DNA of 64,000 nucleotides, from NCBI RefSeq assembly GCF_005937885.2, contig NZ_CP042176.1, positions 2,599,501 through 2,663,500 of the forward strand, in the 5' to 3' direction. Under the pieces are notes generated by a model. It had not been told where the DNA came from and ran no database searches. It was given only the letters and a program-made list of their open reading frames with translations. This document shows positions 1 to 64,000 of this stretch, piece after piece; within the stretch, counting starts at the first letter, position 1, and every line of letters begins with the position of its first letter. The DNA is from Bradyrhizobium sp. KBS0727 (GTDB taxonomy: Bacteria > Pseudomonadota > Alphaproteobacteria > Rhizobiales > Xanthobacteraceae). The position numbers and the translations under genes were made by a program.

Positions 1-855
1 GCGCGCCAGCCCTCGCCAGTTCTCCAGCGGATCGATTAGTCGATACTGAAGAAACACACGCTCATAGATACGCTTGAGACCGGCTTTGTCGAGACCGAGC
101 GCGCCAGCGACACCTGCCGCATCCCATTGGCGCGCGAAAGCATACCATTCCCAATTGGAAAAATGGGAGAGTCCCATCGGAATCGTGACGTGGCGTTCGT
201 CGCCTTGTGTTTTTGGGTAATATCGGTCGGAGATAACTTGGCAGATGGCGCCTATCTCGACGCCCGAAACCAGCGTTTCCCGCGCGACGACGCGGGCAGC
301 GTACTCAGAAAGGTTGGACTTGAGCTGATCCCCCCATTCAGGATCGATTGTTGCGTCGTCACTAAGCGCCCACTCGATTTCGACGGTCGCGGTCAGAGCC
401 CGGAGCAGATGCTCGAGCTCAAAGATCTGAAATTGTGAATAGTAGCATTCGTGACGCCGGAGTTCCGTGTCGATCGTTGTTGAATGTGGCGATGTCTGAA
501 TCCGCGGGTCCCATGCATTTCCATGCTCCAACCAGCTCCGGATCACACGCTGACTGAAATCAAATCCTGCCAGCTCCGTTTGTATGGCGCCGTCCCAAGC
601 TTCGTCTTCGCCTACTTGCCCAAGATCACGGTAACGGCGACCATCATCCAGGTATTCCACCTTGTGCGGCACGTCGATTCGGTAGATGCGTAGCATAGGT
701 AGAAACAGGCCGAGCCGCTCCAGCCGACGCAGACGCTCAGCTCGCACATCCATCTTCCGAGCGCGGCAGAAGTCAACGAGACTGCCCAACGGCAATAACG
801 GACAAACGCGATAGGCCTCCCGGTCAACGAGGGTATTGAGTATTCCGTGCGGCAA
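1..855 (-). CDS. Unknown protein, truncated by the window edge
   Basis: An open frame on the minus strand enters from a stop at 919-921 and runs off the left edge without a stop. The most likely start is a TTG at 855 with an AGG about six bases upstream; in-frame ATGs lie at 753 and 696. The protein reads plausibly throughout: an N-terminal part of about 50 residues with a leucine/arginine-rich helix (AERLRRLERLGLF), then an acidic, aromatic-rich part (ICQVISDRYYPKTQG). I do not recognise the family. It is divergent from the DUF4238 gene, with about 290 bp between. The plus-strand frames across it are shadows. Coding is fairly sure, the start is not. Confidence 0.6.
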   Translation of the reverse strand, partial: MPHGILNTLVDREAYRVCPLLPLGSLVDFCRARKMDVRAERLRRLERLGLFLPMLRIYRIDVPHKVEYLDDGRRYRDLGQVGEDEAWDGAIQTELAGFDFSQRVIRSWLEHGNAWDPRIQTSPHSTTIDTELRRHECYYSQFQIFELEHLLRALTATVEIEWALSDDATIDPEWGDQLKSNLSEYAARVVARETLVSGVEIGAICQVISDRYYPKTQGDERHVTIPMGLSHFSNWEWYAFARQWDAAGVAGALGLDKAGLKRIYERVFLQYRLIDPLENWRGLAR

Positions 856-1143
856 GCACCACCTAAACTTTGCGACAATAAGGCGACCGCGCTTGGGAGC
901 TGCCGCAACACAACGAATCTAGTCCACAAATCATAGCAGATCTTTGTCAATCCCGCGGAGGAATGCAGCCGCCAGCTTCGCTGACCGGGCGCTCGTGCAC
1001 CGAGCCGCACCAACCGGGCGGCCTCGGTCTCTTTTTGCAAAGGTTGAGAATTGTGGCGTCGGGTATGGTATGTTGCTGACCTCCGCACACCACCGACGTT
1101 CAACGGTGGCTGCTTTCGCCGTTGAACTGTCTCTCTTGGCATC

Positions 1144-2079
1144 ATGAACACCCCGCGTAACCACCACTACGTGCCGCAGTTCTATCTGCGGAACTTTGCG
1201 TCTGATCCCGAGAAGAAAAAGGTTCGGACGCTCGCCAAAAGCGGCGAGTATGCCGTCTGGGCAGAGCGATCGATCGAAGGACTTGGCTTCGAACGCGACC
1301 TCTATGTGCATACCTATGCCGGTGTCCCGGTCTCGGTTGAGGACGAGATCAACCGCTCCATCGAGACGCCAATCTCAAAAAGCGACACCTGGGCCAAGAT
1401 TCAAAGCGGTCGTGCGGACGCCCTTGATCGATCCGACAAGCCGATCCTGTATGCTCTGGTCCGGCATCTCGAAGCGCGTACGCCGCACTACCTTGCCACG
1501 CAGCTGGAGCTTGCGCAGCTCGCCGCGCAGCCCGAAGGCGATATACCCTTTACGGACGAGGAGCGCGCATACTATGCGGAACTCCGCGCGAACGCAGATC
1601 TCACCAAGGAAATGTTCAATTATATGTCGGCCGCAACCGACTGGAGCGAGGCGGCCTATCGCGGGGCTGGTGTGACCGTCGTTCGCACGGCCAGCGCGTT
1701 TCGGACGTCAACCATCCCCGTTTTGGCAACCCGGGCTCCGGAGCATCCTGCGTTGCGGCTGCCGCTCCCCGGGATGGTGCCGTTCGCATATAACCTCGCC
1801 CTCAATCCAACGACACTTGTGAACCTGGTCCTCGCGGATTTCGATGATGCGTTTCTCAATGTCGAGCAGGGTGAGGATTTCCGGCTAGGCATGAACCGGC
1901 AGTTCGCCGGGCAATTTGGCCACTTCCCGCATGTCCGCCATATGATCACGGACGCCAACGACGAACTGGTCCAGGACATGATGTGGGCTTATTATCGCCT
2001 CGAAAAGTCCGATGGCCTGCGCATGGTCTTTCACCGGTCGACCGACTGGGCTTCTTCAGTCTCGAAGTCTGGCGGCTAG
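1144..2079 (+). CDS. DUF4238 domain-containing protein
   Basis: A 311-residue protein opening with the hallmark of DUF4238, HHYVPQFYLRNF at residues 7-18. DUF4238 proteins are soluble, of unknown biochemical function, and often occur in accessory islands. The length fits the family. No signal peptide or membrane segment is visible. It stands alone, divergent from the edge gene and followed by a tRNA-like remnant, so context gives no function. A role in host defence is possible from the company such genes often keep, but nothing here shows it. Confidence 0.85.
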   Translation: MNTPRNHHYVPQFYLRNFASDPEKKKVRTLAKSGEYAVWAERSIEGLGFERDLYVHTYAGVPVSVEDEINRSIETPISKSDTWAKIQSGRADALDRSDKPILYALVRHLEARTPHYLATQLELAQLAAQPEGDIPFTDEERAYYAELRANADLTKEMFNYMSAATDWSEAAYRGAGVTVVRTASAFRTSTIPVLATRAPEHPALRLPLPGMVPFAYNLALNPTTLVNLVLADFDDAFLNVEQGEDFRLGMNRQFAGQFGHFPHVRHMITDANDELVQDMMWAYYRLEKSDGLRMVFHRSTDWASSVSKSGG

Positions 2080-2151
2080 CAAGCCTGCCGCATCCTCCAG
2101 CGTTTATGAAAGACAGTCTATGCTCACCGCGCTGAGAATTGTTTAGACTAG

Positions 2152-2215
2152 CAATCCAAGCAGGATTCGAACCTGCAACCGGCGGAGTAGAATTCCGTTA
2201 ATCCATCCTGCTCCG
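2152..2215 (-). other. tRNA-like remnant (T arm and anticodon-arm-like part)
   Basis: On the minus strand, 2160-2176 forms a perfect T arm: stem GCAGG, loop TTCGAAT, stem CCTGC. Just 5' of it is a plausible anticodon arm with a four-pair stem and a TCT anticodon (2182-2200). I cannot build a D arm or a matching 5' acceptor strand, so this is not called as a working tRNA. It may be a decayed tRNA or the scar of an element that integrated at a tRNA. The frame across it translates to the usual tRNA artefact GCRFESC. Confidence 0.4.
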
Positions 2216-2478
2216 TGGAAAGTGCCAATCTACAGATATTCCACAACATTCGATTGGCGAACGTTTGTTCCTGGTGCACTTTCCCCGCGGGGGAGCAGCC
2301 GGTCCATCTCATTAGCGGACGTCCATCGGCATATCGCCGAATTCGGCTTTCGCGTCCGCACGCGTCGATATTCCCGTTGCTCTCGGCGAGTCGCTGGCGA
2401 GGCGGACGGCACACTTGTCGAGGCGTACGAGCAAGAGATTTGCACGCTGATTGATAGGATGGATTAGATCCAGTCCCT

Positions 2479-3414
2479 TCAGGCGCTCGGTGCCTCGGCG
2501 ATCGCGCCGAGTGTGTCGATCTCGGCGATCTTTTGAAACTCGATGAGATAATCCTGCTGGTGGTTCGTCAACCAACGAACAATTCGTTTGTTAGCAAGAA
2601 GCTTGGCTATATATCCGCGCGCCACCGTCAAATGTAGATTTTCGATACCGTAGCTATCCTCGACGGACTCGACTTGGGTTTGCAGCGCGGCTAGTTCCCG
2701 TTCCATGCGGGCAATCTGTTGACCCGAAGGTGTCGGGGTGCCGCCTCCCTTTCCCTTCTTGGTGACAACGAGCTGACTTTCTGGTGTGGCTGCCCGCAGC
2801 GCTCGGGCAAACATGACCGTAAAGTTGTTTTGACCAATCATGAGGTCGGCGGCTTCAATCTGACGAACAGCGGAGAGTTGACGTAGAATGTCAAACACCT
2901 TCATCGAACAAGGTGTATCTTTTAGCATTTCAGCGGCTTCGGAACTGATCCCTTCCAGTAGTCGGAATTTCCGCAGAACAGACAAGACCTGAAGGTTTAA
3001 GGCGTTTGCAATGTCAGCGGATGAGACACCGCGCTCCATGGCGCGTGCGATCATCCGATGCTCCTGGATCGGGGGTATGCGGTTGACACGTTTGTTATAG
3101 GTATAGGTGTCGTCGTCAGTGGCCAGCAAGCATTCGACCTCAGCGATGCCCAGTTCTTTGAGTACCTCTATCCGCAGATGGCCATCGAGAAGGAACCACG
3201 TTCCTAGATTCGTTGGGTCTGCCATGACGACTGGAGCTTCGATCAAGCCGATCGCCTTGATAGAACTCAAAATCTGCGCATAGGTCCGGCTCGCTCTGGC
3301 GCCATCCGGCAACGTTTTAAGCGAAACGATTGCTGACACAGGGATGGTCAGGAAGTTTCGCTCAAAAGCCAAACGAATATTGCCATCCTCCCGGCCTTCC
3401 GGTGCATCAGCCAT
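2479..3414 (-). CDS. ParB-like protein with RepB C-terminal domain
   Basis: About 311 residues. An N-terminal ParB-type domain contains the WFLLDGHLRIEVLKELG stretch in place of the canonical GERR box, followed by helices (EHRMIARAMERGVSSADIANAL) typical of the HTH part of plasmid-partition RepB proteins. The ATG at 3414 is chosen because GGGAGGTG lies six bases upstream; it overlaps the preceding ParB gene by eight bases, so the two are translationally coupled. The family binds DNA and normally works in segregation. Here it is the last gene of a recombinase operon with no ParA, so a regulatory or recombination-accessory role is more likely (inference). Confidence 0.85.
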   Translation of the reverse strand: MADAPEGREDGNIRLAFERNFLTIPVSAIVSLKTLPDGARASRTYAQILSSIKAIGLIEAPVVMADPTNLGTWFLLDGHLRIEVLKELGIAEVECLLATDDDTYTYNKRVNRIPPIQEHRMIARAMERGVSSADIANALNLQVLSVLRKFRLLEGISSEAAEMLKDTPCSMKVFDILRQLSAVRQIEAADLMIGQNNFTVMFARALRAATPESQLVVTKKGKGGGTPTPSGQQIARMERELAALQTQVESVEDSYGIENLHLTVARGYIAKLLANKRIVRWLTNHQQDYLIEFQKIAEIDTLGAIAEAPSA

Positions 3415-4306
3415 GATCACCTCCCGATACGCGGGCGGCAAGCGCCCGAGGCATCGTCGATAGTCCTTCCGCTCGCAGCAGGTTTATGAAGCTGTCATCA
3501 GCGAGCAACTCCTTCAGCGCCTCAACAAGGAAGAGAAGCCGGGTCTGGGCGAAGTCCGATTTCTTGACCAGCAAGCGCTGTTTTTCGGCTTCACGTTGAT
3601 AAACCTGCATAAGATCACTGGCCGTCATCCGTCGGCTGATAGTCTTTCGCCCCAGACGCCCAACCGGCAATCCCTTGCCCTGAGTCCGTAGCCGCATGTC
3701 GAGCATACGCCGAACGGCAGCAAGTTTCTTACCTCTTAGTTGACCGGTTTCATAAGCATCAAGGAGCAGATTTTGGGCAAGTTCCGTCTCCGCCTTGGAG
3801 ATCTCCATCGCCAGTGTAATCGGTATGAGGCCAGTCTCGACCGCGGCGACCAAACGCTCCTCGCCGCGCTCGAGGAGCGAGGCAATCATATTGACCCAGG
3901 ATGAACCAACTCCAATCTTTTCGGCGATAACCGTGTCGTTATAACCGCGCGATCGGAGAGCGCTGATCTCCCGCATGAGGTCAATCGGGCGCGGCGTGCG
4001 TCGTGCGATATTTTCGACGAGGCTCATCACCAGACATTCGCTCTCGCTGGCCTCGATCACGACGGCCGGGATCTCGGTCTGACCGAGCATTTGGAAGGCT
4101 TCTAGTCGACCTTCCCCGCAGACGAGATCATATCTGGGGCCACCGATCCCATCGCGGCGGCTCACCGTGATCGGGCGCTTCAGGCCAATCGCTTCGATGT
4201 TGTTCACGATCTCCCGATGCTGGCGCTTGTTGCGCGCGCGAGGATTTAGAACGGTAATCCGGGAGATGGGAATCATCTCAATCCGTTTTTGATGAACAGC
4301 GGGCAT
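3407..4306 (-). CDS. ParB/RepB/Spo0J family protein
   Basis: A 299-residue ParB-family protein. The N-terminal domain (about 10-100) has PITVSRRDG and the nucleotide-binding-type box CGEGRLEAFQMLG, then SLVENIARRTPRPIDLMREI, typical of ParB before the HTH domain (about 110-170, GYNDTVIAEKIGVGSSWVNMI). The C-terminal third is basic and helical. It starts inside the recombinase stop codon (ATGA overlap at 4303-4306) and overlaps the next gene, so three genes form one coupled operon. The arrangement recombinase, ParB, RepB-like, without ParA, suggests DNA-binding partners of the recombinase rather than a partition system (inference). Confidence 0.88.
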   Translation of the reverse strand: MPAVHQKRIEMIPISRITVLNPRARNKRQHREIVNNIEAIGLKRPITVSRRDGIGGPRYDLVCGEGRLEAFQMLGQTEIPAVVIEASESECLVMSLVENIARRTPRPIDLMREISALRSRGYNDTVIAEKIGVGSSWVNMIASLLERGEERLVAAVETGLIPITLAMEISKAETELAQNLLLDAYETGQLRGKKLAAVRRMLDMRLRTQGKGLPVGRLGRKTISRRMTASDLMQVYQREAEKQRLLVKKSDFAQTRLLFLVEALKELLADDSFINLLRAEGLSTMPRALAARVSGGDHG

Positions 4307-5955
4307 CAGGCCGCCTCCGAAAGCGCGATAGGCGTTGCGAGTTCATAAAGAAGAGCGAGATCATCGAAGCGGTAAGCGTCGAGACCAAAGGCATTGTCCT
4401 CGGTCAGTCGCAAATGTTTGGAGATCATATCGATGCGCGGGAAAAGGTAGTAGTCGAGCGGCGCACGATTGGTGCCGTTCATGCGGACGACGATCGTGAC
4501 GTCAGGCGCAAGCGACGTGTCGAACCGTAGTTTCCAGCGCAAAAGCCCGGTCGCTGTCGCGCAACATCGAGCCACGACCACTGAGAGGCTGAACTCACCG
4601 TTGACGACCACACGGTCGGTCTGGAGATCTTGCCAGGCATTGCTGCCGGTGGTGCGCAATCCATCGAGCATCTCGCGCAGAATCGTGGGATAGAGTTTAC
4701 GCAACTCACGATTGATTTCGACATAGCGATAATCGCGATCTGGTGTGAATCCAACCATGCGATAGGCCCGAAGCAGATTGCCGAATCGGGTACTATAAGC
4801 GCTGCTTGATGGTAGAGCGTCGCATTCGTCGATGATTATTCCCGAAAGCAAGCCCTTCTGTTGATAGAGCCCCCTCAACGATTGCAGCATCTCCTCGTCG
4901 CTCAAGCGGAATGAGCGTGCATTGATTATGGTTTTGGCCGCCTCGAACAGTTTGCGCTCGACGATGGCGTCGAACGCATCGTGCGCCTTGATCCACATCT
5001 CAGGTTCGTTCCGGACGCGCTTCTTTTTCAGCTTAAAGGAACGGCGGTTCCATACGTTGTCGCCGGCGTATTTCTCATTGATAAGAAGCTGATGGACTGT
5101 GCCCCGGGTCCAGGAGCGTCCAAGGTCGGTCTGAATGCCCTGTTCATTGAGTTCGGCCGCGATGTCAGCCTCGCTACTTCCTTGATTGACGAAGGCCTGA
5201 TAGATTTTGCGGACTAGATGGACTTCTTCCACGGGACCAAGGGTCAGGATCACCCGGTCGGTCTGGATGCTCTTATGCTCGCCGCGTCCAAGAACTCCTT
5301 TGATCGCGCCGTGTTCGTCGATCAAGGTCCGCCGTAGGCCGAAGCCCGCTGGGCCTCCTTGCCGGTAGCCCTTTTCGATCAGTCGCCCCTGGCCAGCGAA
5401 TACCTTAGTAGATAGCTCGCGGCTATATTCGCCGGCCATCGCGCGCTTGACGCCTTTGACGATGGTCGAGATCGGGCTGCCGTCGTTGTCGAACTGCTCG
5501 GCGCAATATTCGACGGCAATGCCCGCACGCCGGCAGATGTATTCATAGTAGGCGCTTTCGTCAGCATCCTGAAATCGACCCCAGCGGCTGATGTCGTAGA
5601 CGAGAACCAATGTGAAGTTAATACTGCCGGCTTGGACATCCTCGATGAGCTGCCTCAGCGCATCACGTCCCTCGATCTTCAGGCCGCTTTTCCCAGCGTC
5701 AGTATAGGTTCGAACAATCTTGATTCCACGAGCTTCGGCATATTGCTTGATCGCGTCGGATTGATTTTCTGTCGAATACTTTTGATGGTCCGTCGACATG
5801 CGGACGTATTCAGCTGCCCGAATAAGATGCTCCGGTTGTTCCGACCGATTATCGTCGTAGAATATCCGGCTCGTCACATCTCGCGCTTCCTGATTCCCGA
5901 CTGGGGTGCTCCGGGCGATTTTTCGCCGCAGCACATAACGGGCCTCTGCTGCCAT
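4306..5955 (-). CDS. Large serine recombinase
   Basis: 549 residues. The resolvase domain starts near residue 47; the catalytic serine is S54 in YVRMSTDHQ, followed by TENQ and the DAGKSGL and YDISRWGR motifs of large serine recombinases. The recombinase domain (about 200-320) has GGPAGFGLRR and NEKYAGDNVWNRR. Unlike most of the family I see no paired-cysteine zinc ribbon; the last 180 residues form a separate domain beginning LLSGIIIDECDALPSSSAY. Such enzymes integrate or excise elements at att sites or invert DNA. It heads an operon with two ParB-like genes and is divergent, 39 bp away, from a putative regulator. Substrate sites are not identified. Confidence 0.9.
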   Translation of the reverse strand: MAAEARYVLRRKIARSTPVGNQEARDVTSRIFYDDNRSEQPEHLIRAAEYVRMSTDHQKYSTENQSDAIKQYAEARGIKIVRTYTDAGKSGLKIEGRDALRQLIEDVQAGSINFTLVLVYDISRWGRFQDADESAYYEYICRRAGIAVEYCAEQFDNDGSPISTIVKGVKRAMAGEYSRELSTKVFAGQGRLIEKGYRQGGPAGFGLRRTLIDEHGAIKGVLGRGEHKSIQTDRVILTLGPVEEVHLVRKIYQAFVNQGSSEADIAAELNEQGIQTDLGRSWTRGTVHQLLINEKYAGDNVWNRRSFKLKKKRVRNEPEMWIKAHDAFDAIVERKLFEAAKTIINARSFRLSDEEMLQSLRGLYQQKGLLSGIIIDECDALPSSSAYSTRFGNLLRAYRMVGFTPDRDYRYVEINRELRKLYPTILREMLDGLRTTGSNAWQDLQTDRVVVNGEFSLSVVVARCCATATGLLRWKLRFDTSLAPDVTIVVRMNGTNRAPLDYYLFPRIDMISKHLRLTEDNAFGLDAYRFDDLALLYELATPIALSEAA

Positions 5956-5994
5956 TCCTTACAGAATCCAGTCTAACTGCGGAGGAAACGGAAG

Positions 5995-6645
5995 ATGTTG
6001 CCGAAAAAGGGCAGGAAATTACCGCTATGGACGGGCGTTCTCGGTGGGCGCGCAACCTACGCTCGGACCATTGCTGACCTACTGCACAAGGAGCACGGCG
6101 ATAGCCATCGCTCGATCAAACAGCTCATGCGTCAAACCGATGCGAGTGAAAGAACCGTTAAGCATTGGCTCTCCGCACAGCATGGCCCGGATACGGTATA
6201 TTTCCTGCGTCTCGTAGTCTCGTCGCGCATCATCAGGGCTTTCGTACTCGGATTGATCGAAAGCCCTGCGGCGAACCCGTTATCCGATCCGGTGGATCGG
6301 TTCTCGCTCGCGGCAGCCAGGAAAGCATATGTCGCTGGCGAAGCCGCTGGCGGAAGGTCAGCAACAGATACACAAAAAAATGTCTCTGAAAATGTCTCCA
6401 AACATGTCCCTATAAATGTCCCTGATCCAGTCGAACTGAGTGAACGACAACGCTGGTTCCTGATCCGTGTCGCTGAGGGAGGTCGGTGCAGCGCTAAGGA
6501 GATTGTGGCGAAATGGGGGGTAAGCCTGAAAACTGCACGCCGGGATATTGGCGCTCTTCAGAAAGCGCAACTCCTTGAGTATGTCGGATCACGCAGAAAG
6601 GGGCGATATCGGCGGAAAATGACCACATACACGTCGTTACTGTGA
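5995..6645 (+). CDS. Two-HTH DNA-binding protein, probable regulator
   Basis: 216 residues. An N-terminal helix-turn-helix is suggested by TDASERTVKHWLSAQHGPD (about 43-61), and a C-terminal winged helix by CSAKEIVAKWGVSLKTARRDIGALQKAQLL (about 165-195). The two are joined by a linker carrying four 12-bp tandem repeats (6376-6423) that encode a repeated NV(S/P) pattern. The start ATG has GGAGGAAACGGAAG before it. It lies divergent from the recombinase operon with only 39 bp between, so it probably controls that operon and itself from a shared promoter region (inference). No family name recognised. Confidence 0.7.
   Translation: MLPKKGRKLPLWTGVLGGRATYARTIADLLHKEHGDSHRSIKQLMRQTDASERTVKHWLSAQHGPDTVYFLRLVVSSRIIRAFVLGLIESPAANPLSDPVDRFSLAAARKAYVAGEAAGGRSATDTQKNVSENVSKHVPINVPDPVELSERQRWFLIRVAEGGRCSAKEIVAKWGVSLKTARRDIGALQKAQLLEYVGSRRKGRYRRKMTTYTSLL
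6376..6423 (+). repeat. Four 12-bp tandem repeats within the HTH gene
   Basis: Units at 6376, 6388, 6400 and 6412 share the core AATGTCYCY and keep frame, encoding KNVS, ENVS, KHVP and INVP in the interdomain linker. Confidence 0.8.
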
Positions 6646-6847
6646 TGGCCTTGGGCTTCGTCGATGATGAGCCGGACTAAGGCATCGTTGGTCGTTGACC
6701 TTCGTCCAACGCTGAACGGATGCTCTCGCTCCGGTGAATTGCCTTCTTGCGGTCGGTAATATCTAACGAGCACTAAACTCTCTGGTGCTTGCCCCCGCCT
6801 GCCTATCAAAATTACATAGAAATTTCAATTGCGTAAGGTTCGCAGTT

Positions 6848-7080
6848 TTATTCTGAATGGCGCGCCATGTCGTACAAAACTCGTACAAAACGACGAATTT
6901 TTCCGTTCTCGGTCTGGTAGCAGGGATGTCGTGCCTGATTTTTGATCCGTTGGACCAGAAAGTCCAGGAAGACACGGATCCGGAGCGGCAGGAGCCCCCT
7001 TGCCCGAGATAGACAGCATGCAGTTCGTCGATGTTGTCGGGATTGAGAGCCTCAAGCGACAAGCCGATGCGCGGCGATAA
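6848..7080 (-). pseudogene. LysR-type regulator C-terminal remnant, frameshifted
   Basis: On the minus strand the reading LHAVYLGQG (about 7025-7000) changes frame and continues as LLPLRIRVFLDFLVQRI before a stop at 6848. Together these match the conserved end of LysR effector domains (HAVY-G-R-LP-R-R-FLDFL). Only the last 60-70 residues remain and the frame is broken, so this is a decayed gene. The N-terminal part is not found on the far side of cassette A, so insertion into an intact LysR gene is not demonstrated. Confidence 0.7.
6870..6891. repeat. 11-bp perfect tandem repeat
   Basis: TCGTACAAAAC occurs twice head to tail at 6870-6880 and 6881-6891, inside the LysR remnant. Function unknown. 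Confidence 0.8.
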
Positions 7081-7081
7081 A

Positions 7082-7109
7082 CGTAGCGGAGCCGGTGGGC
7101 TCCGCTACG
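7082..7109 (-). terminator. 12-bp hairpin downstream of recombinase A
   Basis: CGTAGCGGAGCC and GGCTCCGCTACG pair perfectly around a GGTG loop, 55 bp past the recombinase stop. The T tract on the minus strand is weak (GTTTAT), so termination is likely but not certain. Confidence 0.6.
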
Positions 7110-7164
7110 GTTACAAAAGAGCCGATCAGCGGATTAGCGGGGATAGATTCGACGACGCCTGAGC

Positions 7165-8685
7165 TCAACCGATCGATTGCCGCTGTTCTCGCCAGGACAG
7201 AGACATGGTCTTAGGGATCTGTTTGAGCCGAATAGGCGTATTGTCGTGCAAAGCGGCTCTCGCTATCTCGGGCGCGAGAAAAGCGAGCCTGAGGCCCTGC
7301 CGAATAACCTTTGGGTTATAACCTGCAGCAACAGCGAGACTTTCGATTGATGTGTGATGACCCCCGGCGAGCTGGCCGAGCCAAGCCCGAGCTCTGACAA
7401 TTGCCTTTATCAGTTTCGGGTCGGCGTTTGTTTCGGATGAAACAAACTGGACATGCATTTCATCTTTTGGCTTGGACGCCCAAGGGATTTCAATCGGGCG
7501 TCTGTTGCCCCTCGTGTCTGTCAAAGTGATCTGAATTTTTCCGGCAGACACTGTGACGCGCTGGATACGTTCAAACATCTGGTCAACCGCAATATCGGTT
7601 TCTCCTGCATCGAGTCTCTTCCGAAGTTCCATTTCGACGAGATTTTCGATCTCCTGTGCCGAGATCCGCCTGACCGACCCCGCGGCGTGCTTTCGCCCCC
7701 GTAAGGCGGTGCTGATATAGAACCGGTATCGCACGCCATTCTTGTTCGAAAACGTCGGTCCCATCCGGTTGCCCTTATCGTCGAATAGCTTGCCCTTGAG
7801 AAGGGCGCCGCTCTCTGAGAATTTCGTACCGCGCCTGACGTTATTTTCCTTGAGCAGCCCCTGCACCTGGTCAAAGGTCTCGCGGTCCAGGATTGCGGCA
7901 TGCTCCCCCTTGAACCATTTGCCGCCGTGATGGGTCTCGCCAAGATAAATGCGGTTCTTCAAGAAATGGGCGAGGGGACCATAGGTGAAGGGAATGCCTC
8001 CGTTATACTTGGCAACCCTGGTATTGCGCCGCTTGGTGACAATACGCCGCCGATCTAGTTCGGCGACGAGTTTGCCGAAGGACCGCAGTTCGAGATACTG
8101 CTGGAAAATGGTCCGGACGGTTTGAGCCTCGCCCTTGTTGATGACGAGCTTCTTGTCCCGGGCTTCGTAACCCAAAGGCACGGTGCCGCCCGTCCATTTG
8201 CCTTTTTTGCGGGACGCCGCCACCTTGTCTCTGACCCGTTCGGACGCCAGTTCTCGCTCAAACTGGGCAAAGGACAGCAGGACGTTGAGAGTCAAGCGGC
8301 CCATGGAGGTGGTCGTATTAAACTGCTGGGTCACCGCCACGAACGAAATCGAGCGGGCATCGAAGGTCTCCACCAGCTTTGCGAAATCCGCCAGTGACCG
8401 GGTCAGTCGATCGATCTTGTAGACCACCACGACATCGATTTTGCCGACCGTGATGTCAGCTAGCAGCCGCTTGAGGGCAGGGCGGTCGAGATTGCCGCCG
8501 GAATAGGCAGGATCGTCATAATGCTGCGGCAGGAGCCGCCAGCCTTGTGAAGCCTGGCTCTTGATATAGGCCTCGCAAGCCTCCCGTTGGGCGTCAAGGG
8601 AATTGAACTCCTGGTCCAGTCCGTGCTCGGTCGATTTGCGGGTATAGATGGCGCAGCGAAGCGGCCTGACTGAATCAGCCGGCAT
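7165..8685 (-). CDS. Serine recombinase of cassette A
   Basis: About 506 residues. Resolvase domain with catalytic S18 in IYTRKST, then NSLDAQREACEAYI, YSGGNLDRPALKRLL and VYKIDRLTRSLADF; recombinase domain around PLGYEARDKKL and HFLKNRIYLGE; a C-terminal part with RYRFYIS and a terminal helix-rich segment. ATG 8685 is preferred over 8703 because GGAGGC stands seven bases before it. The gene overlaps the end of DUF2924, and DUF3489 lies further upstream; this trio recurs at 47.9-50.2 kb. Such enzymes catalyse site-specific integration or excision. The close similarity to the copy at 47905 over the whole length shows a shared origin. Confidence 0.93.
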   Translation of the reverse strand: MPADSVRPLRCAIYTRKSTEHGLDQEFNSLDAQREACEAYIKSQASQGWRLLPQHYDDPAYSGGNLDRPALKRLLADITVGKIDVVVVYKIDRLTRSLADFAKLVETFDARSISFVAVTQQFNTTTSMGRLTLNVLLSFAQFERELASERVRDKVAASRKKGKWTGGTVPLGYEARDKKLVINKGEAQTVRTIFQQYLELRSFGKLVAELDRRRIVTKRRNTRVAKYNGGIPFTYGPLAHFLKNRIYLGETHHGGKWFKGEHAAILDRETFDQVQGLLKENNVRRGTKFSESGALLKGKLFDDKGNRMGPTFSNKNGVRYRFYISTALRGRKHAAGSVRRISAQEIENLVEMELRKRLDAGETDIAVDQMFERIQRVTVSAGKIQITLTDTRGNRRPIEIPWASKPKDEMHVQFVSSETNADPKLIKAIVRARAWLGQLAGGHHTSIESLAVAAGYNPKVIRQGLRLAFLAPEIARAALHDNTPIRLKQIPKTMSLSWREQRQSIG

Positions 8686-9169
8686 GGCCGTCGCCTCCAT
8701 CACTGGAGCCAGCCGATCTCAGGCCAAAGAACCGGGGGCCATTCCATCTGGTCCCGGTGATTGAGGTCGCGATCTCAGACAGGCTGGCGAAGGTTTTGCC
8801 CTCATATGCAAATCCCTTCTCCAGTATCCGGACCCGGTAGGTCCGCCGATTCCAGGTCCGCACCAGTTCGGAGCCTGGCTTGATCCGGCGGGGTAATTCC
8901 AGGCGAGCGCCCGGCTTGGTCGCTGCGGCCTTGACCAGCTGGTCGAGCAGGCGCTGCGTTGCGGCGGGAAGGCCGCCATAGGCCCTTTCCTGGATGAGGT
9001 GGGCGATGCTACGCCTTAGCAAATCGGGGCCGAAGGCCTTGGGTGGTTCGGCCTTGAATAGCTCCCGGTAGCGTTTTCGAAGCTCGACGATAGGGGTGGC
9101 CGGCAGGCGCTCCAGTTCGGCCTCAACTGCAGGGTTCACCTTGGCGCCTGCCGGCCACAGCTCCTTCAT
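8675..9169 (-). CDS. DUF2924 domain-containing protein (cassette A)
   Basis: 164 residues with the DUF2924 core: [47 protein letters not shown] and a C-terminal part rich in aromatic and basic residues ([13 protein letters not shown]). The ATG at 9169 overlaps the DUF3489 stop (ATGA); a longer open frame upstream is not needed. DUF2924 is known almost only beside serine recombinases with DUF3489, so an accessory role in recombination or DNA binding is inferred; the biochemical function is unknown. It overlaps the recombinase start, so the three are translationally coupled. Confidence 0.9.
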
Positions 9170-9510
9170 GCCGCAGCTCCAGCCTTCGCGATGCGATAGA
9201 ACCGCTGTTCGCCAAGCTTTTCGGACGTCAGCGCCAGCTTGAGCTTCTTCTTCACGACGGCTGAGAAGAAGCCGCGGACCGAGTGAGGCTGCCATCCGGT
9301 CGCCTTGACGATGGCGTCAATTGGCGCGCCTTTGGGCTGCCGAAGAAGGGTGAGCACGGTGTCCTGTTTGGACGATGACAACTGGGGGATGCGTGGAGCT
9401 AGACCTTTCTTCTTCTGCGACGTCAACGCTGGAGATGGACGCTTGGGGGTCGCAGCCTTCGCCGCTCCCTTGGCGGTTTTCGATTTCAATTTGGATTTGG
9501 CTTTAGCCAT
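9166..9510 (-). CDS. DUF3489 domain-containing protein (cassette A)
   Basis: 114 residues. A lysine/alanine-rich N-terminal tail (about 1-45) leads into the DUF3489 core: [28 protein letters not shown] and [14 protein letters not shown], which looks like a winged helix. First gene of the coupled trio with DUF2924 and the recombinase. The tail suggests nonspecific DNA contact (inference). A paralogue lies at 49882-50232. Confidence 0.9.
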
Positions 9511-9558
9511 TTGGCTCTCCTGTTATCAACGACAGCATCATGTGCTGCCACTGAGACA

Positions 9559-9578
9559 GCCCTGCCGAATGACAGGGC
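9559..9578 (-). other. Conserved intergenic hairpin, cassette A
   Basis: GCCCTG and CAGGGC pair across an eight-base loop between the 73-aa gene and DUF3489. The flanking GTGCTGCCACTGA is also found at the equivalent place in cassette B (50260-50274), where a different hairpin sequence (50281-50300) takes the same position. Possible attenuator or RNA processing site. Confidence 0.5.
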
Positions 9579-9603
9579 GAGAGCGTAAAGAGGAGAAAGG
9601 CGA

Positions 9604-9825
9604 CTAGCGTCCTTTGATTCGGTTCATCAAACAGATCGCATCGTGCAGGCGACCCGCATCGTAAAGCAGCTGGTCCATGTCCATGGAAATTTCCACACCT
9701 TGGTCGAGGCTACCGGCCTTGGCACAGGCCTCCGCCGCCTTTGCAACCTGCACCGCCTCCGTCAGCTTGGTGTGTATTTCGCCAAAGCAAATTTTTATGG
9801 TTTCGTTGAGGGCCGCTGTATCCAT
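9604..9825 (-). CDS. Small conserved protein of the recombinase module (73 aa)
   Basis: 73 residues, acidic and helical, beginning MDTAALNETIK and ending AGRLHDAICLMNRIKGR. The ATG at 9825 has a strong AAGGAGG eight bases upstream; the longer open frame reading in from 10137 is not needed. It precedes DUF3489 by 93 bp. A homologous tail (AGRLHDAASLLNRL) ends the broken gene at 50323 in cassette B, in the same position relative to DUF3489, which supports it as a real fourth member of the module. Function unknown. Confidence 0.75.
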   Translation of the reverse strand: MDTAALNETIKICFGEIHTKLTEAVQVAKAAEACAKAGSLDQGVEISMDMDQLLYDAGRLHDAICLMNRIKGR

Positions 9826-9961
9826 TGAATAACCTCCTTGACGGCGGTCAGTAGCGCTCCAACGCCGCGGGAAGTCGAGCGGAATGGTGGATAATCTTGT
9901 GGCGAAGATTCGGTCGTTCGGATCACGATATGATCGTGGGTAGGAAACCCTGCCACCTACC

Positions 9962-10246
9962 TTACGGAGTTTTTGCGGCCCTAGGCGGTGATTTGCCGGC
10001 CACCAAATCTCGCAGCAGCCTGACCGGATCGGCCCCGATGGCTCGAACCACCGCCACAAACTCGATGACGTCCAGCCGCCGCTCGCCGCCTTCATATTTG
10101 GCCACAAACGATTGCGGCCGCCCAAGCCGGCGGGCAAGCGCGTGTTGCGTCAGCCCGGCCGCCTTGCGTGCTGCAATCATCAGGGCGCAAAAAGCCGTCT
10201 GGTCGGCCGAATGAACGGTCTTGCCGATGCCGCGGGAAGGGGTCAT
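9962..10246 (-). CDS. XRE-family HTH regulator
   Basis: 94 residues with a complete Cro/C1 helix-turn-helix at about 23-75: ARKAAGLTQHALARRLGRPQSFVAKYEGGERRLDVIEFVAV. No effector domain. A perfect 7-7-7 inverted repeat, ATTATCC/GGATAAT, lies 29 bp before the start and overlaps a -10-like GATAAT, so it probably represses itself. It sits at the head of the recombinase module and may control it. No strong ribosome site is visible, so the start or a leaderless message remains open. Confidence 0.85.
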   Translation of the reverse strand: MTPSRGIGKTVHSADQTAFCALMIAARKAAGLTQHALARRLGRPQSFVAKYEGGERRLDVIEFVAVVRAIGADPVRLLRDLVAGKSPPRAAKTP

Positions 10247-10274
10247 TGCCCAGGCAGGCTGATCCCATCATCGG

Positions 10275-10295
10275 ATTATCCCAAAACAGGATAAT
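10275..10295 (-). promoter_or_regulatory. Probable operator and promoter of the XRE gene
   Basis: Perfect inverted repeat ATTATCC, seven-base spacer, GGATAAT. On the minus strand the distal half contains GATAAT, a good -10, which would put RNA polymerase and repressor in competition. Confidence 0.6.
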
Positions 10296-10574
10296 ATTAA
10301 CTCCGATCTGGTCTTCTGGCGCGGCTTTCGCGCTTTGCACTGGATGTCAGGGGCCCAGCCGAGCGAATGCTATCGGACGGGAACACCAAAGACGGCCAGC
10401 AAACAACTGGGCCTCACCTCAGCAAGGAGAGATACATGCTACCAGGACAGCGAATTTGGCGGATGCGCAGCCAGCCTAACGGCTCTACGGGTGCGCACGT
10501 TTCGGGCGAGTTGTCGAGAACAACGATCTCGTTCACTACCGACGCTAAATCATTCTTTGGCATGGCCTGACGAA

Positions 10575-11141
10575 ATGGGAGAAATAGCGGGGACGTCTGC
10601 CAACAAGCAAACTGAGCACGAGGCCACTGTCTACGTTAGGGAGGTGCTCGCTTCTGCCTTGTCGAATGACTACCAAGTCCAGCAAGGCGCGAGCCTTCTG
10701 TACCGAATCGAAATCGACGGCACCGGAAAGATCAGCAACGATGGAGAGGGGGCGCCACGGCGCGGCCAGTACGCTTTTCAGACCGACGTCCTCGTTAGCA
10801 AGGCTGAAATTCCCCTCGTCGTGGTCGAGTTGAAGTCGGGAACCTTTTCGTCCCACGACGTCATCACCTACTCTTTTAAAGCGCAACGTCACAAGCAAGT
10901 ATATCCCTATCTCCGTTACGGATTTGCGGTAGTTGGATTGGAAGCGCTTGGGCGACGTTTTGTGACACATAACGAGGGGTTCGACTTCGCCGTGGCACTC
11001 CCGACAGCTTCCTGTGTTGAAACCGAACTGGTTGCGATCGTCCGTCGTCAGGTCACGTACGCCGAACGGATGATCGCAATGATGGGATCCGGCCGGCTCA
11101 GGTTGCGTCGCTACGAGGAAACCGTCGAAATTGACCACTGA
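10575..11141 (+). CDS. PD-(D/E)XK nuclease-fold-like protein
   Basis: 188 residues from the ATG at 10575; the frame is open further upstream but its composition there is not protein-like. The core reads FQTDVLVSKAEIPLVVVELKSG (about 73-94), the D-(X)n-ExK arrangement of restriction-endonuclease-like folds, followed by KAQRHKQVYPYLRYGFAVVG, a helix and strand often seen in that fold. It is the only plus-strand gene of cassette A, convergent with TerL. Restriction, repair or defence are possible. The motif is clear; the activity is inference. Confidence 0.6.
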   Translation: MGEIAGTSANKQTEHEATVYVREVLASALSNDYQVQQGASLLYRIEIDGTGKISNDGEGAPRRGQYAFQTDVLVSKAEIPLVVVELKSGTFSSHDVITYSFKAQRHKQVYPYLRYGFAVVGLEALGRRFVTHNEGFDFAVALPTASCVETELVAIVRRQVTYAERMIAMMGSGRLRLRRYEETVEIDH

Positions 11142-11156
11142 CCGGATGGCTTCGCG

Positions 11157-12551
11157 CTAACCGACCCACGAAAGCGAGGCATCGTAGCCCGGCTTGTAGG
11201 CCAACGCCTGACTAATGCTATCGACCTGATCGTCGGTCTTGCCTTGCGGAAAAGTCAAAAGCTCGGTCTCCAGGTCTGCGAGAAACCGTGCAGCTTTGGG
11301 GAATAGTACAAGCCCCGCTTCGAATTTGGACTGCTGAACATACAGGCGGCCGATCTTGTCCCGCTCGACCGGGATCGGTCTGACTGCATAAGTTCCGGCC
11401 TGACGAAGTTCCTGCGCCAAGGCAATTCCGGTAGAGGCATCTTCGATCATAATCACACCGGGCTTGAAGCGTTCCGCTAGCGCCGCAGCGGTCTCTCGCA
11501 GCCGAGGGTATTCGTAGCGGCCTCGAGTGACATCGAGCAGGTAAAAGTGCTTTTCATGAATGAGCCACGTCGTGCAGACCGACCAATCGTTCTGGGCACC
11601 GTTCTTAGCCGCCGTGTCCCAACTCTGAATGACCTTGGTTCGGTAGGTGCGCTCCGGAGCGACCTCATAATAGCGTAACCACTGCTTCCGGATCATTGCC
11701 CCACCAGGAGGGACGGGCGCTTGCTGGTACTGTGCCGCAAAAACGTCCGATCCGACTTCGTTGCGCAGCTTCTCTAGCGTTGCGAGCGATTCATATTCCT
11801 GATGCAAGGCCGCACCGACGCGACGTAGATAGTATTTCTCCGGTCCAACCGCTATTTTCTCGTCGGCTTCCGCAATCGCCGGCACGCTGAGAACGGTCCA
11901 TTCATCTGAGCTTTCCGTCAGGTATCCGGTCAGGTCAAGCAGATGCACCCGCTGCATCACAACGATGATGACGCCCGATTCCTTGTTATCGAGCCGCGAT
12001 CTGAGAGTGTTTGAGAACCACTGAGTCACTCCGTTTCGAAGCACCTCAGACTGCGCATCCGCCGGCTTTTGCGGGTCGTCGATGATAAACATGTCGCCGC
12101 CCATGCCTGTCAAAGCCGCATTGACCGACGTTGATTTCCGATAACCTCTCTGAGTCGTTTTAACATCTGAGTCTGCGGCACGAGCAATGCGCATGTTGGG
12201 AAAGGCGCGCCGATACCATGAGGACTCGACGATGGCACGGAAGTCCGCGGCGTGCTTGCCCGACAGCTCGTTGCCATAAGAAATGCCAAATATCTTCAGC
12301 CGAGGATTGTGACCAAGCAGAAACGCTGGGAAGATTACTGAGACGGTGAGGGACTTGAGATAACGTGGCGGGAGATTGATAATCAGACGTGTAACCTCGC
12401 CCGCGCGGACGCGCTGCAGTTGGTAGGAGATCGCCTCGATATGCCAGTTGGCCATGAATTTGGCGCCGGGATTCAACGTCTGCATGCAGCGATGGAGAAA
12501 ACTCTTAAAGTCGCTGCGCAAGACAGCGTTGAATAGATCTTGCTCTTTCAT
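11157..12551 (-). CDS. Phage terminase large subunit (TerL)
   Basis: 464 residues. ATPase domain with a Walker A-like loop PPRYLKS (61-67) and Walker B FIIDDP (155-160); nuclease domain with the three acidic clusters WDTAAKNG (about 310), MIEDASTG (about 366) and DDQVDS (about 446). TerL packages phage DNA into procapsids. Length and motifs are intact. It overlaps DUF5681 by four bases (ATGA) and ends in a gap shared with the PD-(D/E)XK-like gene. No portal, capsid or tail genes are visible in the window, so the packaging target is unknown; it could serve a satellite or a decayed prophage. Confidence 0.9.
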   Translation of the reverse strand: MKEQDLFNAVLRSDFKSFLHRCMQTLNPGAKFMANWHIEAISYQLQRVRAGEVTRLIINLPPRYLKSLTVSVIFPAFLLGHNPRLKIFGISYGNELSGKHAADFRAIVESSWYRRAFPNMRIARAADSDVKTTQRGYRKSTSVNAALTGMGGDMFIIDDPQKPADAQSEVLRNGVTQWFSNTLRSRLDNKESGVIIVVMQRVHLLDLTGYLTESSDEWTVLSVPAIAEADEKIAVGPEKYYLRRVGAALHQEYESLATLEKLRNEVGSDVFAAQYQQAPVPPGGAMIRKQWLRYYEVAPERTYRTKVIQSWDTAAKNGAQNDWSVCTTWLIHEKHFYLLDVTRGRYEYPRLRETAAALAERFKPGVIMIEDASTGIALAQELRQAGTYAVRPIPVERDKIGRLYVQQSKFEAGLVLFPKAARFLADLETELLTFPQGKTDDQVDSISQALAYKPGYDASLSWVG

Positions 12552-12985
12552 GGCTGACCTCCTCCATCCTCAGACGGTTTTTTGAAGTCGCGCAGATAGG
12601 CATCCAAAACTTCTTTGTCGTCTTCGCTGAGGTCTGCCTGTGCGGCGTTGCCTGCAGCGGCTGCGTAATAGCGGTTGAGTAGGAATCCCACGCTTTTGAT
12701 GTTGCCGCGTAGGCAGTCCTCAGCGATTTTTCGCAAAATCGCTTCGAGAAGGATAATTTTGCGGGTCTTGCCGCGCTCATTCAGCACAACCTTGTGCTGA
12801 AGCAATTCTTGGAGGATTGTGATTTCGTTTTTGACGCCCTTCTTCCGGCCCTTAGGATTGCCGCTTTGTCCCGGTTTGAATTGGTGGCGGCGAGGGGGCT
12901 TCCCGTAACCGACGTCTTCGTCATCATCTTCAAGCCGAAGACGAACGACACGGCGGCGCTTTCGCTTACCGTTATCTGCGGCCAT
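12548..12985 (-). CDS. DUF5681 protein, candidate small terminase-like (cassette A)
   Basis: 145 residues. A basic N-terminus (NGKRKRRRVVRLRL) precedes the DUF5681 signature VGYGKPPRRHQFKPGQSGNPKG (about 26-47), then helices (EITILQELLQHKVVL). DUF5681 genes usually lie next to TerL, where they may act as the DNA-recognising small subunit; that role is inferred from position. The start overlaps the methyltransferase gene by 14 bases and the end overlaps TerL, so three genes are coupled. Confidence 0.88.
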   Translation of the reverse strand: MAADNGKRKRRRVVRLRLEDDDEDVGYGKPPRRHQFKPGQSGNPKGRKKGVKNEITILQELLQHKVVLNERGKTRKIILLEAILRKIAEDCLRGNIKSVGFLLNRYYAAAAGNAAQADLSEDDKEVLDAYLRDFKKPSEDGGGQP

Positions 12986-14303
12986 TTGATCCTCCCACTA
13001 TTGCGAGGGCGCGCTCGGCAGCCACCTCGTCGAAGGTCTGGCCAGTCGCCTTCAAAATGGCGTCGCGTTTGGTAAAATCTTGCCACCGCTTGACGGCGAC
13101 ATCGACATACAGGGGATCAATTTCCAGGCCGTACGCGCGTCGGCCGACTTTTTCAGCGGCGAGGATCGATGTGCCTGACCCCATGAAAAGATCGAGGACG
13201 ATGTCATTACGCCGCGAGCAATCGCGCATTGCGTCGGCAACAAGTGCGACCGGCTTGACAGTCGGATGAACGGACAGTTCATCGAGCCTTCCGGCCCGAA
13301 ACGTGTTTACGCCTGAGTATGTCCAGACATTCGAGCGATTTCGACCATGCCGACCGAGCTCAATGTTATTTTGGTGCGGGCCATTCCCATTCTTGAACAC
13401 GAATATCAGCTCGTGCTGCGAGCGATAGAAACTTCCCTGTCCGGCGTTGGTTTTTGCCCAGACGACAATATTTTTCAGTTCGGCAAAAACGTCTTCGCCC
13501 GCAGCGAGAAGTTCCGCAAGGTGACGCCAATCCATGCAAATGTAGTGGATTGATCCATCTTCAGAAAATTGAGCCGCAAGCCTCATCCATTTCTTCAGGA
13601 AGGCGACAAATTGAGACGGAGACATCTCGCCGGATGCTAGGGCAAATTCCCGATGCTTGATTTTGCCGCGGCCAACAATTGATTTAATTCGGATATTGTA
13701 GGGAGGATCGCTAAATGCCATGGCCGCAAGTCGGCGGCCCATCAAGGCGCGAACGTGTGCGGCCTCACAAGAGTCGCCGCAAAGAATTCGATGGCGGCCG
13801 GCTTGCCACAGGTCATCCAGCCGACTGGTTGATTTACTGGCAAGTTGCGGTAGTTCATCGGCAGGGTCGCGTTCGGTATCGACAAAATCGCCCATGAGAC
13901 TGTCGATTTCACCGGTGTCAAAGCCGGTGATTTCCATCGTCAGCTCGATCTCGGGTAGAAGAATGGCGAGCTCACCAAGCTCGGCTGCTAGAATCTTCCG
14001 GTCCCAGGCCGCGTTTGCGGCGATCTTGTTGTCGGCGAGCATAAGCGCGCGTTTTTCGGCATCGCCTAGATGGGCTAACGAGATGACTGGTACCTTCGCC
14101 AACCCCAGTCTTTGCGCTGCCAGCCAGCGGCCGACGCCACAGAGGATATTGCCAAGCTCGTCGACTAGAATAGGATAGGTCCACCCGAATCGCCGGATAC
14201 TGTTGACGATCTGCTCGACTTGCTTCTTAGAATGGGTTCGCGCGTTTCGTTTGCTTGGTCGGAGTTTGCCAGTTGGCATTTCGATGATGGGATGAAGGCA
14301 CAT
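12972..14303 (-). CDS. ParB-domain DNA adenine-type methyltransferase (cassette A)
   Basis: 443 residues. An N-terminal ParB-like domain (about 8-100, ILCGVGRWLAAQRLG, LMLADNKIA) is fused to an N6/N4-type methyltransferase with motif IV DPPY at 199-202 and the AdoMet-binding FMGSGT at 373-378, the motif order of beta-class enzymes. TRD-like sequence lies between (WAKTNAGQGSFYRSQHEL). It would methylate a specific DNA sequence using AdoMet; the ParB part may guide or regulate. It heads an operon with DUF5681 and TerL. A homologue with the same layout is at 50778. No cognate restriction gene is certain, though the nuclease-fold gene at 10575 is a candidate. Confidence 0.92.
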   Translation of the reverse strand: MCLHPIIEMPTGKLRPSKRNARTHSKKQVEQIVNSIRRFGWTYPILVDELGNILCGVGRWLAAQRLGLAKVPVISLAHLGDAEKRALMLADNKIAANAAWDRKILAAELGELAILLPEIELTMEITGFDTGEIDSLMGDFVDTERDPADELPQLASKSTSRLDDLWQAGRHRILCGDSCEAAHVRALMGRRLAAMAFSDPPYNIRIKSIVGRGKIKHREFALASGEMSPSQFVAFLKKWMRLAAQFSEDGSIHYICMDWRHLAELLAAGEDVFAELKNIVVWAKTNAGQGSFYRSQHELIFVFKNGNGPHQNNIELGRHGRNRSNVWTYSGVNTFRAGRLDELSVHPTVKPVALVADAMRDCSRRNDIVLDLFMGSGTSILAAEKVGRRAYGLEIDPLYVDVAVKRWQDFTKRDAILKATGQTFDEVAAERALAIVGGSNGRR

Positions 14304-14325
14304 ACAAGCTCCATTCGATTGGAAT

Positions 14326-14361
14326 GCAACTCGCTATATCCAGCATATCGAGATGAGTTGC
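14326..14361. promoter_or_regulatory. Inverted repeat upstream of the ParB-methyltransferase
   Basis: TGCAACTC and GAGTTGCA form an 8-bp perfect dyad about 25 bp before the methyltransferase start. Candidate operator. Confidence 0.4.
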
Positions 14362-14545
14362 ACCTGCTCCTAGCCCAGTCGAAATGAGGCAACAGGCTGT
14401 TGCAGAACGGCCAGCTGTTCTCGGTATGGACGAACGCGTCCGGTCCAACCAGGCTACCGACCCCGATGCGCGATCCCTACGTCCTTAACGTTGGCGAGGC
14501 ATCCGAGGGATGGGTTCGCGTTGGGTCTTTGTTGGCAGTGAGTCT

Positions 14546-14800
14546 TTATCTTCGCCGACGATGGGCCGGAGCGGTCGCAGGCTCTTGAAATCGAATGACG
14601 CTCATGCGTTGCCGTCCATCGACGATAGTCTCGTTGCGAATACGGATCGACTTGCTCCAACCGCGCTTGCCGGATTTGGCTCTCCGCTTCTTTGGCTTAG
14701 GCGAAGCGCGTTGCTTTGTAGCGTCGCGGTTCGGGGCGACTGCAGAAATGCTTTCGCGCGAGGGCACAGTGACGACCTCCACAAAATAGGGAGATGGCAT
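14546..14800 (-). CDS. Possible small basic protein (84 aa)
   Basis: An 84-residue open frame with a lysine/arginine-rich middle (SPKPKKRRAKSGKRGW) and a plausible end part (IRNETIVDGRQRMSVIRF). No ribosome site is visible and no family is recognised. It sits between cassette A and an unknown gene. The composition is protein-like, but the call is weak. The rest of 14304-14860 shows nothing beyond the inverted repeat at 14326. Confidence 0.3.
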   Translation of the reverse strand: MPSPYFVEVVTVPSRESISAVAPNRDATKQRASPKPKKRRAKSGKRGWSKSIRIRNETIVDGRQRMSVIRFQEPATAPAHRRRR

Positions 14801-14860
14801 ATTAGGAATTGGTGACTGATTCGCGCTAAGGCTAGTCGCTTTATGGCAAAATTACGACCG

Positions 14861-15556
14861 TCACCCGTGAGACTGACTTACCGGAATACGTATTCCAAAG
14901 TTACAAAGCGCATCGGCGACCTTCTGGCGCGACAATCTCTTAAGTGAAGGCTCCCTTCGACCGATTTGCTGTGCGAGGTATTTGAGCGAAGGCAACTCAA
15001 GTCCCTCAAGTGCGCTGCAGTCAATAAACCTAACTTCAGGGATCATTTCTTGAGGTAGGTCCAAGCAATTTGGTGTCGCGTGTTCTCGCAGGGAGCGATA
15101 GCATTGGCCCTCGGCCTGCATGATCGAGATTACATGATGAACGATGCGCCAATCGAGGTCGCTCGGTTTCAGTGGTAGTTTGGCGGGAATAACTTCTACC
15201 GCGCGTAGGACCGTGCCATCTGAAAGTCGAACGATGTTGTCATTGCCCGCCTTGGCGCCGTCTAGCTCAAAAATGCTGAACTGGCGTGCGGCTTCCTCAC
15301 CCTGACACCTAGCTGTAAACTCGGACGACGTAGCAAGCGATACGACAAAAGATTTCCCAAGTTTTTCGTTTTCGAAGAAAACGCTCAACAATCCGACTTG
15401 CTCTCGTGAAGGCAAGCGCAAAGTGCCGACTCGGACTTCGGCAACATCGGCGCCACCGAAGTTTGCATCCTGGGCCAAAACATCAATCGCGTGCGACACA
15501 GTTCGTCGTTGGTTCCGTTCACCCTCTCTTAGAAGTGGGTAATGTTGCACGGACAA
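14861..15556 (-). CDS. Unknown protein (about 231 aa), N-terminus uncertain
   Basis: About 231 residues from a TTG at 15556 preceded by GGGAGG. The sequence is protein-like (VLAQDANFGGADVAEVRVG, LDWRIVHHVISIMQAEGQC) and ends with a basic helical part. I do not recognise a domain. A second frame (15519-15749) overlaps the start and runs into the IS1182 element and its repeat; the IS insertion may have removed or altered the original 5' end. Treat the start as provisional. Confidence 0.5.
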   Translation of the reverse strand: MSVQHYPLLREGERNQRRTVSHAIDVLAQDANFGGADVAEVRVGTLRLPSREQVGLLSVFFENEKLGKSFVVSLATSSEFTARCQGEEAARQFSIFELDGAKAGNDNIVRLSDGTVLRAVEVIPAKLPLKPSDLDWRIVHHVISIMQAEGQCYRSLREHATPNCLDLPQEMIPEVRFIDCSALEGLELPSLKYLAQQIGRREPSLKRLSRQKVADALCNFGIRIPVSQSHG

Positions 15557-15665
15557 GGAAGCCTCCCAGCGCTTTTGGCGATAGCCAAGACTCAGCGACG
15601 ATTCCTGTCAACAAAACGGTCCCCGTCTCGTCTGTCAACGGAATTTTGAGGCTGATCGCTTCGCG

Positions 15666-15698
15666 TAATGAGCGGTTATGGAACGGTCGCTCCTGGCG
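15666..15698 (+). repeat. Left half of a dispersed repeat split by the IS
   Basis: TAATGAGCGGTTATGGAACG and the following bases to CTGGCG match 52881-52913 with few changes. The right half continues after the IS at 17217 as GGCGCAAAGCGGACATT. GGCG flanks the IS on both sides, consistent with a 4-bp target duplication. Confidence 0.75.
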
Positions 15699-17216
15699 GA
15701 TATTGTTGAAAAACTCGACTGTTGAAGCCGAGGGAGATCGCTGATTCATTTCTCCTTAGTGGGTGGAGATTTGAATCGATGATGGGTCCTCGGCAGATCG
15801 ATCAGGCGGCACTGTTTTACGAGTTCTCACTTGAGCGACATGTTCCGGCCGGCCACTTGCTGAGGTCAATTGATCGCTTTGTCGATTTGTCAGAGGTTCG
15901 GGGCCATCTGGCGCCGTTTTATAGCTCGATCGGCCGGCCTTCGATTGATCCTGAACTGCTCGTCCGGATGCTGCTGGTTGGCTACTGTTACGGCATTCGC
16001 TCCGAACGGCGGCTGTGCGAAGAGGTGCACCTGAACCTCGCCTACCGCTGGTTCTGCCGGCTCGGCCTCGATGGCGAGGTGCCGGACCACTCGACCTTCT
16101 CCAAGAATAGGCATGGCCGCTTCCGCGATTCTGATTTGCTGCGCAAGCTGTTCGAGGCCGTGGTGCGACGCTGCATGGCAGAAGGGTTGGTTGATGGGAC
16201 GGCCTTTGCTGTCGATGCAAGCCTGATTGCTGCCGATGCCAACAAGCAGCGCTCTGCTGCCGGGTCTGATGATGTCGACTGGGAGGCCGTCGCCAAGACG
16301 CGCCGATCCGTCCGGGAATATCTCGATACCCTGGATGACGCTGCCTGGGGCGCAGCCAGCGAGACGGTACCGAAGTTCATCTCCAGGTCGGATCCGGCCG
16401 CGCAATGGACCGGCGCTCACAAAGGGCATGCCTTCTTTGCCTACGCCGACAACTACCTGATCGACCTGAAGGCAGCGATTATCGTCGATGTTGAGGCGGC
16501 GCGAGCCATCCGGCAGGCCGAGGTCGGTGCGGCACGCACAATGATTGAGCGCACCGAAGATTGCCTCGGGCTCTGTCCCGACCGCCTGGCTGCCGACAGT
16601 GCCTACGGGTCAGCCGAGATGCTGGGGTGGCTGGTCAACGAGCGCGCGATCGAGCCGCACATTCCGGTGTTTGACAAGTCGGCCCGCGACGATGGGACGT
16701 TTGTGCGCGGAGACTTCGACTACAATCAGGAAGCCGATATCTACGTCTGTCCAGCCGGCAAGGTGCTGACCTCTACCGGCACTCTGGTGAACGATGGAGC
16801 AACACTGCTCTATCGCGCCAGCAAGTATGACTGCGACGGCTGCGAGCTGAAGCCACAGTGTTGTCCGAAAATGCCTGCTCGCAAGGTCCCGCGTTCAATT
16901 TACGAGAACGCCCGAGACGTCGCGCGCGATATCGCCAAGACTGAGGCCTACGTGACGTCGCGGCGTGAACGGAAGAAGATCGAGATGCTGTTCGCACATC
17001 TCAAGCGCATCCTGCGCCTCGACAGGCTGAGGCTGAGAGGTCCGTTTGGTGCTCAAGACGAGTTCCTCCTCGCTGCCACCGTCCAGAACCTCCGAAAGCT
17101 GGCAAAGCTGATCCCGCTGCCCGCCCCAATGCCGGCCTGAGCGCAAACAAACCCACGCACGCCTAATCCCTTGCAACATCCCAATCAGTTGGGCCGCCGA
17201 CTTCTTCAACACAATC
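15699..17216 (+). mobile_element. IS1182-family insertion sequence, complete
   Basis: 1,518 bp. The ends form an imperfect inverted repeat, GATATTGTTGAAAAACTCGAC on the left against GATTGTGTTGAAGAAGTCGGC on the right, 16 of 21 matching. It is flanked by GGCG at 15695-15698 and 17217-17220. It carries one intact transposase gene and lies inside a repeat whose uninterrupted copy is at 52881. Confidence 0.85.
15779..17140 (+). CDS. IS1182-family transposase
   Basis: About 453 residues from the ATG at 15779; the frame is open upstream across the IS end. DDE transposase: an N-terminal helical domain (FYEFSLERHVPAGHLLRSID, LVRMLLVGYCYGIRSERRL, CRLGLDGEVPDHSTFSKNR), the first catalytic Asp likely in FAVDASLI, the second in RLAADSAYGS, and the Glu in the C-terminal RRERKKIEMLFAHLKRILRL. 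It cuts and joins the IS ends. Intact, so possibly active. The end LDRLRLRGPFGAQDEF is echoed in a remnant at 21518. Confidence 0.95.
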   Translation: MMGPRQIDQAALFYEFSLERHVPAGHLLRSIDRFVDLSEVRGHLAPFYSSIGRPSIDPELLVRMLLVGYCYGIRSERRLCEEVHLNLAYRWFCRLGLDGEVPDHSTFSKNRHGRFRDSDLLRKLFEAVVRRCMAEGLVDGTAFAVDASLIAADANKQRSAAGSDDVDWEAVAKTRRSVREYLDTLDDAAWGAASETVPKFISRSDPAAQWTGAHKGHAFFAYADNYLIDLKAAIIVDVEAARAIRQAEVGAARTMIERTEDCLGLCPDRLAADSAYGSAEMLGWLVNERAIEPHIPVFDKSARDDGTFVRGDFDYNQEADIYVCPAGKVLTSTGTLVNDGATLLYRASKYDCDGCELKPQCCPKMPARKVPRSIYENARDVARDIAKTEAYVTSRRERKKIEMLFAHLKRILRLDRLRLRGPFGAQDEFLLAATVQNLRKLAKLIPLPAPMPA

Positions 17217-17255
17217 GGCGCAAAGCGGACATTTGGTCAGACGCTCATGCCGGCT
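17217..17255 (+). repeat. Right half of the split repeat
   Basis: GGCGCAAAGCGGACATT followed, after a divergent stretch, by CGGCTAAGT; the same order occurs at 52912-52955. Confidence 0.7.
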
Positions 17256-17336
17256 AAGTCCCAAAAACGGACATGCCGAAATCAGTGGCGAATGGCTTCC
17301 CAACCGATATCGCAGTGAACGCGATCGTCGATCCGC

Positions 17337-17738
17337 CTAATTTGAATATTCCCAGTAATCGTCTGGAATAGCGCTTCCCATGGCAGCGCGCATGGCATCC
17401 CGAAAAAGCTTCGCTGCGGGCATTGGACGAAAAGCTATTGTACGCTCGACAATCAGTCCCTCGTCGTTTTCTTCGATAAGATCGAAACTTTCCAGCTCGT
17501 GCCCCTGAATTTTTCCTTTCCACCTCAGTAAGGTTCTTCGGTCATCTAGCTTCCACTCGCCCGTATAGGCGCCTTCTCGCAGAGTGGTCGAGGTCGCGAA
17601 AATCTTAGCAACTACCGCGCGACCTTCTGCAGTCCGTATCAACACAGGACTGTGAAAAACAACATTCGGAGCGAGAAGTTTTTCGTAGTCAGCTACGGTA
17701 GCGTGACCTGACTCACGCAATTTTCGAATTGCATGCAT
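17337..17738 (-). CDS. NTF2-like (SnoaL-type) protein
   Basis: 133 residues from the ATG at 17738, with GAGGAG nine bases upstream. Reads as an NTF2-fold protein: an early helix (YEKLLAPNVVFHSPVLI), a strand pair around WKLDDRRTLLRWKGKIQG and ESFDLIEENDEGLIVERTI, then a helix with RPMPAAKLFRDAMRAAMG. Members are small cytoplasmic isomerases, hydratases or binding proteins; the substrate is unknown. It is last in a minus-strand run with a membrane protein, SRPBCC protein, secreted protein and SDR. The 200 bp upstream also translate well in other frames and may be a conserved repeat or RNA. Confidence 0.7.
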   Translation of the reverse strand: MHAIRKLRESGHATVADYEKLLAPNVVFHSPVLIRTAEGRAVVAKIFATSTTLREGAYTGEWKLDDRRTLLRWKGKIQGHELESFDLIEENDEGLIVERTIAFRPMPAAKLFRDAMRAAMGSAIPDDYWEYSN

Positions 17739-17976
17739 GGTGAATGGCTCCTCGGACCGATTGAGACTGAACCCGCTTCTCGGTGATCTTTGCTGCGCAG
17801 CTCCGTCAGCTCGCCTCGTTTTATCCCTTGAGGCAGGGGAGGCACATGATAGCAGTTCAAACCAGCGAAGAGGATGCCCAATGTTCCCTTTGGGACTGAC
17901 CGTCCCGGGGGGATGGCGGGCGGCACGCGCGAGAGGCGCGCCATCCACCATATAATTCGACCTCACTGTCATGGGA

Positions 17977-18408
17977 TCATCCTTGCCCACGCTGCTCGGC
18001 TGTGTCTTTGCGCCAACCGAGGAGTGTCAGGATCCAGCCTGTTGTAACAACCGTACTCGTTGCCAGCAGTGCCGGGTCGCGATACTGGATGAAGAGCGTC
18101 AATAGCGCGGTAATGATGAAAGCGCGCACGAACAGTGTTATTACATAAGCGCGCGACACTTCTCGGATGATCATACCGGATACGATCAACCCGAGCGAGA
18201 AGAGAAATACTCCACCGATGCGGAGCCCGAGGTCATCATAGACGTGGTTGCTGAACAGCAGCTGCATCGTCAGCTGCGGCACGAACATCAGAGCCAGACC
18301 AACCGGAAGCGTATAGCCGGCGAGGTAATACAGGCTAAGACGTGTTCTTGGTAGTTCGTGGTGTTTGGCAGACGTAGCGGTCACAGAAGTGCTAGATAGC
18401 GCGGTCAT
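17977..18408 (-). CDS. Small four-helix membrane protein
   Basis: 143 residues. ATG 18408 has AAGGAGA eight bases upstream. After a short polar N-terminus there are four hydrophobic segments: LYYLAGYTLPVGLALMFV, IGGVFLFSLGLIVSGMII, YVITLFVRAFIITALLTLFI and LLATSTVVTTGWILTLLGW. No catalytic motif. An inner-membrane protein of unknown role, co-oriented with the SRPBCC gene 35 bp upstream. Confidence 0.75.
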   Translation of the reverse strand: MTALSSTSVTATSAKHHELPRTRLSLYYLAGYTLPVGLALMFVPQLTMQLLFSNHVYDDLGLRIGGVFLFSLGLIVSGMIIREVSRAYVITLFVRAFIITALLTLFIQYRDPALLATSTVVTTGWILTLLGWRKDTAEQRGQG

Positions 18409-18443
18409 GGCAGTTCTCCTTGTTGGATCACAGATGCTTGGAC

Positions 18444-18956
18444 TTAAAATCCTGAATTGACACGACGGGCCCAATCGACGGTCGCCGGCGCATGAGACCA
18501 AGACTCTCGAGAGGTACTCGTACGGGCTTCGACGGCTTTGACTGAGTTGGTGAATGCCGTTTTCAAGACCCTCCTGCCGACCGTCCCGAGTACAAGACCC
18601 AGAAGCCATCCTTTCAAGTTCTTGCCGTCCCGTACGACAACAACATCAATGTCAGTGCTACCGTCTGGGCGGCGGGTGAAAGTGTAAGTGTGCCCCGAGG
18701 AACCGCCCCATACATTGGAGTCGGTGGTTGTAAGTACGACATGGTTGGGATCCGACCAGTCATAGTGCAGGCGTTCCCAGACGCCTCCCGAGCCTTCAGT
18801 GACGTCGGCCTCCGACAGGCCCCTCTGATGCACTTTGAGGTACTCGTCGGCACTGTTGCCAAAGAGTTTCGAACGGCCGGGTCCAAAGTAGGTGAGCGCA
18901 GCGATGTATTGCTCCGCTGTTATACTTGTCGTCCGATGGAGATGAATAGTTGCCAT
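18444..18956 (-). CDS. SRPBCC-family protein, copy 1
   Basis: 170 residues beginning MATIHLHRTTSITAEQYI. The pattern of strands (GVWERLHYDW, HVVLTTTDSNVWGG, HTYTFTRRPDGSTDIDVVVVRDG) and the late helix (RRVLKTAFTNSVKAVEA) suits the START/SRPBCC fold, which binds hydrophobic ligands. A paralogue at 42673-43206 is alike over nearly the whole length, and both are followed upstream by a paralogous secreted protein, so the pair was duplicated as a unit. Confidence 0.75.
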   Translation of the reverse strand: MATIHLHRTTSITAEQYIAALTYFGPGRSKLFGNSADEYLKVHQRGLSEADVTEGSGGVWERLHYDWSDPNHVVLTTTDSNVWGGSSGHTYTFTRRPDGSTDIDVVVVRDGKNLKGWLLGLVLGTVGRRVLKTAFTNSVKAVEARTSTSRESWSHAPATVDWARRVNSGF

Positions 18957-18998
18957 GAGAGCCTCCTGTTTCGTTTGTTTGAAACGATCCTGATCTCT

Positions 18999-19355
18999 TC
19001 AATTCGAGATAGGGTTGCTCCGGTGCACGAGGACGCGATCACCTTCGCGGCTGATTTCGATTCCGCTCGCTGGTGCCGGTGTCGAGAGAACCACCCGCTG
19101 CCCTGGTGAAAGGATAGACACGACTCGAATTGGCGTTCCGGCTTCGCCCTCTGCCAGCGTCGTGACGACGTGAAACCCGTCACGCTCGACCGTGTAGTAA
19201 GCGACGCCCGATACTCCGCCGAGATCGATGCTCTTGGCTTCGATCGGACGCAGACCATCGGCGTGGGCCGGCCCAACGAAAGCGAGCGCAACTGTGGTGG
19301 CGAAAAGTGCTCTGCGAATTTGGGTGGTTGTCTGATGAAGGCGGCTCGTAAACAT
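18999..19355 (-). CDS. Small secreted protein, copy 1
   Basis: 118 residues from the ATG at 19355, chosen because AGGAG lies seven bases before it. A signal peptide is clear (RRALFATTVALAFVGPAHA, cut after AHA). The mature part DGLRPIEAKSIDLGGVSGVAYYTVERDGFHVVTTL is beta-rich. Periplasmic, function unknown. Paralogue at 43249-43575. Sits 42 bp upstream of the SRPBCC gene in the same direction. Confidence 0.75.
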   Translation of the reverse strand: MFTSRLHQTTTQIRRALFATTVALAFVGPAHADGLRPIEAKSIDLGGVSGVAYYTVERDGFHVVTTLAEGEAGTPIRVVSILSPGQRVVLSTPAPASGIEISREGDRVLVHRSNPISN

Positions 19356-19452
19356 TTGCGTTCTCCTCATTTCAGGTGATTGATCAAAATCGGTGGCTCA
19401 GGGTTTGGAGCTCGCCACCGTACATTCGCTGACGGCGGATCTCCGGTGATGG

Positions 19453-20274
19453 CTACGCGCTCAGGTGTCCGCTCTGACGGACGTTGTAGCGAGGCGCTGG
19501 AATGGAGTTTGAAAGTTTGCCGGACATCGTGCGGCGCGCCTCGTTGAACCGGTCCCACTCGGCCTGGCTCGGCAACGACGGAATGGTCACGGCTTCACCA
19601 ATGTCGAGACCGGCCAATGCCGCGTCGACCATGTCGTCGGCAGACATCACGATCTCGCCCGGGAGCTGGTGGACGGGCTTGCCTGCAATGTCCCAAAACT
19701 CCGTGGCGGTGGCACCCGGCAGAACGGTTTGGATGCGGAGGCCTTTGTCAGCGAACTCGTGAACAAGCGACTGGCCAAGTGCCAGTACAAAAGCCTTGGT
19801 GCCACCATAGACGCCGTTCAACAGTTCCGGCGCGATCGCGACAATCGAGGATACGTTGATCAATGTGCCGCCACCGCGAGCGACAAATCCAGGGACCGCC
19901 GCATAGGTAAGGCGCGCGAGTGCGGTGACGTTCAGATGGATCATATCCTCCATCTTGTCGACGTTGGCATCGAGCAATGGTACCGCAGAGCCCACGCCCG
20001 CGTTATTGACCAGCGTGGTGATCCGGGCATCGCTGCGCAGGATGTCCTCGATGCGCCGCAGGTCAGCCGAAGAAGTGAGATCGGCCTCGACCGTTTCCAC
20101 GCTTCGCCCGGTTACATTGCGGAGCCGACGCGCCAGCGTTGCGAGTCGCGTCTTGTTGCGCGCGACAAGAATGAGGTCGTAGCCTCTTTTCGCCAGCCGG
20201 TCGGCGTAGATCGCGCCGATGCCGCTTGATGCGCCAGTAACGAGGGCGGTGCCGTTGGCTTGGGTCGTAGTCAT
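19453..20274 (-). CDS. Short-chain dehydrogenase/reductase
   Basis: 273 residues. Classical SDR: cofactor motif TGASSGIG (about 14-21), NNAG (about 90), catalytic Ser in NVSSI and YGGTK (YxxxK) at about 156-160. ATG 20274 is selected because GAGGAG stands six bases upstream; an ATG two codons earlier abuts that site. It oxidises or reduces an unknown alcohol or carbonyl with NAD(P). Divergent from a LysR gene across 116 bp, so probably regulated by it. Confidence 0.92.
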   Translation of the reverse strand: MTTTQANGTALVTGASSGIGAIYADRLAKRGYDLILVARNKTRLATLARRLRNVTGRSVETVEADLTSSADLRRIEDILRSDARITTLVNNAGVGSAVPLLDANVDKMEDMIHLNVTALARLTYAAVPGFVARGGGTLINVSSIVAIAPELLNGVYGGTKAFVLALGQSLVHEFADKGLRIQTVLPGATATEFWDIAGKPVHQLPGEIVMSADDMVDAALAGLDIGEAVTIPSLPSQAEWDRFNEARRTMSGKLSNSIPAPRYNVRQSGHLSA

Positions 20275-20365
20275 CTTCATCTCCTCTGGGTGGACCCTTT
20301 CCGTGGTCGCGCATCGGAGATAGACCCTTTCAAAACGGCCGGGTATCTGGCAAAATCGAGATATA

Positions 20366-20385
20366 TCCTTCCAAAATATGGAAAC
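20366..20385. promoter_or_regulatory. TTCC-N7-GGAA motif in the SDR/LysR intergenic region
   Basis: TCCTTCCAAAATATGGAAAC, six bases before the LysR start, with the dyad TTCC/GGAA. The same motif with CGC for TAT is at 43891-43910. Possible regulator site shared by the two related regions. Confidence 0.45.
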
Positions 20386-20390
20386 GTGAA

Positions 20391-21338
20391 ATGGATCGTT
20401 TCGAGGCCATGTCGATCGTTCTGGCGGTAGCCGAGGCCGGCAGCCTGTCGGCAGCGGCGCGCCATCAGAAGGCGCCACTTGCGACCGTGAGCCGAAAGGT
20501 GTCCGAGCTCGAAGCGCACCTGCAAACCAAACTGTTCAACCGATCGAGCCGCATGCTTGTGCCAACCGACGCGGGGCGTTCCTACATCGCCGCCGCGAAG
20601 CGCATCCTCGCAGATGTAGCCGAGGCCGAGCGCGCGGCCTCTGGCGAGTACACGACGCCTCGAGGTGATCTGGTCGTGTCGGCACCCGTCGCAATGGGCC
20701 GCTTGCATTTGCAGCCAGTCATTGTGGAGTTTCTGGCGAAATTCCCGGACGTCGATGTCCAGCTTGGTCTGCAGGATCGCCCGGTCAATTTCTGGGAAGA
20801 GCAAATCGATGTTGCCCTTCGGATTGGCGAACTTACCGACAGCAGCTTGATCGCGGTGAAGGCTGGAGAAATTCGTCGCGTGATGTGCGCGAGCCCGGAC
20901 TATCTGAAATCGCGCGGAACGCCTCGATCGCCGGACGACCTCTCCATCCACGACTGCATCACCTATCCAGCGATGCATTCCCCCTCACTGTGGAGGCTCA
21001 AACGCGACAAGACGGAATACGCCGTGCCGATACGATCCCGGCTCGTTGTGAGCAACACGGAGTCGGCCTTTGATGCCGCTCGCGCGGGCCTGGGACTCAC
21101 AGTTGTGTTTTCCTACCAGGTTTCCGAATTGATTAGATCGGGCGGGCTCATTCCGGTACTTCAGGACTTTCAGCCGCCGCCGCAACCCGTCAATTTTGTC
21201 TATTCTCCAAATCGCTTCATGCCGGTCAAATTGCGCGCATTTCTTGATTTGGTGGTACCGCGCTTCAAGGCTCGTCTCGGCAGCATGGCCAAACAGGTCG
21301 CGTTACGCGAGCGCCCGGACCGCACGTCGCCCAAATAA
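20391..21338 (+). CDS. LysR-family transcriptional regulator 1
   Basis: 315 residues. N-terminal winged HTH at about 1-60 (MDRFEAMSIVLAVAEAGSL, APLATVSRKVSELEAHL), and an effector-binding domain from about 90 (GDLVVSAPVAMGRLHL) to the C-terminal PVKLRAFLDLVVPRF. Divergent from the SDR it probably controls. Related to the LysR at 40873 in sequence and in arrangement beside an oxidoreductase or hydrolase gene. Confidence 0.93.
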   Translation: MDRFEAMSIVLAVAEAGSLSAAARHQKAPLATVSRKVSELEAHLQTKLFNRSSRMLVPTDAGRSYIAAAKRILADVAEAERAASGEYTTPRGDLVVSAPVAMGRLHLQPVIVEFLAKFPDVDVQLGLQDRPVNFWEEQIDVALRIGELTDSSLIAVKAGEIRRVMCASPDYLKSRGTPRSPDDLSIHDCITYPAMHSPSLWRLKRDKTEYAVPIRSRLVVSNTESAFDAARAGLGLTVVFSYQVSELIRSGGLIPVLQDFQPPPQPVNFVYSPNRFMPVKLRAFLDLVVPRFKARLGSMAKQVALRERPDRTSPK

Positions 21339-21517
21339 GACAAACGGTCAAGTACTCCACTCGACGGATGCCGTTGGCGTTTATCCGACGGCTTCAATTG
21401 ACCCCCTCCAACGTGGGCAGCGCTACCTCGCGCGGCTGAAACGTGCACGGAAAAGCGGTGTGCAGGCTGAAAATGTCTAAGGGGTCAAAAGTTGATGTGG
21501 AGGGTATGTCCGCTTTG

Positions 21518-21655
21518 CTACGCAATACAGAGAGCCTGAGCAGGTGGCGGTCGGGCAACCAGTGACGCGCGCCGCCTCAGGTTCTGAGCGAAAGCAACCG
21601 GAACAAACGCGTCCTGGGCGCCTCGTGGACCACGCAATCGAAGTCGACCGAGCTT
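21518..21655 (-). mobile_element. IS1182-family transposase 3' remnant
   Basis: Encodes KLGRLRLRGPRGAQDAF and on to a stop at 21518, matching the end of the transposase at 15779 (LDRLRLRGPFGAQDEF). It is fused in frame to the truncated GMC gene. Just past the stop is CAAAGCGGACAT, as in the repeats at 17221 and 52915. The adjacent 21339-21517 holds TTGACCCCC and GGGGTCAAAAG in opposite orientation, which may be another IS scar; no gene is seen there. Confidence 0.7.
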
Positions 21656-21858
21656 ATTGACATCCGGGTTTGGCTCCACGGCGAAATTCCAGTCGAAATC
21701 TCCGCCTTGATTGAAGAACCACGTCTCGGTGATCAAAATGCGGGCCTCAGATCGTCGTCGCCCGCTTCGAGCAAGAGGACCTGTGCGTCGCGGTTTTCGG
21801 CGAGGCGGCCGCCACAACCGAACCGGATGCTCCGGAGCCGATGACGACATAGTCGTAG
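21656..21858 (-). pseudogene. GMC oxidoreductase, 5' fragment
   Basis: The N-terminal FAD-binding motif is readable across frameshifts: YDYVVIGSGASGSVVAA, then in another frame RLAENRDAQVLLLEAGDDD, then ETWFFNQGGDFDWNFAVEP. This is the start of a choline-dehydrogenase-like GMC enzyme. The remaining 450 or so residues are gone, cut at the IS remnant. Two small genes upstream are the rest of its operon. Confidence 0.75.
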
Positions 21859-21887
21859 CTCGAGCGCAGCCCGGTACGGCGGGCAGT

Positions 21888-22061
21888 CTAATTGGCGGAA
21901 ACGGGGAGCAACTTGTCTGCGGCTTTGGATACGATCTCCGTAGCCAAGCCAAGGCCAGATACACGCTGAATGAACGTCGATTGATCGAGTTCTCCTGTGA
22001 GAAGTTGCCCCTCCAGCAGAGCGAATTTCACGCCCCTCGAAGCGGAATCTGTCTCAAACAT
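21888..22061 (-). CDS. Small protein preceding the GMC gene (57 aa)
   Basis: 57 residues starting MFETDSASRGVKF, with GGAGGAG six bases upstream. The segment LTGELDQSTFIQRVSGLGLATEI resembles small companions of GMC or gluconate dehydrogenases, but a true twin-arginine motif is missing. It overlaps the upstream 70-aa gene by eight bases. With GMC broken it is probably without a partner. Confidence 0.5.
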   Translation of the reverse strand: MFETDSASRGVKFALLEGQLLTGELDQSTFIQRVSGLGLATEIVSKAADKLLPVSAN

Positions 22062-22266
22062 GGCGCTCCTCCTCCCCTTTGCCGTACCTTGTCTGGTACA
22101 GCATCCCAGAAGAGGTCGTCCAATGCGCACGTGAGATATTGAAATCCTTTACCGGCGAGTGCTCCTCTCGGAGCACATAACCCGCAAGGTAGTCGGCCAA
22201 CGAGCCGATTGCGATAGACGCAATGCCGAAGAACGCCATCACGGCTTCAAAGTAAGTAATGTCCAT
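22054..22266 (-). CDS. Small membrane protein (70 aa)
   Basis: 70 residues with one membrane segment (AVMAFFGIASIAIGSLADYLAGYVL) and a basic tail. AGGA lies eight bases before the ATG. First gene of the run leading into the GMC remnant. Function unknown. Confidence 0.5.
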   Translation of the reverse strand: MDITYFEAVMAFFGIASIAIGSLADYLAGYVLREEHSPVKDFNISRAHWTTSSGMLYQTRYGKGEEERHV

Positions 22267-22365
22267 TGGTGCTGTCCTTTCTCTATCTCTACAAAATGTA
22301 CTCGATCAAATTCGAGTCATTCTCCAACGCTCGGTTTCATTGCGGTTCTTTGAGAACCGGCTCAC

Positions 22366-23148
22366 TTAAGCGAGGTAGCCGGCGATGCCATCCCACAGTA
22401 ATTTCAATGCCGTCACGACCAGCAATCCGTAGCAGGCGCGATAGATCTGACGTTGATCCAGAGAGCCGTGAAGTCGCCAGCCCATCCACACACCCGCTGG
22501 AATTGCCGGCAGGCAGATCGCCATCAGCATCCAGATGTCGGTGGTCGGTCTCACGATTAGCAGCCATGGCACTGCCTTGATTGCGTTGCCAACGGTGAAG
22601 AACAAACTCGTCGTTCCCGCATAGACGTCCTTGCCAAGGCCGAGTGGCAGGAGATACATCGCGAGTGGCGGGCCTCCCGAGTGCGCCACCATTGTGGTAA
22701 CTCCCGAAGCGAGGCCGGCCGTGATCGCCTTTGGCGTTGAACGCGGACGGACGATCACTTCCGCGCCTGCAAAAAGCCAGAGGCCGACAAAGACCAGGGT
22801 CATCACCGCCATCACGATGGCAATGGCCCGGTGATCTAGAAAGCGAAACAGCAAATATCCGAGCCCTATGCCGGACACGAGCCCCGGCAGAAGGAGTGCG
22901 AGATCTGGCCGCGACCAAGTCGAAGGCCGCCAATAGCGCAGCGCGAACAGATCCATCGCGATGAACAGGGGCGCGAGCAAGCCACCCGCAGTGACCGGGT
23001 CCATCACCATCGACAGCAGTGGGATGCCGACGATGGAAAATCCGCCGCCGAACGCTCCCTTCATGAAGCAAATCAGAAACACGCCGGCAAAGGTGACCAT
23101 GATCGTGCCGACTGTCAGTTGCATGTGCGTAGCAAGGACTGCAGACAT
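22366..23148 (-). CDS. TauE/SafE-family anion exporter
   Basis: 260 residues from the ATG at 23148 (GGAGG six bases upstream). Eight or so hydrophobic segments; the family pattern FMKGAFGGGFSIVGIPLLS in the first repeat and AGLASGVTTMVAHSGGPPLAMYLLP in the second. Such inner-membrane proteins move sulfite, sulfoacetate or other organic anions. It is divergent from a MocR regulator with tandem operator-like repeats, so it is likely the regulated target. Confidence 0.88.
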   Translation of the reverse strand: MSAVLATHMQLTVGTIMVTFAGVFLICFMKGAFGGGFSIVGIPLLSMVMDPVTAGGLLAPLFIAMDLFALRYWRPSTWSRPDLALLLPGLVSGIGLGYLLFRFLDHRAIAIVMAVMTLVFVGLWLFAGAEVIVRPRSTPKAITAGLASGVTTMVAHSGGPPLAMYLLPLGLGKDVYAGTTSLFFTVGNAIKAVPWLLIVRPTTDIWMLMAICLPAIPAGVWMGWRLHGSLDQRQIYRACYGLLVVTALKLLWDGIAGYLA

Positions 23149-23290
23149 TCCGACCTCCAATGGTTGCGTTAAGGCCAAAGGTCCTCCCTCGGCGCAGCGC
23201 TCGTTCGAGCGGGCCGTTGGTCCTTGACCGCAAAATCTCGTTTGATTCCGATATACTCGATGCTTGCTTGAGAGAATGATCCGATACATT

Positions 23291-23346
23291 TCTCGGTACA
23301 ATGATAAAATTGAACTCAGTTAAATAAACATTGAACTCGGTACAAT
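23291..23346 (+). promoter_or_regulatory. Direct repeats upstream of the MocR gene
   Basis: TTGAACTCAGTTAAAT at 23310 and TTGAACTCGGTACAAT at 23331 repeat exactly 21 bp apart, two helical turns. TCTCGGTACAAT at 23291 adds a third partial copy. Direct repeats with this spacing suit MocR dimers. They lie between the divergent exporter and regulator genes. Confidence 0.65.
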
Positions 23347-23348
23347 CC

Positions 23349-24692
23349 ATGTCAAAGTCTGAATATCTGAAGTTAGCCGACACCGTTGCCTCGGAGATCG
23401 CGAACGGCGTTCTCAAGCCGGGCGAACGCCTGCCGCCACAACGTAATTTTGCCTACGACAGAGGAATCGCCGTTTCGACAGCGAGCCGCGTATACGCAGA
23501 GCTCATGCGCCGGGGCCTCGTTGTCGGTGAAGTGGGGCGGGGTACGTTCATCTCCGGTGATGCCAAGCGCGGCGTGGCGGCAGCAAGCGAGCCGCGCGGT
23601 ATCCGGACGGACTTCGAGTTCAATTACCCGATGCTGCCCGAGCAAACCGGCCTCATTGCAAAAAGCTTGGACGGTCTTGAGAAGCCCGCTGCGCTCGATG
23701 CCGCACTGAGACAGGCTACCAGCATTGGCACGCCGACGATGCGACGCATTGCAGCCGAGTATTTGTCTCAAAGCGAATGGCTGCCAGCGCCCCAGCAACT
23801 GGTCTTCACCGGCAATGGACGGCAAAGCATTGCCGCGGCGCTTGCGGCTGTCGTTCCTATTGGCGGCCGCTGCGGCGTGGAGGCTTTGACCTATCCCTTC
23901 ATTAAGGGCATCGCAGCCCGGCTGGGGATCTCGCTGGTCTCGCTGGCGATGGACGAAAACGGTGTACGGCCTGACTCCGTACAAAAAGCACATCGAGAGT
24001 CCCACCTCTCGGCCATTTACATTCAGCCTACGATCCAGAACCCGCTAGGCACGACAATGCCTCCAGCGCGCCGTGCAGATATCGTGCGGGTTGTGGAAAA
24101 GCTTGGCCTCCCGATCTTAGAGGACAATGTCTATGGTTTCCTCGGCGACGAACCACCCCTTGCTGCGATCGCACCGGATTCATGCATCGTCATTGATAGT
24201 CTTTCCAAAAAAGTTGCGCCGGGCCTGACGCTGGGCTTCATCTTGCCCCCCCAACGGCTGCGCGAAAGCATGATGGCTTCGGTGCGCTCGGGCGGATGGA
24301 CTGCATCGGGTTTTGCGTTCGCGGCGGCAGAGCGGTTGATGGGTGACGGCACAGTTGCCGAGCTCACGAGACTTAAGCGCCTCGATGCGCGAGCGCGGCA
24401 AAAAATAGCAATCCGTCGTCTTTCCGACTTCGAAATTCAGACCAACGAGAAATGCTATCACTTGTGGTTGACGCTGCCGGCGCATTGGCGCTCGCAGACA
24501 TTCGTTGCGGCCGCGGCCAAGCGCGACATTGCCTTGACACCCTCTACGACGTTTGCGGCCACTCCGGGACATGCCCCGAATGCAGTAAGACTGGCATTGG
24601 CGGCTCCAACCATGGATCAGTTGGATGCAGGATTGCTCACCCTCGTTGCTATGCTCAATGGCACCGAAGCCGATTTCGATTCGACGGAATGA
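23349..24692 (+). CDS. MocR-type (GntR-aminotransferase) regulator
   Basis: About 447 residues from the ATG at 23349. GntR winged HTH at 1-75 (LKPGERLPPQRNFAYDRGIAVSTASRVYAELMRRGLV), then a fold-type I aminotransferase domain with the NP in IQPTIQNPLGTTMP, the Asp in LPILEDNVYGFL and the PLP lysine in SLSKKVAPGLTLGF. PLP-binding regulators of this type sense amines or vitamin B6. Likely controls the divergent TauE/SafE gene. Confidence 0.92.
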   Translation: MSKSEYLKLADTVASEIANGVLKPGERLPPQRNFAYDRGIAVSTASRVYAELMRRGLVVGEVGRGTFISGDAKRGVAAASEPRGIRTDFEFNYPMLPEQTGLIAKSLDGLEKPAALDAALRQATSIGTPTMRRIAAEYLSQSEWLPAPQQLVFTGNGRQSIAAALAAVVPIGGRCGVEALTYPFIKGIAARLGISLVSLAMDENGVRPDSVQKAHRESHLSAIYIQPTIQNPLGTTMPPARRADIVRVVEKLGLPILEDNVYGFLGDEPPLAAIAPDSCIVIDSLSKKVAPGLTLGFILPPQRLRESMMASVRSGGWTASGFAFAAAERLMGDGTVAELTRLKRLDARARQKIAIRRLSDFEIQTNEKCYHLWLTLPAHWRSQTFVAAAAKRDIALTPSTTFAATPGHAPNAVRLALAAPTMDQLDAGLLTLVAMLNGTEADFDSTE

Positions 24693-24714
24693 ACCAAGCG
24701 TTGGCCGTTAGGAG

Positions 24715-25087
24715 TACGACAATTCTTCGAGGTTACCGGCGGCGTTATGCGGGTAAGAAGCTCAATGGAAAGATTTTGACGGCGGCGGCGACTGGTTGCT
24801 CGTTGGAACTGACGGGTTTGCACGTCTCGACGTGCGTGCCCAGCTGCTTACCGACGATGGCGCTTCCATCTATCTGAATTATCCCGGCCTGCTCGAATTC
24901 AATGAGAATGTCGGTCAAGCACTGGCGACCGGCGGCAGCACCGACTTCGGCGACCATTATCTCCGAACCACGCCGCGATTTGAAACCGGCGATGGAAGAT
25001 ATGCCTGGCTCAAATCAGAGCCCTTGGGTGGCGGAAGGACGGCTAAGAGTCGGTATCCTTGAATACAAGATTTATCGTGTAGCTTAG
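24715..25087 (+). pseudogene. DUF3237 gene with several frameshifts
   Basis: Readable as FFEVTGGVM, then KKLNGKIL, then GGGDWLLVGTDGFARLDVRAQ through GGSTDFGDHYLRTTPRFETGD, then WVAEGRLRVGILEYKIYRV, each in a different frame. Together they cover most of a DUF3237 domain of about 120-150 residues. At least three frame changes, so not functional. Confidence 0.75.
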
Positions 25088-25099
25088 CCGTGGTGCAAG

Positions 25100-25315
25100 A
25101 CTCACCAACTTGTTCAACAACTCCTGCTTGGATGTAAGCGACCCGATCTGCTGCAACGCCTTGTCCGACAGAGACAGGAGTATGACGCGGGCGTCTTCGC
25201 TCGTCGGGCATATGGATTTTTCCTGTAATACCTCGAGCGGAAAAATCGGTGAGAGCCGGTTGCATTCCACTGCGTCCCAAAGTCATCGATCCAAACACGC
25301 GCTTCCACATTTCGC
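25100..25315 (-). pseudogene. MarR-family regulator remnant
   Basis: SEDARVILLSLSDKALQQIGSLTSKQELLNKL is nearly the same as the middle of the MarR protein at 25999 (REDARVVLLSLSDKALRQ). The DNA-recognition helices upstream are lost or out of frame. A decayed duplicate of that gene. Confidence 0.75.
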
Positions 25316-25335
25316 GCTGAACTTGAAATAATACA

Positions 25336-25357
25336 TTGATTAAGTCAATTAACTAAG
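25336..25357. promoter_or_regulatory. Candidate MarR operator 1
   Basis: TTGATTAAGTCAATTAAC contains TTGA-N5-TCAA. Lies between the MarR remnant and the MarR gene at 25406; a similar AT-rich dyad is at 26555. Confidence 0.4.
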
Positions 25358-25405
25358 ACATGAATGTGTGCGCATGACCCCTTTGTAAATTGCAGGGACT
25401 ACGTG

Positions 25406-25945
25406 ATGGCCGAGAAACAGAATGGAAGGGCTTCTTCAAATAAGAACTTGCTGAGCTCGAATCGGGCGTTTTCCCAGCTGCTATATGACCTTACTTACAT
25501 TCGAGCGCTAAGCGATGCGGTTAGGCGGGAGCTGGCGGCGGAGTTAGATCTTACAGCACCTCAATTCAATGTACTTCTCGTCATAGCCGAAAGGACTGCG
25601 AGGGAAGGAATATCCGTAACGGACATTGCGGACTATCTTCACGTAACGGGACCATTTGTCACTCACGAGTGCAACAAACTTGAACTAATGAAAATGGTCG
25701 TAAAGACCTCCAATCCAGATGATGGGCGAAGCATACTTTTGAAGCTAAGCGCTGAAGGTGAGAATAAATTACGTGGCATCTCGGACAAGATGCAATCTTG
25801 TGCCGATTGGTTCCTCGATGGCGTTACGCGGGAGGAGCTCCGTAAGCTAAAGATGACGCTCGGAAAGCTTATTCGAGGCGGCCAAGAAGCGATGGTGGAA
25901 ATCACCCGACCACGCAAGGCCCAGCGCTTTTGGCGTAACGGATGA
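25406..25945 (+). CDS. MarR-family transcriptional regulator 1
   Basis: About 179 residues from the ATG at 25406. Winged helix core: LTAPQFNVLLVIAERTAREGISVTDIADYLHVTGPFVTHECNKLELMKMV (about 55-105) and the wing SNPDDGRSILLKLSAEGE. Regulators of this family respond to phenolics, oxidants or antibiotics. Convergent with the second MarR gene 53 bp on. Target not shown. Confidence 0.9.
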   Translation: MAEKQNGRASSNKNLLSSNRAFSQLLYDLTYIRALSDAVRRELAAELDLTAPQFNVLLVIAERTAREGISVTDIADYLHVTGPFVTHECNKLELMKMVVKTSNPDDGRSILLKLSAEGENKLRGISDKMQSCADWFLDGVTREELRKLKMTLGKLIRGGQEAMVEITRPRKAQRFWRNG

Positions 25946-25998
25946 TCGAAAGCCAAGGTAGTTTGTGTCGGCTTCCCTGAAGCGGAGCAAGCCGAAAC

Positions 25999-26529
25999 TC
26001 AGAATTCGGCCGCGATTTTGGACGTCGCCCTCTGCAACTTCTCCTTCAGGGATGCAATTTTCTCCACCATATCCGCAAGTGCGCGGCCGTCCATCTCTGC
26101 GAATATGAACTTGTTCAACAACTCCTGCTTCGACGCCAGCGAGCCGATCTGCCGCAGCGCCTTGTCCGACAGGGACAGCAGTACGACGCGGGCGTCTTCG
26201 CGCGATTCCAGCCTTCGAATCAATCCTGCCCGCTCCAACAGCTTGGTCTGCGTCGTAATGAAGGAAGGATCTATGTGAAGCAGCTTCGACACGTCCTTTC
26301 CAGATACGCCTTGCCCCCGGTCGAGTTCGGACAGCGCCATCATAATCATCCACTGCGGGCCGGTGACACCCAGGCTCTTCGCCCAGAATTGGCGGATTTC
26401 GTCTAAATGCACGTTGATTGAGGCCAAGTCCAACAGGAAGCGGCGGACGACATCCTCCTGTCGCCGGTTTTCCGGCTTTCCATCGGATACGACAGCCGTC
26501 CGGCGAGCCAACTTCGTACCTTTGCCCAT
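25999..26529 (-). CDS. MarR-family transcriptional regulator 2
   Basis: 176 residues from the ATG at 26529 (GTGGAGAG nine bases before). HTH: VTGPQWMIMMALSELDRGQGVSGKDVSKLLHIDPSFITTQTKLLERAGLI; wing: SREDARVVLLSLSDKAL. An intact copy of the remnant at 25100. Divergent from the porin across about 300 bp with an AT-rich dyad next to its start, so it may regulate itself and perhaps the porin. Confidence 0.9.
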   Translation of the reverse strand: MGKGTKLARRTAVVSDGKPENRRQEDVVRRFLLDLASINVHLDEIRQFWAKSLGVTGPQWMIMMALSELDRGQGVSGKDVSKLLHIDPSFITTQTKLLERAGLIRRLESREDARVVLLSLSDKALRQIGSLASKQELLNKFIFAEMDGRALADMVEKIASLKEKLQRATSKIAAEF

Positions 26530-26554
26530 TTCAAGTCTCTCCACTTTCCTGGTT

Positions 26555-26578
26555 CATTAATTATATCAATTGATTGCG
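26555..26578. promoter_or_regulatory. Candidate MarR operator 2
   Basis: ATTATATCAATTGATTGCG contains the dyad ATCAATTGAT, 26 bp upstream of MarR 2. The remaining 26580-26831 is the porin leader; nothing else is evident there. Confidence 0.4.
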
Positions 26579-26831
26579 TGCGTATAGGGCGCCGTTGTCC
26601 CGGGTGTGGCTTCAGAACCACAGCGAACGTTCAATAATTAGTTTAGTAACTCAATGGTGTTGATTATTGAAGTTGCTCCTGCATTGTGTGCGTGGCGTTG
26701 GTTACTCCAGCGCCCCGCACAAAGCGAGCAGTTCGGCCCACACAGGCTTAGCGGCGAGCAGGCGGTCAGGGGGAACGAACCGCGGAGATATTTCGGCGGA
26801 TCTTGGGCCCTGTTTCCAACTGGAGGTTTGA

Positions 26832-28493
26832 ATGAACTCTATCAAGAGCCTTGTTCTCGGCTCAGCGGCATGTCTGATGGTCGCGAGCGGAACTCAGGCG
26901 GCCGATCTTCCCGTAAAGGCCAAAGCGGTCGAATACGTGAGGGTTTGCTCGCTCTACGGTGCCGGCTTCTATTACATTCCGGGCACTGACACCTGCATCA
27001 AGTTCGGCGGATATCTGCGCGCTGACCTGACCGTCAACGGCGGAATTTACGACGGTCCGTTCTGGAACGGCGAGGGTGCAATTCGCGATCGTTATGCAAA
27101 TTTCTATAACGATCGTTCGCGCCTGGCTCTGACCGTCGACACGCGGACCGCTACCGAATACGGCGTCGTTCGCACCTTCGGGCAGGCCGATTTCCAGTTC
27201 AGCACCTATGGCTCGACCAGCTCCCTTGGTGTTGCCGCGAGTGTCAATCCGGGAGCTACCGCGGGCCTGGTGAACAATGATCAAGCCGGCTCTGGATACA
27301 CCGCCGTCGAGTTTGTTTTCATCCAGTTTGCAGGTTTTACATTCGGCAAATCCGCCTCGGCATACTCGTCGCCGTGGCATGGATATCCTGGCAACAACAC
27401 TTCGTTCTTGATCGGCGGGTTCGATTCCGTGAGTGGTATCAACAACATTCAGTACACTTGGCAGTTTGGCAATGGTGTATCGGCTGCCTTCGGGATCGAC
27501 GACAGCAGTGCAAACCAGTTCAACCGGACCCAAATCATCAACGCGATCGGCGGGGCGCCTGGCGGCAATATCGGATTCAATGGCGGCGCGAGCTCTTTCC
27601 AGACCGGTGTTGGCACCGCTTACGGCGGCACAAGCGTGCCGGACTTCGTAGGCAATGTCAGGGTAGACCAGGCATGGGGCGTGTTCCAACTGTCGGGCGC
27701 GATCCATGATAACCATGCCGGGTATTTTGCGAACGCCAACATTGTCGGAAGCACCTTCAACGGCGGTGTTTCGCAAGCGGGCGCGACTACGGGCGGTCAC
27801 CCGGATGACAAGTTCGGCGGTGCTGTTTCGGCTGCGTTGAACATCAAGAACCTTCCGACTGGAGCGGGAGACGACATCAAGGTCGACGCGAGTTGGTCCT
27901 TGGGTGCGACAAAGTACGTCCTCGCAACCAGTGCGCCGACTCCCGCTTCGTTTGACATCTATGATGGCAACAAGTTTGCGATGGGCGTAACGACGGATTC
28001 CATTTATTCCGGCGCAAGCGCGGTGAACGGCAATGGTATCACGCAGTTGCAGTTGACGCGGGGTTGGGGCTTCCGCGGCGCGTTCAATCACAACTGGGAT
28101 GCCAACTGGTCATCGAGCTTGTTCGGGGGCATCGCTGGAGTCAGCTACAATCAAACGGCAAAGCAACTCTACTGCAACACCTACGCGGCTAACGCCGGCG
28201 TCGCGATTCGCGGCGGCGGCCTGACCAGCGGGGGAGGCACCGGTGGTACCTTTGGCGCCGGTTCGGTTTGCGATCCCGGCTTTACTGTTTCGCAGATCGG
28301 CCTGGTCACGCGCTGGACGCCAGTCAAGAATCTGACGCTCAGTGCCGAAGCGCAGTACGCCTATCTGAAGACCAATATGGCGGGTAACATTACAGGTACG
28401 CCGTCGTCAGCTTTGCCGCTTCCCGCCGCAACATACGTGTTCGGAAACAACGGGACTGCATCGCTGAATCTTCGCGCTCAGCGCAGCTTCTGA
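26832..28493 (+). CDS. Porin (Porin_2 family)
   Basis: 553 residues. Signal peptide MNSIKSLVLGSAACLMVASGTQA, then ADLPVKAKAVEYVRVCSLYGAGFYYIPGTDTCIKFGGYLRAD, the usual start of rhizobial outer-membrane porins, with repeating amphipathic strands and a terminal Phe (LNLRAQRSF). Forms a trimeric general diffusion channel. Two Cys pairs near the N-terminus are typical. Followed by a strong terminator. Monocistronic. Confidence 0.95.
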   Translation: MNSIKSLVLGSAACLMVASGTQAADLPVKAKAVEYVRVCSLYGAGFYYIPGTDTCIKFGGYLRADLTVNGGIYDGPFWNGEGAIRDRYANFYNDRSRLALTVDTRTATEYGVVRTFGQADFQFSTYGSTSSLGVAASVNPGATAGLVNNDQAGSGYTAVEFVFIQFAGFTFGKSASAYSSPWHGYPGNNTSFLIGGFDSVSGINNIQYTWQFGNGVSAAFGIDDSSANQFNRTQIINAIGGAPGGNIGFNGGASSFQTGVGTAYGGTSVPDFVGNVRVDQAWGVFQLSGAIHDNHAGYFANANIVGSTFNGGVSQAGATTGGHPDDKFGGAVSAALNIKNLPTGAGDDIKVDASWSLGATKYVLATSAPTPASFDIYDGNKFAMGVTTDSIYSGASAVNGNGITQLQLTRGWGFRGAFNHNWDANWSSSLFGGIAGVSYNQTAKQLYCNTYAANAGVAIRGGGLTSGGGTGGTFGAGSVCDPGFTVSQIGLVTRWTPVKNLTLSAEAQYAYLKTNMAGNITGTPSSALPLPAATYVFGNNGTASLNLRAQRSF

Positions 28494-28518
28494 TCCAAAA
28501 ATTAGAATGCCTAACAGA

Positions 28519-28545
28519 CCCCCGGCAGCAAAGCCGGGGGTTTTT
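28519..28545 (+). terminator. Rho-independent terminator of the porin gene
   Basis: CCCCCGGC, AGCAAA loop, GCCGGGGG, then TTTTT, 26 bp past the porin stop. Confidence 0.92.
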
Positions 28546-28594
28546 ACATGACTAAATCAATTGTTGTACTAAAGTAAATTATCTGTAGAATGGC

Positions 28595-28713
28595 GATGCG
28601 CGACTTGGTCCAGACGGTAGGACGGAGCGTGACGCAAACAGAGGAGATCCATCCAAGAGCTACCTTCATTTTCTGCCTCCAAAACCTCCGGCAATGCCCT
28701 GCCGGAGGTTTTT
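28595..28713 (+). ncRNA. Candidate small RNA between two terminators
   Basis: About 120 bases without a convincing gene lie between an AT-rich promoter-like stretch (28560-28590, with TAGAAT) and a second terminator (AAAACCTCCGGC, loop, GCCGGAGGTTTTT at 28681-28713). The terminator has no upstream gene to serve. A promoter and a terminator with nothing coding between fit an sRNA. Weak, unsupported by any conservation I can see. Confidence 0.35.
28681..28713 (+). terminator. Second, orphan rho-independent terminator
   Basis: CCTCCGGC and GCCGGAGG around an eight-base loop, A tract before and T tract after, so it could stop transcription from either side. The 145 bp from here to the TetR stop hold nothing evident. 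Confidence 0.85.
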
Positions 28714-28858
28714 CATCAGGAAGCGCCGCACTATCCTGGTGCCGATGCATTTTCGCCCAGCCGAATGCCGACATTGAAGTACCGTTCGCAGAATCGACCA
28801 GACCTCGCTCGCGATCCCGCAATTCGCTGCGAGGTGCCACGGTCGCCGATGGCAGGGG

Positions 28859-29410
28859 CTATTTCCCTCGGCGTGCGCTCTCGAGCAGCGTCATGCAAGC
28901 CTCGAGACAGGCTGTGGCGATCACCCGGCCGAGCGGACTCGGCTTCTTGTTCAACAGCCGATGCATCACTACGCCGTGCAGCATCATCATGACCGGATAC
29001 GCGACGTGCGCGGCCCTGCTTTCATCGACACCGGCGCGCACGATATGGGTGGTGTATCGTTCGATCTCGCCCCTCCGCGCATCCCCTTTGACCCGCTCCA
29101 TCCAGCCGCGCCCGTAGAGCAATTCATAATCGCGGGGGTGGTTGGTGCCGAACTCGAGATGTCGTGCGCAGGTGTCATGGAAGTCGCGCGATTTTGCGAG
29201 GTAGGCCGAGAAGCGCTGAAAGGCGAGCGCGCGCAACGCCGTCAACAGCGCTTCCCTGTCGGTGTAGTAGCTATAGACCGTCGGCGTCGTGGTGGCCGCT
29301 TCCGCCGCCACGCCGCGGATCGTTACGGCGTCCTCGCCACCCGACTGCCACAAGGCGTCGGCCGCCTTCAATATCCTGTGAGGTAGCTCCGGATCGGCGG
29401 TTCGCGGCAT
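28859..29410 (-). CDS. TetR/AcrR-family regulator
   Basis: 183 residues. HTH at about 10-55: HRILKAADALWQSGGEDAVTIRGVAAEAATTTPTVYSYYTDREALLTAL. The C-terminal ligand domain is helical. Divergent from the DUF2798 gene over a 72-bp gap with two 12-bp direct repeats. A broken copy of its N-terminus, with the same repeats, stands before the RND efflux operon at 32.7 kb, so this TetR may act on both. Confidence 0.92.
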   Translation of the reverse strand: MPRTADPELPHRILKAADALWQSGGEDAVTIRGVAAEAATTTPTVYSYYTDREALLTALRALAFQRFSAYLAKSRDFHDTCARHLEFGTNHPRDYELLYGRGWMERVKGDARRGEIERYTTHIVRAGVDESRAAHVAYPVMMMLHGVVMHRLLNKKPSPLGRVIATACLEACMTLLESARRGK

Positions 29411-29422
29411 CGGATCTCTTGC

Positions 29423-29450
29423 TTTTACGTTGTATAAGTTTTACGTTGTA
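29423..29450. promoter_or_regulatory. TetR operator-like repeats, copy 1
   Basis: TTTTACGTTGTA occurs at 29423 and 29439, 16 bp apart, between divergent TetR and DUF2798 genes. The same array, slightly changed, is at 32714-32741. Confidence 0.65.
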
Positions 29451-29482
29451 GAAATAATAACCCCGTTCTCAGGAGCAAGCAA

Positions 29483-29719
29483 ATGGCCTTTTCCCCGAAA
29501 TTCATCGGACCCGCTATCGCCATGATTACCGGCCTGATTACCTCGATCAGCATGTCTTTCGTCGGTCTCGCCATGAACTATGGCTTCCACCCGGATTTTG
29601 CCATGCGGTGGCTGAGGGCCGCGATAACGAGCTACGTCGTGGTTGTGCCGATGTTAGTGATCGTCGTACCGCGGATCCAGCGCTTCGTCATGCGGCAGGC
29701 CGGATTGCCGGCGCGCTAA
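29483..29719 (+). CDS. DUF2798 membrane protein
   Basis: 78 residues with two membrane segments (IAMITGLITSISMSFVGLAM and AAITSYVVVVPMLVIVVPRI) joined by a short loop, the DUF2798 layout. AGGAG stands about 8 bases before the start. Inner membrane, function unknown. Probably repressed by the divergent TetR. Confidence 0.85.
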   Translation: MAFSPKFIGPAIAMITGLITSISMSFVGLAMNYGFHPDFAMRWLRAAITSYVVVVPMLVIVVPRIQRFVMRQAGLPAR

Positions 29720-29742
29720 GCACAAGTCGCCGAACAAAGAGA

Positions 29743-29765
29743 GGCCCCGGCGCGAGCCGGGGGCC
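29743..29765 (+). terminator. GC-rich hairpin after DUF2798
   Basis: GGCCCCGGC, GCGA loop, GCCGGGGGCC with one bulged G. No T tract, so intrinsic termination is uncertain. Confidence 0.45.
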
Positions 29766-29833
29766 GAATTGTCCGTGATCGCTCCGGGTTTTGTCCTGGA
29801 TCGCTGCATACCCATTGAGCTCGTGTGAATCTG

Positions 29834-31003
29834 ATGGATCCGTCCTTTCCCGAGATGCCGGAATGGGGGTGGCGCCCCTGGCCTGACAGCGAGGAGTATT
29901 CCTACTTCTTCCTGCGAGTGTTGACGACCGCACAAGGTGGCGCCGCGACGATCTCTGAATGTATTTCGGCTTCAAGGAATATCGTGCCCGGTGATAACGA
30001 GAGCTGGTTTCGTGCATGGAACAAACTAGCCGAGAGGAACCGAGCGCGCGCTGATCAGGCGTTCGAACGCAGAAGTCTTCAGGCCGCCGCCTCAAATTGG
30101 CTGAGGGCATCTAACTACTACAGGACTTCCGAACTGTTTCTGGCGGCGGACGACGGAAGGAGGCGAGCGGCAATCCTCAACATGCGCCAATGTGCGCAGT
30201 CATATCTGAGGAGTTCTTCTCCTAAAGGCGAGATACTGCGGATCCCTTTCGGGAAAAGCACGATGGAGGCGTATTATCTACGTGCAAACGGAATAGCGCG
30301 TCAGCCGGTCGTAGTTTGCCTGGGCGGCGGGGATGATCTCAAGGAAGACCTGCTATGTTCAATTCCACGAATTGCATCCGAGAACGGCTATTCTGTTCTT
30401 CTCGTGGACGTAATCGGCGCGGGAACAGGGATCCGGGATACCAACACGGTTGAGCCAGTCGTCGAGGTCGAGGATGTGATCGGCCACTGGATCGATCATC
30501 TTTGGGACCGATCCGACGTGGATGGTTCGAGATTGGCCATATACGGCATCGGATTAGGCGGAGCCTATGCAACCCGATATGCCGCGCGGGACCGCCGCAT
30601 TGCTGCTGCGGTGTGTGATGGCGGTCTATGGGACTACCGCGAGCGTCTGTTCGTGGAGAGACGGCTGAGAAGAATCGACGATACGCTTTTTGATTCTCGG
30701 CTAGCTGCGCGACTTATGCTCGCTGGGCCGTTACAGACCATAGACTGCCCCTACCTCGTTACAATGGGAGCTCAAGACAGGCCAGGCGTCCTGGATACCC
30801 TGGCGCTGGTCGATGCCGCGCGTAGCGCAGGACTTGCTGCCCATTCGAAGGTGTTTACGCCGGAAGAAACGGGATCGTTTCCTGACCACGTCGATAACCC
30901 GGCTTTGGTTTACGAATACGTTTTTGACTGGTTGCGAGGAGCGATGCAGTTGACGAGGCCTCGAGACGTCAGGATCGACGGTCAGGCCGATGAGACATAT
31001 TAG
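29834..31003 (+). CDS. Alpha/beta-hydrolase-fold protein lacking the nucleophile Ser
   Basis: 389 residues. An N-terminal helical region (about 1-130) precedes an alpha/beta-hydrolase domain (PVVVCLGGGDDLKED, VLLVDVIGAGTG), the layout of FrsA/2,6-dihydropseudooxynicotine-hydrolase-like enzymes. The nucleophile elbow, normally GxSxGG, reads GIGLGG, with Gly where Ser should be (about residue 240). A late HVDNP could hold the His. The protein may bind rather than hydrolyse, or use another residue. It overlaps the lipoprotein gene that follows by 14 bases. Confidence 0.8.
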   Translation: MDPSFPEMPEWGWRPWPDSEEYSYFFLRVLTTAQGGAATISECISASRNIVPGDNESWFRAWNKLAERNRARADQAFERRSLQAAASNWLRASNYYRTSELFLAADDGRRRAAILNMRQCAQSYLRSSSPKGEILRIPFGKSTMEAYYLRANGIARQPVVVCLGGGDDLKEDLLCSIPRIASENGYSVLLVDVIGAGTGIRDTNTVEPVVEVEDVIGHWIDHLWDRSDVDGSRLAIYGIGLGGAYATRYAARDRRIAAAVCDGGLWDYRERLFVERRLRRIDDTLFDSRLAARLMLAGPLQTIDCPYLVTMGAQDRPGVLDTLALVDAARSAGLAAHSKVFTPEETGSFPDHVDNPALVYEYVFDWLRGAMQLTRPRDVRIDGQADETY

Positions 31004-31457
31004 GGAAGGGCGAGTGCTGCCGGCATGGCTGGTTATGCTGCTCTTGTTAAGCGGATGTGGAGAGGCCGACCCACTGCCGGAACAGCAATGTCGTTCGCTG
31101 GATGCCCGCAACTCGGTGCTTAAGATATTTTCGGACGATGAGCATAATGCGCTCCTGAACTTCGCGCTCAAAAACTCCAACTTGTTTGGTGCGGCGATGG
31201 ACGCTGAGAGCCCGGAAACTGAAAAATTTGCGATTTTCGACCGCGCCAGGAAAAGCGCGGTTTACAGTCTGGGTGGCACGATACTCCTGAAGTCAAGTGA
31301 CAAGGCAACACGAGAAATAACGTGCGTTGCGGTACTGTCCGTTACCGTTCTGGATACGCGCGCGGAAAAGGAAATAGAATTTAGAGTGAAGCAAACAGCC
31401 GACAGCTTGCCGCTGGTTTCAGTCAACCCATTTCGTTTCAAGGTACAACCGTTCTAA
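30990..31457 (+). CDS. Putative lipoprotein (155 aa)
   Basis: 155 residues with a lipoprotein signal: LPAWLVMLLLLSGC, the Cys being the lipid site. The mature part is mixed (ALLNFALKNSNLFGAAMDAE, AREITCVAVLSVTVLDTRAEKEI) and unknown. It overlaps the inactive-looking hydrolase gene and is probably co-transcribed. The 140 bp after it hold nothing clear. Confidence 0.7.
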   Translation: MRHIREGRVLPAWLVMLLLLSGCGEADPLPEQQCRSLDARNSVLKIFSDDEHNALLNFALKNSNLFGAAMDAESPETEKFAIFDRARKSAVYSLGGTILLKSSDKATREITCVAVLSVTVLDTRAEKEIEFRVKQTADSLPLVSVNPFRFKVQPF

Positions 31458-31601
31458 AACCCTGAACTCTTCGGTCTCCCCGCTTACTACCGCTTCCAAA
31501 GCGTGGTGCCCGCATGTGTACGCGTGCCGGACTGACCTGCCGCAGCGTACCATCCGGGCACCTCAATGGTCGGAAACCGCTTCCTGGAGGTGCTGAGCGT
31601 C

Positions 31602-32540
31602 TCAGGATTGCGCCGGCTCACGCCGGGTGAACGCAGCGGCATGAAGCTTCACGAAATCGCGCAGGCTCGTCGGTTGCTTACCGGTTAGCTTGTACACCGT
31701 GTCTGTCATGCGGTCGTAACGTCCCTGCTTGTTCAACTCGGTCATGGCCGAGAGGTGGCTGACGACATGCTCAGGAAACCGCGCCCGTCGAAGGCCCTCG
31801 CTCCACGCCAGGAGCGGGATGTCGCGATATCGGATGGGCCTGCCGAGCGCCTCGGAGAAGGCACGCGCGTGGTGGTCCAGATCGGCCGATTCCGACCCCG
31901 TCAGATCGTAGATTTGTCCGATGTGGGGGGCGGGGTCGTCGAGGATCGCTGCTACTGCACGCGCTACGTCGACCGCCGAGATCGGCGAGGTCTTGCCGTT
32001 ACCCATCGGCAGTGCCAATGCGTCGGACGCCCGCATGCCAGCGGCGGCCAAGGTAAGAAAGAAGCCCTCAAGGAAGACGGTCGGCCGCACCGTGACGACC
32101 GGCAGTCCCGACCACGACAGAGCCTGCTCCGCCAGCCAGTGCAGCTTGTGCTGCGGGCTGTTGGTGGTCTCGCGGATGCTCATCTGCGAGACCGTCATCT
32201 GCGACATGTTCACAAAGACCTCGACGCCGTGATGGCGCGCCACCGCAGCGGTGTTGACCGTGGCTTCCAGGTAGGCCGCAGAGACGGACATTCCGAAATA
32301 GATGCGTGCGCAGCCCTCGACGGCGCGATGCATCGACGCAAGGTCTGTGAGGTCACCTTGCATGACCTCCGCACCGAGCGATCGCAACGCTTCGGCGCGC
32401 GCGTCCTCGCGCCGAACGAGGGCGCGCACTTTGTGCCCGCTTTTGAGCAGGAATTCAGTGAGGTTGCGGCCGATGCCGCCCATGGCGCCAGCTGCTCCGG
32501 TCACGAGAATCGGGGCGTCGTGTTTGGGTTTCGTATTCAT
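31602..32540 (-). CDS. NmrA-like NAD(P)-binding protein
   Basis: 312 residues from the ATG at 32540, with AAGGTGA seven bases upstream. Extended Rossmann motif VTGAAGAMGGIGRNL at about 13-27, then VRALVRRED and GDLTDLASMHRAVEG. No YxxxK catalytic pair, as in NmrA-type redox sensors or azoreductase-like proteins. Lies beside a decayed TetR and the RND operon, oriented away from it. Confidence 0.85.
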   Translation of the reverse strand: MNTKPKHDAPILVTGAAGAMGGIGRNLTEFLLKSGHKVRALVRREDARAEALRSLGAEVMQGDLTDLASMHRAVEGCARIYFGMSVSAAYLEATVNTAAVARHHGVEVFVNMSQMTVSQMSIRETTNSPQHKLHWLAEQALSWSGLPVVTVRPTVFLEGFFLTLAAAGMRASDALALPMGNGKTSPISAVDVARAVAAILDDPAPHIGQIYDLTGSESADLDHHARAFSEALGRPIRYRDIPLLAWSEGLRRARFPEHVVSHLSAMTELNKQGRYDRMTDTVYKLTGKQPTSLRDFVKLHAAAFTRREPAQS

Positions 32541-32574
32541 GTCGTTCACCTTGGTTGAGTTCAAAAAATAGCTG

Positions 32575-32701
32575 TCGGCGTTCGGCGTCGTGGTGCTTCC
32601 GCTGCCGCGTCGCGGATCGTCACATTCTCCTTGCTGCCCGGCCCCTTGGGCGCCGGCCTTCAATATCCCGTGAAGATCTGCAGAACGGTGGTTCGCGGCA
32701 T
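32575..32701 (-). pseudogene. TetR N-terminal remnant before the RND operon
   Basis: Starts MPRT at 32701, then GILKAGAQGAGQQGE and, in another frame, ENVTIRDAAAEA and TPTA. These match the N-terminal HTH of the TetR at 28859 (MPRTADPELP, TIRGVAAEAATTTPT). The ligand domain is missing, replaced by the NmrA-like gene. Confidence 0.7.
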
Positions 32702-32713
32702 GAGACCCCTTGC

Positions 32714-32741
32714 TTTTACGATGTATAAGTTTTACAGTGTG
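32714..32741. promoter_or_regulatory. TetR operator-like repeats, copy 2
   Basis: TTTTACGATGTA at 32714 and TTTTACAGTGTG at 32730 with the same 16-bp spacing and flanks as at 29423. Stands 95 bp upstream of the RND adaptor gene. Confidence 0.6.
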
Positions 32742-32835
32742 TAAGTAATAATTCCGTTCTCGGCGAAGTGCAAGCGAACGGCCGACAACTAAACGTTATC
32801 GAGAAGTCAGCCTCTCTCACGACAGGATCACTGGG

Positions 32836-34008
32836 ATGAACCATCCTAAACCATTGATTGCGGGCCTGTTTGCCTCCTGGCTTGCCGCCGCCGGTATCTT
32901 TCTGTGGTACGAAGGCATTCCTTCCAGCATCGTCAAACCGACCTCGAGCGCCGTGCCTGCGCGGCCAGTGTCGGTCTCGGCTGACGTGGTGAAGGAGCAT
33001 GAATTCGCGATTTCGCGCGTGGGTCTCGGCACGGTCCAGGCCTACAACACCGTGACCTTGAAAGTGCGCGTCGATGGAGAAGTGAAGAAGATCGCCTTTC
33101 GCGAAGGTCAGGATGTACAGGCCGGCGACGTGATGGCGCAGATCGATCCGCGCCCTTATGAGGCGCAACTGCACCAAGCCGAGGCCGACAAGGCGCGCGA
33201 CGAAGCACTGCTCGCCAATGCCAAACTTGATCTGGATCGTTATAGCAAGCTCGCGGTCAAGGAGTTCGCCACCCGCCAGAGCGTCGACACCCAGGAAGCA
33301 CTGGTCGCGCAGTATCAAGCTGCGGTCGCCCATGATCTCGCGGTGATCGACAATGCACGCGTGCAGCTGGGCTATACGACGATCGTCTCGCCGCTCGCCG
33401 GCCGCACCGGCATCCGCCTGATCGATCAGGGCAACATTGTTCACGCCTCCGATTCGGGCGGGCTTGTCGTCGTCACCCAAATGGCGCCGATCAGCGTGAT
33501 TTTCGCTTTGCCGCAGAAATATCTCCCGGAGATCGCCGATGCGATGCGGAGCGGGACGCTTGTCGTATTGGCATATGATCAGGATGACCGCGTCAAGCTT
33601 GGCGAAGGCCGTCTCGAACTGATCGACAACCAAATCGATCAGGGCACAGGCTCGATCCGGCTCAAGGCGATCTTTCAAAATCTCAACGGGCAGCTTTGGC
33701 CCGGCCAATTCGTCAGCGCCCATTTGCTGCTCGGCGTCCGCCGCGGACCGATAGTGCCGGATTCCGCGCTGCAATCGGGACCGAACGGCAGCTACGCTTA
33801 CGTTGTCCGGCAGGACTCCACGGTCGAGATCCGCCCCGTGCGGATCGCAGCCAGCCGCAACGGCGAGGCGCTGATCGAGAGCGGCCTCGCTGCGGGTGAA
33901 ACCATCGTCATTGACGGCCACTACAGGCTCCGGCCCGGTGCGCGCGTCGTGACCACGGCCGCTCCGGCGAACGAACGCACTGCCTCCACGGCGCACGGCC
34001 CAAAATAA
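32836..34008 (+). CDS. RND efflux periplasmic adaptor (MFP)
   Basis: 390 residues. N-terminal membrane anchor (LIAGLFASWLAAAGIFLWY), lipoyl halves (VTLKVRVDGEVKKIAFREGQDVQAGDVMAQIDPRPYEAQL and YTTIVSPLAGRTGIRLIDQGNIV), coiled hairpin (about 105-165), beta barrel and C-terminal domain. Links an RND pump to an outer-membrane channel. Eleven bases separate it from the pump gene. No TolC-like gene follows, so the channel must lie elsewhere. Confidence 0.93.
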   Translation: MNHPKPLIAGLFASWLAAAGIFLWYEGIPSSIVKPTSSAVPARPVSVSADVVKEHEFAISRVGLGTVQAYNTVTLKVRVDGEVKKIAFREGQDVQAGDVMAQIDPRPYEAQLHQAEADKARDEALLANAKLDLDRYSKLAVKEFATRQSVDTQEALVAQYQAAVAHDLAVIDNARVQLGYTTIVSPLAGRTGIRLIDQGNIVHASDSGGLVVVTQMAPISVIFALPQKYLPEIADAMRSGTLVVLAYDQDDRVKLGEGRLELIDNQIDQGTGSIRLKAIFQNLNGQLWPGQFVSAHLLLGVRRGPIVPDSALQSGPNGSYAYVVRQDSTVEIRPVRIAASRNGEALIESGLAAGETIVIDGHYRLRPGARVVTTAAPANERTASTAHGPK

Positions 34009-34019
34009 GGAAGTGCGTG

Positions 34020-37000
34020 ATGAATATTTCCGAACCTTTTATCCGGCGGCCGATCGCTACCGCGCTGGTGATGTCCGGTCTCGCGATGGTCGGCCTCGTC
34101 GCCTATTTTCTTTTGCCGGTCGCGCCGCTGCCGCAGATCGACTTTCCCACGATCCAGGTGACGGCCCAGTTGCCAGGCACGAGCCCGGAGACAATGGCTT
34201 CCTCGGTCGCAAGCCCGCTGGAACGGCAGTTGGCGCAGATGCCGGGCGTAGCCCAGCTCACCTCTGTGAGCGGCATCGGAATATCGGTGATCTCGATCCA
34301 GTTCGACCTTGCCCGCAATATCGACGCCGCCGGGCAGGACGTGCAGGCCGCAATCAACGCTGCTGGCGGGCAATTGCCGAAGAATTTGCCATCACCGCCG
34401 ACCTATCGGAAAGCCAATCCGTCGGACGCGCCTGTGATGGTGCTGGCAATGACCTCCGAAACGCTGCCGATGACGACGGTAAGCGACTTCGCCGACAATA
34501 TCTTCGCCCAGCAACTCTCTCAGGTCGACGGGGTTGCCGCCGTGCTGATCGCCGGCGCGCAAAAGCCCGCGGTGCGCGTCGAAGCCAATCCGCTCGAACT
34601 CGCGGGCCGCGGCCTAAGTCTCGAAGATCTGCGGTCGGCGATCGCGGCGGCCACGCTCAACGCTCCCAAGGGTACGCTGAACGGACAGCGCCAGGGTATT
34701 ACACTCGAGAACAACGATCAGCTGTTCAATGCCGCAGCCTATCGGCCGGTCATCGTGGCCTGGCGCAACGGCTCGCCCGTCCGGCTCGGCGACGTCACCA
34801 CCGTGGTGGATGGTGCCGAAAATATTCGGGGGTCCGGCACCTATAACGGAGAGCCGTCGGCCATCGTCATCATTCAGCGGCAGCCCGGCGCCAACGTCAT
34901 CGACACGGTCGAACACATCAAGGCGGCGTTGCCGAGGCTGAAGGCCTCGATCCCGGCCGCTATCGACGTCCACGTCGTGACCGACCGCACCCAGACCATC
35001 CGCGCCTCGGTCGAAGAGGTTCAGTTCACGCTGATGCTTACCATCGCGTTGGTGGTGATGGTGATCTTCCTGTTCCTGCGCAACGCCTGGGCGACGGTGA
35101 TTCCCGGCATCACGGTTCCATTGTCGCTGATCGGGACTTTCGCGGTGATGTATGTGCTCGGCTACAGCCTCGACAACCTTTCACTGATGGCATTGACGAT
35201 CGCGACGGGCTTCGTCGTCGACGACGCCATCGTGATGGTCGAGAATGTGGCGCGGTACCTGGAGCAGGGATACTCGCCGCTTGCGGCAGCGCTGAAGGGT
35301 TCGCGCGAGATCGGCTTCACGATCATCTCGATGAGCCTGTCGCTGATCGCGGTGTTCATTCCGGTACTGCTGATGGGTGGCATCATCGGCCGCCTGTTCC
35401 GTGAATTTGCCGTTACCGTGAGCGTTGCGATCCTGGTGTCGACCGTCATCTCGCTGACGCTGACGCCGATGATGTGCGCGCAGCTGCTGCGGGACGAAAA
35501 GCATGAGCGGCACGGCCGGCTCTATGTTCTCAGCGACAAGTTGTTCGATCGCATGCTTGCGGTCTACGAATCCGGTCTGCGCTGGGTACTGCGTCACCAG
35601 CGACTGACGTTGACGGTGACCATCGCGACCATCGTCCTGACCGGCTATCTCTATGTGGTGATTCCGAAGGGCTTCTTTCCGCAGCAGGATACTGGATTCA
35701 TCGTCGCCGTATCGGAATCTTCGCAGGACGTTTCCTATCCGGCCATGCTCGAGCGGCAGTCGCAGTTGGTACGTATTCTGCTGGCGGATCCGGGCATCGA
35801 TGGCGTGATGTCGGCAGTCGGCGTCGGCGCTGTCAACCAGACCACGAATAACGCCCGCATGTTTATCAATCTTAAGCCGCGCAACCAGCGCGATGCCAGC
35901 GCTAGCCAGATCATCGACCGGCTGCGGCCGAAACTTGCCGCCGTGCAAGGCATTGCACTGTTCATGCAGGCATCGCAGGACATCAATGTCGGCGGACGTG
36001 CGAGTCGCACGCAATATCAATTTACGCTCCAGGATAGCGACCTCGATGAGCTCGATCACTGGGCGCCGATCCTGCTTCGCACCTTGCAGGGAATTCCGTT
36101 GCTGCGCGACGTTGCGACCGACCAGCAGATCGCCGGTCCGACGTTGCGGCTCGAAATCAATCGAGATACGGCATCGCGGCTCGGGGTCGCCACGCAGGCG
36201 ATCGACGACACCCTCTACGATGCGTTCGGACAGCGCAAGATCGCGCAATTCTTTACGCAGCAAAACAGTTATTGGGTGATCCTGGAAGTCGATCCTCAGT
36301 TCCAGCTCGACCCGAACGCGCTCGATCTGATCTACGTACCGTCCAGCAGTGGGCGGCAGGTGCCGCTGAGCGCGTTGGTCGAACAGAAGCGTACCGTGCG
36401 GTCGCTGTCGGTCAGCCATCAGGGCCAGTTCCCCGCAATCACTCTGTCGTTCAACCTGACAGCAGGTGCCGCGCTCGGCCAGGCGGTCGAGGCGATTGAG
36501 AAGGCGAAGCGGGACCTGAACGCCCCGGCCACCCTCATCACCACGTTCGAGGGGAACGCCCAGGCCTTTCAGGATTCGCTTAAGACCCAGCCTCTCCTGA
36601 TTCTTGCGGCACTGATTGCGGTTTATATCATCCTGGGAGCGCTCTATGAGAGCCTGATCCATCCAATCACGATCCTTTCGACCATCCCCTCGGCGGGCGT
36701 CGGCGCGCTCCTGATCCTTATGGCATTTAACCTCGAGCTAAGCGTCATCGCGCTGATCGGCATCATCCTGTTGATCGGCATCGTCAAGAAGAACGCCATC
36801 ATGATGATCGATTTTGCGATTCATGCCGAGCAGACTGAGGCCATGGATCCGAAGGATGCGATTTTCCAGGCCGCGCTGAAACGCTTCCGCCCGATCATGA
36901 TGACGACGTTCGCGGCGTTGCTCGGCGCACTGCCACTTGCGCTCGGGCACGGGACCGGCGCGGAGATCCGCCAGCCCCTCGGATACGCAATCGTCGGCGG

Positions 37001-37130
37001 CCTGCTGGTTTCCCAATTCCTCACCCTCTACACGACGCCGGTGGTCTACCTCGCGCTGCACCGCTTCAGCCGCAAGCGAGACCGCAAGGTTGTTCCACGC
37101 TCGGTCGAAGCGGCGATTGCGGCTGAATAG
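34020..37130 (+). CDS. RND multidrug efflux permease (MdtB/C-like)
   Basis: 1,036 residues, standard for HAE1 pumps. Starts NISEPFIRRPIATALVMSGL, as in MdtB/MdtC/MuxB. Twelve membrane segments; proton-relay residues in TM4 (VVDDAIVMVEN, paired Asp) and TM10 (GIVKKNAIMMIDFA, Lys). ATG 34020 preferred over the GTG just before, with AAGGA eight bases upstream. Exports drugs or lipophilic compounds with its adaptor. Likely repressed by a TetR acting at 32714. Confidence 0.94.
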   Translation: MNISEPFIRRPIATALVMSGLAMVGLVAYFLLPVAPLPQIDFPTIQVTAQLPGTSPETMASSVASPLERQLAQMPGVAQLTSVSGIGISVISIQFDLARNIDAAGQDVQAAINAAGGQLPKNLPSPPTYRKANPSDAPVMVLAMTSETLPMTTVSDFADNIFAQQLSQVDGVAAVLIAGAQKPAVRVEANPLELAGRGLSLEDLRSAIAAATLNAPKGTLNGQRQGITLENNDQLFNAAAYRPVIVAWRNGSPVRLGDVTTVVDGAENIRGSGTYNGEPSAIVIIQRQPGANVIDTVEHIKAALPRLKASIPAAIDVHVVTDRTQTIRASVEEVQFTLMLTIALVVMVIFLFLRNAWATVIPGITVPLSLIGTFAVMYVLGYSLDNLSLMALTIATGFVVDDAIVMVENVARYLEQGYSPLAAALKGSREIGFTIISMSLSLIAVFIPVLLMGGIIGRLFREFAVTVSVAILVSTVISLTLTPMMCAQLLRDEKHERHGRLYVLSDKLFDRMLAVYESGLRWVLRHQRLTLTVTIATIVLTGYLYVVIPKGFFPQQDTGFIVAVSESSQDVSYPAMLERQSQLVRILLADPGIDGVMSAVGVGAVNQTTNNARMFINLKPRNQRDASASQIIDRLRPKLAAVQGIALFMQASQDINVGGRASRTQYQFTLQDSDLDELDHWAPILLRTLQGIPLLRDVATDQQIAGPTLRLEINRDTASRLGVATQAIDDTLYDAFGQRKIAQFFTQQNSYWVILEVDPQFQLDPNALDLIYVPSSSGRQVPLSALVEQKRTVRSLSVSHQGQFPAITLSFNLTAGAALGQAVEAIEKAKRDLNAPATLITTFEGNAQAFQDSLKTQPLLILAALIAVYIILGALYESLIHPITILSTIPSAGVGALLILMAFNLELSVIALIGIILLIGIVKKNAIMMIDFAIHAEQTEAMDPKDAIFQAALKRFRPIMMTTFAALLGALPLALGHGTGAEIRQPLGYAIVGGLLVSQFLTLYTTPVVYLALHRFSRKRDRKVVPRSVEAAIAAE

Positions 37131-37173
37131 GAACGTTGCGAACCGGCTTGGCGAGCCGAGGCGAACTAGGAGC

Positions 37174-37420
37174 GGACAGAAAGGGGGCGTGGGTTTGGAG
37201 CTCGGCAAGGGTGATGAAGACATCGTCGGTTCCGGCGTCCGGCGATTTAGTAAAGTGATCAGCGATTGACTTGTGAACCGCTCCTCGTTCTGTATGGCCT
37301 GGCCATATGATCTGGAGTAGGATTACTAGTTCGTCGTTCCGGTGGATGCCCACTTTGGTCAGATCGGACTGAAAATCGCTGTTTCGTATCCGCTCATGAT
37401 CTGTGAGCGATCGGCTTGGA
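37174..37420 (-). pseudogene. Tautomerase-family remnant
   Basis: The minus strand reads GIHRNDELVILLQIIWPGHTERG and SIADHFTKSPDAGTDDVFITLAE, matching the centre of bacterial tautomerases of about 130 residues (LGIHRTDD, the oligomerising strand, then DVFIVL). No start, and the end runs into unrelated sequence. The rest of 37131-37636 shows nothing further. Confidence 0.6.
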
Positions 37421-37636
37421 ACGCGCCTTAGACGGCCGCGTTGCGGCAGGCCAGGTTCATGCCTTGATAGATAAAGAGGATCCTACTCCGGACTGCCGCT
37501 GGGGTGGCGCGTACATCGTCTACAGAGTGCTCTACGATTTCGCAGCTCCGCTTAGCACTCGGGGCCACCGAGTGGCATAATGGGAAGAATTCTTCGGTAG
37601 AGCTTTCGATGTCTCAACAATATCGTTGATGTGCTG

Positions 37637-37924
37637 TCAGATCCCATCCAGAATAGTAAGACAGCCCTTCGAACTCTTACGCCTGAGATCAATAATGTCT
37701 TGGTAGGCGGCAGATTCATACCAGCTCTCAGCGGACTCTCGCGAGGGAAATTCAACGATCACAGTGCTGGGATGCTCCCAGTGACCTTCGAGCACGGTCG
37801 CCTTGCCACCAGCGGCAAGGAACTCACCGCCAAATGGTTTGGCCGTGTCTCCAACTTTCTTTCGATATTCTACAAACATCGCGTCGTCATGAACAGTCAA
37901 TGTTACAATCAGGTAAGCTTTCAT
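37637..37924 (-). CDS. DUF1330 domain-containing protein
   Basis: 95 residues with the DUF1330 pattern: MKAYLIVTLTVHDDAMFVEYRKKV, GGEFLAAGGKATVLEG and VIVEFPSRESAESWYESAAYQDI. A ferredoxin-like dimeric alpha-beta barrel fold; function unknown. Upstream neighbours in the same direction are the NmrA-like, MBL and hydrolase genes. Confidence 0.9.
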   Translation of the reverse strand: MKAYLIVTLTVHDDAMFVEYRKKVGDTAKPFGGEFLAAGGKATVLEGHWEHPSTVIVEFPSRESAESWYESAAYQDIIDLRRKSSKGCLTILDGI

Positions 37925-37976
37925 TTGACACTCCCTATTTCGCCGACGCCCCTTTAGTCTGTTATCTGCTCCATTA

Positions 37977-38897
37977 TTAGCTCGCCTTTGGCGCAGCCTG
38001 TGCCTGCTTCATTGAGTTTCGGAACATATCGATATTTTCAACAAGCCATTGAGGTAGTGCCCGCGGGGGCTGGCCGGTTAGCTCCTCGACTGTCGACGTT
38101 GTTTCGCCAAGGACAGATTCACTGAAGACCTGATCCAACCCGACCAGCAAATCGACGACGAATGGCGAAAGCCCGCCAGCTAACAGGGTGGCTCGCTGTT
38201 CTGCGATAGATTGATGGTGATAGACGACAGGATAATCGAGCAGAAGCGACAGTTGTTCAGCAATCTCCAACATGGTCCAAGCTCGTGGCCCTGTCAGATG
38301 ATAGGCGCGTTGCGAGTCTTCGCTGAAGTCTTCAAGCAACGCAACGCGCGCTACGTCGGCAATATCGCGCGTATCAATAAAGTTCACGCGACCGCCGCCT
38401 GCTGCGCCCAGCCAAGAACCGGCGGCGATTTGGCTTGCCGAGCGCCGGAGAATGTCTATGTATGCGGAGGGCCGCAAGACGGTCGATGCAACCGCTTGCT
38501 TGGCCAAATGCGCCTCGATCTGCATGTGCCAGGCAAACGGATTTAGGCGAGATGCCGGTCCCAAGGCCGAAAGCTTGACAATATGGCGTACCCCCGCAGC
38601 AACGGCGGCGTCAATCAAGGCGAGTTCGTTGGCCACTTGCTGTGGCGACGTGCCATGCGAGATAAACAAGCGATCGGCACCACGAAGTGCGTCCTGAAGA
38701 GTGTGCGGCTGATCAAAGTCGACCGGGGCAACGCTGATGCTCCGGGCTGCTTGTACCGCATCGGGTCGGCGGGTGAGCACAGTTATATCGACCGGATCGG
38801 AAGCGAGGAGGCTGGTCAGGGCCGAACCGACGCGGCCCGTTGCACCTGCTACAGCAATGCGCTGCCTTCTTAATGTGGATTCGATGATGTTGGGCAC
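37977..38897 (-). CDS. NmrA/NAD(P)H-binding family protein
   Basis: 306 residues. Rossmann start IAVAGATGRVGSALTSLL (13-30), VTVLTRRPD-like strand, VDFDQPHTLQDALRGADRLF, then LRPSAYIDIL and FIDTRDIADVARVAL. Resembles NAD(P)H:quinone-reductase-like QorB/NmrA proteins. Probably a redox enzyme or sensor. In a minus-strand run with a MBL-fold enzyme. Confidence 0.88.
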   Translation of the reverse strand: MPNIIESTLRRQRIAVAGATGRVGSALTSLLASDPVDITVLTRRPDAVQAARSISVAPVDFDQPHTLQDALRGADRLFISHGTSPQQVANELALIDAAVAAGVRHIVKLSALGPASRLNPFAWHMQIEAHLAKQAVASTVLRPSAYIDILRRSASQIAAGSWLGAAGGGRVNFIDTRDIADVARVALLEDFSEDSQRAYHLTGPRAWTMLEIAEQLSLLLDYPVVYHHQSIAEQRATLLAGGLSPFVVDLLVGLDQVFSESVLGETTSTVEELTGQPPRALPQWLVENIDMFRNSMKQAQAAPKAS

Positions 38898-38966
38898 GTC
38901 GAGTCTCCTTGTTGCAAATGCGTTCCTGAGGCTGTGCGAAAGCAGCTCGAGAAAATGCGAAACCGG

Positions 38967-39809
38967 CTATAGAGGCTTCGCTGCTTTCGCAGCTGCCCAA
39001 AGCGAACCGGGATTCACCCGATCCGGATAAATGGAGAGCATCTTTTCGTAGAGTTCTAGATGGGTAGACGATGCTTTGATGCTGGCGTTGAAGTCGAGGA
39101 TGTAACGGCGCGTTTGCTCGATGTGGCGCGGGGAGCTATCTGGGTTCAGCACACCATGGCCGGCCACTACAGCTTGCGGATGCAACGCATCGATCGTGTC
39201 GAGCGCATGAAGCCATTCACTGCGAGCGTTCTCGTCGGACTCTGCAAGGTAAAGGTGGGTGTCATTGTAGACGCCGTCCCCAGATATCACCAGCGCGATA
39301 GAAGGGATATAGAGCGCAGTCGTGTTCGATGTGTCAGTATGGCCAAGCTGGATAACCTTCAGTTCCTTTCCTTCAAGGTAAAAGGTGTCACCTTCGAGGA
39401 CTTGCGGTGCTGTCAGCTCCGTTGGGATCTGGCCAGGAAAGCGCGGCTCCCAGAAAGACTTCATGAACTCGGGCTTGATCTGGTCTTGAATGGCGGCGAC
39501 GGCTGGGGCAGTAGCAATAGCTTTTGCGCTCGGAAACTTATCCAGTAGCATCTTCAGGCCGAAGAAGTGATCACCATGAGCATGGGTTACGTAAATTGTC
39601 GTGAGATTCTTGCCACTGGCGGCAATCCATTCCACGAGCTCCTTGGAATGTTGTTCGGAGAGAAACGTATCGACCAGGACGGCATCGTGTTCGCCATAGA
39701 TAAGCGTGACGGTGTTGGTCACCCAGGTGAGAGCCTCTTTTCCAGCAGGCAATCCTTGAGTCGAGCTGTTACGTTTCTTGGTCAGCAGTTTCCAATTTAG
39801 CCTAGACAT
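38967..39809 (-). CDS. MBL-fold metallo-hydrolase
   Basis: 280 residues. Metal motif THAHGDH at about 75-81, later His in QLGHTDTSNT (about 156), Asp in ISGDGVYND (about 176) and His in VAGHG (about 218): a full two-metal beta-lactamase-fold site. Substrate unknown. No signal peptide evident. In line with the NmrA-like gene and a hydrolase. Confidence 0.92.
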   Translation of the reverse strand: MSRLNWKLLTKKRNSSTQGLPAGKEALTWVTNTVTLIYGEHDAVLVDTFLSEQHSKELVEWIAASGKNLTTIYVTHAHGDHFFGLKMLLDKFPSAKAIATAPAVAAIQDQIKPEFMKSFWEPRFPGQIPTELTAPQVLEGDTFYLEGKELKVIQLGHTDTSNTTALYIPSIALVISGDGVYNDTHLYLAESDENARSEWLHALDTIDALHPQAVVAGHGVLNPDSSPRHIEQTRRYILDFNASIKASSTHLELYEKMLSIYPDRVNPGSLWAAAKAAKPL

Positions 39810-39851
39810 GGCGTATTCCTTCCTCTCTGATAAGCAGCTTTGTAAATTCGG

Positions 39852-40769
39852 TCATCCAAGATGCGTCTGGAACCAGTCAATTGCGGCCTGGGAGGCTGCT
39901 TTGAATTCGCGGACGTAAGGGTCGAAGTGTCCACCTTTGATTGTCACGAGCCGCTTCGGCTCCAGTGCGCGCTCATACGCTTTGAGCGCGAGGTCGGTGA
40001 CTGCAATATGGTCGTGCGTTGCAATCACCATGAGAAGCGGTGTCGGCGACACACGCTCGACGAAATCGCCGGGAGCGTACATCCGCGCCCATCGTGTAGA
40101 GCGGATTGTCACAGTGTTCTCCCACGCGCCCTCTGGAACAGGCTGAAGGTAGAAGTCGACAGCGTCCGGCGCGTAATAGGCGGCAGGCCTAGTGGTATCC
40201 GCGCTGACGATCGTCTGTCTCGCGGGCGGCTCGCCTCGAAGCTGAGCGTGCTCGTCGGCCGCGAACCGAGCTTCGAGACCTGCGACGGCTTCCGGCGCGA
40301 CACGCCGTAGTCCGTTGGCGTAGCCATCGATCGTTGGAACCTGCGCGGCTACGGCCTTGAGCCTTCTGTCGGTCGCTCCAAGAACAATGGCATGTCCTCC
40401 TGCATAACTCGTTCCCCAAAGTCCGATGCGATTCTCGTCAACCTCGGGCCGCTGTTGGAGATAGGAGATCGCGCGGCGCCAATCGCTGATTTGTTGCCAG
40501 GGATTGATGTCTTGTCTGGGTTCGCCAGCGCTGTCGCCAAAATTGCGATGGTCGTGCAGCAGCACCACAAAGCCGGCGCTGGCAAATGCCTCAGCAAGGC
40601 GCTCAAGGCCGTGATATTTCGTTCCGGCATAACCATGGGCCATCGTGATTGCTGGCAGCTGTGCGCTATGGCCCTCCGGCACGAAAAGCCATGCTGAAAT
40701 CTCGATCCCCCCTTCAGCCGGGAAACGAACATCATGCTTATGAAACCCAGTCGTCTGGATAGCTTTCAT
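39852..40769 (-). CDS. Alpha/beta hydrolase
   Basis: 305 residues. The nucleophile is Ser in GLWGTSYAGGHA (GxSxGG, about residue 121), oxyanion region MAHGYAGTKYHGLE, a later Asp in ATHDHIAVTD, and His in KGGHFDPYV near the end. ATG 40769 follows AGGA. Like the DLH/acetyl-xylan-esterase type. Divergent from a LysR gene 103 bp away and probably under its control. Confidence 0.9.
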   Translation of the reverse strand: MKAIQTTGFHKHDVRFPAEGGIEISAWLFVPEGHSAQLPAITMAHGYAGTKYHGLERLAEAFASAGFVVLLHDHRNFGDSAGEPRQDINPWQQISDWRRAISYLQQRPEVDENRIGLWGTSYAGGHAIVLGATDRRLKAVAAQVPTIDGYANGLRRVAPEAVAGLEARFAADEHAQLRGEPPARQTIVSADTTRPAAYYAPDAVDFYLQPVPEGAWENTVTIRSTRWARMYAPGDFVERVSPTPLLMVIATHDHIAVTDLALKAYERALEPKRLVTIKGGHFDPYVREFKAASQAAIDWFQTHLG

Positions 40770-40872
40770 CGTTGTGATCCTCATTGCGGCGTGTCGAGAT
40801 TGATTTTGGCCCCTTTCAAATTTGAGCAATAGCTGGTAAATATGGGAGAGATCCTCTCACGTGTGGAAGGCT

Positions 40873-41778
40873 ATGGACCGCATCGAGGCGATGACCATTC
40901 TGATAGCTGCGGTGGATACGGGCAGTCTCTCCGCTGCGAGCCGTCACCTCCGTGTCCCGCTCGCAACGGTTAGCCGACGAGTTTCGGAACTGGAGGAGCA
41001 CCTGAATGTGCGCCTGCTTCACCGTGGCAACCGCAAACTAGTTTTGACCGATGCCGGGAGCGCCTACGTCACCTCGTGCCGTCGGATCATGGAGGAGATC
41101 TCTGAAGTCGAGCGTACGGCATCAGGGGAATATCGAGCACCTCAGGGCGAACTGATCGTCAGCACGCCGGCGGTGATGGGGCGAAGTCACGTTCTACCGG
41201 TCATAGCAGAATTTCTGAGCGCGTTTCCGGACGTTCGGATACGCCTGCAGCTCACCGATCGATACGTGAACCTGGTGGAAGAGCACATCGACCTCGCGGT
41301 CCGGGTGGGGGAACTGCCGGACAGTAGCATGATCGCTACGCGCGTCGGATCGATCGGTATGGTTCTGTGTGCCAGCCCGGCTTACCTTAAGAGGCGAGGC
41401 GTACCGCAGACGCCCGCTGATCTCGCAGCGCACGAGTGCGTTATCCACGAAGGTAGTGGACATTCAAACAATTGGGAGTTCGAAACCGGCAAAGCCAAGC
41501 AGACCATCCGAGTGAAATCTCGCCTGGCAGTGAATTTAGGCGAGGCGGAAGCCGCCGCAGCTGCCGAGGGAACGGGAATCGCTCGCGTATTGTCGTACCT
41601 GATCGAGGATCTGCTAAAATCACGCTCTGTAGTGAAGCTGCTCGAGTCATATGAACCGCTACCTATGCCGGTCAGCGTAGTTTATTCGAGCCAACGCCAA
41701 CTCCCGTTGAAGTTACGCGCGTTCTTGGACTTTGCGATCCCGCGATTGAGGAAGCGGCTAGGTTACAAGCATACATAG
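40873..41778 (+). CDS. LysR-family transcriptional regulator 2
   Basis: 301 residues from the ATG at 40873. HTH LSAASRHLRVPLATVSRRVSELEEHL (about 19-44); effector domain from GELIVSTPAVMGRSHVLP to KLRAFLDFAIPRL. Related to LysR 1 throughout. Divergent from the alpha/beta hydrolase. The following 197 bp (41779-41975) hold nothing I recognise. Confidence 0.93.
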   Translation: MDRIEAMTILIAAVDTGSLSAASRHLRVPLATVSRRVSELEEHLNVRLLHRGNRKLVLTDAGSAYVTSCRRIMEEISEVERTASGEYRAPQGELIVSTPAVMGRSHVLPVIAEFLSAFPDVRIRLQLTDRYVNLVEEHIDLAVRVGELPDSSMIATRVGSIGMVLCASPAYLKRRGVPQTPADLAAHECVIHEGSGHSNNWEFETGKAKQTIRVKSRLAVNLGEAEAAAAAEGTGIARVLSYLIEDLLKSRSVVKLLESYEPLPMPVSVVYSSQRQLPLKLRAFLDFAIPRLRKRLGYKHT

Positions 41779-41975
41779 TCCGCTGCCGACCAACCTATCA
41801 AAGTGCGTGGTCCGGATAGTTCCAGGTAGCGATGCTCGGAACGTCCCGGGCCGGGAAGCAGAAGAAGTGTCTGCTCGATCAACTCGAGAGCGTCGGCAAA
41901 CCGGCGAAGCCGCGATGGCAATTATGGGGCCAATAAAATCGTGAAGCGAACTTCAATGGAAGACTGATTGCGGAC

Positions 41976-42629
41976 CTATTTTGGCAGTTTATGCCCGGAC
42001 TGCTCAGCCACCATATATTCAGCGTACCAAGCCGGCCAGTTATCGTCATGTGCTCCGGTTCGCTTCTCATGCTCGCCATGGGCGGCCGCCGCGCGGCGAA
42101 GCGCTCCGGCAAGGTCAGCCGGTGAGGAATATGTCGCATCTCCTGCTTCGACCCGTCCTGGCAATCGAGTGGTAACTTCCTGAAGCAGCCAGCCATTGCC
42201 GTCCGGGTCGCTGAACGAGGCGATGGATGCGTAGCTTCTTCCCGCAGGATCGCGCCCGCTGACAGGCGGCTGTCCCGGACCGGCACGATGAAATACGTCG
42301 CTTACGTTTGCGCCGCGCTCGATAAGTTCGGAGCGTGCGGCCTCAATGTCGTCAACAACCAAATAGAGCCCTTGTGCCGAGCCGGGGGCAGCGGCCGTGA
42401 GGCCTTTGCCAAAGTGGATCGAGGCCGATGAGCCAGTCGGTGTAAATTGTACGACTCGAAATGACTCTCCGACGACAAAATCCGCGTCGAGCCTCCAGCC
42501 GACGCCGCTATAGAAGGACTTTGCAGCATCGACATTCGACACCGGGATCACGGTGGCTTCCAATCTAAAATTGACGTTCTGCGCTCGCGGCCACTTTATT
42601 GCAACTCCGCCTTGTTCCATCATCGCCAT
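41976..42629 (-). CDS. VOC (glyoxalase-fold) protein
   Basis: About 217 residues. VOC unit: VNFRLEATVIPVSNVDAAKSFYSGVGWRLDADF, ASIHFGKGL, LYLVVDDIEAARSELIERGANV, and FSDPDGNGWLLQEV; metal ligands likely Glu/His of these strands. A C-terminal extension (PADLAGALRRAAAAHGEHEKR, NWPAWYAEYMVAEQSG) is commonly seen in a dioxygenase-like subgroup. Start among several close ATGs is uncertain. Confidence 0.88.
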   Translation of the reverse strand: MAMMEQGGVAIKWPRAQNVNFRLEATVIPVSNVDAAKSFYSGVGWRLDADFVVGESFRVVQFTPTGSSASIHFGKGLTAAAPGSAQGLYLVVDDIEAARSELIERGANVSDVFHRAGPGQPPVSGRDPAGRSYASIASFSDPDGNGWLLQEVTTRLPGRVEAGDATYSSPADLAGALRRAAAAHGEHEKRTGAHDDNWPAWYAEYMVAEQSGHKLPK

Positions 42630-42672
42630 GTTCAAATCCGCATTTCTTCTCACTTAGCATTATTTCTTTCGA

Positions 42673-43206
42673 TCAGGATGCGCGCTTATCCCGGGGCACC
42701 ACAGTTAAAGAAGGTCCCCGCTGAGCTGAAAACACGTCATCTCCATTCCGAACGGTTTTGACCGAACTGTCTCGTCCCTCGATCGCCTTCACTGATTTCT
42801 CAAACGCCGTTTCCAGCACGCGCCGACCGATGGTGCCTAGTACGAAGCCTAGGACCCAACCCTTGAGATTCTTGCCATCGCGCACGACTACGAGATCAAT
42901 GTCGGTAGTGCCGTTTGGCTGGCGTGTGAAAGTGTACGTGTGACCTGATGCTCCTCCCCATACGTTGGAGTCAGTGGTCTTGAGTACGACCCGGCTGGAA
43001 TCCGACCAATCGTAGTCCAAGCGCTCCCAAATTCCGGATGAGCCCTCGGTCACGTCTGCGTGCCATAGGCCCTTGTGATGCACTTTGAGATATTCGTCCG
43101 CGCTATTGCCGAAAAGCGTCGCGCGGCCAGGTCCGAAATCGATGAGTCCGGCGATGAACTGTTCGGGCGTCGCAGTGGTCGTTCGATGGAGATGGATCGT
43201 CGACAT
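42673..43206 (-). CDS. SRPBCC-family protein, copy 2
   Basis: 177 residues from the ATG at 43206, with AAGGAAG seven bases upstream. Nearly collinear with copy 1 (18444): MSTIHLHRTTTATPEQFI, SADEYLKVHHKGLW, TDSNVWGGASGHTYTF. The end differs after the last helix. Likely ligand binding. Next upstream is the paralogous secreted protein. Confidence 0.75.
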   Translation of the reverse strand: MSTIHLHRTTTATPEQFIAGLIDFGPGRATLFGNSADEYLKVHHKGLWHADVTEGSSGIWERLDYDWSDSSRVVLKTTDSNVWGGASGHTYTFTRQPNGTTDIDLVVVRDGKNLKGWVLGFVLGTIGRRVLETAFEKSVKAIEGRDSSVKTVRNGDDVFSAQRGPSLTVVPRDKRAS

Positions 43207-43248
43207 GGTTGGCTTCCTTATTTTCACAATTGATATTGGTTGAAAGAG

Positions 43249-43575
43249 TCAATCCGACGCACCGTTAGCCCTGCGGACGAATACTCTGTCACCCTGCCGG
43301 CTTATTTCCAGCCCGCTTGCTTGGTTTGTTGTCGAGAGAACAACTCGTTGGCGCCGCGCAAGAACAGACACGACGCGCAGAGGCGTTCCTGCCTCACCTT
43401 GCGCGAGGGTTGTGACGACATGAAATCCATCCGGCTCGACCGTGTAATAAGCAACGCCCGAGACGTCTCCGAGGACTATGCTCTTGGCTTCAATTTGACG
43501 CAGACCATCGGCACTGGCTACCCCCAGCGGGGCTACTGCTAGGGCAGTAGCGAAGAGAATGTTACGGATCGACAT
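43249..43575 (-). CDS. Small secreted protein, copy 2
   Basis: 108 residues. Signal peptide SIRNILFATALAVAPLGVASA; mature part DGLRQIEAKSIVLGDVSGV, clearly like copy 1 at 18999. Periplasmic, unknown role. Precedes SRPBCC copy 2 in the same order as the first pair. Confidence 0.75.
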   Translation of the reverse strand: MSIRNILFATALAVAPLGVASADGLRQIEAKSIVLGDVSGVAYYTVEPDGFHVVTTLAQGEAGTPLRVVSVLARRQRVVLSTTNQASGLEISRQGDRVFVRRANGASD

Positions 43576-43620
43576 AGTGATCTCCTTTGGACTTGCGTTG
43601 AAACTTCGACGGCGCCTCGA

Positions 43621-43797
43621 TTAGGGAAGAAGATCGGCACGAAGACCGTCAGCATCTGCGGCGTTGGGCGTACGCCCGAGCGCTTCGGCGACAGTGTCGG
43701 CGGGCGGAAAAACGCCCTCGTATATTGCCCGAGCGTCTCGGATCATTCGGAGTCGCTCGCGTTCGGCCTTCGAAATGAAACGGATAACTTCACCCAT
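43621..43797 (-). CDS. Small protein (58 aa)
   Basis: 58 residues, MGEVIRFISKAERERLRMI, charged and helical, then PPADTVAEALGR. AGGAGG lies six bases before the ATG, which supports translation. No family known. It is upstream of the secreted protein copy 2 in the same direction, 45 bp away. Confidence 0.6.
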   Translation of the reverse strand: MGEVIRFISKAERERLRMIRDARAIYEGVFPPADTVAEALGRTPNAADADGLRADLLP

Positions 43798-43890
43798 CGT
43801 CGCCTCCTGTGGCTTATGCCGCGCTCTGCGGCGTGTCGGATAGAGATAGAGCAGACCGCGCGCATCAACAGTCGCAATGATTGAAAGGCA

Positions 43891-43910
43891 TCCTTCCAAA
43901 ACGCGGAAAC
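43891..43910. promoter_or_regulatory. TTCC-N7-GGAA motif, second copy
   Basis: TCCTTCCAAAACGCGGAAAC, matching 20366-20385 in all but three bases. Lies 94 bp upstream of the 58-aa gene and may act on it. Apart from this, 43798-44090 shows nothing else. Confidence 0.45.
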
Positions 43911-44090
43911 ATTTAGCTACATTCCGGGGGCGGCAAGTTATCGCTGTCGGACACCGATCCGTGATGAGATCCGAGGACACCAAGGCTTTCAGAGTTCGGA
44001 AGGGTGGCTTCCAATATTCGTGAGGTGCAAACCGAAAAAGATTCTCCATCTCATTCGACGACGGTACGCCAACACATCGGGAGAAGTTCA

Positions 44091-44225
44091 ATGAAAACGG
44101 AAATAAATTCTTATCGCCACACACTGGTGCTCGACGAAGACGCCGATTTTGTCGCTTATCAGCGCAACTCAGACGGTACGTGGCAGACGATTTCAGTCTG
44201 GATGATTCCGGAGCAGGTTTGCTGA
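44091..44225 (+). CDS. Small protein (44 aa)
   Basis: 44 residues, MKTEINSYRHTLVLDEDADF, then WQTISVWMIPEQVC. GGGAG stands seven bases before the ATG. Not recognised. Too short for confidence without conservation data. Confidence 0.4.
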   Translation: MKTEINSYRHTLVLDEDADFVAYQRNSDGTWQTISVWMIPEQVC

Positions 44226-44300
44226 AAAGGTTGTGCGCCTGAAGCAGAGTCGTCAGCTGCTTCCGATCACGTTGTAAAATCCTGTGAAAAGGGGAAGACG

Positions 44301-44432
44301 ATGAATTTTACAGACCTTGAGAACGCTATGGAGTGCCTCGGCCTTTTATCGGTGCTGATCGGTTCGTTCGTCGACCAGATCAGGTCGCATACCACAACGT
44401 CGACCGATACCGATCAAGCGGGGCGGGAGTAA
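44301..44432 (+). CDS. Small protein (43 aa)
   Basis: 43 residues, MNFTDLENAMECLGLLSVLIG, then a polar, threonine-rich tail. AGGGGAAG lies before the ATG. A short hydrophobic stretch is present. Not recognised. Confidence 0.4.
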   Translation: MNFTDLENAMECLGLLSVLIGSFVDQIRSHTTTSTDTDQAGRE

Positions 44433-44587
44433 TTTCCGAAGCAGCGACCTAAGCGGCAGGCGGCAATGTAGACGAACCCGGCTGCCGGGTACGATCTCCA
44501 TCGAAATCGAGCATCGAACGCTAAGCGCATGCGCTCGGCTAGTTTGCAAATTAAAATTCACGCCCTCTAGAAAAATAGGAGCCTCTC

Positions 44588-45916
44588 ATGACAAGCCCAC
44601 TGACCACTGAAATAATCAACGAGGACCGGCGCAGGTTATTGAGTGCGGCTGCGCTCGGTGTTGTGGTGGGGGGTGTAGCAAGCCTGCTTCCGACACGCCT
44701 GACTGCCGCAACAATCGATGAAGGCATCCGTCCCTTCCGCGTCAGCGTTCCGGAGGAACAGCTTGCCGACTTACGCCAGCGTGTGCTGGCCACGCGGTGG
44801 CCGGACCGCGAAACGGTCTCCGATGCGTCCCAAGGCGTTCAGCTAGTGACAACGCAGAAGCTCGCGCAGTATTGGGCGACCGAGTACGACTGGCGCAAAG
44901 TTGAAGCACGGCTCAACGCTTTACCTCAGTTCATCACCAGCATAGACGGCCTGGACATTCATTTCATCCACGTTCGCTCGAAGCACGAATATGCCTTGCC
45001 GATCATCATCACGCATGGATGGCCAGGCTCGATCATTGAGCAGATGAAGATCATTGAACCCCTCACCAATCCAACCGCTCACGGCGGTAGCGCCGCCGAC
45101 GCTTTCCACGTGGTGATTCCGTCTCTGCCGGGCCATGGCTTTTCGGGCAAGCCGACCGCGCCTGGCTGGACCCCCATTACCATCGGGCACGCGTGGGCGA
45201 CATTGATGCACCGCCTCGGTTACAAGAATTACGTGGCGCAGGGCGGTGATTGGGGAAATGCCATCTCCGAAGTGATGGCGCTGCAGCAGCCGGAAGGATT
45301 GCTCGGCATCCACACCAACATGGCGGCGACGGTTCCTGCCGATATCTCTAAAGCCATTGCGTTTCACCAGGCGCCTCCCGCAAACTTGGGCGGTGAGGAA
45401 AGAAAGGCCTGGAATCAACTGGTCGAGTTCTACGGCAAGGGGGTAGCATACGCGCTCGAAATGTCGAATCGCCCCCAGACGCTGTACGGCATCGCCGACT
45501 CCCCCGTTGGGCTCGCCGCGTGGATGATCGACCATGACATTCGCAGTTACCAGCTCATTGCGCGCGTTTTCGACGGCAGCGCGGAGGGCCTGACGCGGGA
45601 CGACATCCTGGACAATGTGACGCTCTACTGGCTGACGAATACCGCCGTCTCTTCGGCACGACTTTATTGGGACACATCGCAAATCTCGACCGGCGCAGGT
45701 TTCTTCGATGTCCGCGGTGTCAAGATCCCCGTAGCCGTAAGCGCGTTTCCGGACGAGATCTACCAAGCTCCGCGGAGTTGGGCGGAGAAGGCATATTCGA
45801 AGCTGATCCACTACAACAGGTTGGGAAAGGGTGGCCACTTCGCCGCTTGGGAGCAGCCGAAAGCATTCGCGGAAGAACTCCGCCTTGCTTTCAGGCCACT
45901 TCGGCAGGCCTATTGA
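44588..45916 (+). CDS. Epoxide hydrolase, Tat-exported
   Basis: 442 residues. An N-terminal twin-arginine signal is likely (DRRRLLSAAALGVVVGGVASLLP). The epoxide hydrolase N-terminal domain follows (IRPFRVSVPEEQLADLRQRVLATRWPD), then an alpha/beta hydrolase: THGWPGS oxyanion loop, Asp nucleophile in GGDWGN (about 220), C-terminal His in GKGGHFAAWEQP. It opens epoxides to diols, here probably in the periplasm. Monocistronic, followed by a TetR remnant. Confidence 0.92.
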   Translation: MTSPLTTEIINEDRRRLLSAAALGVVVGGVASLLPTRLTAATIDEGIRPFRVSVPEEQLADLRQRVLATRWPDRETVSDASQGVQLVTTQKLAQYWATEYDWRKVEARLNALPQFITSIDGLDIHFIHVRSKHEYALPIIITHGWPGSIIEQMKIIEPLTNPTAHGGSAADAFHVVIPSLPGHGFSGKPTAPGWTPITIGHAWATLMHRLGYKNYVAQGGDWGNAISEVMALQQPEGLLGIHTNMAATVPADISKAIAFHQAPPANLGGEERKAWNQLVEFYGKGVAYALEMSNRPQTLYGIADSPVGLAAWMIDHDIRSYQLIARVFDGSAEGLTRDDILDNVTLYWLTNTAVSSARLYWDTSQISTGAGFFDVRGVKIPVAVSAFPDEIYQAPRSWAEKAYSKLIHYNRLGKGGHFAAWEQPKAFAEELRLAFRPLRQAY

Positions 45917-46042
45917 AGTATCCAAGAAGAAGCCGCTCGACGCTTCCGCAGGATGCGTTGGCAGCTACTCCGCGAATATTCGCTTGAGCCTCGGAGCTGC
46001 GAAATCTAGGAAAGCGCACACCTTGATCGGAAGGCGCGCGGC

Positions 46043-46252
46043 GTGTTTGCGAGGAAGCTTGACGAAATGATCGGCGTGATCGCCGGGTTGTTGCCGGGGA
46101 AATCGCAAAAGCTGGCGCGCCAGATCGCAACAGGCGCGCTCACAACCTTGATGGGCTCGATCATGCTCGCACGGGCGGTCGGCGATAACAAGCTGTCCGA
46201 TGAAATTCTTGGAGCCGGCCGGCAGGCTCTAAGCGGTCAATCCGCCAGGTGA
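46043..46252 (+). pseudogene. TetR C-terminal remnant
   Basis: Reads MIGVIAGLLPGKSQKLARQ, then MGSIMLARAVGDNKLSDEILGAGRQAL, the usual close of the TetR_C domain (GALVLARAV, LSDEIL). There is no HTH part upstream in any frame; 45917-46042 shows nothing else. A 3' fragment only. Confidence 0.65.
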
Positions 46253-46313
46253 AAGCCGTCGACGGCATCTGGAACCCGGCGACCGAACAAAAACTGTAAG
46301 GAGACGAGCGATC

Positions 46314-47087
46314 ATGACTGAACATGTGAAAACCGAAATCGACGCCGGCATCATGACATTGACGCTGGCGCGCCCCGACAAGAAGAATGCCCTGAGCAAC
46401 GCCATGTATAGCGCGATGTCGGATGGTTTGGAGCGCGCGGAGAAAGATCCGGCTGTCCGCGTCGTTCTGTTCCGGGGCGACGGTGACAGCTTTACGGCTG
46501 GAAATGACCTGGCCGATTTCTCTGCCCAGGCCAACGGCAAGGAGACCGGCGAGCCGCAGGCGCATCGGTTCATAAGCAATCTCGGCAAGGCCACCCGTCC
46601 GCTCATTGCCGCCGTGCAAGGCAACGCAGTCGGAGTCGGCACCACGATGCTGCTTCATTGCGATCTGGTGTTCCTGGCCGACACCGCCAAGCTGATGACG
46701 CCGTTCGTCAACCTGGCGCTGGTTCCGGAGGCCGCCTCGAGCTGGCTGCTGCCGGCGCGGATCGGACATGTCCGCGCCTACGCCATGTTTGCATTGGGAG
46801 AACCGCTCGATGCCGCTACCGCATTGGCCTGCGGTCTCGCCAACGCTGTGGTGCCGGTCGCAGATTTGCGCGCCAAGGCGCAGGCAGCGGCCGAAGCCCT
46901 CACCAAACGGCCGGCTGGCTCGCTAAACCACACCAAGGCATTGATGCGGGATATGGACAAGATCGCCGCCCAGATCAGCCGAGAAGGCGCATTGTTTCGC
47001 GAGCGCCTGCAGACCGGCGAAGCGCGCGAGGCCTTCGCGGCGTTTGCCGAACGCCGCAAGCCCGATTTCTCGAAGGTTGCGGGATAA
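46314..47087 (+). CDS. Enoyl-CoA hydratase/isomerase family protein
   Basis: 257 residues. Crotonase fold: ARPDKKNALSNAMY, the oxyanion region FTAGNDLADF (about 60-69) and AAVQGNAVGVGTTMLLHCDLVF (about 100-121), then PEAASSWLLPARIG with Glu as a catalytic residue. Could hydrate or isomerise acyl-CoAs in beta-oxidation. AAGGAGA is before the start. Stands alone. Confidence 0.92.
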   Translation: MTEHVKTEIDAGIMTLTLARPDKKNALSNAMYSAMSDGLERAEKDPAVRVVLFRGDGDSFTAGNDLADFSAQANGKETGEPQAHRFISNLGKATRPLIAAVQGNAVGVGTTMLLHCDLVFLADTAKLMTPFVNLALVPEAASSWLLPARIGHVRAYAMFALGEPLDAATALACGLANAVVPVADLRAKAQAAAEALTKRPAGSLNHTKALMRDMDKIAAQISREGALFRERLQTGEAREAFAAFAERRKPDFSKVAG

Positions 47088-47904
47088 GATCGCGAAATTA
47101 CAGGGAAGGTTCTGGCCGCCACTTCGGGCCGACAACTGAAACGCAAGATCCCCAAACTGGCGGCCTAGATCGGTACCCGCTGGATTCCTACCGCCGGCTG
47201 CTGGTCGGCCTTCCCGTATGGGCAGTTTTTTTCTCCTGCGGTGGAAGCCCAATAGGCTGGCGCGTTCTGGAAGACCGGCGGCGATCCAATTGCCTGTTAA
47301 CTCCCCGCAGATCCCTGCTCGTCCTGATAATTTCCCTGTTAAGCCGCTTAGGGAAATCGTCTGAACGTGGCTGCGGTGCAGCGGTTTTCTCAGTTTAAGG
47401 GTCGCAATCGAGCCTCAAAATTGTAATTTTCCCTGAAAAATTCCCTGTTAGCAGGGAATTAGCTGGGAGACCGGTGCGATCTGCACTGCGTCGCCAGCCA
47501 GCCATTCCGGCGTTAGGCCGGGCTCCCCAGGAAACGCGAGAATGCGCCGGAAATCCCGGCTTTTCGCGCATTCGACTTCGTCTCCGGACTCCGGATTCGC
47601 CGATCTTGAGGGGGAAATCGCCGAAAGTCTCCGGCCTTGTCCGGGAATATTCCCGTTTTGGGGAGACTATGGGCGGAGACCGGTTTGATCAGCACTGCCG
47701 CCCGACCATGGCACTCTGCCCAGGCCGGTTCTGTGGCCTCGAGTGGACGAAACTGGGAATCTGTCGCCTGCACTAGTGGCGAGTATGTTTCCGCGGGCGT
47801 TGGGCCCTCAAATTAAATGGCCGGAGGTGTTCAGCGTCAGGGCAATCCCACAAGCAGGGGCGCGAGCTTATCAGTCAGACGCATGTTCAAGTTGGGAGCG
47901 GAAT
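47088..47904. other. Gene-poor interval before cassette B
   Basis: No convincing gene in 817 bp on either strand. The short frames do not resemble any family. It contains the perfect hairpin AATTCCCTG-TTAG-CAGGGAATT (47439-47460) and several spaced TTTCCCTG/ATTCCCTG words (47331, 47429, 47440). This looks like a rhizobial intergenic repeat or a decayed element at the edge of cassette B. Confidence 0.6.
47439..47460. repeat. Perfect 9-bp inverted repeat
   Basis: AATTCCCTG, TTAG loop, CAGGGAATT. No T tract afterwards. Confidence 0.7.
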
Positions 47905-49419
47905 TCAGCTGACTAATCGGTGCTGGTCCGACCATGACAGGGGAAGTAGTTTCGGGATCTGCTTCAGCTCGATAATCGCATCGCCGTCGAGGGCAGCTTT
48001 GGTCAGCGCTGGCGGCAGAAAAGCAAGCCGCAATCCTTTCCGGATGATCTTCGGATGGAGATCCGCCGCTGCGGCAAGAGCTTCGATCGAGGTATGACGT
48101 CCGCCGGACAAATCGTCGAGCCAGGCATGAGCCCGGACAATGGACCTAACTAGCTTCTCGTCCAATTTTGCCTCTGGCGCGGCAATCACATGCGCGCTGC
48201 CCTTTGCCTTTGGTGCCCAAGGGATCTCAATCGAACCCCGTTTCCCCTTCGAGGGTGCCAGGACCAACCGAATTCGTCCATCCGACACGGTGATCGTTTG
48301 GACATGTTCAAGGACTCTATCTTTGGGCAACTGAAGCTTTCCGTTAAGCGCGTCCTCGACAAGGCTTTCAATCTCCGGCGCCGAGATTCGTGTGACGGAG
48401 CCGGCCGTGTGCCTTCGACCACGCATTGCGGTGCTGACGTAGAAGCGATAGCGAACGCCGTTCTTGCAGGAGAAGCTCGGCCCCATGCGGTTGCCCTTGT
48501 CGTCGAACAGCTTGCCTTGCAACCAAGCACCGCTCGCCGAGAACTTGACCTTGCGTTTCACGGTGTTGGACTTGAGCAATTCCTGAACACGATCGAATGT
48601 AGGGCGGTCCATGATCGCTGGATGCTCTCCCTTGAACCATTTGCCGGCGTGATGAGTCTCCCCGACGTAGATACGGTTCTTGAGGAAGTGGGCGAGAGGA
48701 CCATAAGTGAACGGAATGCCGCCTCGATATTTCGGAACTTTGGTATTGCGACGCTTGGTGACGATCTTTCGGCGGTCAAGTTCGCCGACGAGCCTGCTGA
48801 ACGACCCTAGCTCCAGGTAAAGACGAAAAATCATCCGGACGGTCTCGGCCTCGGATTTGCTGATGACTAGCCTCTTATCCTTGGCCTCGTAACCAAGCGG
48901 CACGGTGCCGCCGGTCCATTTGCCTTTGCGGCGGCTGGCGGCGACCTTGTCTCGAACCCGCTCGGCTGACAACTCTCTCTCGAATTGGGCAAATGAGAGC
49001 AGGACGTTCAGAGTCAACCGACCCATCGATGTGGTGGTATTGAATTGTTGGGTGACGGCGACAAACGAGACGGATTTGGCGTCAAAGGCCTCGACCAGCT
49101 TTGCGAAGTCGGCGAGCGAGCGGGTGAGGCGGTCGATTTTGTAGACCACGATCACGTCGACCTTGCCGGATTCGATATCCGCCAGAAGCCTCTTCAAAGC
49201 AGGGCGGTCGAGATTACCGCCCGAGAATGCCGGGTCGTTGTATTGCTGGGGGAGGGCCTTCCAACTCTGAAAAGCCTGGCTCTTAATATAGGCCTCACAG
49301 GCCTCCCGCTGGGCGTCCAGCGAGTTGAACTCCTGGTCGAGTCCATGTTCGGTGGACTTGCGGGTGTAGATGGCACACCGGAGTGTTTTGGAGGCGTCAT
49401 TTGCCAAGGTCGTCTCCAT
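47905..49419 (-). CDS. Serine recombinase of cassette B
   Basis: 504 residues, alike to the recombinase at 7165 along the whole length. Catalytic S22 in IYTRKST; NSLDAQREACEAYI, FSGGNLDRPALKRLL, VYKIDRLTRSLADF; recombinase domain with PLGYEAKDKRL and HFLKNRIYVGE. The ATG at 49419 is used; by comparison with cassette A the TTG at 49407, preceded by GGAGACGACC, may be the true start. Overlaps DUF2924 by 23 bases. Intact. Confidence 0.93.
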   Translation of the reverse strand: METTLANDASKTLRCAIYTRKSTEHGLDQEFNSLDAQREACEAYIKSQAFQSWKALPQQYNDPAFSGGNLDRPALKRLLADIESGKVDVIVVYKIDRLTRSLADFAKLVEAFDAKSVSFVAVTQQFNTTTSMGRLTLNVLLSFAQFERELSAERVRDKVAASRRKGKWTGGTVPLGYEAKDKRLVISKSEAETVRMIFRLYLELGSFSRLVGELDRRKIVTKRRNTKVPKYRGGIPFTYGPLAHFLKNRIYVGETHHAGKWFKGEHPAIMDRPTFDRVQELLKSNTVKRKVKFSASGAWLQGKLFDDKGNRMGPSFSCKNGVRYRFYVSTAMRGRRHTAGSVTRISAPEIESLVEDALNGKLQLPKDRVLEHVQTITVSDGRIRLVLAPSKGKRGSIEIPWAPKAKGSAHVIAAPEAKLDEKLVRSIVRAHAWLDDLSGGRHTSIEALAAAADLHPKIIRKGLRLAFLPPALTKAALDGDAIIELKQIPKLLPLSWSDQHRLVS

Positions 49420-49885
49420 TGTCAGACTTCGACGGCCTCAATCCAAAGAACCGAGGACCATTCCATCTCGTCCCGGTGATTTTGGTGGCGATCTCTGAGA
49501 GGGTATCGAAGGTTTTACCGTCGTAGGCGAACCCGGTTTGGAGGACCGCGACACGATAGGTCTTTCGATTCCAAGTCCGCACCAACTCGGAACCGGGCTT
49601 GATACGCCGGGGCAATTCCAGACGCCCATTGGGTTTGGCGGCGGCAGCCTTCACAAGCTGGTCCAAAAGTCGCCGAGTGGCAGCCGGAAGGCCGCCATAG
49701 GCTTTTTCCTGGATACGTTGGGCGATGCTGCGGCGGAGCAAGTCCGGACCGAAGGCCTTGGGAGGCTCGGTCCGGAATATCTCCCGGTAGCGTGTGCGGA
49801 GCTGGGCGACGGGAAGGGCTACGAGCCGATCCAACTCCTCCTCAACCGATGGATCGGACTTGGACGGTTGCTGGCCAGACCTCAC
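49397..49885 (-). CDS. DUF2924 domain-containing protein (cassette B)
   Basis: 162 residues with a GTG start that overlaps the DUF3489 stop (GTGA). Core as in cassette [61 protein letters not shown]. The N-terminal 15 residues differ. Coupled to both neighbours. Confidence 0.9.
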   Translation of the reverse strand: MRSGQQPSKSDPSVEEELDRLVALPVAQLRTRYREIFRTEPPKAFGPDLLRRSIAQRIQEKAYGGLPAATRRLLDQLVKAAAAKPNGRLELPRRIKPGSELVRTWNRKTYRVAVLQTGFAYDGKTFDTLSEIATKITGTRWNGPRFFGLRPSKSDNGDDLGK

Positions 49886-50232
49886 GCTGCCGCTCCCGGC
49901 TTGGCGATCCGGTAGACCCGGGTGCCGTCCACCTTCTCCGACACCAAATTCAGCTTCAGCTTTCTCTTAATCACGCCAGCAAAGAACCCTCGGACGGAGT
50001 GCTGCTGCCAGTTCGTCGCGCTCATGATCGCATCGATCGTCGCGCCTTTGGGCTGGCGGAGCAGGCCCAGCACCGTTTCCTGTTTGGAAGAGCGGGCAGG
50101 GGCCGCCGTAGCCTTTGAGGCAGCCGTCTTCGCCGGCTTCAGCCTCGCGGGTTGGTTCGTTTTTGCAGTGCCCGGTCGGCTCGTCGGGCGCTTTGCGAAT
50201 TTCGATTTCAGCTTAGGTTTGCGGGTGGCCAT
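49882..50232 (-). CDS. DUF3489 domain-containing protein (cassette B)
   Basis: 116 residues from the ATG at 50232, with GGAGAG five bases before. Long Lys/Ala/Pro-rich tail (about 1-50), then [28 protein letters not shown] and SVRGFFAGVIKRKLKLNL. Same gene order as in cassette A. Confidence 0.9.
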   Translation of the reverse strand: MATRKPKLKSKFAKRPTSRPGTAKTNQPARLKPAKTAASKATAAPARSSKQETVLGLLRQPKGATIDAIMSATNWQQHSVRGFFAGVIKRKLKLNLVSEKVDGTRVYRIAKPGAAA

Positions 50233-50280
50233 CGGTCTCTCCATCGTTGCAACGACAGCAATGTGCTGCCACTGACACGA

Positions 50281-50300
50281 GCCCGGCTTTTTGGCCGGGC
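50281..50300 (-). other. Conserved intergenic hairpin, cassette B
   Basis: GCCCGGC and GCCGGGC around TTTTTG, at the same place as the hairpin in cassette A (9559), just after the shared GTGCTGCCACTGA. The sequences of the stems differ but both pair perfectly. Confidence 0.55.
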
Positions 50301-50322
50301 GAGACTGACCGAACGAGATTTT

Positions 50323-50540
50323 TTAGTCCTGCGAGAGCCTGTTCAGCAGCGAAGCGGCATCGTGAAGGCGGCCGGCTTCGCCGGCAGCGTCACCATCTTC
50401 CTCCAAAGTCTGGTCATCTCTTCCTCCAAAGTAACGAGGACAGTGACGCTCTGGTTGCCGCTGAAGTCGAGCGAATTCGGAGCAATCTTCTTGCTCTCTC
50501 GTTCAGCGTTCTCGGACCGGGCATTGTCCCGATAACAAGT
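50323..50540 (-). pseudogene. Small module gene broken by a 23-bp duplication
   Basis: The frame ENAERESKKIAPNSLDF through GNQSVTVLVTLEE changes phase before the end AGEAGRLHDAASLLNRLSQD, which resembles the end of the 73-aa protein at 9604. TCTTCCTCCAAAGT occurs at 50396 and again 23 bp on at 50419. Removing one 23-bp unit rejoins the frame exactly. No ATG is seen upstream, so the start may also be lost. Confidence 0.65.
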
Positions 50541-50696
50541 GTTGATTTTTGATCTTGGACGGAACCCCGATGATTCGGGTTGCGCGCGCGATTTGGGGGC
50601 TCCTCAACGGGCGTAACAATCGGCCCGTCACGAAAAATTAACGAAATAAGCAATTGAAATCATTGAATAATACAGATTTCGCTTGAAGCGATAAAA

Positions 50697-50748
50697 CCGA
50701 GTTTACCCGGCCAGCACAAGACTGAGTTTCCCGGCGAGCATGCCGGGG
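50697..50748. promoter_or_regulatory. Direct repeats and hairpin before ParB-methyltransferase B
   Basis: GAGTTTACCCGGCCAGCA and GAGTTTCCCGGCGAGCA lie about 25 bp apart, and the second forms the hairpin CCCGGC-GAGCAT-GCCGGG, 30 bp before the start. Possible autoregulation site. The rest of 50541-50777 is AT-rich and holds the promoter region; no gene. Confidence 0.45.
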
Positions 50749-50777
50749 GTTCGCGAAACCAGATGAAAGGTACGGTG

Positions 50778-52121
50778 ATGGCCAATGAATTGAATGCGGC
50801 GACAAACGCCGGTTTAGTCGAGATCCAAATTGAGTATCGGGCGGTGGCGGGTCTCGTCCTGGATGCCCGCAACCCGCGACAGCATTCCCAGCGTCAGATC
50901 AATCAGCTCGCTGACTCCATCCAGGAGTTCGGTTTCGTGATGCCAGTGGTGGTCGACGGAAAGGGCCATGTGGTTGTCGGTCATGGACGAGTTTTGGCAG
51001 CCAAAAAGCTCAGGATGCCGCGCATACCGGTTGTCGAGATTCGGCATCTGTCACAGGCTCAGCTGAAGGCACTTCGGCTTGCTGACAACCGGTTAGCGCA
51101 GCATGCTCATTGGGATGAGAGGCTGCTTGGTGAAAGTCTGCTCGAGTTGAAAGTACTCGACCCGGACTTTGATCTGTCGATCACCGGCTTCAGCTTGTCC
51201 GAGATCGACTTGTCGATCCAAAAATTGAGTGAGGTGACTGTCGAAGATAGCGGCGATGGCAGCTCGGAGACGGGGGTGCCGGTTTGCCAGGTCGGCGACG
51301 TCTGGGAACTCGGAGGCCATCACGTCCATTGCGGAGATGCTACATCTGAGGGTGCGTTTGAGAAACTGATGGAGGAAGAACGCGCTGACGTCGTGTTCAT
51401 TGACCCGCCTTACAATGTTCGCATCGATGGCCACGTTTCCGGCAATGGAAAGATACGTCATCGCGAGTTTGCGCAAGGAGCCGGCGAGCTCAGCCGAGAA
51501 GAGTTTGTTCGCTTTCTGACCGGCAGTTGTAGTCTCCTCAAAAACTACAGCAAAAACGGCGCGATCCATTTCGTGTGCATGGATTGGAAGCACCTTGATG
51601 AACTTCTCGTCGCCGGTCGCGAAGTCTATACGGAACTGAAGAACATCGTGGCCTGGGTCAAGAGCGCGGCCGGTATGGGATCGCTCTATCGCTCTCAGCA
51701 TGAACTGATCTGCGTCTTCAAGTCCGGTATTGGACCACACACCAACAATGTCGAACTCGGCAAGAACGGCCGCAACCGCACCAATGTCTGGCAGTATGAC
51801 AGCGCCGGCACTGAGGCGCGCAAGGGCAACAATGTGCTGGAGCTGCACCCGACGGTCAAGCCTGTCCAGATGGTAATGGATGCGCTGCTTGATTGCTCGA
51901 ACCGCGGCGATATCGTCATCGATAGCTTTCTTGGAAGCGGCACGACGTTGCTCGCAGCCGAACGCACGGGCCGCATCTGTCGCGGGATTGAGCTTGATCC
52001 GCTTTATGTAGATACGGCAATCCGCCGCTGGCAGAATTTGACTGGCCGCGATGCGGTCCGGGTGTCAGACGGCATGCTCTTTCGCGACATCGAAGCAAAA
52101 GCGGAGCGGGGCGATGAATGA
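50778..52121 (+). CDS. ParB-domain DNA adenine-type methyltransferase (cassette B)
   Basis: 447 residues from the ATG at 50778. ParB-like domain (about 18-110: NPRQHSQRQINQLADSIQEFG, VVVGHGRVLAAKKL, LADNRLAQHAHWDE), then a methyltransferase with DPPYN at about 209-213 and SFLGSGTTLLA near 385, beta-class order. Layout as in the gene at 12972; the proteins are clearly homologous but more diverged than the recombinases. Overlaps the next gene by eight bases. Points away from its recombinase, unlike in cassette A. Confidence 0.92.
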   Translation: MANELNAATNAGLVEIQIEYRAVAGLVLDARNPRQHSQRQINQLADSIQEFGFVMPVVVDGKGHVVVGHGRVLAAKKLRMPRIPVVEIRHLSQAQLKALRLADNRLAQHAHWDERLLGESLLELKVLDPDFDLSITGFSLSEIDLSIQKLSEVTVEDSGDGSSETGVPVCQVGDVWELGGHHVHCGDATSEGAFEKLMEEERADVVFIDPPYNVRIDGHVSGNGKIRHREFAQGAGELSREEFVRFLTGSCSLLKNYSKNGAIHFVCMDWKHLDELLVAGREVYTELKNIVAWVKSAAGMGSLYRSQHELICVFKSGIGPHTNNVELGKNGRNRTNVWQYDSAGTEARKGNNVLELHPTVKPVQMVMDALLDCSNRGDIVIDSFLGSGTTLLAAERTGRICRGIELDPLYVDTAIRRWQNLTGRDAVRVSDGMLFRDIEAKAERGDE

Positions 52122-52488
52122 TCAAAAGAACGACTTCGAAGTCGGATACGGAAAGCCTCCCGTCGCGACCCGCTTCAAAAAGGGACAATCCGGAAATCCA
52201 AGCGGAAAGCCGAGAAAAATTGCCCAGAAGCTAGATCCCGGAAAAATTCTGCAGTCAATCGACAACGAAGAAATCACCGTCAAGATCGATGGCAAGGAAA
52301 AACGTATACAAAAAGGAGAGGTATACTTTCGGCAGTTGTTCAACAAAGCAATCAAAGGGAGTCTTTCTGACGCCAGACTCATCGCCAGCATGGCCAAGAA
52401 ATATTTCGGACTGGAAAGCGAGTCTCCTGGCGAGACGAGATTCATCATTGTGCCAGACAAAAAACTGGCCAGTCGAAAATCAAGCTGA
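52114..52488 (+). CDS. DUF5681 protein 1 (cassette B)
   Basis: 124 residues from the ATG at 52114, which overlaps the methyltransferase stop (ATGAATGA). DUF5681 signature EVGYGKPPVATRFKKGQSGNPSGKP (about 9-33). The rest is helical and basic. Coupled to the methyltransferase. A second member follows 14 bp on. Confidence 0.85.
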   Translation: MNDQKNDFEVGYGKPPVATRFKKGQSGNPSGKPRKIAQKLDPGKILQSIDNEEITVKIDGKEKRIQKGEVYFRQLFNKAIKGSLSDARLIASMAKKYFGLESESPGETRFIIVPDKKLASRKSS

Positions 52489-52502
52489 GGCTGAAGAAAA
52501 GC

Positions 52503-52838
52503 ATGAACACGGGATACCGGAACCCTCCAAAAAGCACTCAGTTCAAAAAAGGAAACTCGGGTAATCGAAAGGGTCGACCAAGAAAAACCCTGCCGGAAGT
52601 TTCGATAGGATCTCAGTTCCGAAAAGTCGCCAACGAGCTGGTCACAATCGACGTCGGCGGTACTCAACGCAGAATGTCGCGTTGGGATGCTTTTGTACAT
52701 CAGATCTACAACATGGCGCTTGGCAAGGACACTAGTGCTGCGCGCCTGCTCGACCAACTTCGAAGGCAATTTCCTGGCGACTTGCTTCCCGGTGATCCTA
52801 TTACGTTTTACATCACCGAAGCCGATGCGAGGCTCTGA
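52503..52838 (+). CDS. DUF5681 protein 2 (cassette B)
   Basis: 111 residues. Signature GYRNPPKSTQFKKGNSGNRKGRPRK at 4-28; then VTIDVGGTQRRMSRWDAFVHQIYNMALGKD. A diverged tandem relative of the gene before. In cassette A a single DUF5681 gene is followed by TerL; here TerL is absent and non-cassette sequence begins within about 45 bp. Confidence 0.85.
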   Translation: MNTGYRNPPKSTQFKKGNSGNRKGRPRKTLPEVSIGSQFRKVANELVTIDVGGTQRRMSRWDAFVHQIYNMALGKDTSAARLLDQLRRQFPGDLLPGDPITFYITEADARL

Positions 52839-52880
52839 GCGATACCTGAATGGAACGCATTGGGAATGAGGCTATTCGGG

Positions 52881-52955
52881 TAATGAGCGGTTATGGAACG
52901 GCCGGTTCTGGCGCGCAAAGCGGACATTCAACCAACCCGCCACATCGGCTAAGTG
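52881..52955 (+). repeat. Intact copy of the dispersed repeat
   Basis: TAATGAGCGGTTATGGAACG, CTGGCG, CAAAGCGGACATT and CGGCTAAGT in the same order as the copy broken by the IS at 15666/17217. It borders cassette B. Between here and 53115 no gene is evident. Confidence 0.75.
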
Positions 52956-53115
52956 CCCATTTGCAGACTTTCAGCGTCGTGGGCGATAAGGCCGATGGGG
53001 GAGGCATCCGAACTGGATTTCAGTTCCGAGATCAACGTGCGATCAGCGGCATCCAGTACAGTCCCCGATCCTCTGGAATTCAAGCCGCTCCGGCGGCTGC
53101 GCTCGGCAAACCGAT

Positions 53116-53137
53116 TTGGAAGGCAAGAACCGGAGTG
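53116..53137 (+). promoter_or_regulatory. Alkylation-island motif, site 1
   Basis: Matches the consensus TTTGAAAGCAAGAATCGGAG plus TG, best over the last 15 bases. 110 bp before the gene at 53248. The weakest of the eleven sites. Confidence 0.55.
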
Positions 53138-53247
53138 CGACGAGCCACGATTTCAGACCAAGTCGCTTCGCCCGCAGCGGCGCTTCGGGTCTGTTGCCAT
53201 CCGGCGCAGCCAAGGTGCCAGGCTAATGACGCCGGAGACGAGAAGAG

Positions 53248-53883
53248 ATGGCGCCCAACCGATCCGACGATTTCCCATCGTTGCTATTCGTGCACAACGA
53301 CCACGAATTCATCATCACGGCGGTGCCCAATGGGGCCGATGTCTTGCTTCACATCGCCGATCAATATGGCCGGATGCTGCTACCTGTTTCGACGAGAGTG
53401 GTGGGCGCAAACGCGTGGCCAGGAGGTCGGCCAAACCATCGACTCATCGGCGTCGCAATGGCTGAACTGCGGAGATCGGTCGAGCGTCTCGCCGGTGAGA
53501 AATTCCTGAATTTCCTGGAGACGCCGCGAGCGGCGAGCGACTTTCGATGGACCCCGGCGGACCTGGAAGCGGCAAAGAAAATCAACTGGTCGAAACCCGC
53601 TGCGACGCTTGTTCACCAAGGATATTATTTCCTCATCGGCGCCTTCGTCACGCCGGAGCGGATGGTGATTCTGCTGAGAGATCCGGATGGGCCTTTCGAT
53701 GCGCCGATGTCCATTCCGAAGGAGTCGATGATGCGCTCGGAAGCGAAGGGCGTGGATCCGCTCGACTTCGGCGTCAATATCATGGTCGACCGAATCCGCG
53801 GTTGGAATGCGCCGCGTACCGAAGCGTTCGTCAGGGACACGCCTCGGCTCGTCGTGGACACGCCTTTCCACCGGCAAAATTGA
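53248..53883 (+). CDS. Unknown protein (211 aa) of the alkylation island
   Basis: 211 residues, apparently soluble, with no family recognised. FPSLLFVHNDHEFIITAVPNG at the start, an aromatic-rich middle (INWSKPAATLVHQGYYFLIG) and a polar end. The motif shared with ada lies upstream, so induction by alkylating agents is proposed. No signal peptide. Confidence 0.7.
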   Translation: MAPNRSDDFPSLLFVHNDHEFIITAVPNGADVLLHIADQYGRMLLPVSTRVVGANAWPGGRPNHRLIGVAMAELRRSVERLAGEKFLNFLETPRAASDFRWTPADLEAAKKINWSKPAATLVHQGYYFLIGAFVTPERMVILLRDPDGPFDAPMSIPKESMMRSEAKGVDPLDFGVNIMVDRIRGWNAPRTEAFVRDTPRLVVDTPFHRQN

Positions 53884-53928
53884 TTCTACGTCAAGCGGAC
53901 TGTTCTGAACCGATCGCCGATACTGCGA

Positions 53929-54303
53929 TCAATGCCTTCGAGGGCGTTGACCGAAGCCTGACAGGTGGGCCTCACCGAGTTCGTAGGACAATTCCTCGGT
54001 GAGAGAGAAGGATACGTTGAACCCCTCCGGCGTGCCGATCGTTAGGATGCGGAGGTTGTCCGGCCCTTCCTCGATCTGAAACTCTTCCGCCGGATAGGTG
54101 ATGCGCGTCCGCGGGTCGCCGTGCGCCCGTTTCACGGCCGACGACGCCATCGTCGGCATCGTCATCAACAGCGATGACAGCGTGTCGATGTTCATTATGA
54201 TGCCCACGGTCTGACCGGCGGAATCCTTGATGATCAATCTGACCGCCGTACCGTCGGCCGCCGTCTCGAAATTGATCAATCTGTCGATCTGAATGTCGGT
54301 CAT
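53929..54303 (-). CDS. Unknown protein (124 aa), paralogue of 55333
   Basis: 124 residues: IDRLINFETAADGTAVRLIIKDSAGQTVGIIMNIDTLSSLLMTMP. The same pattern (DGTAVKLFAEDVAGREMAINMKIETLTALLVTLP) is in the protein at 55333, with DPRTRI-YP and RILT-GT-EGF--SFSL shared too. Small alpha-beta protein, unknown. Unlike its relative, no island motif is visible upstream. Confidence 0.75.
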   Translation of the reverse strand: MTDIQIDRLINFETAADGTAVRLIIKDSAGQTVGIIMNIDTLSSLLMTMPTMASSAVKRAHGDPRTRITYPAEEFQIEEGPDNLRILTIGTPEGFNVSFSLTEELSYELGEAHLSGFGQRPRRH

Positions 54304-54492
54304 TGTGACGTCTTCTCTTTAAGCTACGGGGCGCCGTTCCGGCCATTGGCGCCAGCGTCGCCTGGCGCACTTGTGCGACCGATCTGCATTACGGCCTCGC
54401 AGCCTGCGCGCGCCCGGCCGATCTCGGCGCTGCGGATGTCAGTTTCGACCGCGCACCTCCCACAGTTCAGCGCGACCACCGACATGGGCGTT

Positions 54493-54726
54493 TCACTTCG
54501 CGCTCGCACAAGCGGCCTTGCAGGCGGATGCCGTCGCATTGCATTGCGCCACGCAAGCGCCGGACAATCCGCAGTTCTGTGAACATGAGAAATTAGCGGA
54601 ATCGCAGTTCGTCACGCATTCCTTCGGCGCCTGAGCCTGCGCCAGGTTGAAGCGCGTCGCCCCATTCCCGGCATGGCAAGCAGTGACCGTCAAGAAGATC
54701 GTGCAGGTGAGAGCGACGTACTTCAT
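54493..54726 (-). CDS. Secreted cysteine-rich small protein
   Basis: 77 residues. Hydrophobic leader MKYVALTCTIFLTVTACHA, possibly lipid-attached at the Cys. The mature part has eight Cys in repeated CxxxC spacing (ECVTNCDSANFSCSQNC, ACVAQCNATASACKAAC), which could form disulfides or bind metal. Unknown family. Function not inferable from neighbours. Confidence 0.6.
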   Translation of the reverse strand: MKYVALTCTIFLTVTACHAGNGATRFNLAQAQAPKECVTNCDSANFSCSQNCGLSGACVAQCNATASACKAACASAK

Positions 54727-54813
54727 TCGAGCTTTTCCATGGCTAAACGCACGTTCGGGTACCCAGAGTGGCGCGAAACTTTATTCGGAGCCGACTTGTG
54801 CTGCGGGTCTTTC

Positions 54814-55041
54814 CTATTTTTCGTCGTCGCTCGCCGGCAGCGGTCCGCGCTGCGGCAACGCCGCGTTTCGCGCGTGCTCGAACCCGTTGGGATGGGGGCC
54901 GGACTGAATCATGCCGTCAATTCGCGTCACCGTATCGCATTGCGGCGCGGATGCCGTGCCCTTGCACAACGCGAGCAGCTTGGGATGTAGTCCGTCACCG
55001 CGCGCAGCGGCGATCTCGAGCAGATCGAGGAATGACGTCAT
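54814..55041 (-). CDS. Small unknown protein (75 aa)
   Basis: 75 residues, MTSFLDLLEIAAARGDGLHPKLLALCKG, then a polar tail. The start at 55041 is supported by GGAGA eight bases upstream and by an island motif 54 bp away, the usual distance. Unknown function. Confidence 0.6.
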   Translation of the reverse strand: MTSFLDLLEIAAARGDGLHPKLLALCKGTASAPQCDTVTRIDGMIQSGPHPNGFEHARNAALPQRGPLPASDDEK

Positions 55042-55094
55042 GTTCAGATGTCTCCAAAGTGGGCCACGATTCTCGGCGCGGCATTCGCGGACCG

Positions 55095-55116
55095 CACTCC
55101 GATTCGTGACGTCGAA
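55095..55116 (-). promoter_or_regulatory. Alkylation-island motif, site 2
   Basis: Minus strand TTCGACGTCACGAATCGGAG then TG, 54 bp before the gene at 55041. Confidence 0.7.
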
Positions 55117-55180
55117 CTCGGAAGAGCCGCAGAGGGCGATCGGTTGTCGACACTTGTCGCTCTGCGACATGCTCCCGCGA

Positions 55181-55202
55181 TTTGAAAGCAAGAAACGGAG
55201 CG
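55181..55202 (+). promoter_or_regulatory. Alkylation-island motif, site 3
   Basis: TTTGAAAGCAAGAAACGGAG then CG, 130 bp before the gene at 55333. A -10-like TATTCT follows about 21 bp later. Confidence 0.75.
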
Positions 55203-55332
55203 TGGCGCGGGAATCCCGGCCTGTATTCTGACCATGAACATCGAGCGGCGGCCGCGAGCGCATCATCTGGGTTGCGTAAGGCCCGACTGCGGCCGGCCGT
55301 GCTGCCAGGCTCGCAACATCGGAATAATCGTC

Positions 55333-55692
55333 ATGCGAGGGAATGTGGAGGTTCGCAGGTTGGTGGGCTTCAAAACCGCCTACGACGGGACAGCCGTCAA
55401 GTTGTTCGCCGAGGACGTCGCCGGCCGCGAGATGGCCATCAACATGAAGATCGAGACGTTGACCGCGTTGCTCGTCACGTTACCGAAGATGGCGTCCAAG
55501 GTCATCGAACGCTGGCAGAGCGATCCCAGAACGCGGATAGCTTATCCGCTGACCGACTTCCGCATGGAGCTGAGCGAGGGCGGCCGCCGAATCCTCACGT
55601 TCGGGACGCAGGAAGGCTTCACGATCTCGTTCAGCCTCGGCGAACAGTTGTCGGAGAAGATGGGCCACGCCCATCTGGAGAGCGACGGCTAG
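55333..55692 (+). CDS. Unknown protein (119 aa), paralogue of 53929
   Basis: 119 residues from the ATG at 55333. Shares DGTAVKL, IETLTALLVTLPKMAS, DPRTRIAYP and RRILTFGTQEGFTISFSL with the protein at 53929, so one family is present twice. A longer frame from 55234 is possible. Preceded by an island motif. Unknown function. Confidence 0.7.
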   Translation: MRGNVEVRRLVGFKTAYDGTAVKLFAEDVAGREMAINMKIETLTALLVTLPKMASKVIERWQSDPRTRIAYPLTDFRMELSEGGRRILTFGTQEGFTISFSLGEQLSEKMGHAHLESDG

Positions 55693-55730
55693 GGCGCGAA
55701 AACCGACCGGCCGGCGATCGCTTTCCCGTC

Positions 55731-56186
55731 TTAGGGGTTGGTCGTCTTGTAGGTATCGAGTACGACGACGCGATCATCCACGACGGACGACGCAACGGAG
55801 AATTGGTGAGTCATTGCCTCGCGACCGGTAGGATCGAGCTTGAGTCTGTTCGGGACCGTGATGTCGATCGCAACGATGGCGTTCGGATCTTCCGCCGGAT
55901 CCGCGATCCGGGCCTCATCGGCGCGACGGATGACCAGCCGCTCTCCCTTAGAATCGGCTAGAGCCAGCAGACTGAGGCGCCGAAGCCCGACGCGCGCCAA
56001 CGGCCAGTGTTCGATCAGAGCGGACCACTTTCCGTTGTCCTTCAAGATGCCGTTAAGAACGCCTTGGGAAATCGGATCGTCGGGAGCCAGGGCTCCGAGG
56101 CTGCCGATCACGTCCAACACATGTGGTCCGGACGGCAGCTCGACCATCAGACCCGTCTTGCCCCCATCGAATCGCACCAGCTTCAT
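55731..56186 (-). CDS. Unknown protein with FAH N-terminal-like start
   Basis: 151 residues. The first part, MKLVRFDGGKTGLMVELPSGPHVLDVIGSLG, resembles the small N-terminal domain of fumarylacetoacetate hydrolase-family enzymes, but the catalytic domain is absent. The remainder is not recognised. Island motif 57 bp upstream. Confidence 0.65.
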   Translation of the reverse strand: MKLVRFDGGKTGLMVELPSGPHVLDVIGSLGALAPDDPISQGVLNGILKDNGKWSALIEHWPLARVGLRRLSLLALADSKGERLVIRRADEARIADPAEDPNAIVAIDITVPNRLKLDPTGREAMTHQFSVASSVVDDRVVVLDTYKTTNP

Positions 56187-56242
56187 GTTTCCCTCCGCAA
56201 CGGACCGTGACGGTCAGACCATAGTCGGCGGCGGGAGATCAG

Positions 56243-56264
56243 AACTTCGGTTCTTATCTTCAAA
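56243..56264 (-). promoter_or_regulatory. Alkylation-island motif, site 4
   Basis: Minus strand TTTGAAGATAAGAACCGAAG then TT, 57 bp before the gene at 56186, with TATGGT about 19 bp downstream. Confidence 0.65.
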
Positions 56265-56300
56265 CCGAAATCGGCGCGACCGCATGTCGCCGCCGGACGG

Positions 56301-56322
56301 TTTGAGGACATCAAACGGAGTG
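56301..56322 (+). promoter_or_regulatory. Alkylation-island motif, site 5
   Basis: TTTGAGGACATCAAACGGAG then TG, 94 bp before the methyltransferase gene at 56417; TAGCTT about 19 bp downstream. Confidence 0.75.
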
Positions 56323-56416
56323 CGTATCGGGGCCGCGAGTCTAGCTTGCGCGACCATGTGTCTACCGTTTCCGACAGTGGGACCGGAGGATGTTTCGAAA
56401 TGCGAGGAACAGGGTC

Positions 56417-56998
56417 ATGGACAGCCGGATCGGTCTCGAAGCGAGCTCGAGCTACGAAAACGAATATTTCCAGTTCTTTTCGATGAAGGGAAAGCTCGGC
56501 ATGGTTCTCGCCGCTGTCAGTCCGCGCGGCCTCTCGGCGTTGCTGCTCGGTGAAGATCGAGAAGAGCTCGAGCGGGATCTTCGACGCGAGTTTCCCGACG
56601 AGCAGCCGGTCAGCGGCGGTTACGGGCTTGAAGGCATCGGTTCGAGCATCGTCAGTTTTACCGAAGATCCTCGCATCGGCGTCAGTCTACCGCTGGACGT
56701 GAGGGGCACGGCCTTTCAGAAGCGCGTCTGGGAAGAACTTCGATCCATCCCTCCCGGCGAGCAACGCACGTATTCCGAAGTCGCCGGGCGGGTAGGTATT
56801 CCCGGCGATTCGTTTGCGATCGCTCAGACGTGCCTCGCCAATCGAATTGCGATTGCAATTCCATGCCACCGGGTCATCGCCGACGACGGCGAAATCGGCG
56901 TCTACCGGTGGGGGCGCGAGCGCAAGCGCGCCCTTCTTCGCGCCGAGGCCAACGCGCAGTTCGGCTCGAAATGCGCTCACTACGCGTCTCGCGTTTGA
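56417..56998 (+). CDS. O6-alkylguanine-DNA alkyltransferase-like protein 1
   Basis: 193 residues. C-terminal alkyltransferase domain: LPLDVRGTAFQKRVWEELRSIPPGEQRTYSEVAGRVG, then the acceptor Cys in IAIPCHRVIADDG. The position of the DNA-intercalating Arg, present in Ada (KAARAIASAC), reads GDSFAIAQTC here, so Arg is replaced by Phe. Removes alkyl groups from guanine suicidally if active; the change may alter base flipping. Motif site 5 is upstream. Confidence 0.88.
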   Translation: MDSRIGLEASSSYENEYFQFFSMKGKLGMVLAAVSPRGLSALLLGEDREELERDLRREFPDEQPVSGGYGLEGIGSSIVSFTEDPRIGVSLPLDVRGTAFQKRVWEELRSIPPGEQRTYSEVAGRVGIPGDSFAIAQTCLANRIAIAIPCHRVIADDGEIGVYRWGRERKRALLRAEANAQFGSKCAHYASRV

Positions 56999-57118
56999 AC
57001 GCGCGACGGGCGCGAGAGGCGCCGGCGGTCATGGTCGCGAGGGTATCGAAGGACGCGTTCCCTGAGGCATTAAGTTCTGCCTGCAGGCGCGCACCGAGTT
57101 GAAGTTTCGGCGTGACGG

Positions 57119-57550
57119 CTAGTTGACGCGCGAAGCTGGAAACGACGGCAGCTCGACCGACGTTCCATCAGGATCGGTCAGGAAAAGTGGCGGCGAGCCG
57201 GACGACGGTGCGGGCGGGCCTTCGAACACGAAACATAGCCGCTGCGGATCGGGTAGCTTTATAGGTCGTCCGGAGGCGAGCAACGTCACTCCGATCCCAT
57301 TTCGACCCATTAGGACGACCTGGCTGTCCGATCTTGCGACGGTATTCCAATTCTCGTCGACGGCAAGACCGATATTCCTGCGGTACCAATGAATGGATTT
57401 CTCCATGTCCGACACGAACACCACCACATTGGGTGTCGTTGGAGCAGCCGTCATGCACGGACCTAATTCGGCCTCGGCATTTTGGGCGGACAAGCACCCG
57501 AGGACGGCGACCACAGTGCCCCAGATCGGCCGCAACGCACGTCGACTCAT
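57119..57550 (-). CDS. Secreted VOC-fold protein
   Basis: 143 residues. Signal peptide RALRPIWGTVVAVLGCLSAQNAEA. Mature VOC unit: PNVVVFVSDMEKSIHWYRRNIGLAVDE and PPLFLTDPDGTSVELPSF. Metal ligand set looks incomplete. Periplasmic, binding or lyase role unknown. Island motif upstream. Confidence 0.8.
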   Translation of the reverse strand: MSRRALRPIWGTVVAVLGCLSAQNAEAELGPCMTAAPTTPNVVVFVSDMEKSIHWYRRNIGLAVDENWNTVARSDSQVVLMGRNGIGVTLLASGRPIKLPDPQRLCFVFEGPPAPSSGSPPLFLTDPDGTSVELPSFPASRVN

Positions 57551-57608
57551 GTTTCATGCTTTTCGATATGGATCGGTGTATCAGCGTCGATCGAACGTCC
57601 GCCACGAT

Positions 57609-57630
57609 CACTCCGTTTTTTGCTTTTGAA
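57609..57630 (-). promoter_or_regulatory. Alkylation-island motif, site 6
   Basis: Minus strand TTCAAAAGCAAAAAACGGAG then TG, 59 bp before the VOC gene at 57550. Confidence 0.75.
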
Positions 57631-57742
57631 TTGACAGATCGCCAGCGACCTACCTCGATGACCGAGGCGGACTTCACGCCCGCAAGCGAAAACGCGATGT
57701 CGTTCGGTAGTACAAAGGCTTGTTCTCGGTGGAGCTGCCTGT

Positions 57743-58333
57743 TCACCATCCGGGATAGAGCATCACCAGTCTTCCCCAACTCGCGAGCGCGCCTCGTCGA
57801 CGCATTTCCTCGATCGCGTCAGCCGCATGCCAAGTGCATGGAACACGGCGGAGCCAGCAGTTGTCCTTCTTCCCCCGATAGAGCCAGATTATCGAAGCCG
57901 CGAACATCTGCTGCGCCGGCGTCATCACGCGGTAGTCGGCTCGCCATTGTTCCATGCCCGTCGGATCGACCGCGTCGGCGTAGTAGTCGTACCCGCGGGG
58001 GCGAATCGTATGATGATGTCTTCCGGGGCCGTCGCTTGCGAACAGCGGCGCAAGCGCGAACCGCTCTATCGAAGCGCGAAGATGATCGTAGAATGGTGCG
58101 AGGCCGAAGAAGTTGGGTCCCCACGGCATCGCGTCCGTAAAGTCCGCGAAAACCGTGGCTTCCGAGTCGGTCATATCGAGCCGAGCCAGAACCAGTTGCG
58201 TCAGCCGATATTCGGGAAATCGTTCCTTGGCGCGACGGCTATCGAACGCGGAAAGCGCGAGCAGTGGCAGGACGGTGCGATCTTTGGTTTGATTGAAATT
58301 TTCCAGCTCCATCGAGCTCGGCTTGTCGCACAT
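57743..58333 (-). CDS. Unknown protein (196 aa) of the alkylation island
   Basis: 196 residues from the ATG at 58333, fixed by an island motif 67 bp upstream. Acidic and aromatic-rich (TDAMPWGPNFFGLAPFYDHLRAS, MTPAQQMFAASIIWLYRGKKDNCWLRRVPCTWHAADAI). Cytoplasmic as far as visible. Not recognised. Confidence 0.65.
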   Translation of the reverse strand: MCDKPSSMELENFNQTKDRTVLPLLALSAFDSRRAKERFPEYRLTQLVLARLDMTDSEATVFADFTDAMPWGPNFFGLAPFYDHLRASIERFALAPLFASDGPGRHHHTIRPRGYDYYADAVDPTGMEQWRADYRVMTPAQQMFAASIIWLYRGKKDNCWLRRVPCTWHAADAIEEMRRRGALASWGRLVMLYPGW

Positions 58334-58399
58334 CGGTTCGTCTTGTCGTTCGTGGAGAGACTGGGTGGGGTCCGGACTAGACGGGCTGCCTGACGCCCT

Positions 58400-58421
58400 C
58401 ACTCCGATTTCTGTCGTCGAA
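58400..58421 (-). promoter_or_regulatory. Alkylation-island motif, site 7
   Basis: Minus strand TTCGACGACAGAAATCGGAG then TG, 67 bp before the gene at 58333, with TAGTCC 20 bp downstream. Confidence 0.75.
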
Positions 58422-58437
58422 TCGCGAAATCGTCGCG

Positions 58438-58689
58438 TCAGGCGAGGCGCGTCATCGTAGTGTCGGCCATGAGAAAGATTTCGCCGGTAACGAAGCGCAG
58501 CTCGAAGTCGCCGTCGTCGCGCGCGTGCCATTCCGCGTATCCGTCGTTCACGAACTGGCTCAAGCACATCATGACCAGCGACTTCGCCGGATCGTCGCTG
58601 AAGCGCGCTACGACATCATCCACGCTCGCCAAGGTGCCGCAGGCTTCATTTCGACCTATTTTGCCGTTGACCCCGCCGATACGGAACAT
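58438..58689 (-). CDS. Small unknown protein (83 aa)
   Basis: 83 residues: MFRIGGVNGKIGRNEACGTL, then a helix (SLVMMCLSQFVNDGYAEWHA) and two strands. Not recognised. An island motif lies 123 bp upstream, and another is just beyond its stop serving the next gene. Confidence 0.6.
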   Translation of the reverse strand: MFRIGGVNGKIGRNEACGTLASVDDVVARFSDDPAKSLVMMCLSQFVNDGYAEWHARDDGDFELRFVTGEIFLMADTTMTRLA

Positions 58690-58811
58690 CGTCTGGAACT
58701 TCCTTGAGATGGGCCCCTGATGTCGGGATTACCCGGCAATTTGTGCGAGAGCATCCATTATGCGGCCGATTGCCGACTTCACCCTATGTCAAGCATGCAT
58801 ACCTGTTTGAG

Positions 58812-58833
58812 GCACTCCGGATATCATCTTCAA
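58812..58833 (-). promoter_or_regulatory. Alkylation-island motif, site 8
   Basis: Minus strand TTTGAAGATGATATCCGGAG then TG, between alkB and the gene at 58689. Confidence 0.7.
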
Positions 58834-58854
58834 ATTCCCGAAGTCGCAACCGGA

Positions 58855-59505
58855 TTATAAAGCTTCGCGGAAGGTTAGATTGATGCGCATTCGGCCCAAG
58901 GTCGGATGCAAGCCCTCCTTCAGTTCCACTACGCCATGGTAGCAAAGACGCGCGGGCCCGCCCCAGACCGCGACGTCGCCATGGCGCAGCGCATACCTTC
59001 GGACGGGATCTTTTCGCCTCAGGCCACCGAACTGGAACGTCGCTGGAAGCCCGAGGGAGACGGATGCGATCGGTCTTTCGAAGTCCCTCTCGTTCTTGTC
59101 CTGGTGCAACGACAGGCGGGCGCCCGGTTCGTATCGGTTGATCAAACAGGCGTCCGGCATGAAGTCATGGTAGCCCGCGGCTTCTGCCGCTGCGGCGGCC
59201 AGGCTGCGGAAGCTTTCGGGGATCGGCGGCCACCGGTCGCCGCTCTCGGGATCCAGAGCGTCGTAACGATATCCGCTTCGGTCGGTGATCCAACCGGCCG
59301 CGCCGCAGTTGGTCATCGCGACTGACATCACAAACCCGCCGGGCGTCACCATATGCCGAAACGGCGAGCGGGCCGTGACGGCATCGAGGCCGATCAGAAC
59401 GTCGCGTTCGAAAGCGAGGGCGGCGCCGCGCAACAGATACGCTCCCTCGGCGATGGTTTCCCGCGGCCGCTCCGAAGGGTCTATGGCATCGAACAGGTCA
59501 TTCAT
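58855..59505 (-). CDS. alkB: DNA oxidative demethylase AlkB
   Basis: 216 residues. 2-oxoglutarate/Fe(II) dioxygenase: iron ligands in LHQDKNE (HxD) and CYHGV (His), 2-oxoglutarate Arg in RMRINLTFR; also NRYEPGARLSLHQD as in E. coli AlkB. Repairs 1-methyladenine and 3-methylcytosine. Last gene of ada-alkA-alkB, six bases after alkA. Confidence 0.95.
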   Translation of the reverse strand: MNDLFDAIDPSERPRETIAEGAYLLRGAALAFERDVLIGLDAVTARSPFRHMVTPGGFVMSVAMTNCGAAGWITDRSGYRYDALDPESGDRWPPIPESFRSLAAAAAEAAGYHDFMPDACLINRYEPGARLSLHQDKNERDFERPIASVSLGLPATFQFGGLRRKDPVRRYALRHGDVAVWGGPARLCYHGVVELKEGLHPTLGRMRINLTFREAL

Positions 59506-59511
59506 CGGGTG

Positions 59512-60261
59512 TCATCGGCGCTTTGGTCCGACTTGCTTCGATTCTGCCGGCCGTTTCGAATCCGCGTCTCGATCGCGCGGGATGCGCCAGAGATACCAGG
59601 CCGCAATGGTGCGGTGCGGCGCCCACGCCTTGCCGATCTCGCGGAGCTTGTTGGGTTTCGGAAGTTCGGCCAGGTTCTTGAGTTTGCGGTAGCCGTCGCG
59701 CACGCCGAAATCGTCGACGGGCAGGATATCCATGCGCTCCAGCGAGTACATGAGCAGCATTTCGACGGTCCACCTCCCGATTCCCTTGATCTTCGTGATG
59801 CGCTCGACGAGCTCCTCGTCCTCCATTTCGACGGCGTTGCCTCGCGTCGGCACCAGTCCGGACAGCGCGCCGTCGGCGATCGCCTTGATCGTGGCGATCT
59901 TGGCCGCCGAGAAGCCGCAGGCGCGCAGCGCGTCGAAGTCGCTACGGAGGATGTTCTCCGGGGTCGGGAACGCGACGTCCGGATGCAGCGCCTTGAGCCG
60001 ACCGATCATCGCGTCGCCCGCTTTGGCGGTGAGTTGCTGATATCCGATCGCCCGGACCAGCGCCTCATAGGGTTCGCGCGCGGCCTTGGGATCGTGGCGA
60101 CACGGGCCGACCCGGGCGACCAGGTCGGCCCAGTCGGGATCGATCTTCCGGAGAAAGGCGACCGATTTGCTGTAGCGCGCGAAGGTGGCCATTGGTGCAG
60201 GGACGAGTGCTTTCGGGCGGTAGATAGTATTCTCGCCGATTTCGACGAGGTAGCGGGCCAT
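59512..60261 (-). CDS. alkA: DNA-3-methyladenine glycosylase II
   Basis: 249 residues. HhH-GPD fold: PYEALVRAIGYQQLTAKAG, hairpin KIKGIGRWTVEMLLMYSLERMDILPVDDFGV with the catalytic Asp, then WAPHRTIAAWYLWRI. Excises alkylated bases. No iron-sulfur Cys cluster, as in AlkA. Eight bases after ada and just before alkB, so co-transcribed. Confidence 0.94.
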   Translation of the reverse strand: MARYLVEIGENTIYRPKALVPAPMATFARYSKSVAFLRKIDPDWADLVARVGPCRHDPKAAREPYEALVRAIGYQQLTAKAGDAMIGRLKALHPDVAFPTPENILRSDFDALRACGFSAAKIATIKAIADGALSGLVPTRGNAVEMEDEELVERITKIKGIGRWTVEMLLMYSLERMDILPVDDFGVRDGYRKLKNLAELPKPNKLREIGKAWAPHRTIAAWYLWRIPRDRDADSKRPAESKQVGPKRR

Positions 60262-60269
60262 CGAAACGA

Positions 60270-61367
60270 TCAGCCCGCTGCGGCCGCGGTCTTGCGGGAT
60301 TCTCGATCAAGCAGGACGCGCTTCCGCTCGACCCCCCAAGCGTATCCGGAGAGCGAGCCGTCGTCCCTTACGACCCGATGGCAGGGAATCGCCACGGCAA
60401 GGTTGTTGGCCGCGCATGCGCTGGCGATGGCACGGGCCGCTTTGGGTGCCCCGATCCGCCTGGCGACTTCCGCATAGGACACGGTCTGGCCGACGGGAAT
60501 CTCCTGCAATGCCTGCCACACACGCTGCTGAAAGGCCGTTCCCCGGATATCCAAAGGAAGGCCGAGCCCGATCGCCGGCGCTTCGATGAAACCCACGACG
60601 CGCGCCACCAGCGCCTCATAGTTGGGATCGGCGCCGGCCAGCTCAGCCTTCGGGAAGCGATCTTGGAGATCGTGAACGAGTTTGTTCGGATCGTCGCCCA
60701 ACAGGATGGCAGCGACGCCTTTTTCGCTCGAGGCGACCAGGATCGAGCCGAGCGACGTCTCGCCGACCGCGAAGCGAATTCTCTCGTTGACGCCACCCTC
60801 GCGATAACGGCTCGGCGTCATTCCCAGCATGTCGGTCGACTTGGCGTAGAAGCGGCCACTCGAATTGAAGCCGGCGTCGTACATGGCCCCGGTCACGCTG
60901 CTTCCCGTCTCAAGACACTGACGCACTTTTGCGGCCTGATGCGCCGCCGCGTAGTCCTTCGGCGTTAGTCCGGTGACGGCCTTGAAAACGCGGTGGAAAT
61001 AGCTGGAGCTTCGCCCGACCTTGCCCGCAAGCTCGTCGAGCGAGGGTGGCTCCTCGTTCTCCTCGATGAGACGGCAGGCCTTGGCGACGAGCTTCGCGTT
61101 TTCGTCGTCGAGCGAAAGTCCGTCGGGATGGCACCGCTTGCATGAACGGAAGCCAGTGGCCTTGGCCGACGCCAGCGTGTCGTGTAGCGCGACGTTCTTG
61201 GGATTTGCGGTGCGAGAGGGGCACGACGGGCGGCAATAGACCCCCGTCGTCGTCACGGAATACCAGAATTGACCGTCGGCGGTCTTGTCTCGCGCCAAGA
61301 CGCGCGCCCAGCGCGGGTCGTCGGCAACGCAAATCAATTTCAATTTGCTTCTGTCTGCGGTCGTCAC
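60270..61367 (-). CDS. ada: Bifunctional regulator/O6-alkylguanine methyltransferase Ada
   Basis: 365 residues from a GTG at 61367. N-terminal zinc domain with four Cys: C45, C49 (GVYCRPSC) and C76, C79 (SCKRC), where the first accepts methyl from phosphotriesters and triggers activation. AraC-type HTH about 95-185 (SLDELAGKVGRSSSYFHRVFKAVTGLTPKDY). C-terminal alkyltransferase with Arg in KAARAIASAC and acceptor C329 (AIPCHRVV). Probably activates the island through the motif 64 bp upstream. Confidence 0.95.
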   Translation of the reverse strand: MTTADRSKLKLICVADDPRWARVLARDKTADGQFWYSVTTTGVYCRPSCPSRTANPKNVALHDTLASAKATGFRSCKRCHPDGLSLDDENAKLVAKACRLIEENEEPPSLDELAGKVGRSSSYFHRVFKAVTGLTPKDYAAAHQAAKVRQCLETGSSVTGAMYDAGFNSSGRFYAKSTDMLGMTPSRYREGGVNERIRFAVGETSLGSILVASSEKGVAAILLGDDPNKLVHDLQDRFPKAELAGADPNYEALVARVVGFIEAPAIGLGLPLDIRGTAFQQRVWQALQEIPVGQTVSYAEVARRIGAPKAARAIASACAANNLAVAIPCHRVVRDDGSLSGYAWGVERKRVLLDRESRKTAAAAG

Positions 61368-61430
61368 GTTTCTCTCGGCTCTTTTTCGGGTCGATGGTCT
61401 GGACCAATTTGCCGGACGGCGCCGGGTTCG

Positions 61431-61452
61431 CACTCCGATCCTTGCTTTCAAA
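61431..61452 (-). promoter_or_regulatory. Alkylation-island motif, site 9 (ada promoter)
   Basis: Minus strand TTTGAAAGCAAGGATCGGAG then TG, 64 bp before ada. Among the closest to the consensus, as expected for an autoregulated gene. Confidence 0.8.
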
Positions 61453-61600
61453 TCTGGACCAGCCGTCAGCTCCGGGACTTTGGCGCTCAACGAGATCGCA
61501 CCGCCACCCGATTTCCGAACGATCGAAGACAGCCCACTGTGTCGCTCGTCGCGCATCTACGGAGCGACCTCACGCAATCTCGAAGTCGAGTTCGCGAAAA

Positions 61601-61622
61601 TCCGGAAGCAAGAATCGGAGTG
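61601..61622 (+). promoter_or_regulatory. Alkylation-island motif, site 10
   Basis: TCCGGAAGCAAGAATCGGAG then TG; TAGGTC about 20 bp downstream. Serves the ChaC-like gene. Together with site 9 this explains most of the 450-bp gap between the divergent genes. Confidence 0.75.
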
Positions 61623-61818
61623 TGCGCGGCCGACCTCGAATGTAGGTCGACGGTGCCTCCGTAACGGGCGATCGGAGCGAATTTGATGGGGACGCCCGAC
61701 GAGCATCGATATGAAGTCGGCAACCGCGGACACGACCAGGGCGAATCGGAGATCGTTCGCATTCTCAACCGACGTAAAGCCTCCGGTAGTCAGCCGGTCC
61801 CTGCTGCAGGTCGGCGGC

Positions 61819-62451
61819 ATGGCGGAGATCTACTTGAGGGACGCGCCATACCTCCGGCTTCTGAGCGAGGAAGAACGCGAAGCCTCCCTCGACGTGATGT
61901 TGGAGGCGAAGCCCGAAGGCAGCGTATGGATCTTCGGCTACGGCTCGTTGATCTGGAATCCGGCAGTCAAATTCGTCGAACGGCGCATCGCCAAAGTCGA
62001 GGGATGGCATCGCTCGTTCTGCATGTCCATCGTCGCGGGTCGAGCTTCTCCCGCCTCTCCGGGCTTGATGCTGGGCCTGGACGGCGGTGGGGAATGCCTT
62101 GGGAGCGCTTTCCGGCTCGACGACGCCGACGTCCGTTCGGAATTAACCCTGCTTTGGCGGCGCGAGATGCTGTGTCGCGGAGCCTATGTTCCAAAGTGGT
62201 TGGAGCTCCATGATGAAGACGGGGTGGGCTTCGGCCATGCCGTCGCCTTCACGATCGATCCGGAGGGCGAGAAATACGTCGGCAATATGCCCGCGGAGGT
62301 CGCGGTGCGACGCCTGGCCTCTGCGTCGGGCGGATTGGGGTCTTGCGCGGACTACCTCTTTCAGACGCGAGACGGACTGCGCGCTCACGGAATACCCGAC
62401 CTTGCCCTCGAGCACCTTGCGAACCGCGTCGAAATCGCCCTGGCGGCGTAA
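61819..62451 (+). CDS. ChaC-like gamma-glutamylcyclotransferase
   Basis: 210 residues from the ATG at 61819. Signature VWIFGYGSLIWNP at about 36-48, then EGWHRSFCMSI and LTLLWRREML; Glu in the cyclotransferase pocket likely in this last segment. Cleaves glutathione to 5-oxoproline and Cys-Gly. Its place in the island links glutathione turnover with alkylation stress. Longer frames upstream would cover the promoter and are not used. Confidence 0.88.
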   Translation: MAEIYLRDAPYLRLLSEEEREASLDVMLEAKPEGSVWIFGYGSLIWNPAVKFVERRIAKVEGWHRSFCMSIVAGRASPASPGLMLGLDGGGECLGSAFRLDDADVRSELTLLWRREMLCRGAYVPKWLELHDEDGVGFGHAVAFTIDPEGEKYVGNMPAEVAVRRLASASGGLGSCADYLFQTRDGLRAHGIPDLALEHLANRVEIALAA

Positions 62452-62584
62452 GGAGGCGTGGGCCGCTGCGGGATCGATAACTCGGGGCCAAGAGCGGGGA
62501 TCGAGTACCTGTCGGCGTCGCTTCCGGACGGAACGGCGGACGTGGTCGCGGAGCAGTTGTTCTCCGCAGTGCAAGCTTCCCTGA

Positions 62585-62606
62585 TTTGAGAATAAGGACC
62601 GGAGTG
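62585..62606 (+). promoter_or_regulatory. Alkylation-island motif, site 11
   Basis: TTTGAGAATAAGGACCGGAG then TG, 57 bp before the gene at 62664. Confidence 0.75.
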
Positions 62607-62663
62607 TCCGTGGATCCGGAACGCGTAGCGTTAACTTCATGCTCAGCTAACGGGAGAAGGGCC

Positions 62664-63215
62664 ATGAATTTCATCGCGACGCGCCTCGCCGGGGGGGAAC
62701 TCGCCGACGCGGCCGACCTGATCGAATACGGAATCGACGGTTGCGATCTCGGGAAGGTGCTGGTCGCACGCAGCAAGATTGGTGTGTGCGCGATCTTGCT
62801 GGGGGCGAACCAGGACGAGATGGAGCGGAGCCTCGCTGCGATCTTTCCGATGAGCCTATTGGTCCTGAACAAGCCTCACGTTCGTGACGAGTTGGCTAAG
62901 GCGGTGCAGTTCATCGCGTCGCCGAAGGACGATCTTGATCTCGAGCTCGACGTGCGCGGGACACCTTTTCAGCATCGCGTCTGGGACGCATTGCGCACCG
63001 TGAAATCCGGCCGGCCGGTTACTTACGCGCAGCTTGCCTGTCGGGTACACGGACCGAAGTCTTTGCGCGCTATCGCGCAAGCCTGCTCGGAGAACCCAAT
63101 CGCCCTCGCAATACCGTGCCATCGTGTCATGGGAAACAGCGGATCTACCTCTGGCTATCGCTGGGGCGTCGAGCGGAAGCGGGCGCTGGTGAATCGCGAA
63201 GTCGCCGCGGCGTAG
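62664..63215 (+). CDS. O6-alkylguanine-DNA alkyltransferase-like protein 2
   Basis: 183 residues from the ATG at 62664 (GGGAGAAGGG before it). Domain LELDVRGTPFQHRVWDALRTVKSGRPVTYAQLACRVHG, Arg kept in KSLRAIAQAC, acceptor Cys in ALAIPCHRVMGN. The N-terminal half is divergent but aligns in general with the other solo enzyme. Third such domain in the island. Confidence 0.88.
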   Translation: MNFIATRLAGGELADAADLIEYGIDGCDLGKVLVARSKIGVCAILLGANQDEMERSLAAIFPMSLLVLNKPHVRDELAKAVQFIASPKDDLDLELDVRGTPFQHRVWDALRTVKSGRPVTYAQLACRVHGPKSLRAIAQACSENPIALAIPCHRVMGNSGSTSGYRWGVERKRALVNREVAAA

Positions 63216-63238
63216 TCGCTAGGCCGTCCCACGGCGCC

Positions 63239-63907
63239 CTAGTTTTTGACGACCATGCACAGCCGATTCCAGCCGGTGAGCGCGGCTCCGATGCAGAGAG
63301 CGAGCGAGGCCGGCCAGGTCGGGTTTGGTAAAAACCCCAGGAAGGCGGCGGCGCCGCCGATCGAAAGCACGAACGAGCGATCGGCCTTACCCAAGGGACC
63401 TTCAACGCGGCGCTGGTCGCCGAACGCGGGGCCGGCCAGGCCGACGAATTCGCTCAGCACAACGAGCGCGATCACGATCGAGCCTTTTGCGACGGTGCAA
63501 GACGAGATGAACATCAATGGAAGAAATAAAGCGATCTCGGAAAGGATGTCGCCAGTCTCGTTCAGCACGCCACCCAAGCGACTCTTTTGTCCGAACTCGA
63601 CCGCCAACGTGCCGTCGAGCGAGGCGCAGGCGGTCCGGACGAGGACCCACGCCGGAAGAATCCCGAAAAGCGCGGGCCTGTCGGGAAACGCACAGAGGAC
63701 GGAGCCGACCGCGATCGATCCGGCCAACGACGCCAACGTCACCTGATTCGCTGTGACCCCGGTCCGCGCCAGCAGCGCCGCGACAGGATACAGCAGTCTT
63801 TTCAGCCTGGGTTTGAGGAAAGTCAGCGTCGTTCCCGTCAGAAACGTAGGTAGTTCGCGATCTCGGCGCCCGCGACGAGAATCGTCGTTGCCGCAGGATT
63901 GTCCCAT
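63239..63907 (-). CDS. CDP-alcohol phosphatidyltransferase-family protein
   Basis: 222 residues with about five membrane segments. The family motif DxxDGxxAR-GxxxDxxxD is present in altered form as SLDGTLAVEFGQKSRLGGVLNETGD: the first Asp is replaced and the third reads Asn/Glu. Such enzymes make phospholipid head groups, but activity with these residues is uncertain. Starts 8 bp after the upstream gene's stop, so probably in its operon. Confidence 0.75.
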   Translation of the reverse strand: MGQSCGNDDSRRGRRDRELPTFLTGTTLTFLKPRLKRLLYPVAALLARTGVTANQVTLASLAGSIAVGSVLCAFPDRPALFGILPAWVLVRTACASLDGTLAVEFGQKSRLGGVLNETGDILSEIALFLPLMFISSCTVAKGSIVIALVVLSEFVGLAGPAFGDQRRVEGPLGKADRSFVLSIGGAAAFLGFLPNPTWPASLALCIGAALTGWNRLCMVVKN

Positions 63908-63915
63908 CGCTGAAG

Positions 63916-64000
63916 TCAGGCGGCGATCGCGGCTTCGAGCGCCGCGACGTTGCGGGTCCGGGTCGCGATAGCGTCGATATTCTGCAAAGTCCGGCGGAGA
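63916..64000 (-). CDS. C-terminal end of a gene cut by the window edge
   Basis: The minus strand is open from the edge to a TGA at 63916-63918 and encodes LRRTLQNIDAIATRTRNVAALEAAIAA. Helical, with no family recognisable from 27 residues. Directly upstream of the phosphatidyltransferase-family gene. Confidence 0.5.
   Translation of the reverse strand, partial: LRRTLQNIDAIATRTRNVAALEAAIAA

Follow-up and report, generated by a model that had tools for sequence, protein, structure and literature searches.

The closest described systems fall into two groups, phage satellites and complete phages. According to the available text of PMC10803314, PICMI satellites are small integrative elements with no capsid-remodelling genes and with accessory defence genes, much like the elements described here, and the integrase definition used there includes the serine families PF00239 and PF07508. 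They differ in having AlpA and a primase and in sitting downstream of fis, while neither gene was recognised in the present elements. Packaging of PICMIs seems to need just a DNA motif, as far as the available text of PMC11389934 goes, whereas a large terminase (TerL) is often encoded here. PICIs and cf-PICIs, as presented in the accessible parts of PMC11389934 and PMC10690885, are likewise integrated elements carrying packaging genes: some PICIs encode TerS or Rpp, and cf-PICIs encode capsid, portal and both terminase subunits, in contrast to the TerL without capsid or portal genes found here. The satellites described have a replication gene, but none was recognised in the present elements examined. 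Amongst phages, WO (available text of PMC9203015; AB036666.1) has a related recombinase beside a DUF2924-like gene, and its prophage also holds a ParB-methyltransferase, but it is a full phage whose terminase and portal are lambda-like and whose tail genes are P2-like. The Acidithiobacillus phage AcaML1 also combines a related recombinase, a DUF2924-like gene and ParB-methyltransferases, but is complete, with gpNu1/gpA terminase, portal and capsid following. No title or abstract opening describing an element such as the present ones was found in the literature on DUF2924/DUF3489, DUF5681, satellites, terminase and serine recombinases.

The window, by which we mean the whole stretch of 64,000 nucleotides from Bradyrhizobium sp. 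KBS0727 that was analysed, contains two related cassettes, A and B (Table 1). We read B as a compact site-specific integrative element that has partly decayed. The family to which it belongs would consist of mobile serine-recombinase elements made of two modules, a reading to which we give a probability of about 0.7; the second module looks derived from phage packaging genes.

Table 1 Positions of the features of cassettes B and A within the window
Feature	Position	Strand	Remarks
Expected place of recombinase-side terminal site, B	47880..47904	.	Site unrecognisable
Large serine recombinase, B	47905..49419	-	Pfam Resolvase 9e-40, Recombinase 3e-15; PHROG integrase 5e-94
DUF2924 protein, B	49397..49885	-	Pfam 5e-43
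DUF3489 protein, B	49882..50244	-	Pfam 3e-28
Small-gene remnant, last 18 codons, B	50326..50379	-	tblastn
ParB-N6/N4 DNA methyltransferase, B	50763..52121	+	Pfam N6_N4_Mtase 2e-28, ParB_N 7e-6
DUF5681 protein 1, B	52114..52488	+	Pfam 7e-21; dN/dS 0.19 vs L227
DUF5681 protein 2, B	52503..52838	+	Pfam 4e-18; dN/dS 0.26 vs L227
Far terminal site, B	52873..52898	-	2 mismatches to family pattern; equal match in 0/3 shuffles
Recombinase-side terminal site, A	2239..2261	-	2 mismatches; 30.8 bits, window's next best 11.9
Second module within A: serine recombinase (4306-5955) and two RepB/ParB-like genes	2479..5955	-	
Recombinase, DUF2924, DUF3489, A	7165..9510	-	
Small gene, intact in A	9604-9843		Also whole in several relatives
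TerL, DUF5681, ParB-methyltransferase, A	11157..14303	-	
Far terminal site, A	15658..15683	-	1 mismatch

A preliminary description of B had listed a recombinase, DUF2924, DUF3489 and a small gene in the same order as in A. Pfam matches bear out the first three, on the minus strand, with the DUF2924 gene overlapping the start of the recombinase gene and the DUF3489 gene overlapping that of DUF2924, but of the small gene tblastn finds only the 18-codon remnant. This gene, which follows DUF3489, could be found in 12 of the 17 close loci. The placement of the ParB-methyltransferase and the two DUF5681 genes on the opposite strand stands (Pfam), as does the lack of TerL, XRE and nuclease genes in B, seen in the gene map and in a DNA comparison with A and, for TerL, also in a whole-genome search. 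The borders first given for the cassette (47905-52838) are too short, the far terminal site being part of B. On the recombinase side, the similarity of B to its relative L008 begins at about 47897, inside the place expected for the other site, so B is truncated or rearranged there; when the recombinase-side pattern was searched in the whole window, A's copy was the sole match, with none at B. Lacking both TerL and a recognisable recombinase-side end, B is probably no longer mobile by itself. Its methyltransferase has the DPPYN and FLGSG motifs (conservation over 71 sequences), and the five B genes compared with relatives give dN/dS values of 0.08-0.26, which reflect the past of those lineages and say nothing on the present state of B. 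For A against L009, the methyltransferase and TerL comparisons were saturated.

Element A extends from about 2239 to 15683 and encloses the second serine recombinase and the two RepB/ParB-like genes. Its recombinase, DUF2924 and DUF3489 genes have the same order as in B, and are joined by TerL, a single DUF5681 and a methyltransferase gene, all on the minus strand. The recombinases of A and B are 71% identical and the methyltransferases 46%. One further gene of A reads by eye like a PD-(D/E)xK nuclease, with no family match. Within the single 7.31 Mb contig of the KBS0727 genome, the three DUF5681 genes and the one TerL of the element family all lie inside the window, and there are two methyltransferases of B's kind, a third match being only 27% identical. 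A third recombinase copy lies about 0.7 Mb away; it is interrupted by a stop and accompanied by a DUF2924 fragment, with no methyltransferase.

The DNA comparison of A and B also revealed a 39-bp repeat past the far end of both, in the same orientation, which is one of the two terminal sites of the family. From comparing 80 related loci of other genomes, the far-end site reads TTCCATAAC(N2-4)CATTACGCGAATC and the recombinase-side site, its inverted counterpart, ATTCGGnnATCGAATGTTATGGAA; the ends of these compact elements (about 4-14 kb) are two inverted terminal sites of about 25 bp each. With up to 2 mismatches, the patterns gave 9 far-end and 9 recombinase-side matches in 1,465,348 bases (82 sequences) and none in three shuffles within 100-base blocks; at 4 mismatches, one match appeared in shuffled sequence. 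Both ends were found in A, L009, L010, L011, L015 and L021 and, more weakly, in L017 and L024. A good match at one end only was obtained for L012 and L014 (far site) and for L016 (recombinase-side site), and neither site was found in L013 and L022, which have the full gene set. Terminal sites are recognised in close relatives only, with attachment half-sites at both ends of A and the relatives named and at the far end alone of B. In L011, the recombinase reading frame continues through the end site.

The elements delimited in this way measure 6.8 kb (L009), 6.9 kb (L010), 4.7 kb (L011) and 4.2 kb (L021), and are filled by family genes, small unscanned ORFs aside; L021 and L011 are made up of such genes alone. 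L011, which is without TerL, is the most B-like element having both ends. A fuller B-type element (L227, genome G053) has both DUF5681 genes and a methyltransferase 86% identical to that of B, with weak matches to the patterns at its ends and a second recombinase-ParB-ParB module past the first recombinase. Loci of Bradyrhizobium and Afipia have the compact set with matching ends; in loci labelled Deltaproteobacteria (L046), Occallatibacter (L079) and Gastranaerophilales (L084), the genes stand in the same order with unrecognised ends. Some elements carry other genes: between the ends of L015 are a PD-Lambda-2-like defence gene, an HTH-peptidase gene belonging to the defence system and nucleotide-modification genes, and between those of L017 a TonB receptor. 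Neither a replication gene (primase) nor an AlpA- or Stl-type regulator was recognised in L009, L010, L011, L021 or the scanned extra genes of L015 and L017.

The preliminary description had taken the recurrence of the two gene sets 40 kb apart as a sign that their association is functional and not due to chance. Since A and B are both insertions of related mobile elements, the two copies are no independent evidence of function. The linkage itself is nevertheless not a matter of chance: in 70 genomes of the genus, DUF2924 lies within 10 kb of DUF5681 for 11 of 40 matches, against about 0.24 expected if the genes were spread evenly over a genome taken as 8 Mb long. The search returned 58 DUF5681 and 40 DUF2924 matches (2 of each below the curated cut-off), and 45 of the 58 are not near DUF2924. 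Where the recombinase is at least 57% identical to that of B over the matched part, 14 of 17 loci also have the methyltransferase and DUF5681. The search for TerL near other copies proposed at the outset found it in 8 of those 14 and, for the B-like L011, not at all. Amongst more distant recombinases, 11 of 63 loci have the methyltransferase-DUF5681 pair, 7 of them with TerL also; contig ends hide some genes. DUF2924 adjoins the recombinase in 17 of 17 close and 61 of 63 distant loci.

Trees of the individual genes give a different picture of their inheritance. The recombinase and DUF2924 trees agree well (Mantel rho 0.72, n=159), as do those of the methyltransferase and TerL (rho 0.64, n=50), while the agreement across modules is low (recombinase vs methyltransferase, rho 0.15, p 0.03, n=63; recombinase vs TerL, rho 0.14, p 0.03, n=65). 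For the methyltransferase and DUF5681 the correlation is not significant (rho 0.10, p 0.12, n=66), but the nearest neighbours show a clear link, being shared in 26 of 66 cases (null mean 1.0). The same measure points to some remaining co-inheritance across modules, the nearest neighbour being shared in 5 of 63 cases for the recombinase and methyltransferase (null mean 1.0), in 10 of 65 for the recombinase and TerL and in 12 of 77 for the recombinase and DUF5681. The recombinase-methyltransferase comparison, which had been proposed as a test of co-inheritance, thus supports it in small part only, and gives no support to A and B being versions of one co-inherited set. B itself illustrates this: its nearest recombinase is in L009 (83% identity), whose methyltransferase is 51% identical to that of B and 71% to that of A, and its nearest methyltransferase is in L227 (86%), whose recombinase is 63% identical. 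Modules have thus been exchanged between elements, and the trees show two of them, recombinase plus DUF2924 and methyltransferase plus TerL, which recombination has for the most part reshuffled relative to one another. Within the family as a whole the association far exceeds chance, but it did not come down to A and B as a single block. Moreover, the methyltransferase-DUF5681 pair rides different recombination modules, as it is also found with a second recombinase type (L216, L222, L223) and, together with TerL, next to the recombination genes YqaJ and ERF (L214, L219).

Use of a shared chromosomal site is seen for L010. Its right flank was found in five other genomes of the 98 searched (93-97% identity), in alignments beginning 2-5 bases outside the predicted element end. 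At that point four of the five have a recombinase-side-like site and the fifth (G039) only the GTTATGGAACGG core. At this position G023 holds a complete A-type element and G085 a recombinase end, while 17-18 kb of G031, G039 and G057 contained no detected query gene. Six Bradyrhizobium genomes use this one insertion site, with differing contents. Their left flanks have no common stretch of at least 250 bases within 20 kb, so the site looks like an accretion hotspot. In L010's own genome, most of the right flank is duplicated elsewhere. A search for a clean empty site yielded none, returning only four of the five genomes already known; the joined L010 query has matches somewhere in 79 of the 98 genomes, mostly to its right part, from position 315 on. 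For B, the two flanks are never adjacent in six regions compared, one of which is a copy in the same genome and one only 3.9 kb long; the left-flank similarity ends at 47069-47095 and the right flank never follows.

The properties of the second module bear on what it might do. In 72 of 72 aligned TerL proteins (from genome loci, IMG/VR contigs and two phage-collection records), P61, P62, K66, S67, D158, D159, D312, E370, D441 and D444 are identical; we take these residues to be the Walker A, Walker B and nuclease motifs of an ATPase and an RNaseH-like nuclease. No portal, capsid or tail genes were found in L009, L010, L011, L021 or the scanned genes of L015 and L017, the elements to which the search for structural genes was confined. 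The frequency of TerL in IMG/VR was left out of the evidence, as the presence of TerL helps a contig to be classed as viral in the first place. In 4 of 7 phages the gene immediately before the related TerL is annotated as a small terminase, and the DUF5681 gene sits in that place, although only the position matches. A small-terminase identity by homology or fold was rejected for DUF5681: a PDB sequence search gave one match, to a designed protein (E 0.48), and the model (pLDDT 78.6) no fold match in the PDB at E 0.001. Compared with six phage proteins at or near the small-terminase position, four of them annotated small terminases and two hypothetical proteins encoded upstream, DUF5681 scored at most 5.0 bits, below the 8.6 bits of the best shuffled sequence, and hhalign with CRP-901 gp77 gave a 15-residue match with a probability of 19%. 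The DUF2924 model (pLDDT 88) had no PDB match either; the protein may resemble the RAMA modified-DNA reader, and is likely a recombinase accessory.

We observed conserved gene order, paired inverted ends in close relatives, one shared chromosomal site and module exchange. In the mobile element proposed, the recombinase, aided by DUF2924 and perhaps DUF3489, would insert and excise the element between its end sites, and the methyltransferase-DUF5681 module, whether it includes TerL or not, seems to stem from the packaging operon of a phage. The methyltransferase would mark the element's DNA, DUF5681 would take the place of the small terminase, and TerL, where present, could feed excised DNA into the heads of helper phages. 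Packaging by helper phages is the leading role for the TerL-bearing forms, though a putative one that we advance tentatively. It is equally tentative that these elements form an undescribed and widespread class, capsid-less and phage-dependent, with a large serine recombinase, their own terminase motor and methyltransferase, about seven genes and no replication genes, in which the methyltransferase tags element DNA and the motor loads it into other phages' heads, and in which TerL-less forms of four or five genes would borrow the motor of the helper.

One alternative is a mobile modification or defence island, in which the methyltransferase marks DNA, the element defends, and TerL is a nuclease and not a packaging motor. 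The methyltransferases do match PADLOC type II methyltransferase models, and the PD-(D/E)xK-like gene of A and the defence gene of L015 would suit such an island. We nonetheless consider it unlikely: B, L011 and L021 have no nuclease gene, nor a restriction endonuclease beside the methyltransferase, TerL and DUF5681 have no PADLOC match, and TerL keeps its ATPase as well as its nuclease residues. A degenerate prophage, whose integrase would be the recombinase and whose packaging end would be what is left after loss of the structural genes, is suggested by the gene content shared with WO and AcaML1, and by phages PHS21, 1N2-2 and Ssp-JY39, where a portal gene follows the related TerL directly or within 1 kb. 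This reading is disfavoured and seems improbable, as independent losses would hardly halt at identical genes, yet compact sets with matching ends are found repeatedly in Bradyrhizobium and Afipia, and sets in the same order in L046, L079 and L084, and the TerL residues are intact. A chance meeting of two common gene sets in an island rich in repeats would fit the low agreement between recombinase and methyltransferase trees and the 52 of 63 more distant loci without the pair, but is highly improbable given the excess of co-locations and the shared terminal sites enclosing both modules, and those sites exclude it at the family level.

Returning to the two-module mobile element, there must be a reason why a terminase motor keeps its catalytic residues in elements that yielded no capsid gene. 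Were packaging into helper phages true, this would be a satellite type missed by searches based on primase, AlpA or capsid genes, and one spread over several phyla of soil and gut bacteria. With the end sites, excision, integration and particle content become open to direct tests, and even without packaging, module exchange gives DUF2924, DUF3489 and DUF5681 a concrete setting.

With regard to excised and viral forms, no viral contig with terminal repeats was found, and of two loose matches neither is a true junction. The predicted joined site was present in none of the IMG/VR contigs and in 0 of 138 genomes, where assemblies rarely show excised circles; three IMG/VR contigs carry the integrated-type far end. 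A 5,365 bp record from human faeces (MT839917.1, "Bacteriophage sp.", marked UNVERIFIED) may derive from the study of DNase-treated virus particles in PMC8361208, although "MT83" is absent from the main text of that paper, and is only a hint with respect to particle-mediated transfer. It encodes a recombinase, DUF2924, a methyltransferase, DUF5681 and TerL, and is the sole tblastn match to the first DUF5681 of B at 1e-5 amongst 50,697 phage-collection records.

In several loci (L080, L081, L137, L146, L149, L151, L153, L157 and L172) a pair of recombinase modules lies closely spaced on the same strand, mostly with a DUF2924 gene accompanying each. Within element A, a second serine recombinase is found together with two RepB/ParB-like genes, and this set recurs adjoining the fuller B-type element of another genome (L227 in G053). 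The features are located in the table below.

Positions of features in the window and in related loci
Feature	Sequence	Position	Remark
Second serine recombinase and two RepB/ParB-like genes	Window	2479-5955	Within element A
Nuclease-like gene	Window	10335-11141	Element A; PD-(D/E)xK resemblance judged by eye
Enoyl-CoA hydratase gene	Window	46314-47087	Left of cassette B
5-hmdU DNA kinase-like, MazG_C, Nmad2 and PD-Lambda-2-like genes	L015	11586-17144	Cargo of element with both terminal sites
Methyltransferase-DUF5681-TerL, adjoining YqaJ and ERF recombination genes	L214	8342-14296	
Methyltransferase-DUF5681-TerL, adjoining YqaJ and ERF recombination genes	L219	5604-11428	

None of the 10 scanned neighbours of the methyltransferase-DUF5681-TerL sets in L214 and L219 is a structural protein, and the arrangement in these loci is perhaps another type of capsid-less element.

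The product of the nuclease-like gene reads like a PD-(D/E)xK nuclease; a family search gave no match to any family, and the whole A-type element of genome G023 holds a relative (272 bits).

On the left flank of B, a dispersed repeat (47410-47720) separates the cassette from the enoyl-CoA hydratase gene, of which a second copy, 89% identical, lies at 3857209 of the same genome. The stretch 47088-47904 has 8 further matching places in that genome (72-91% identity), and pieces of it are also found close to several related loci.
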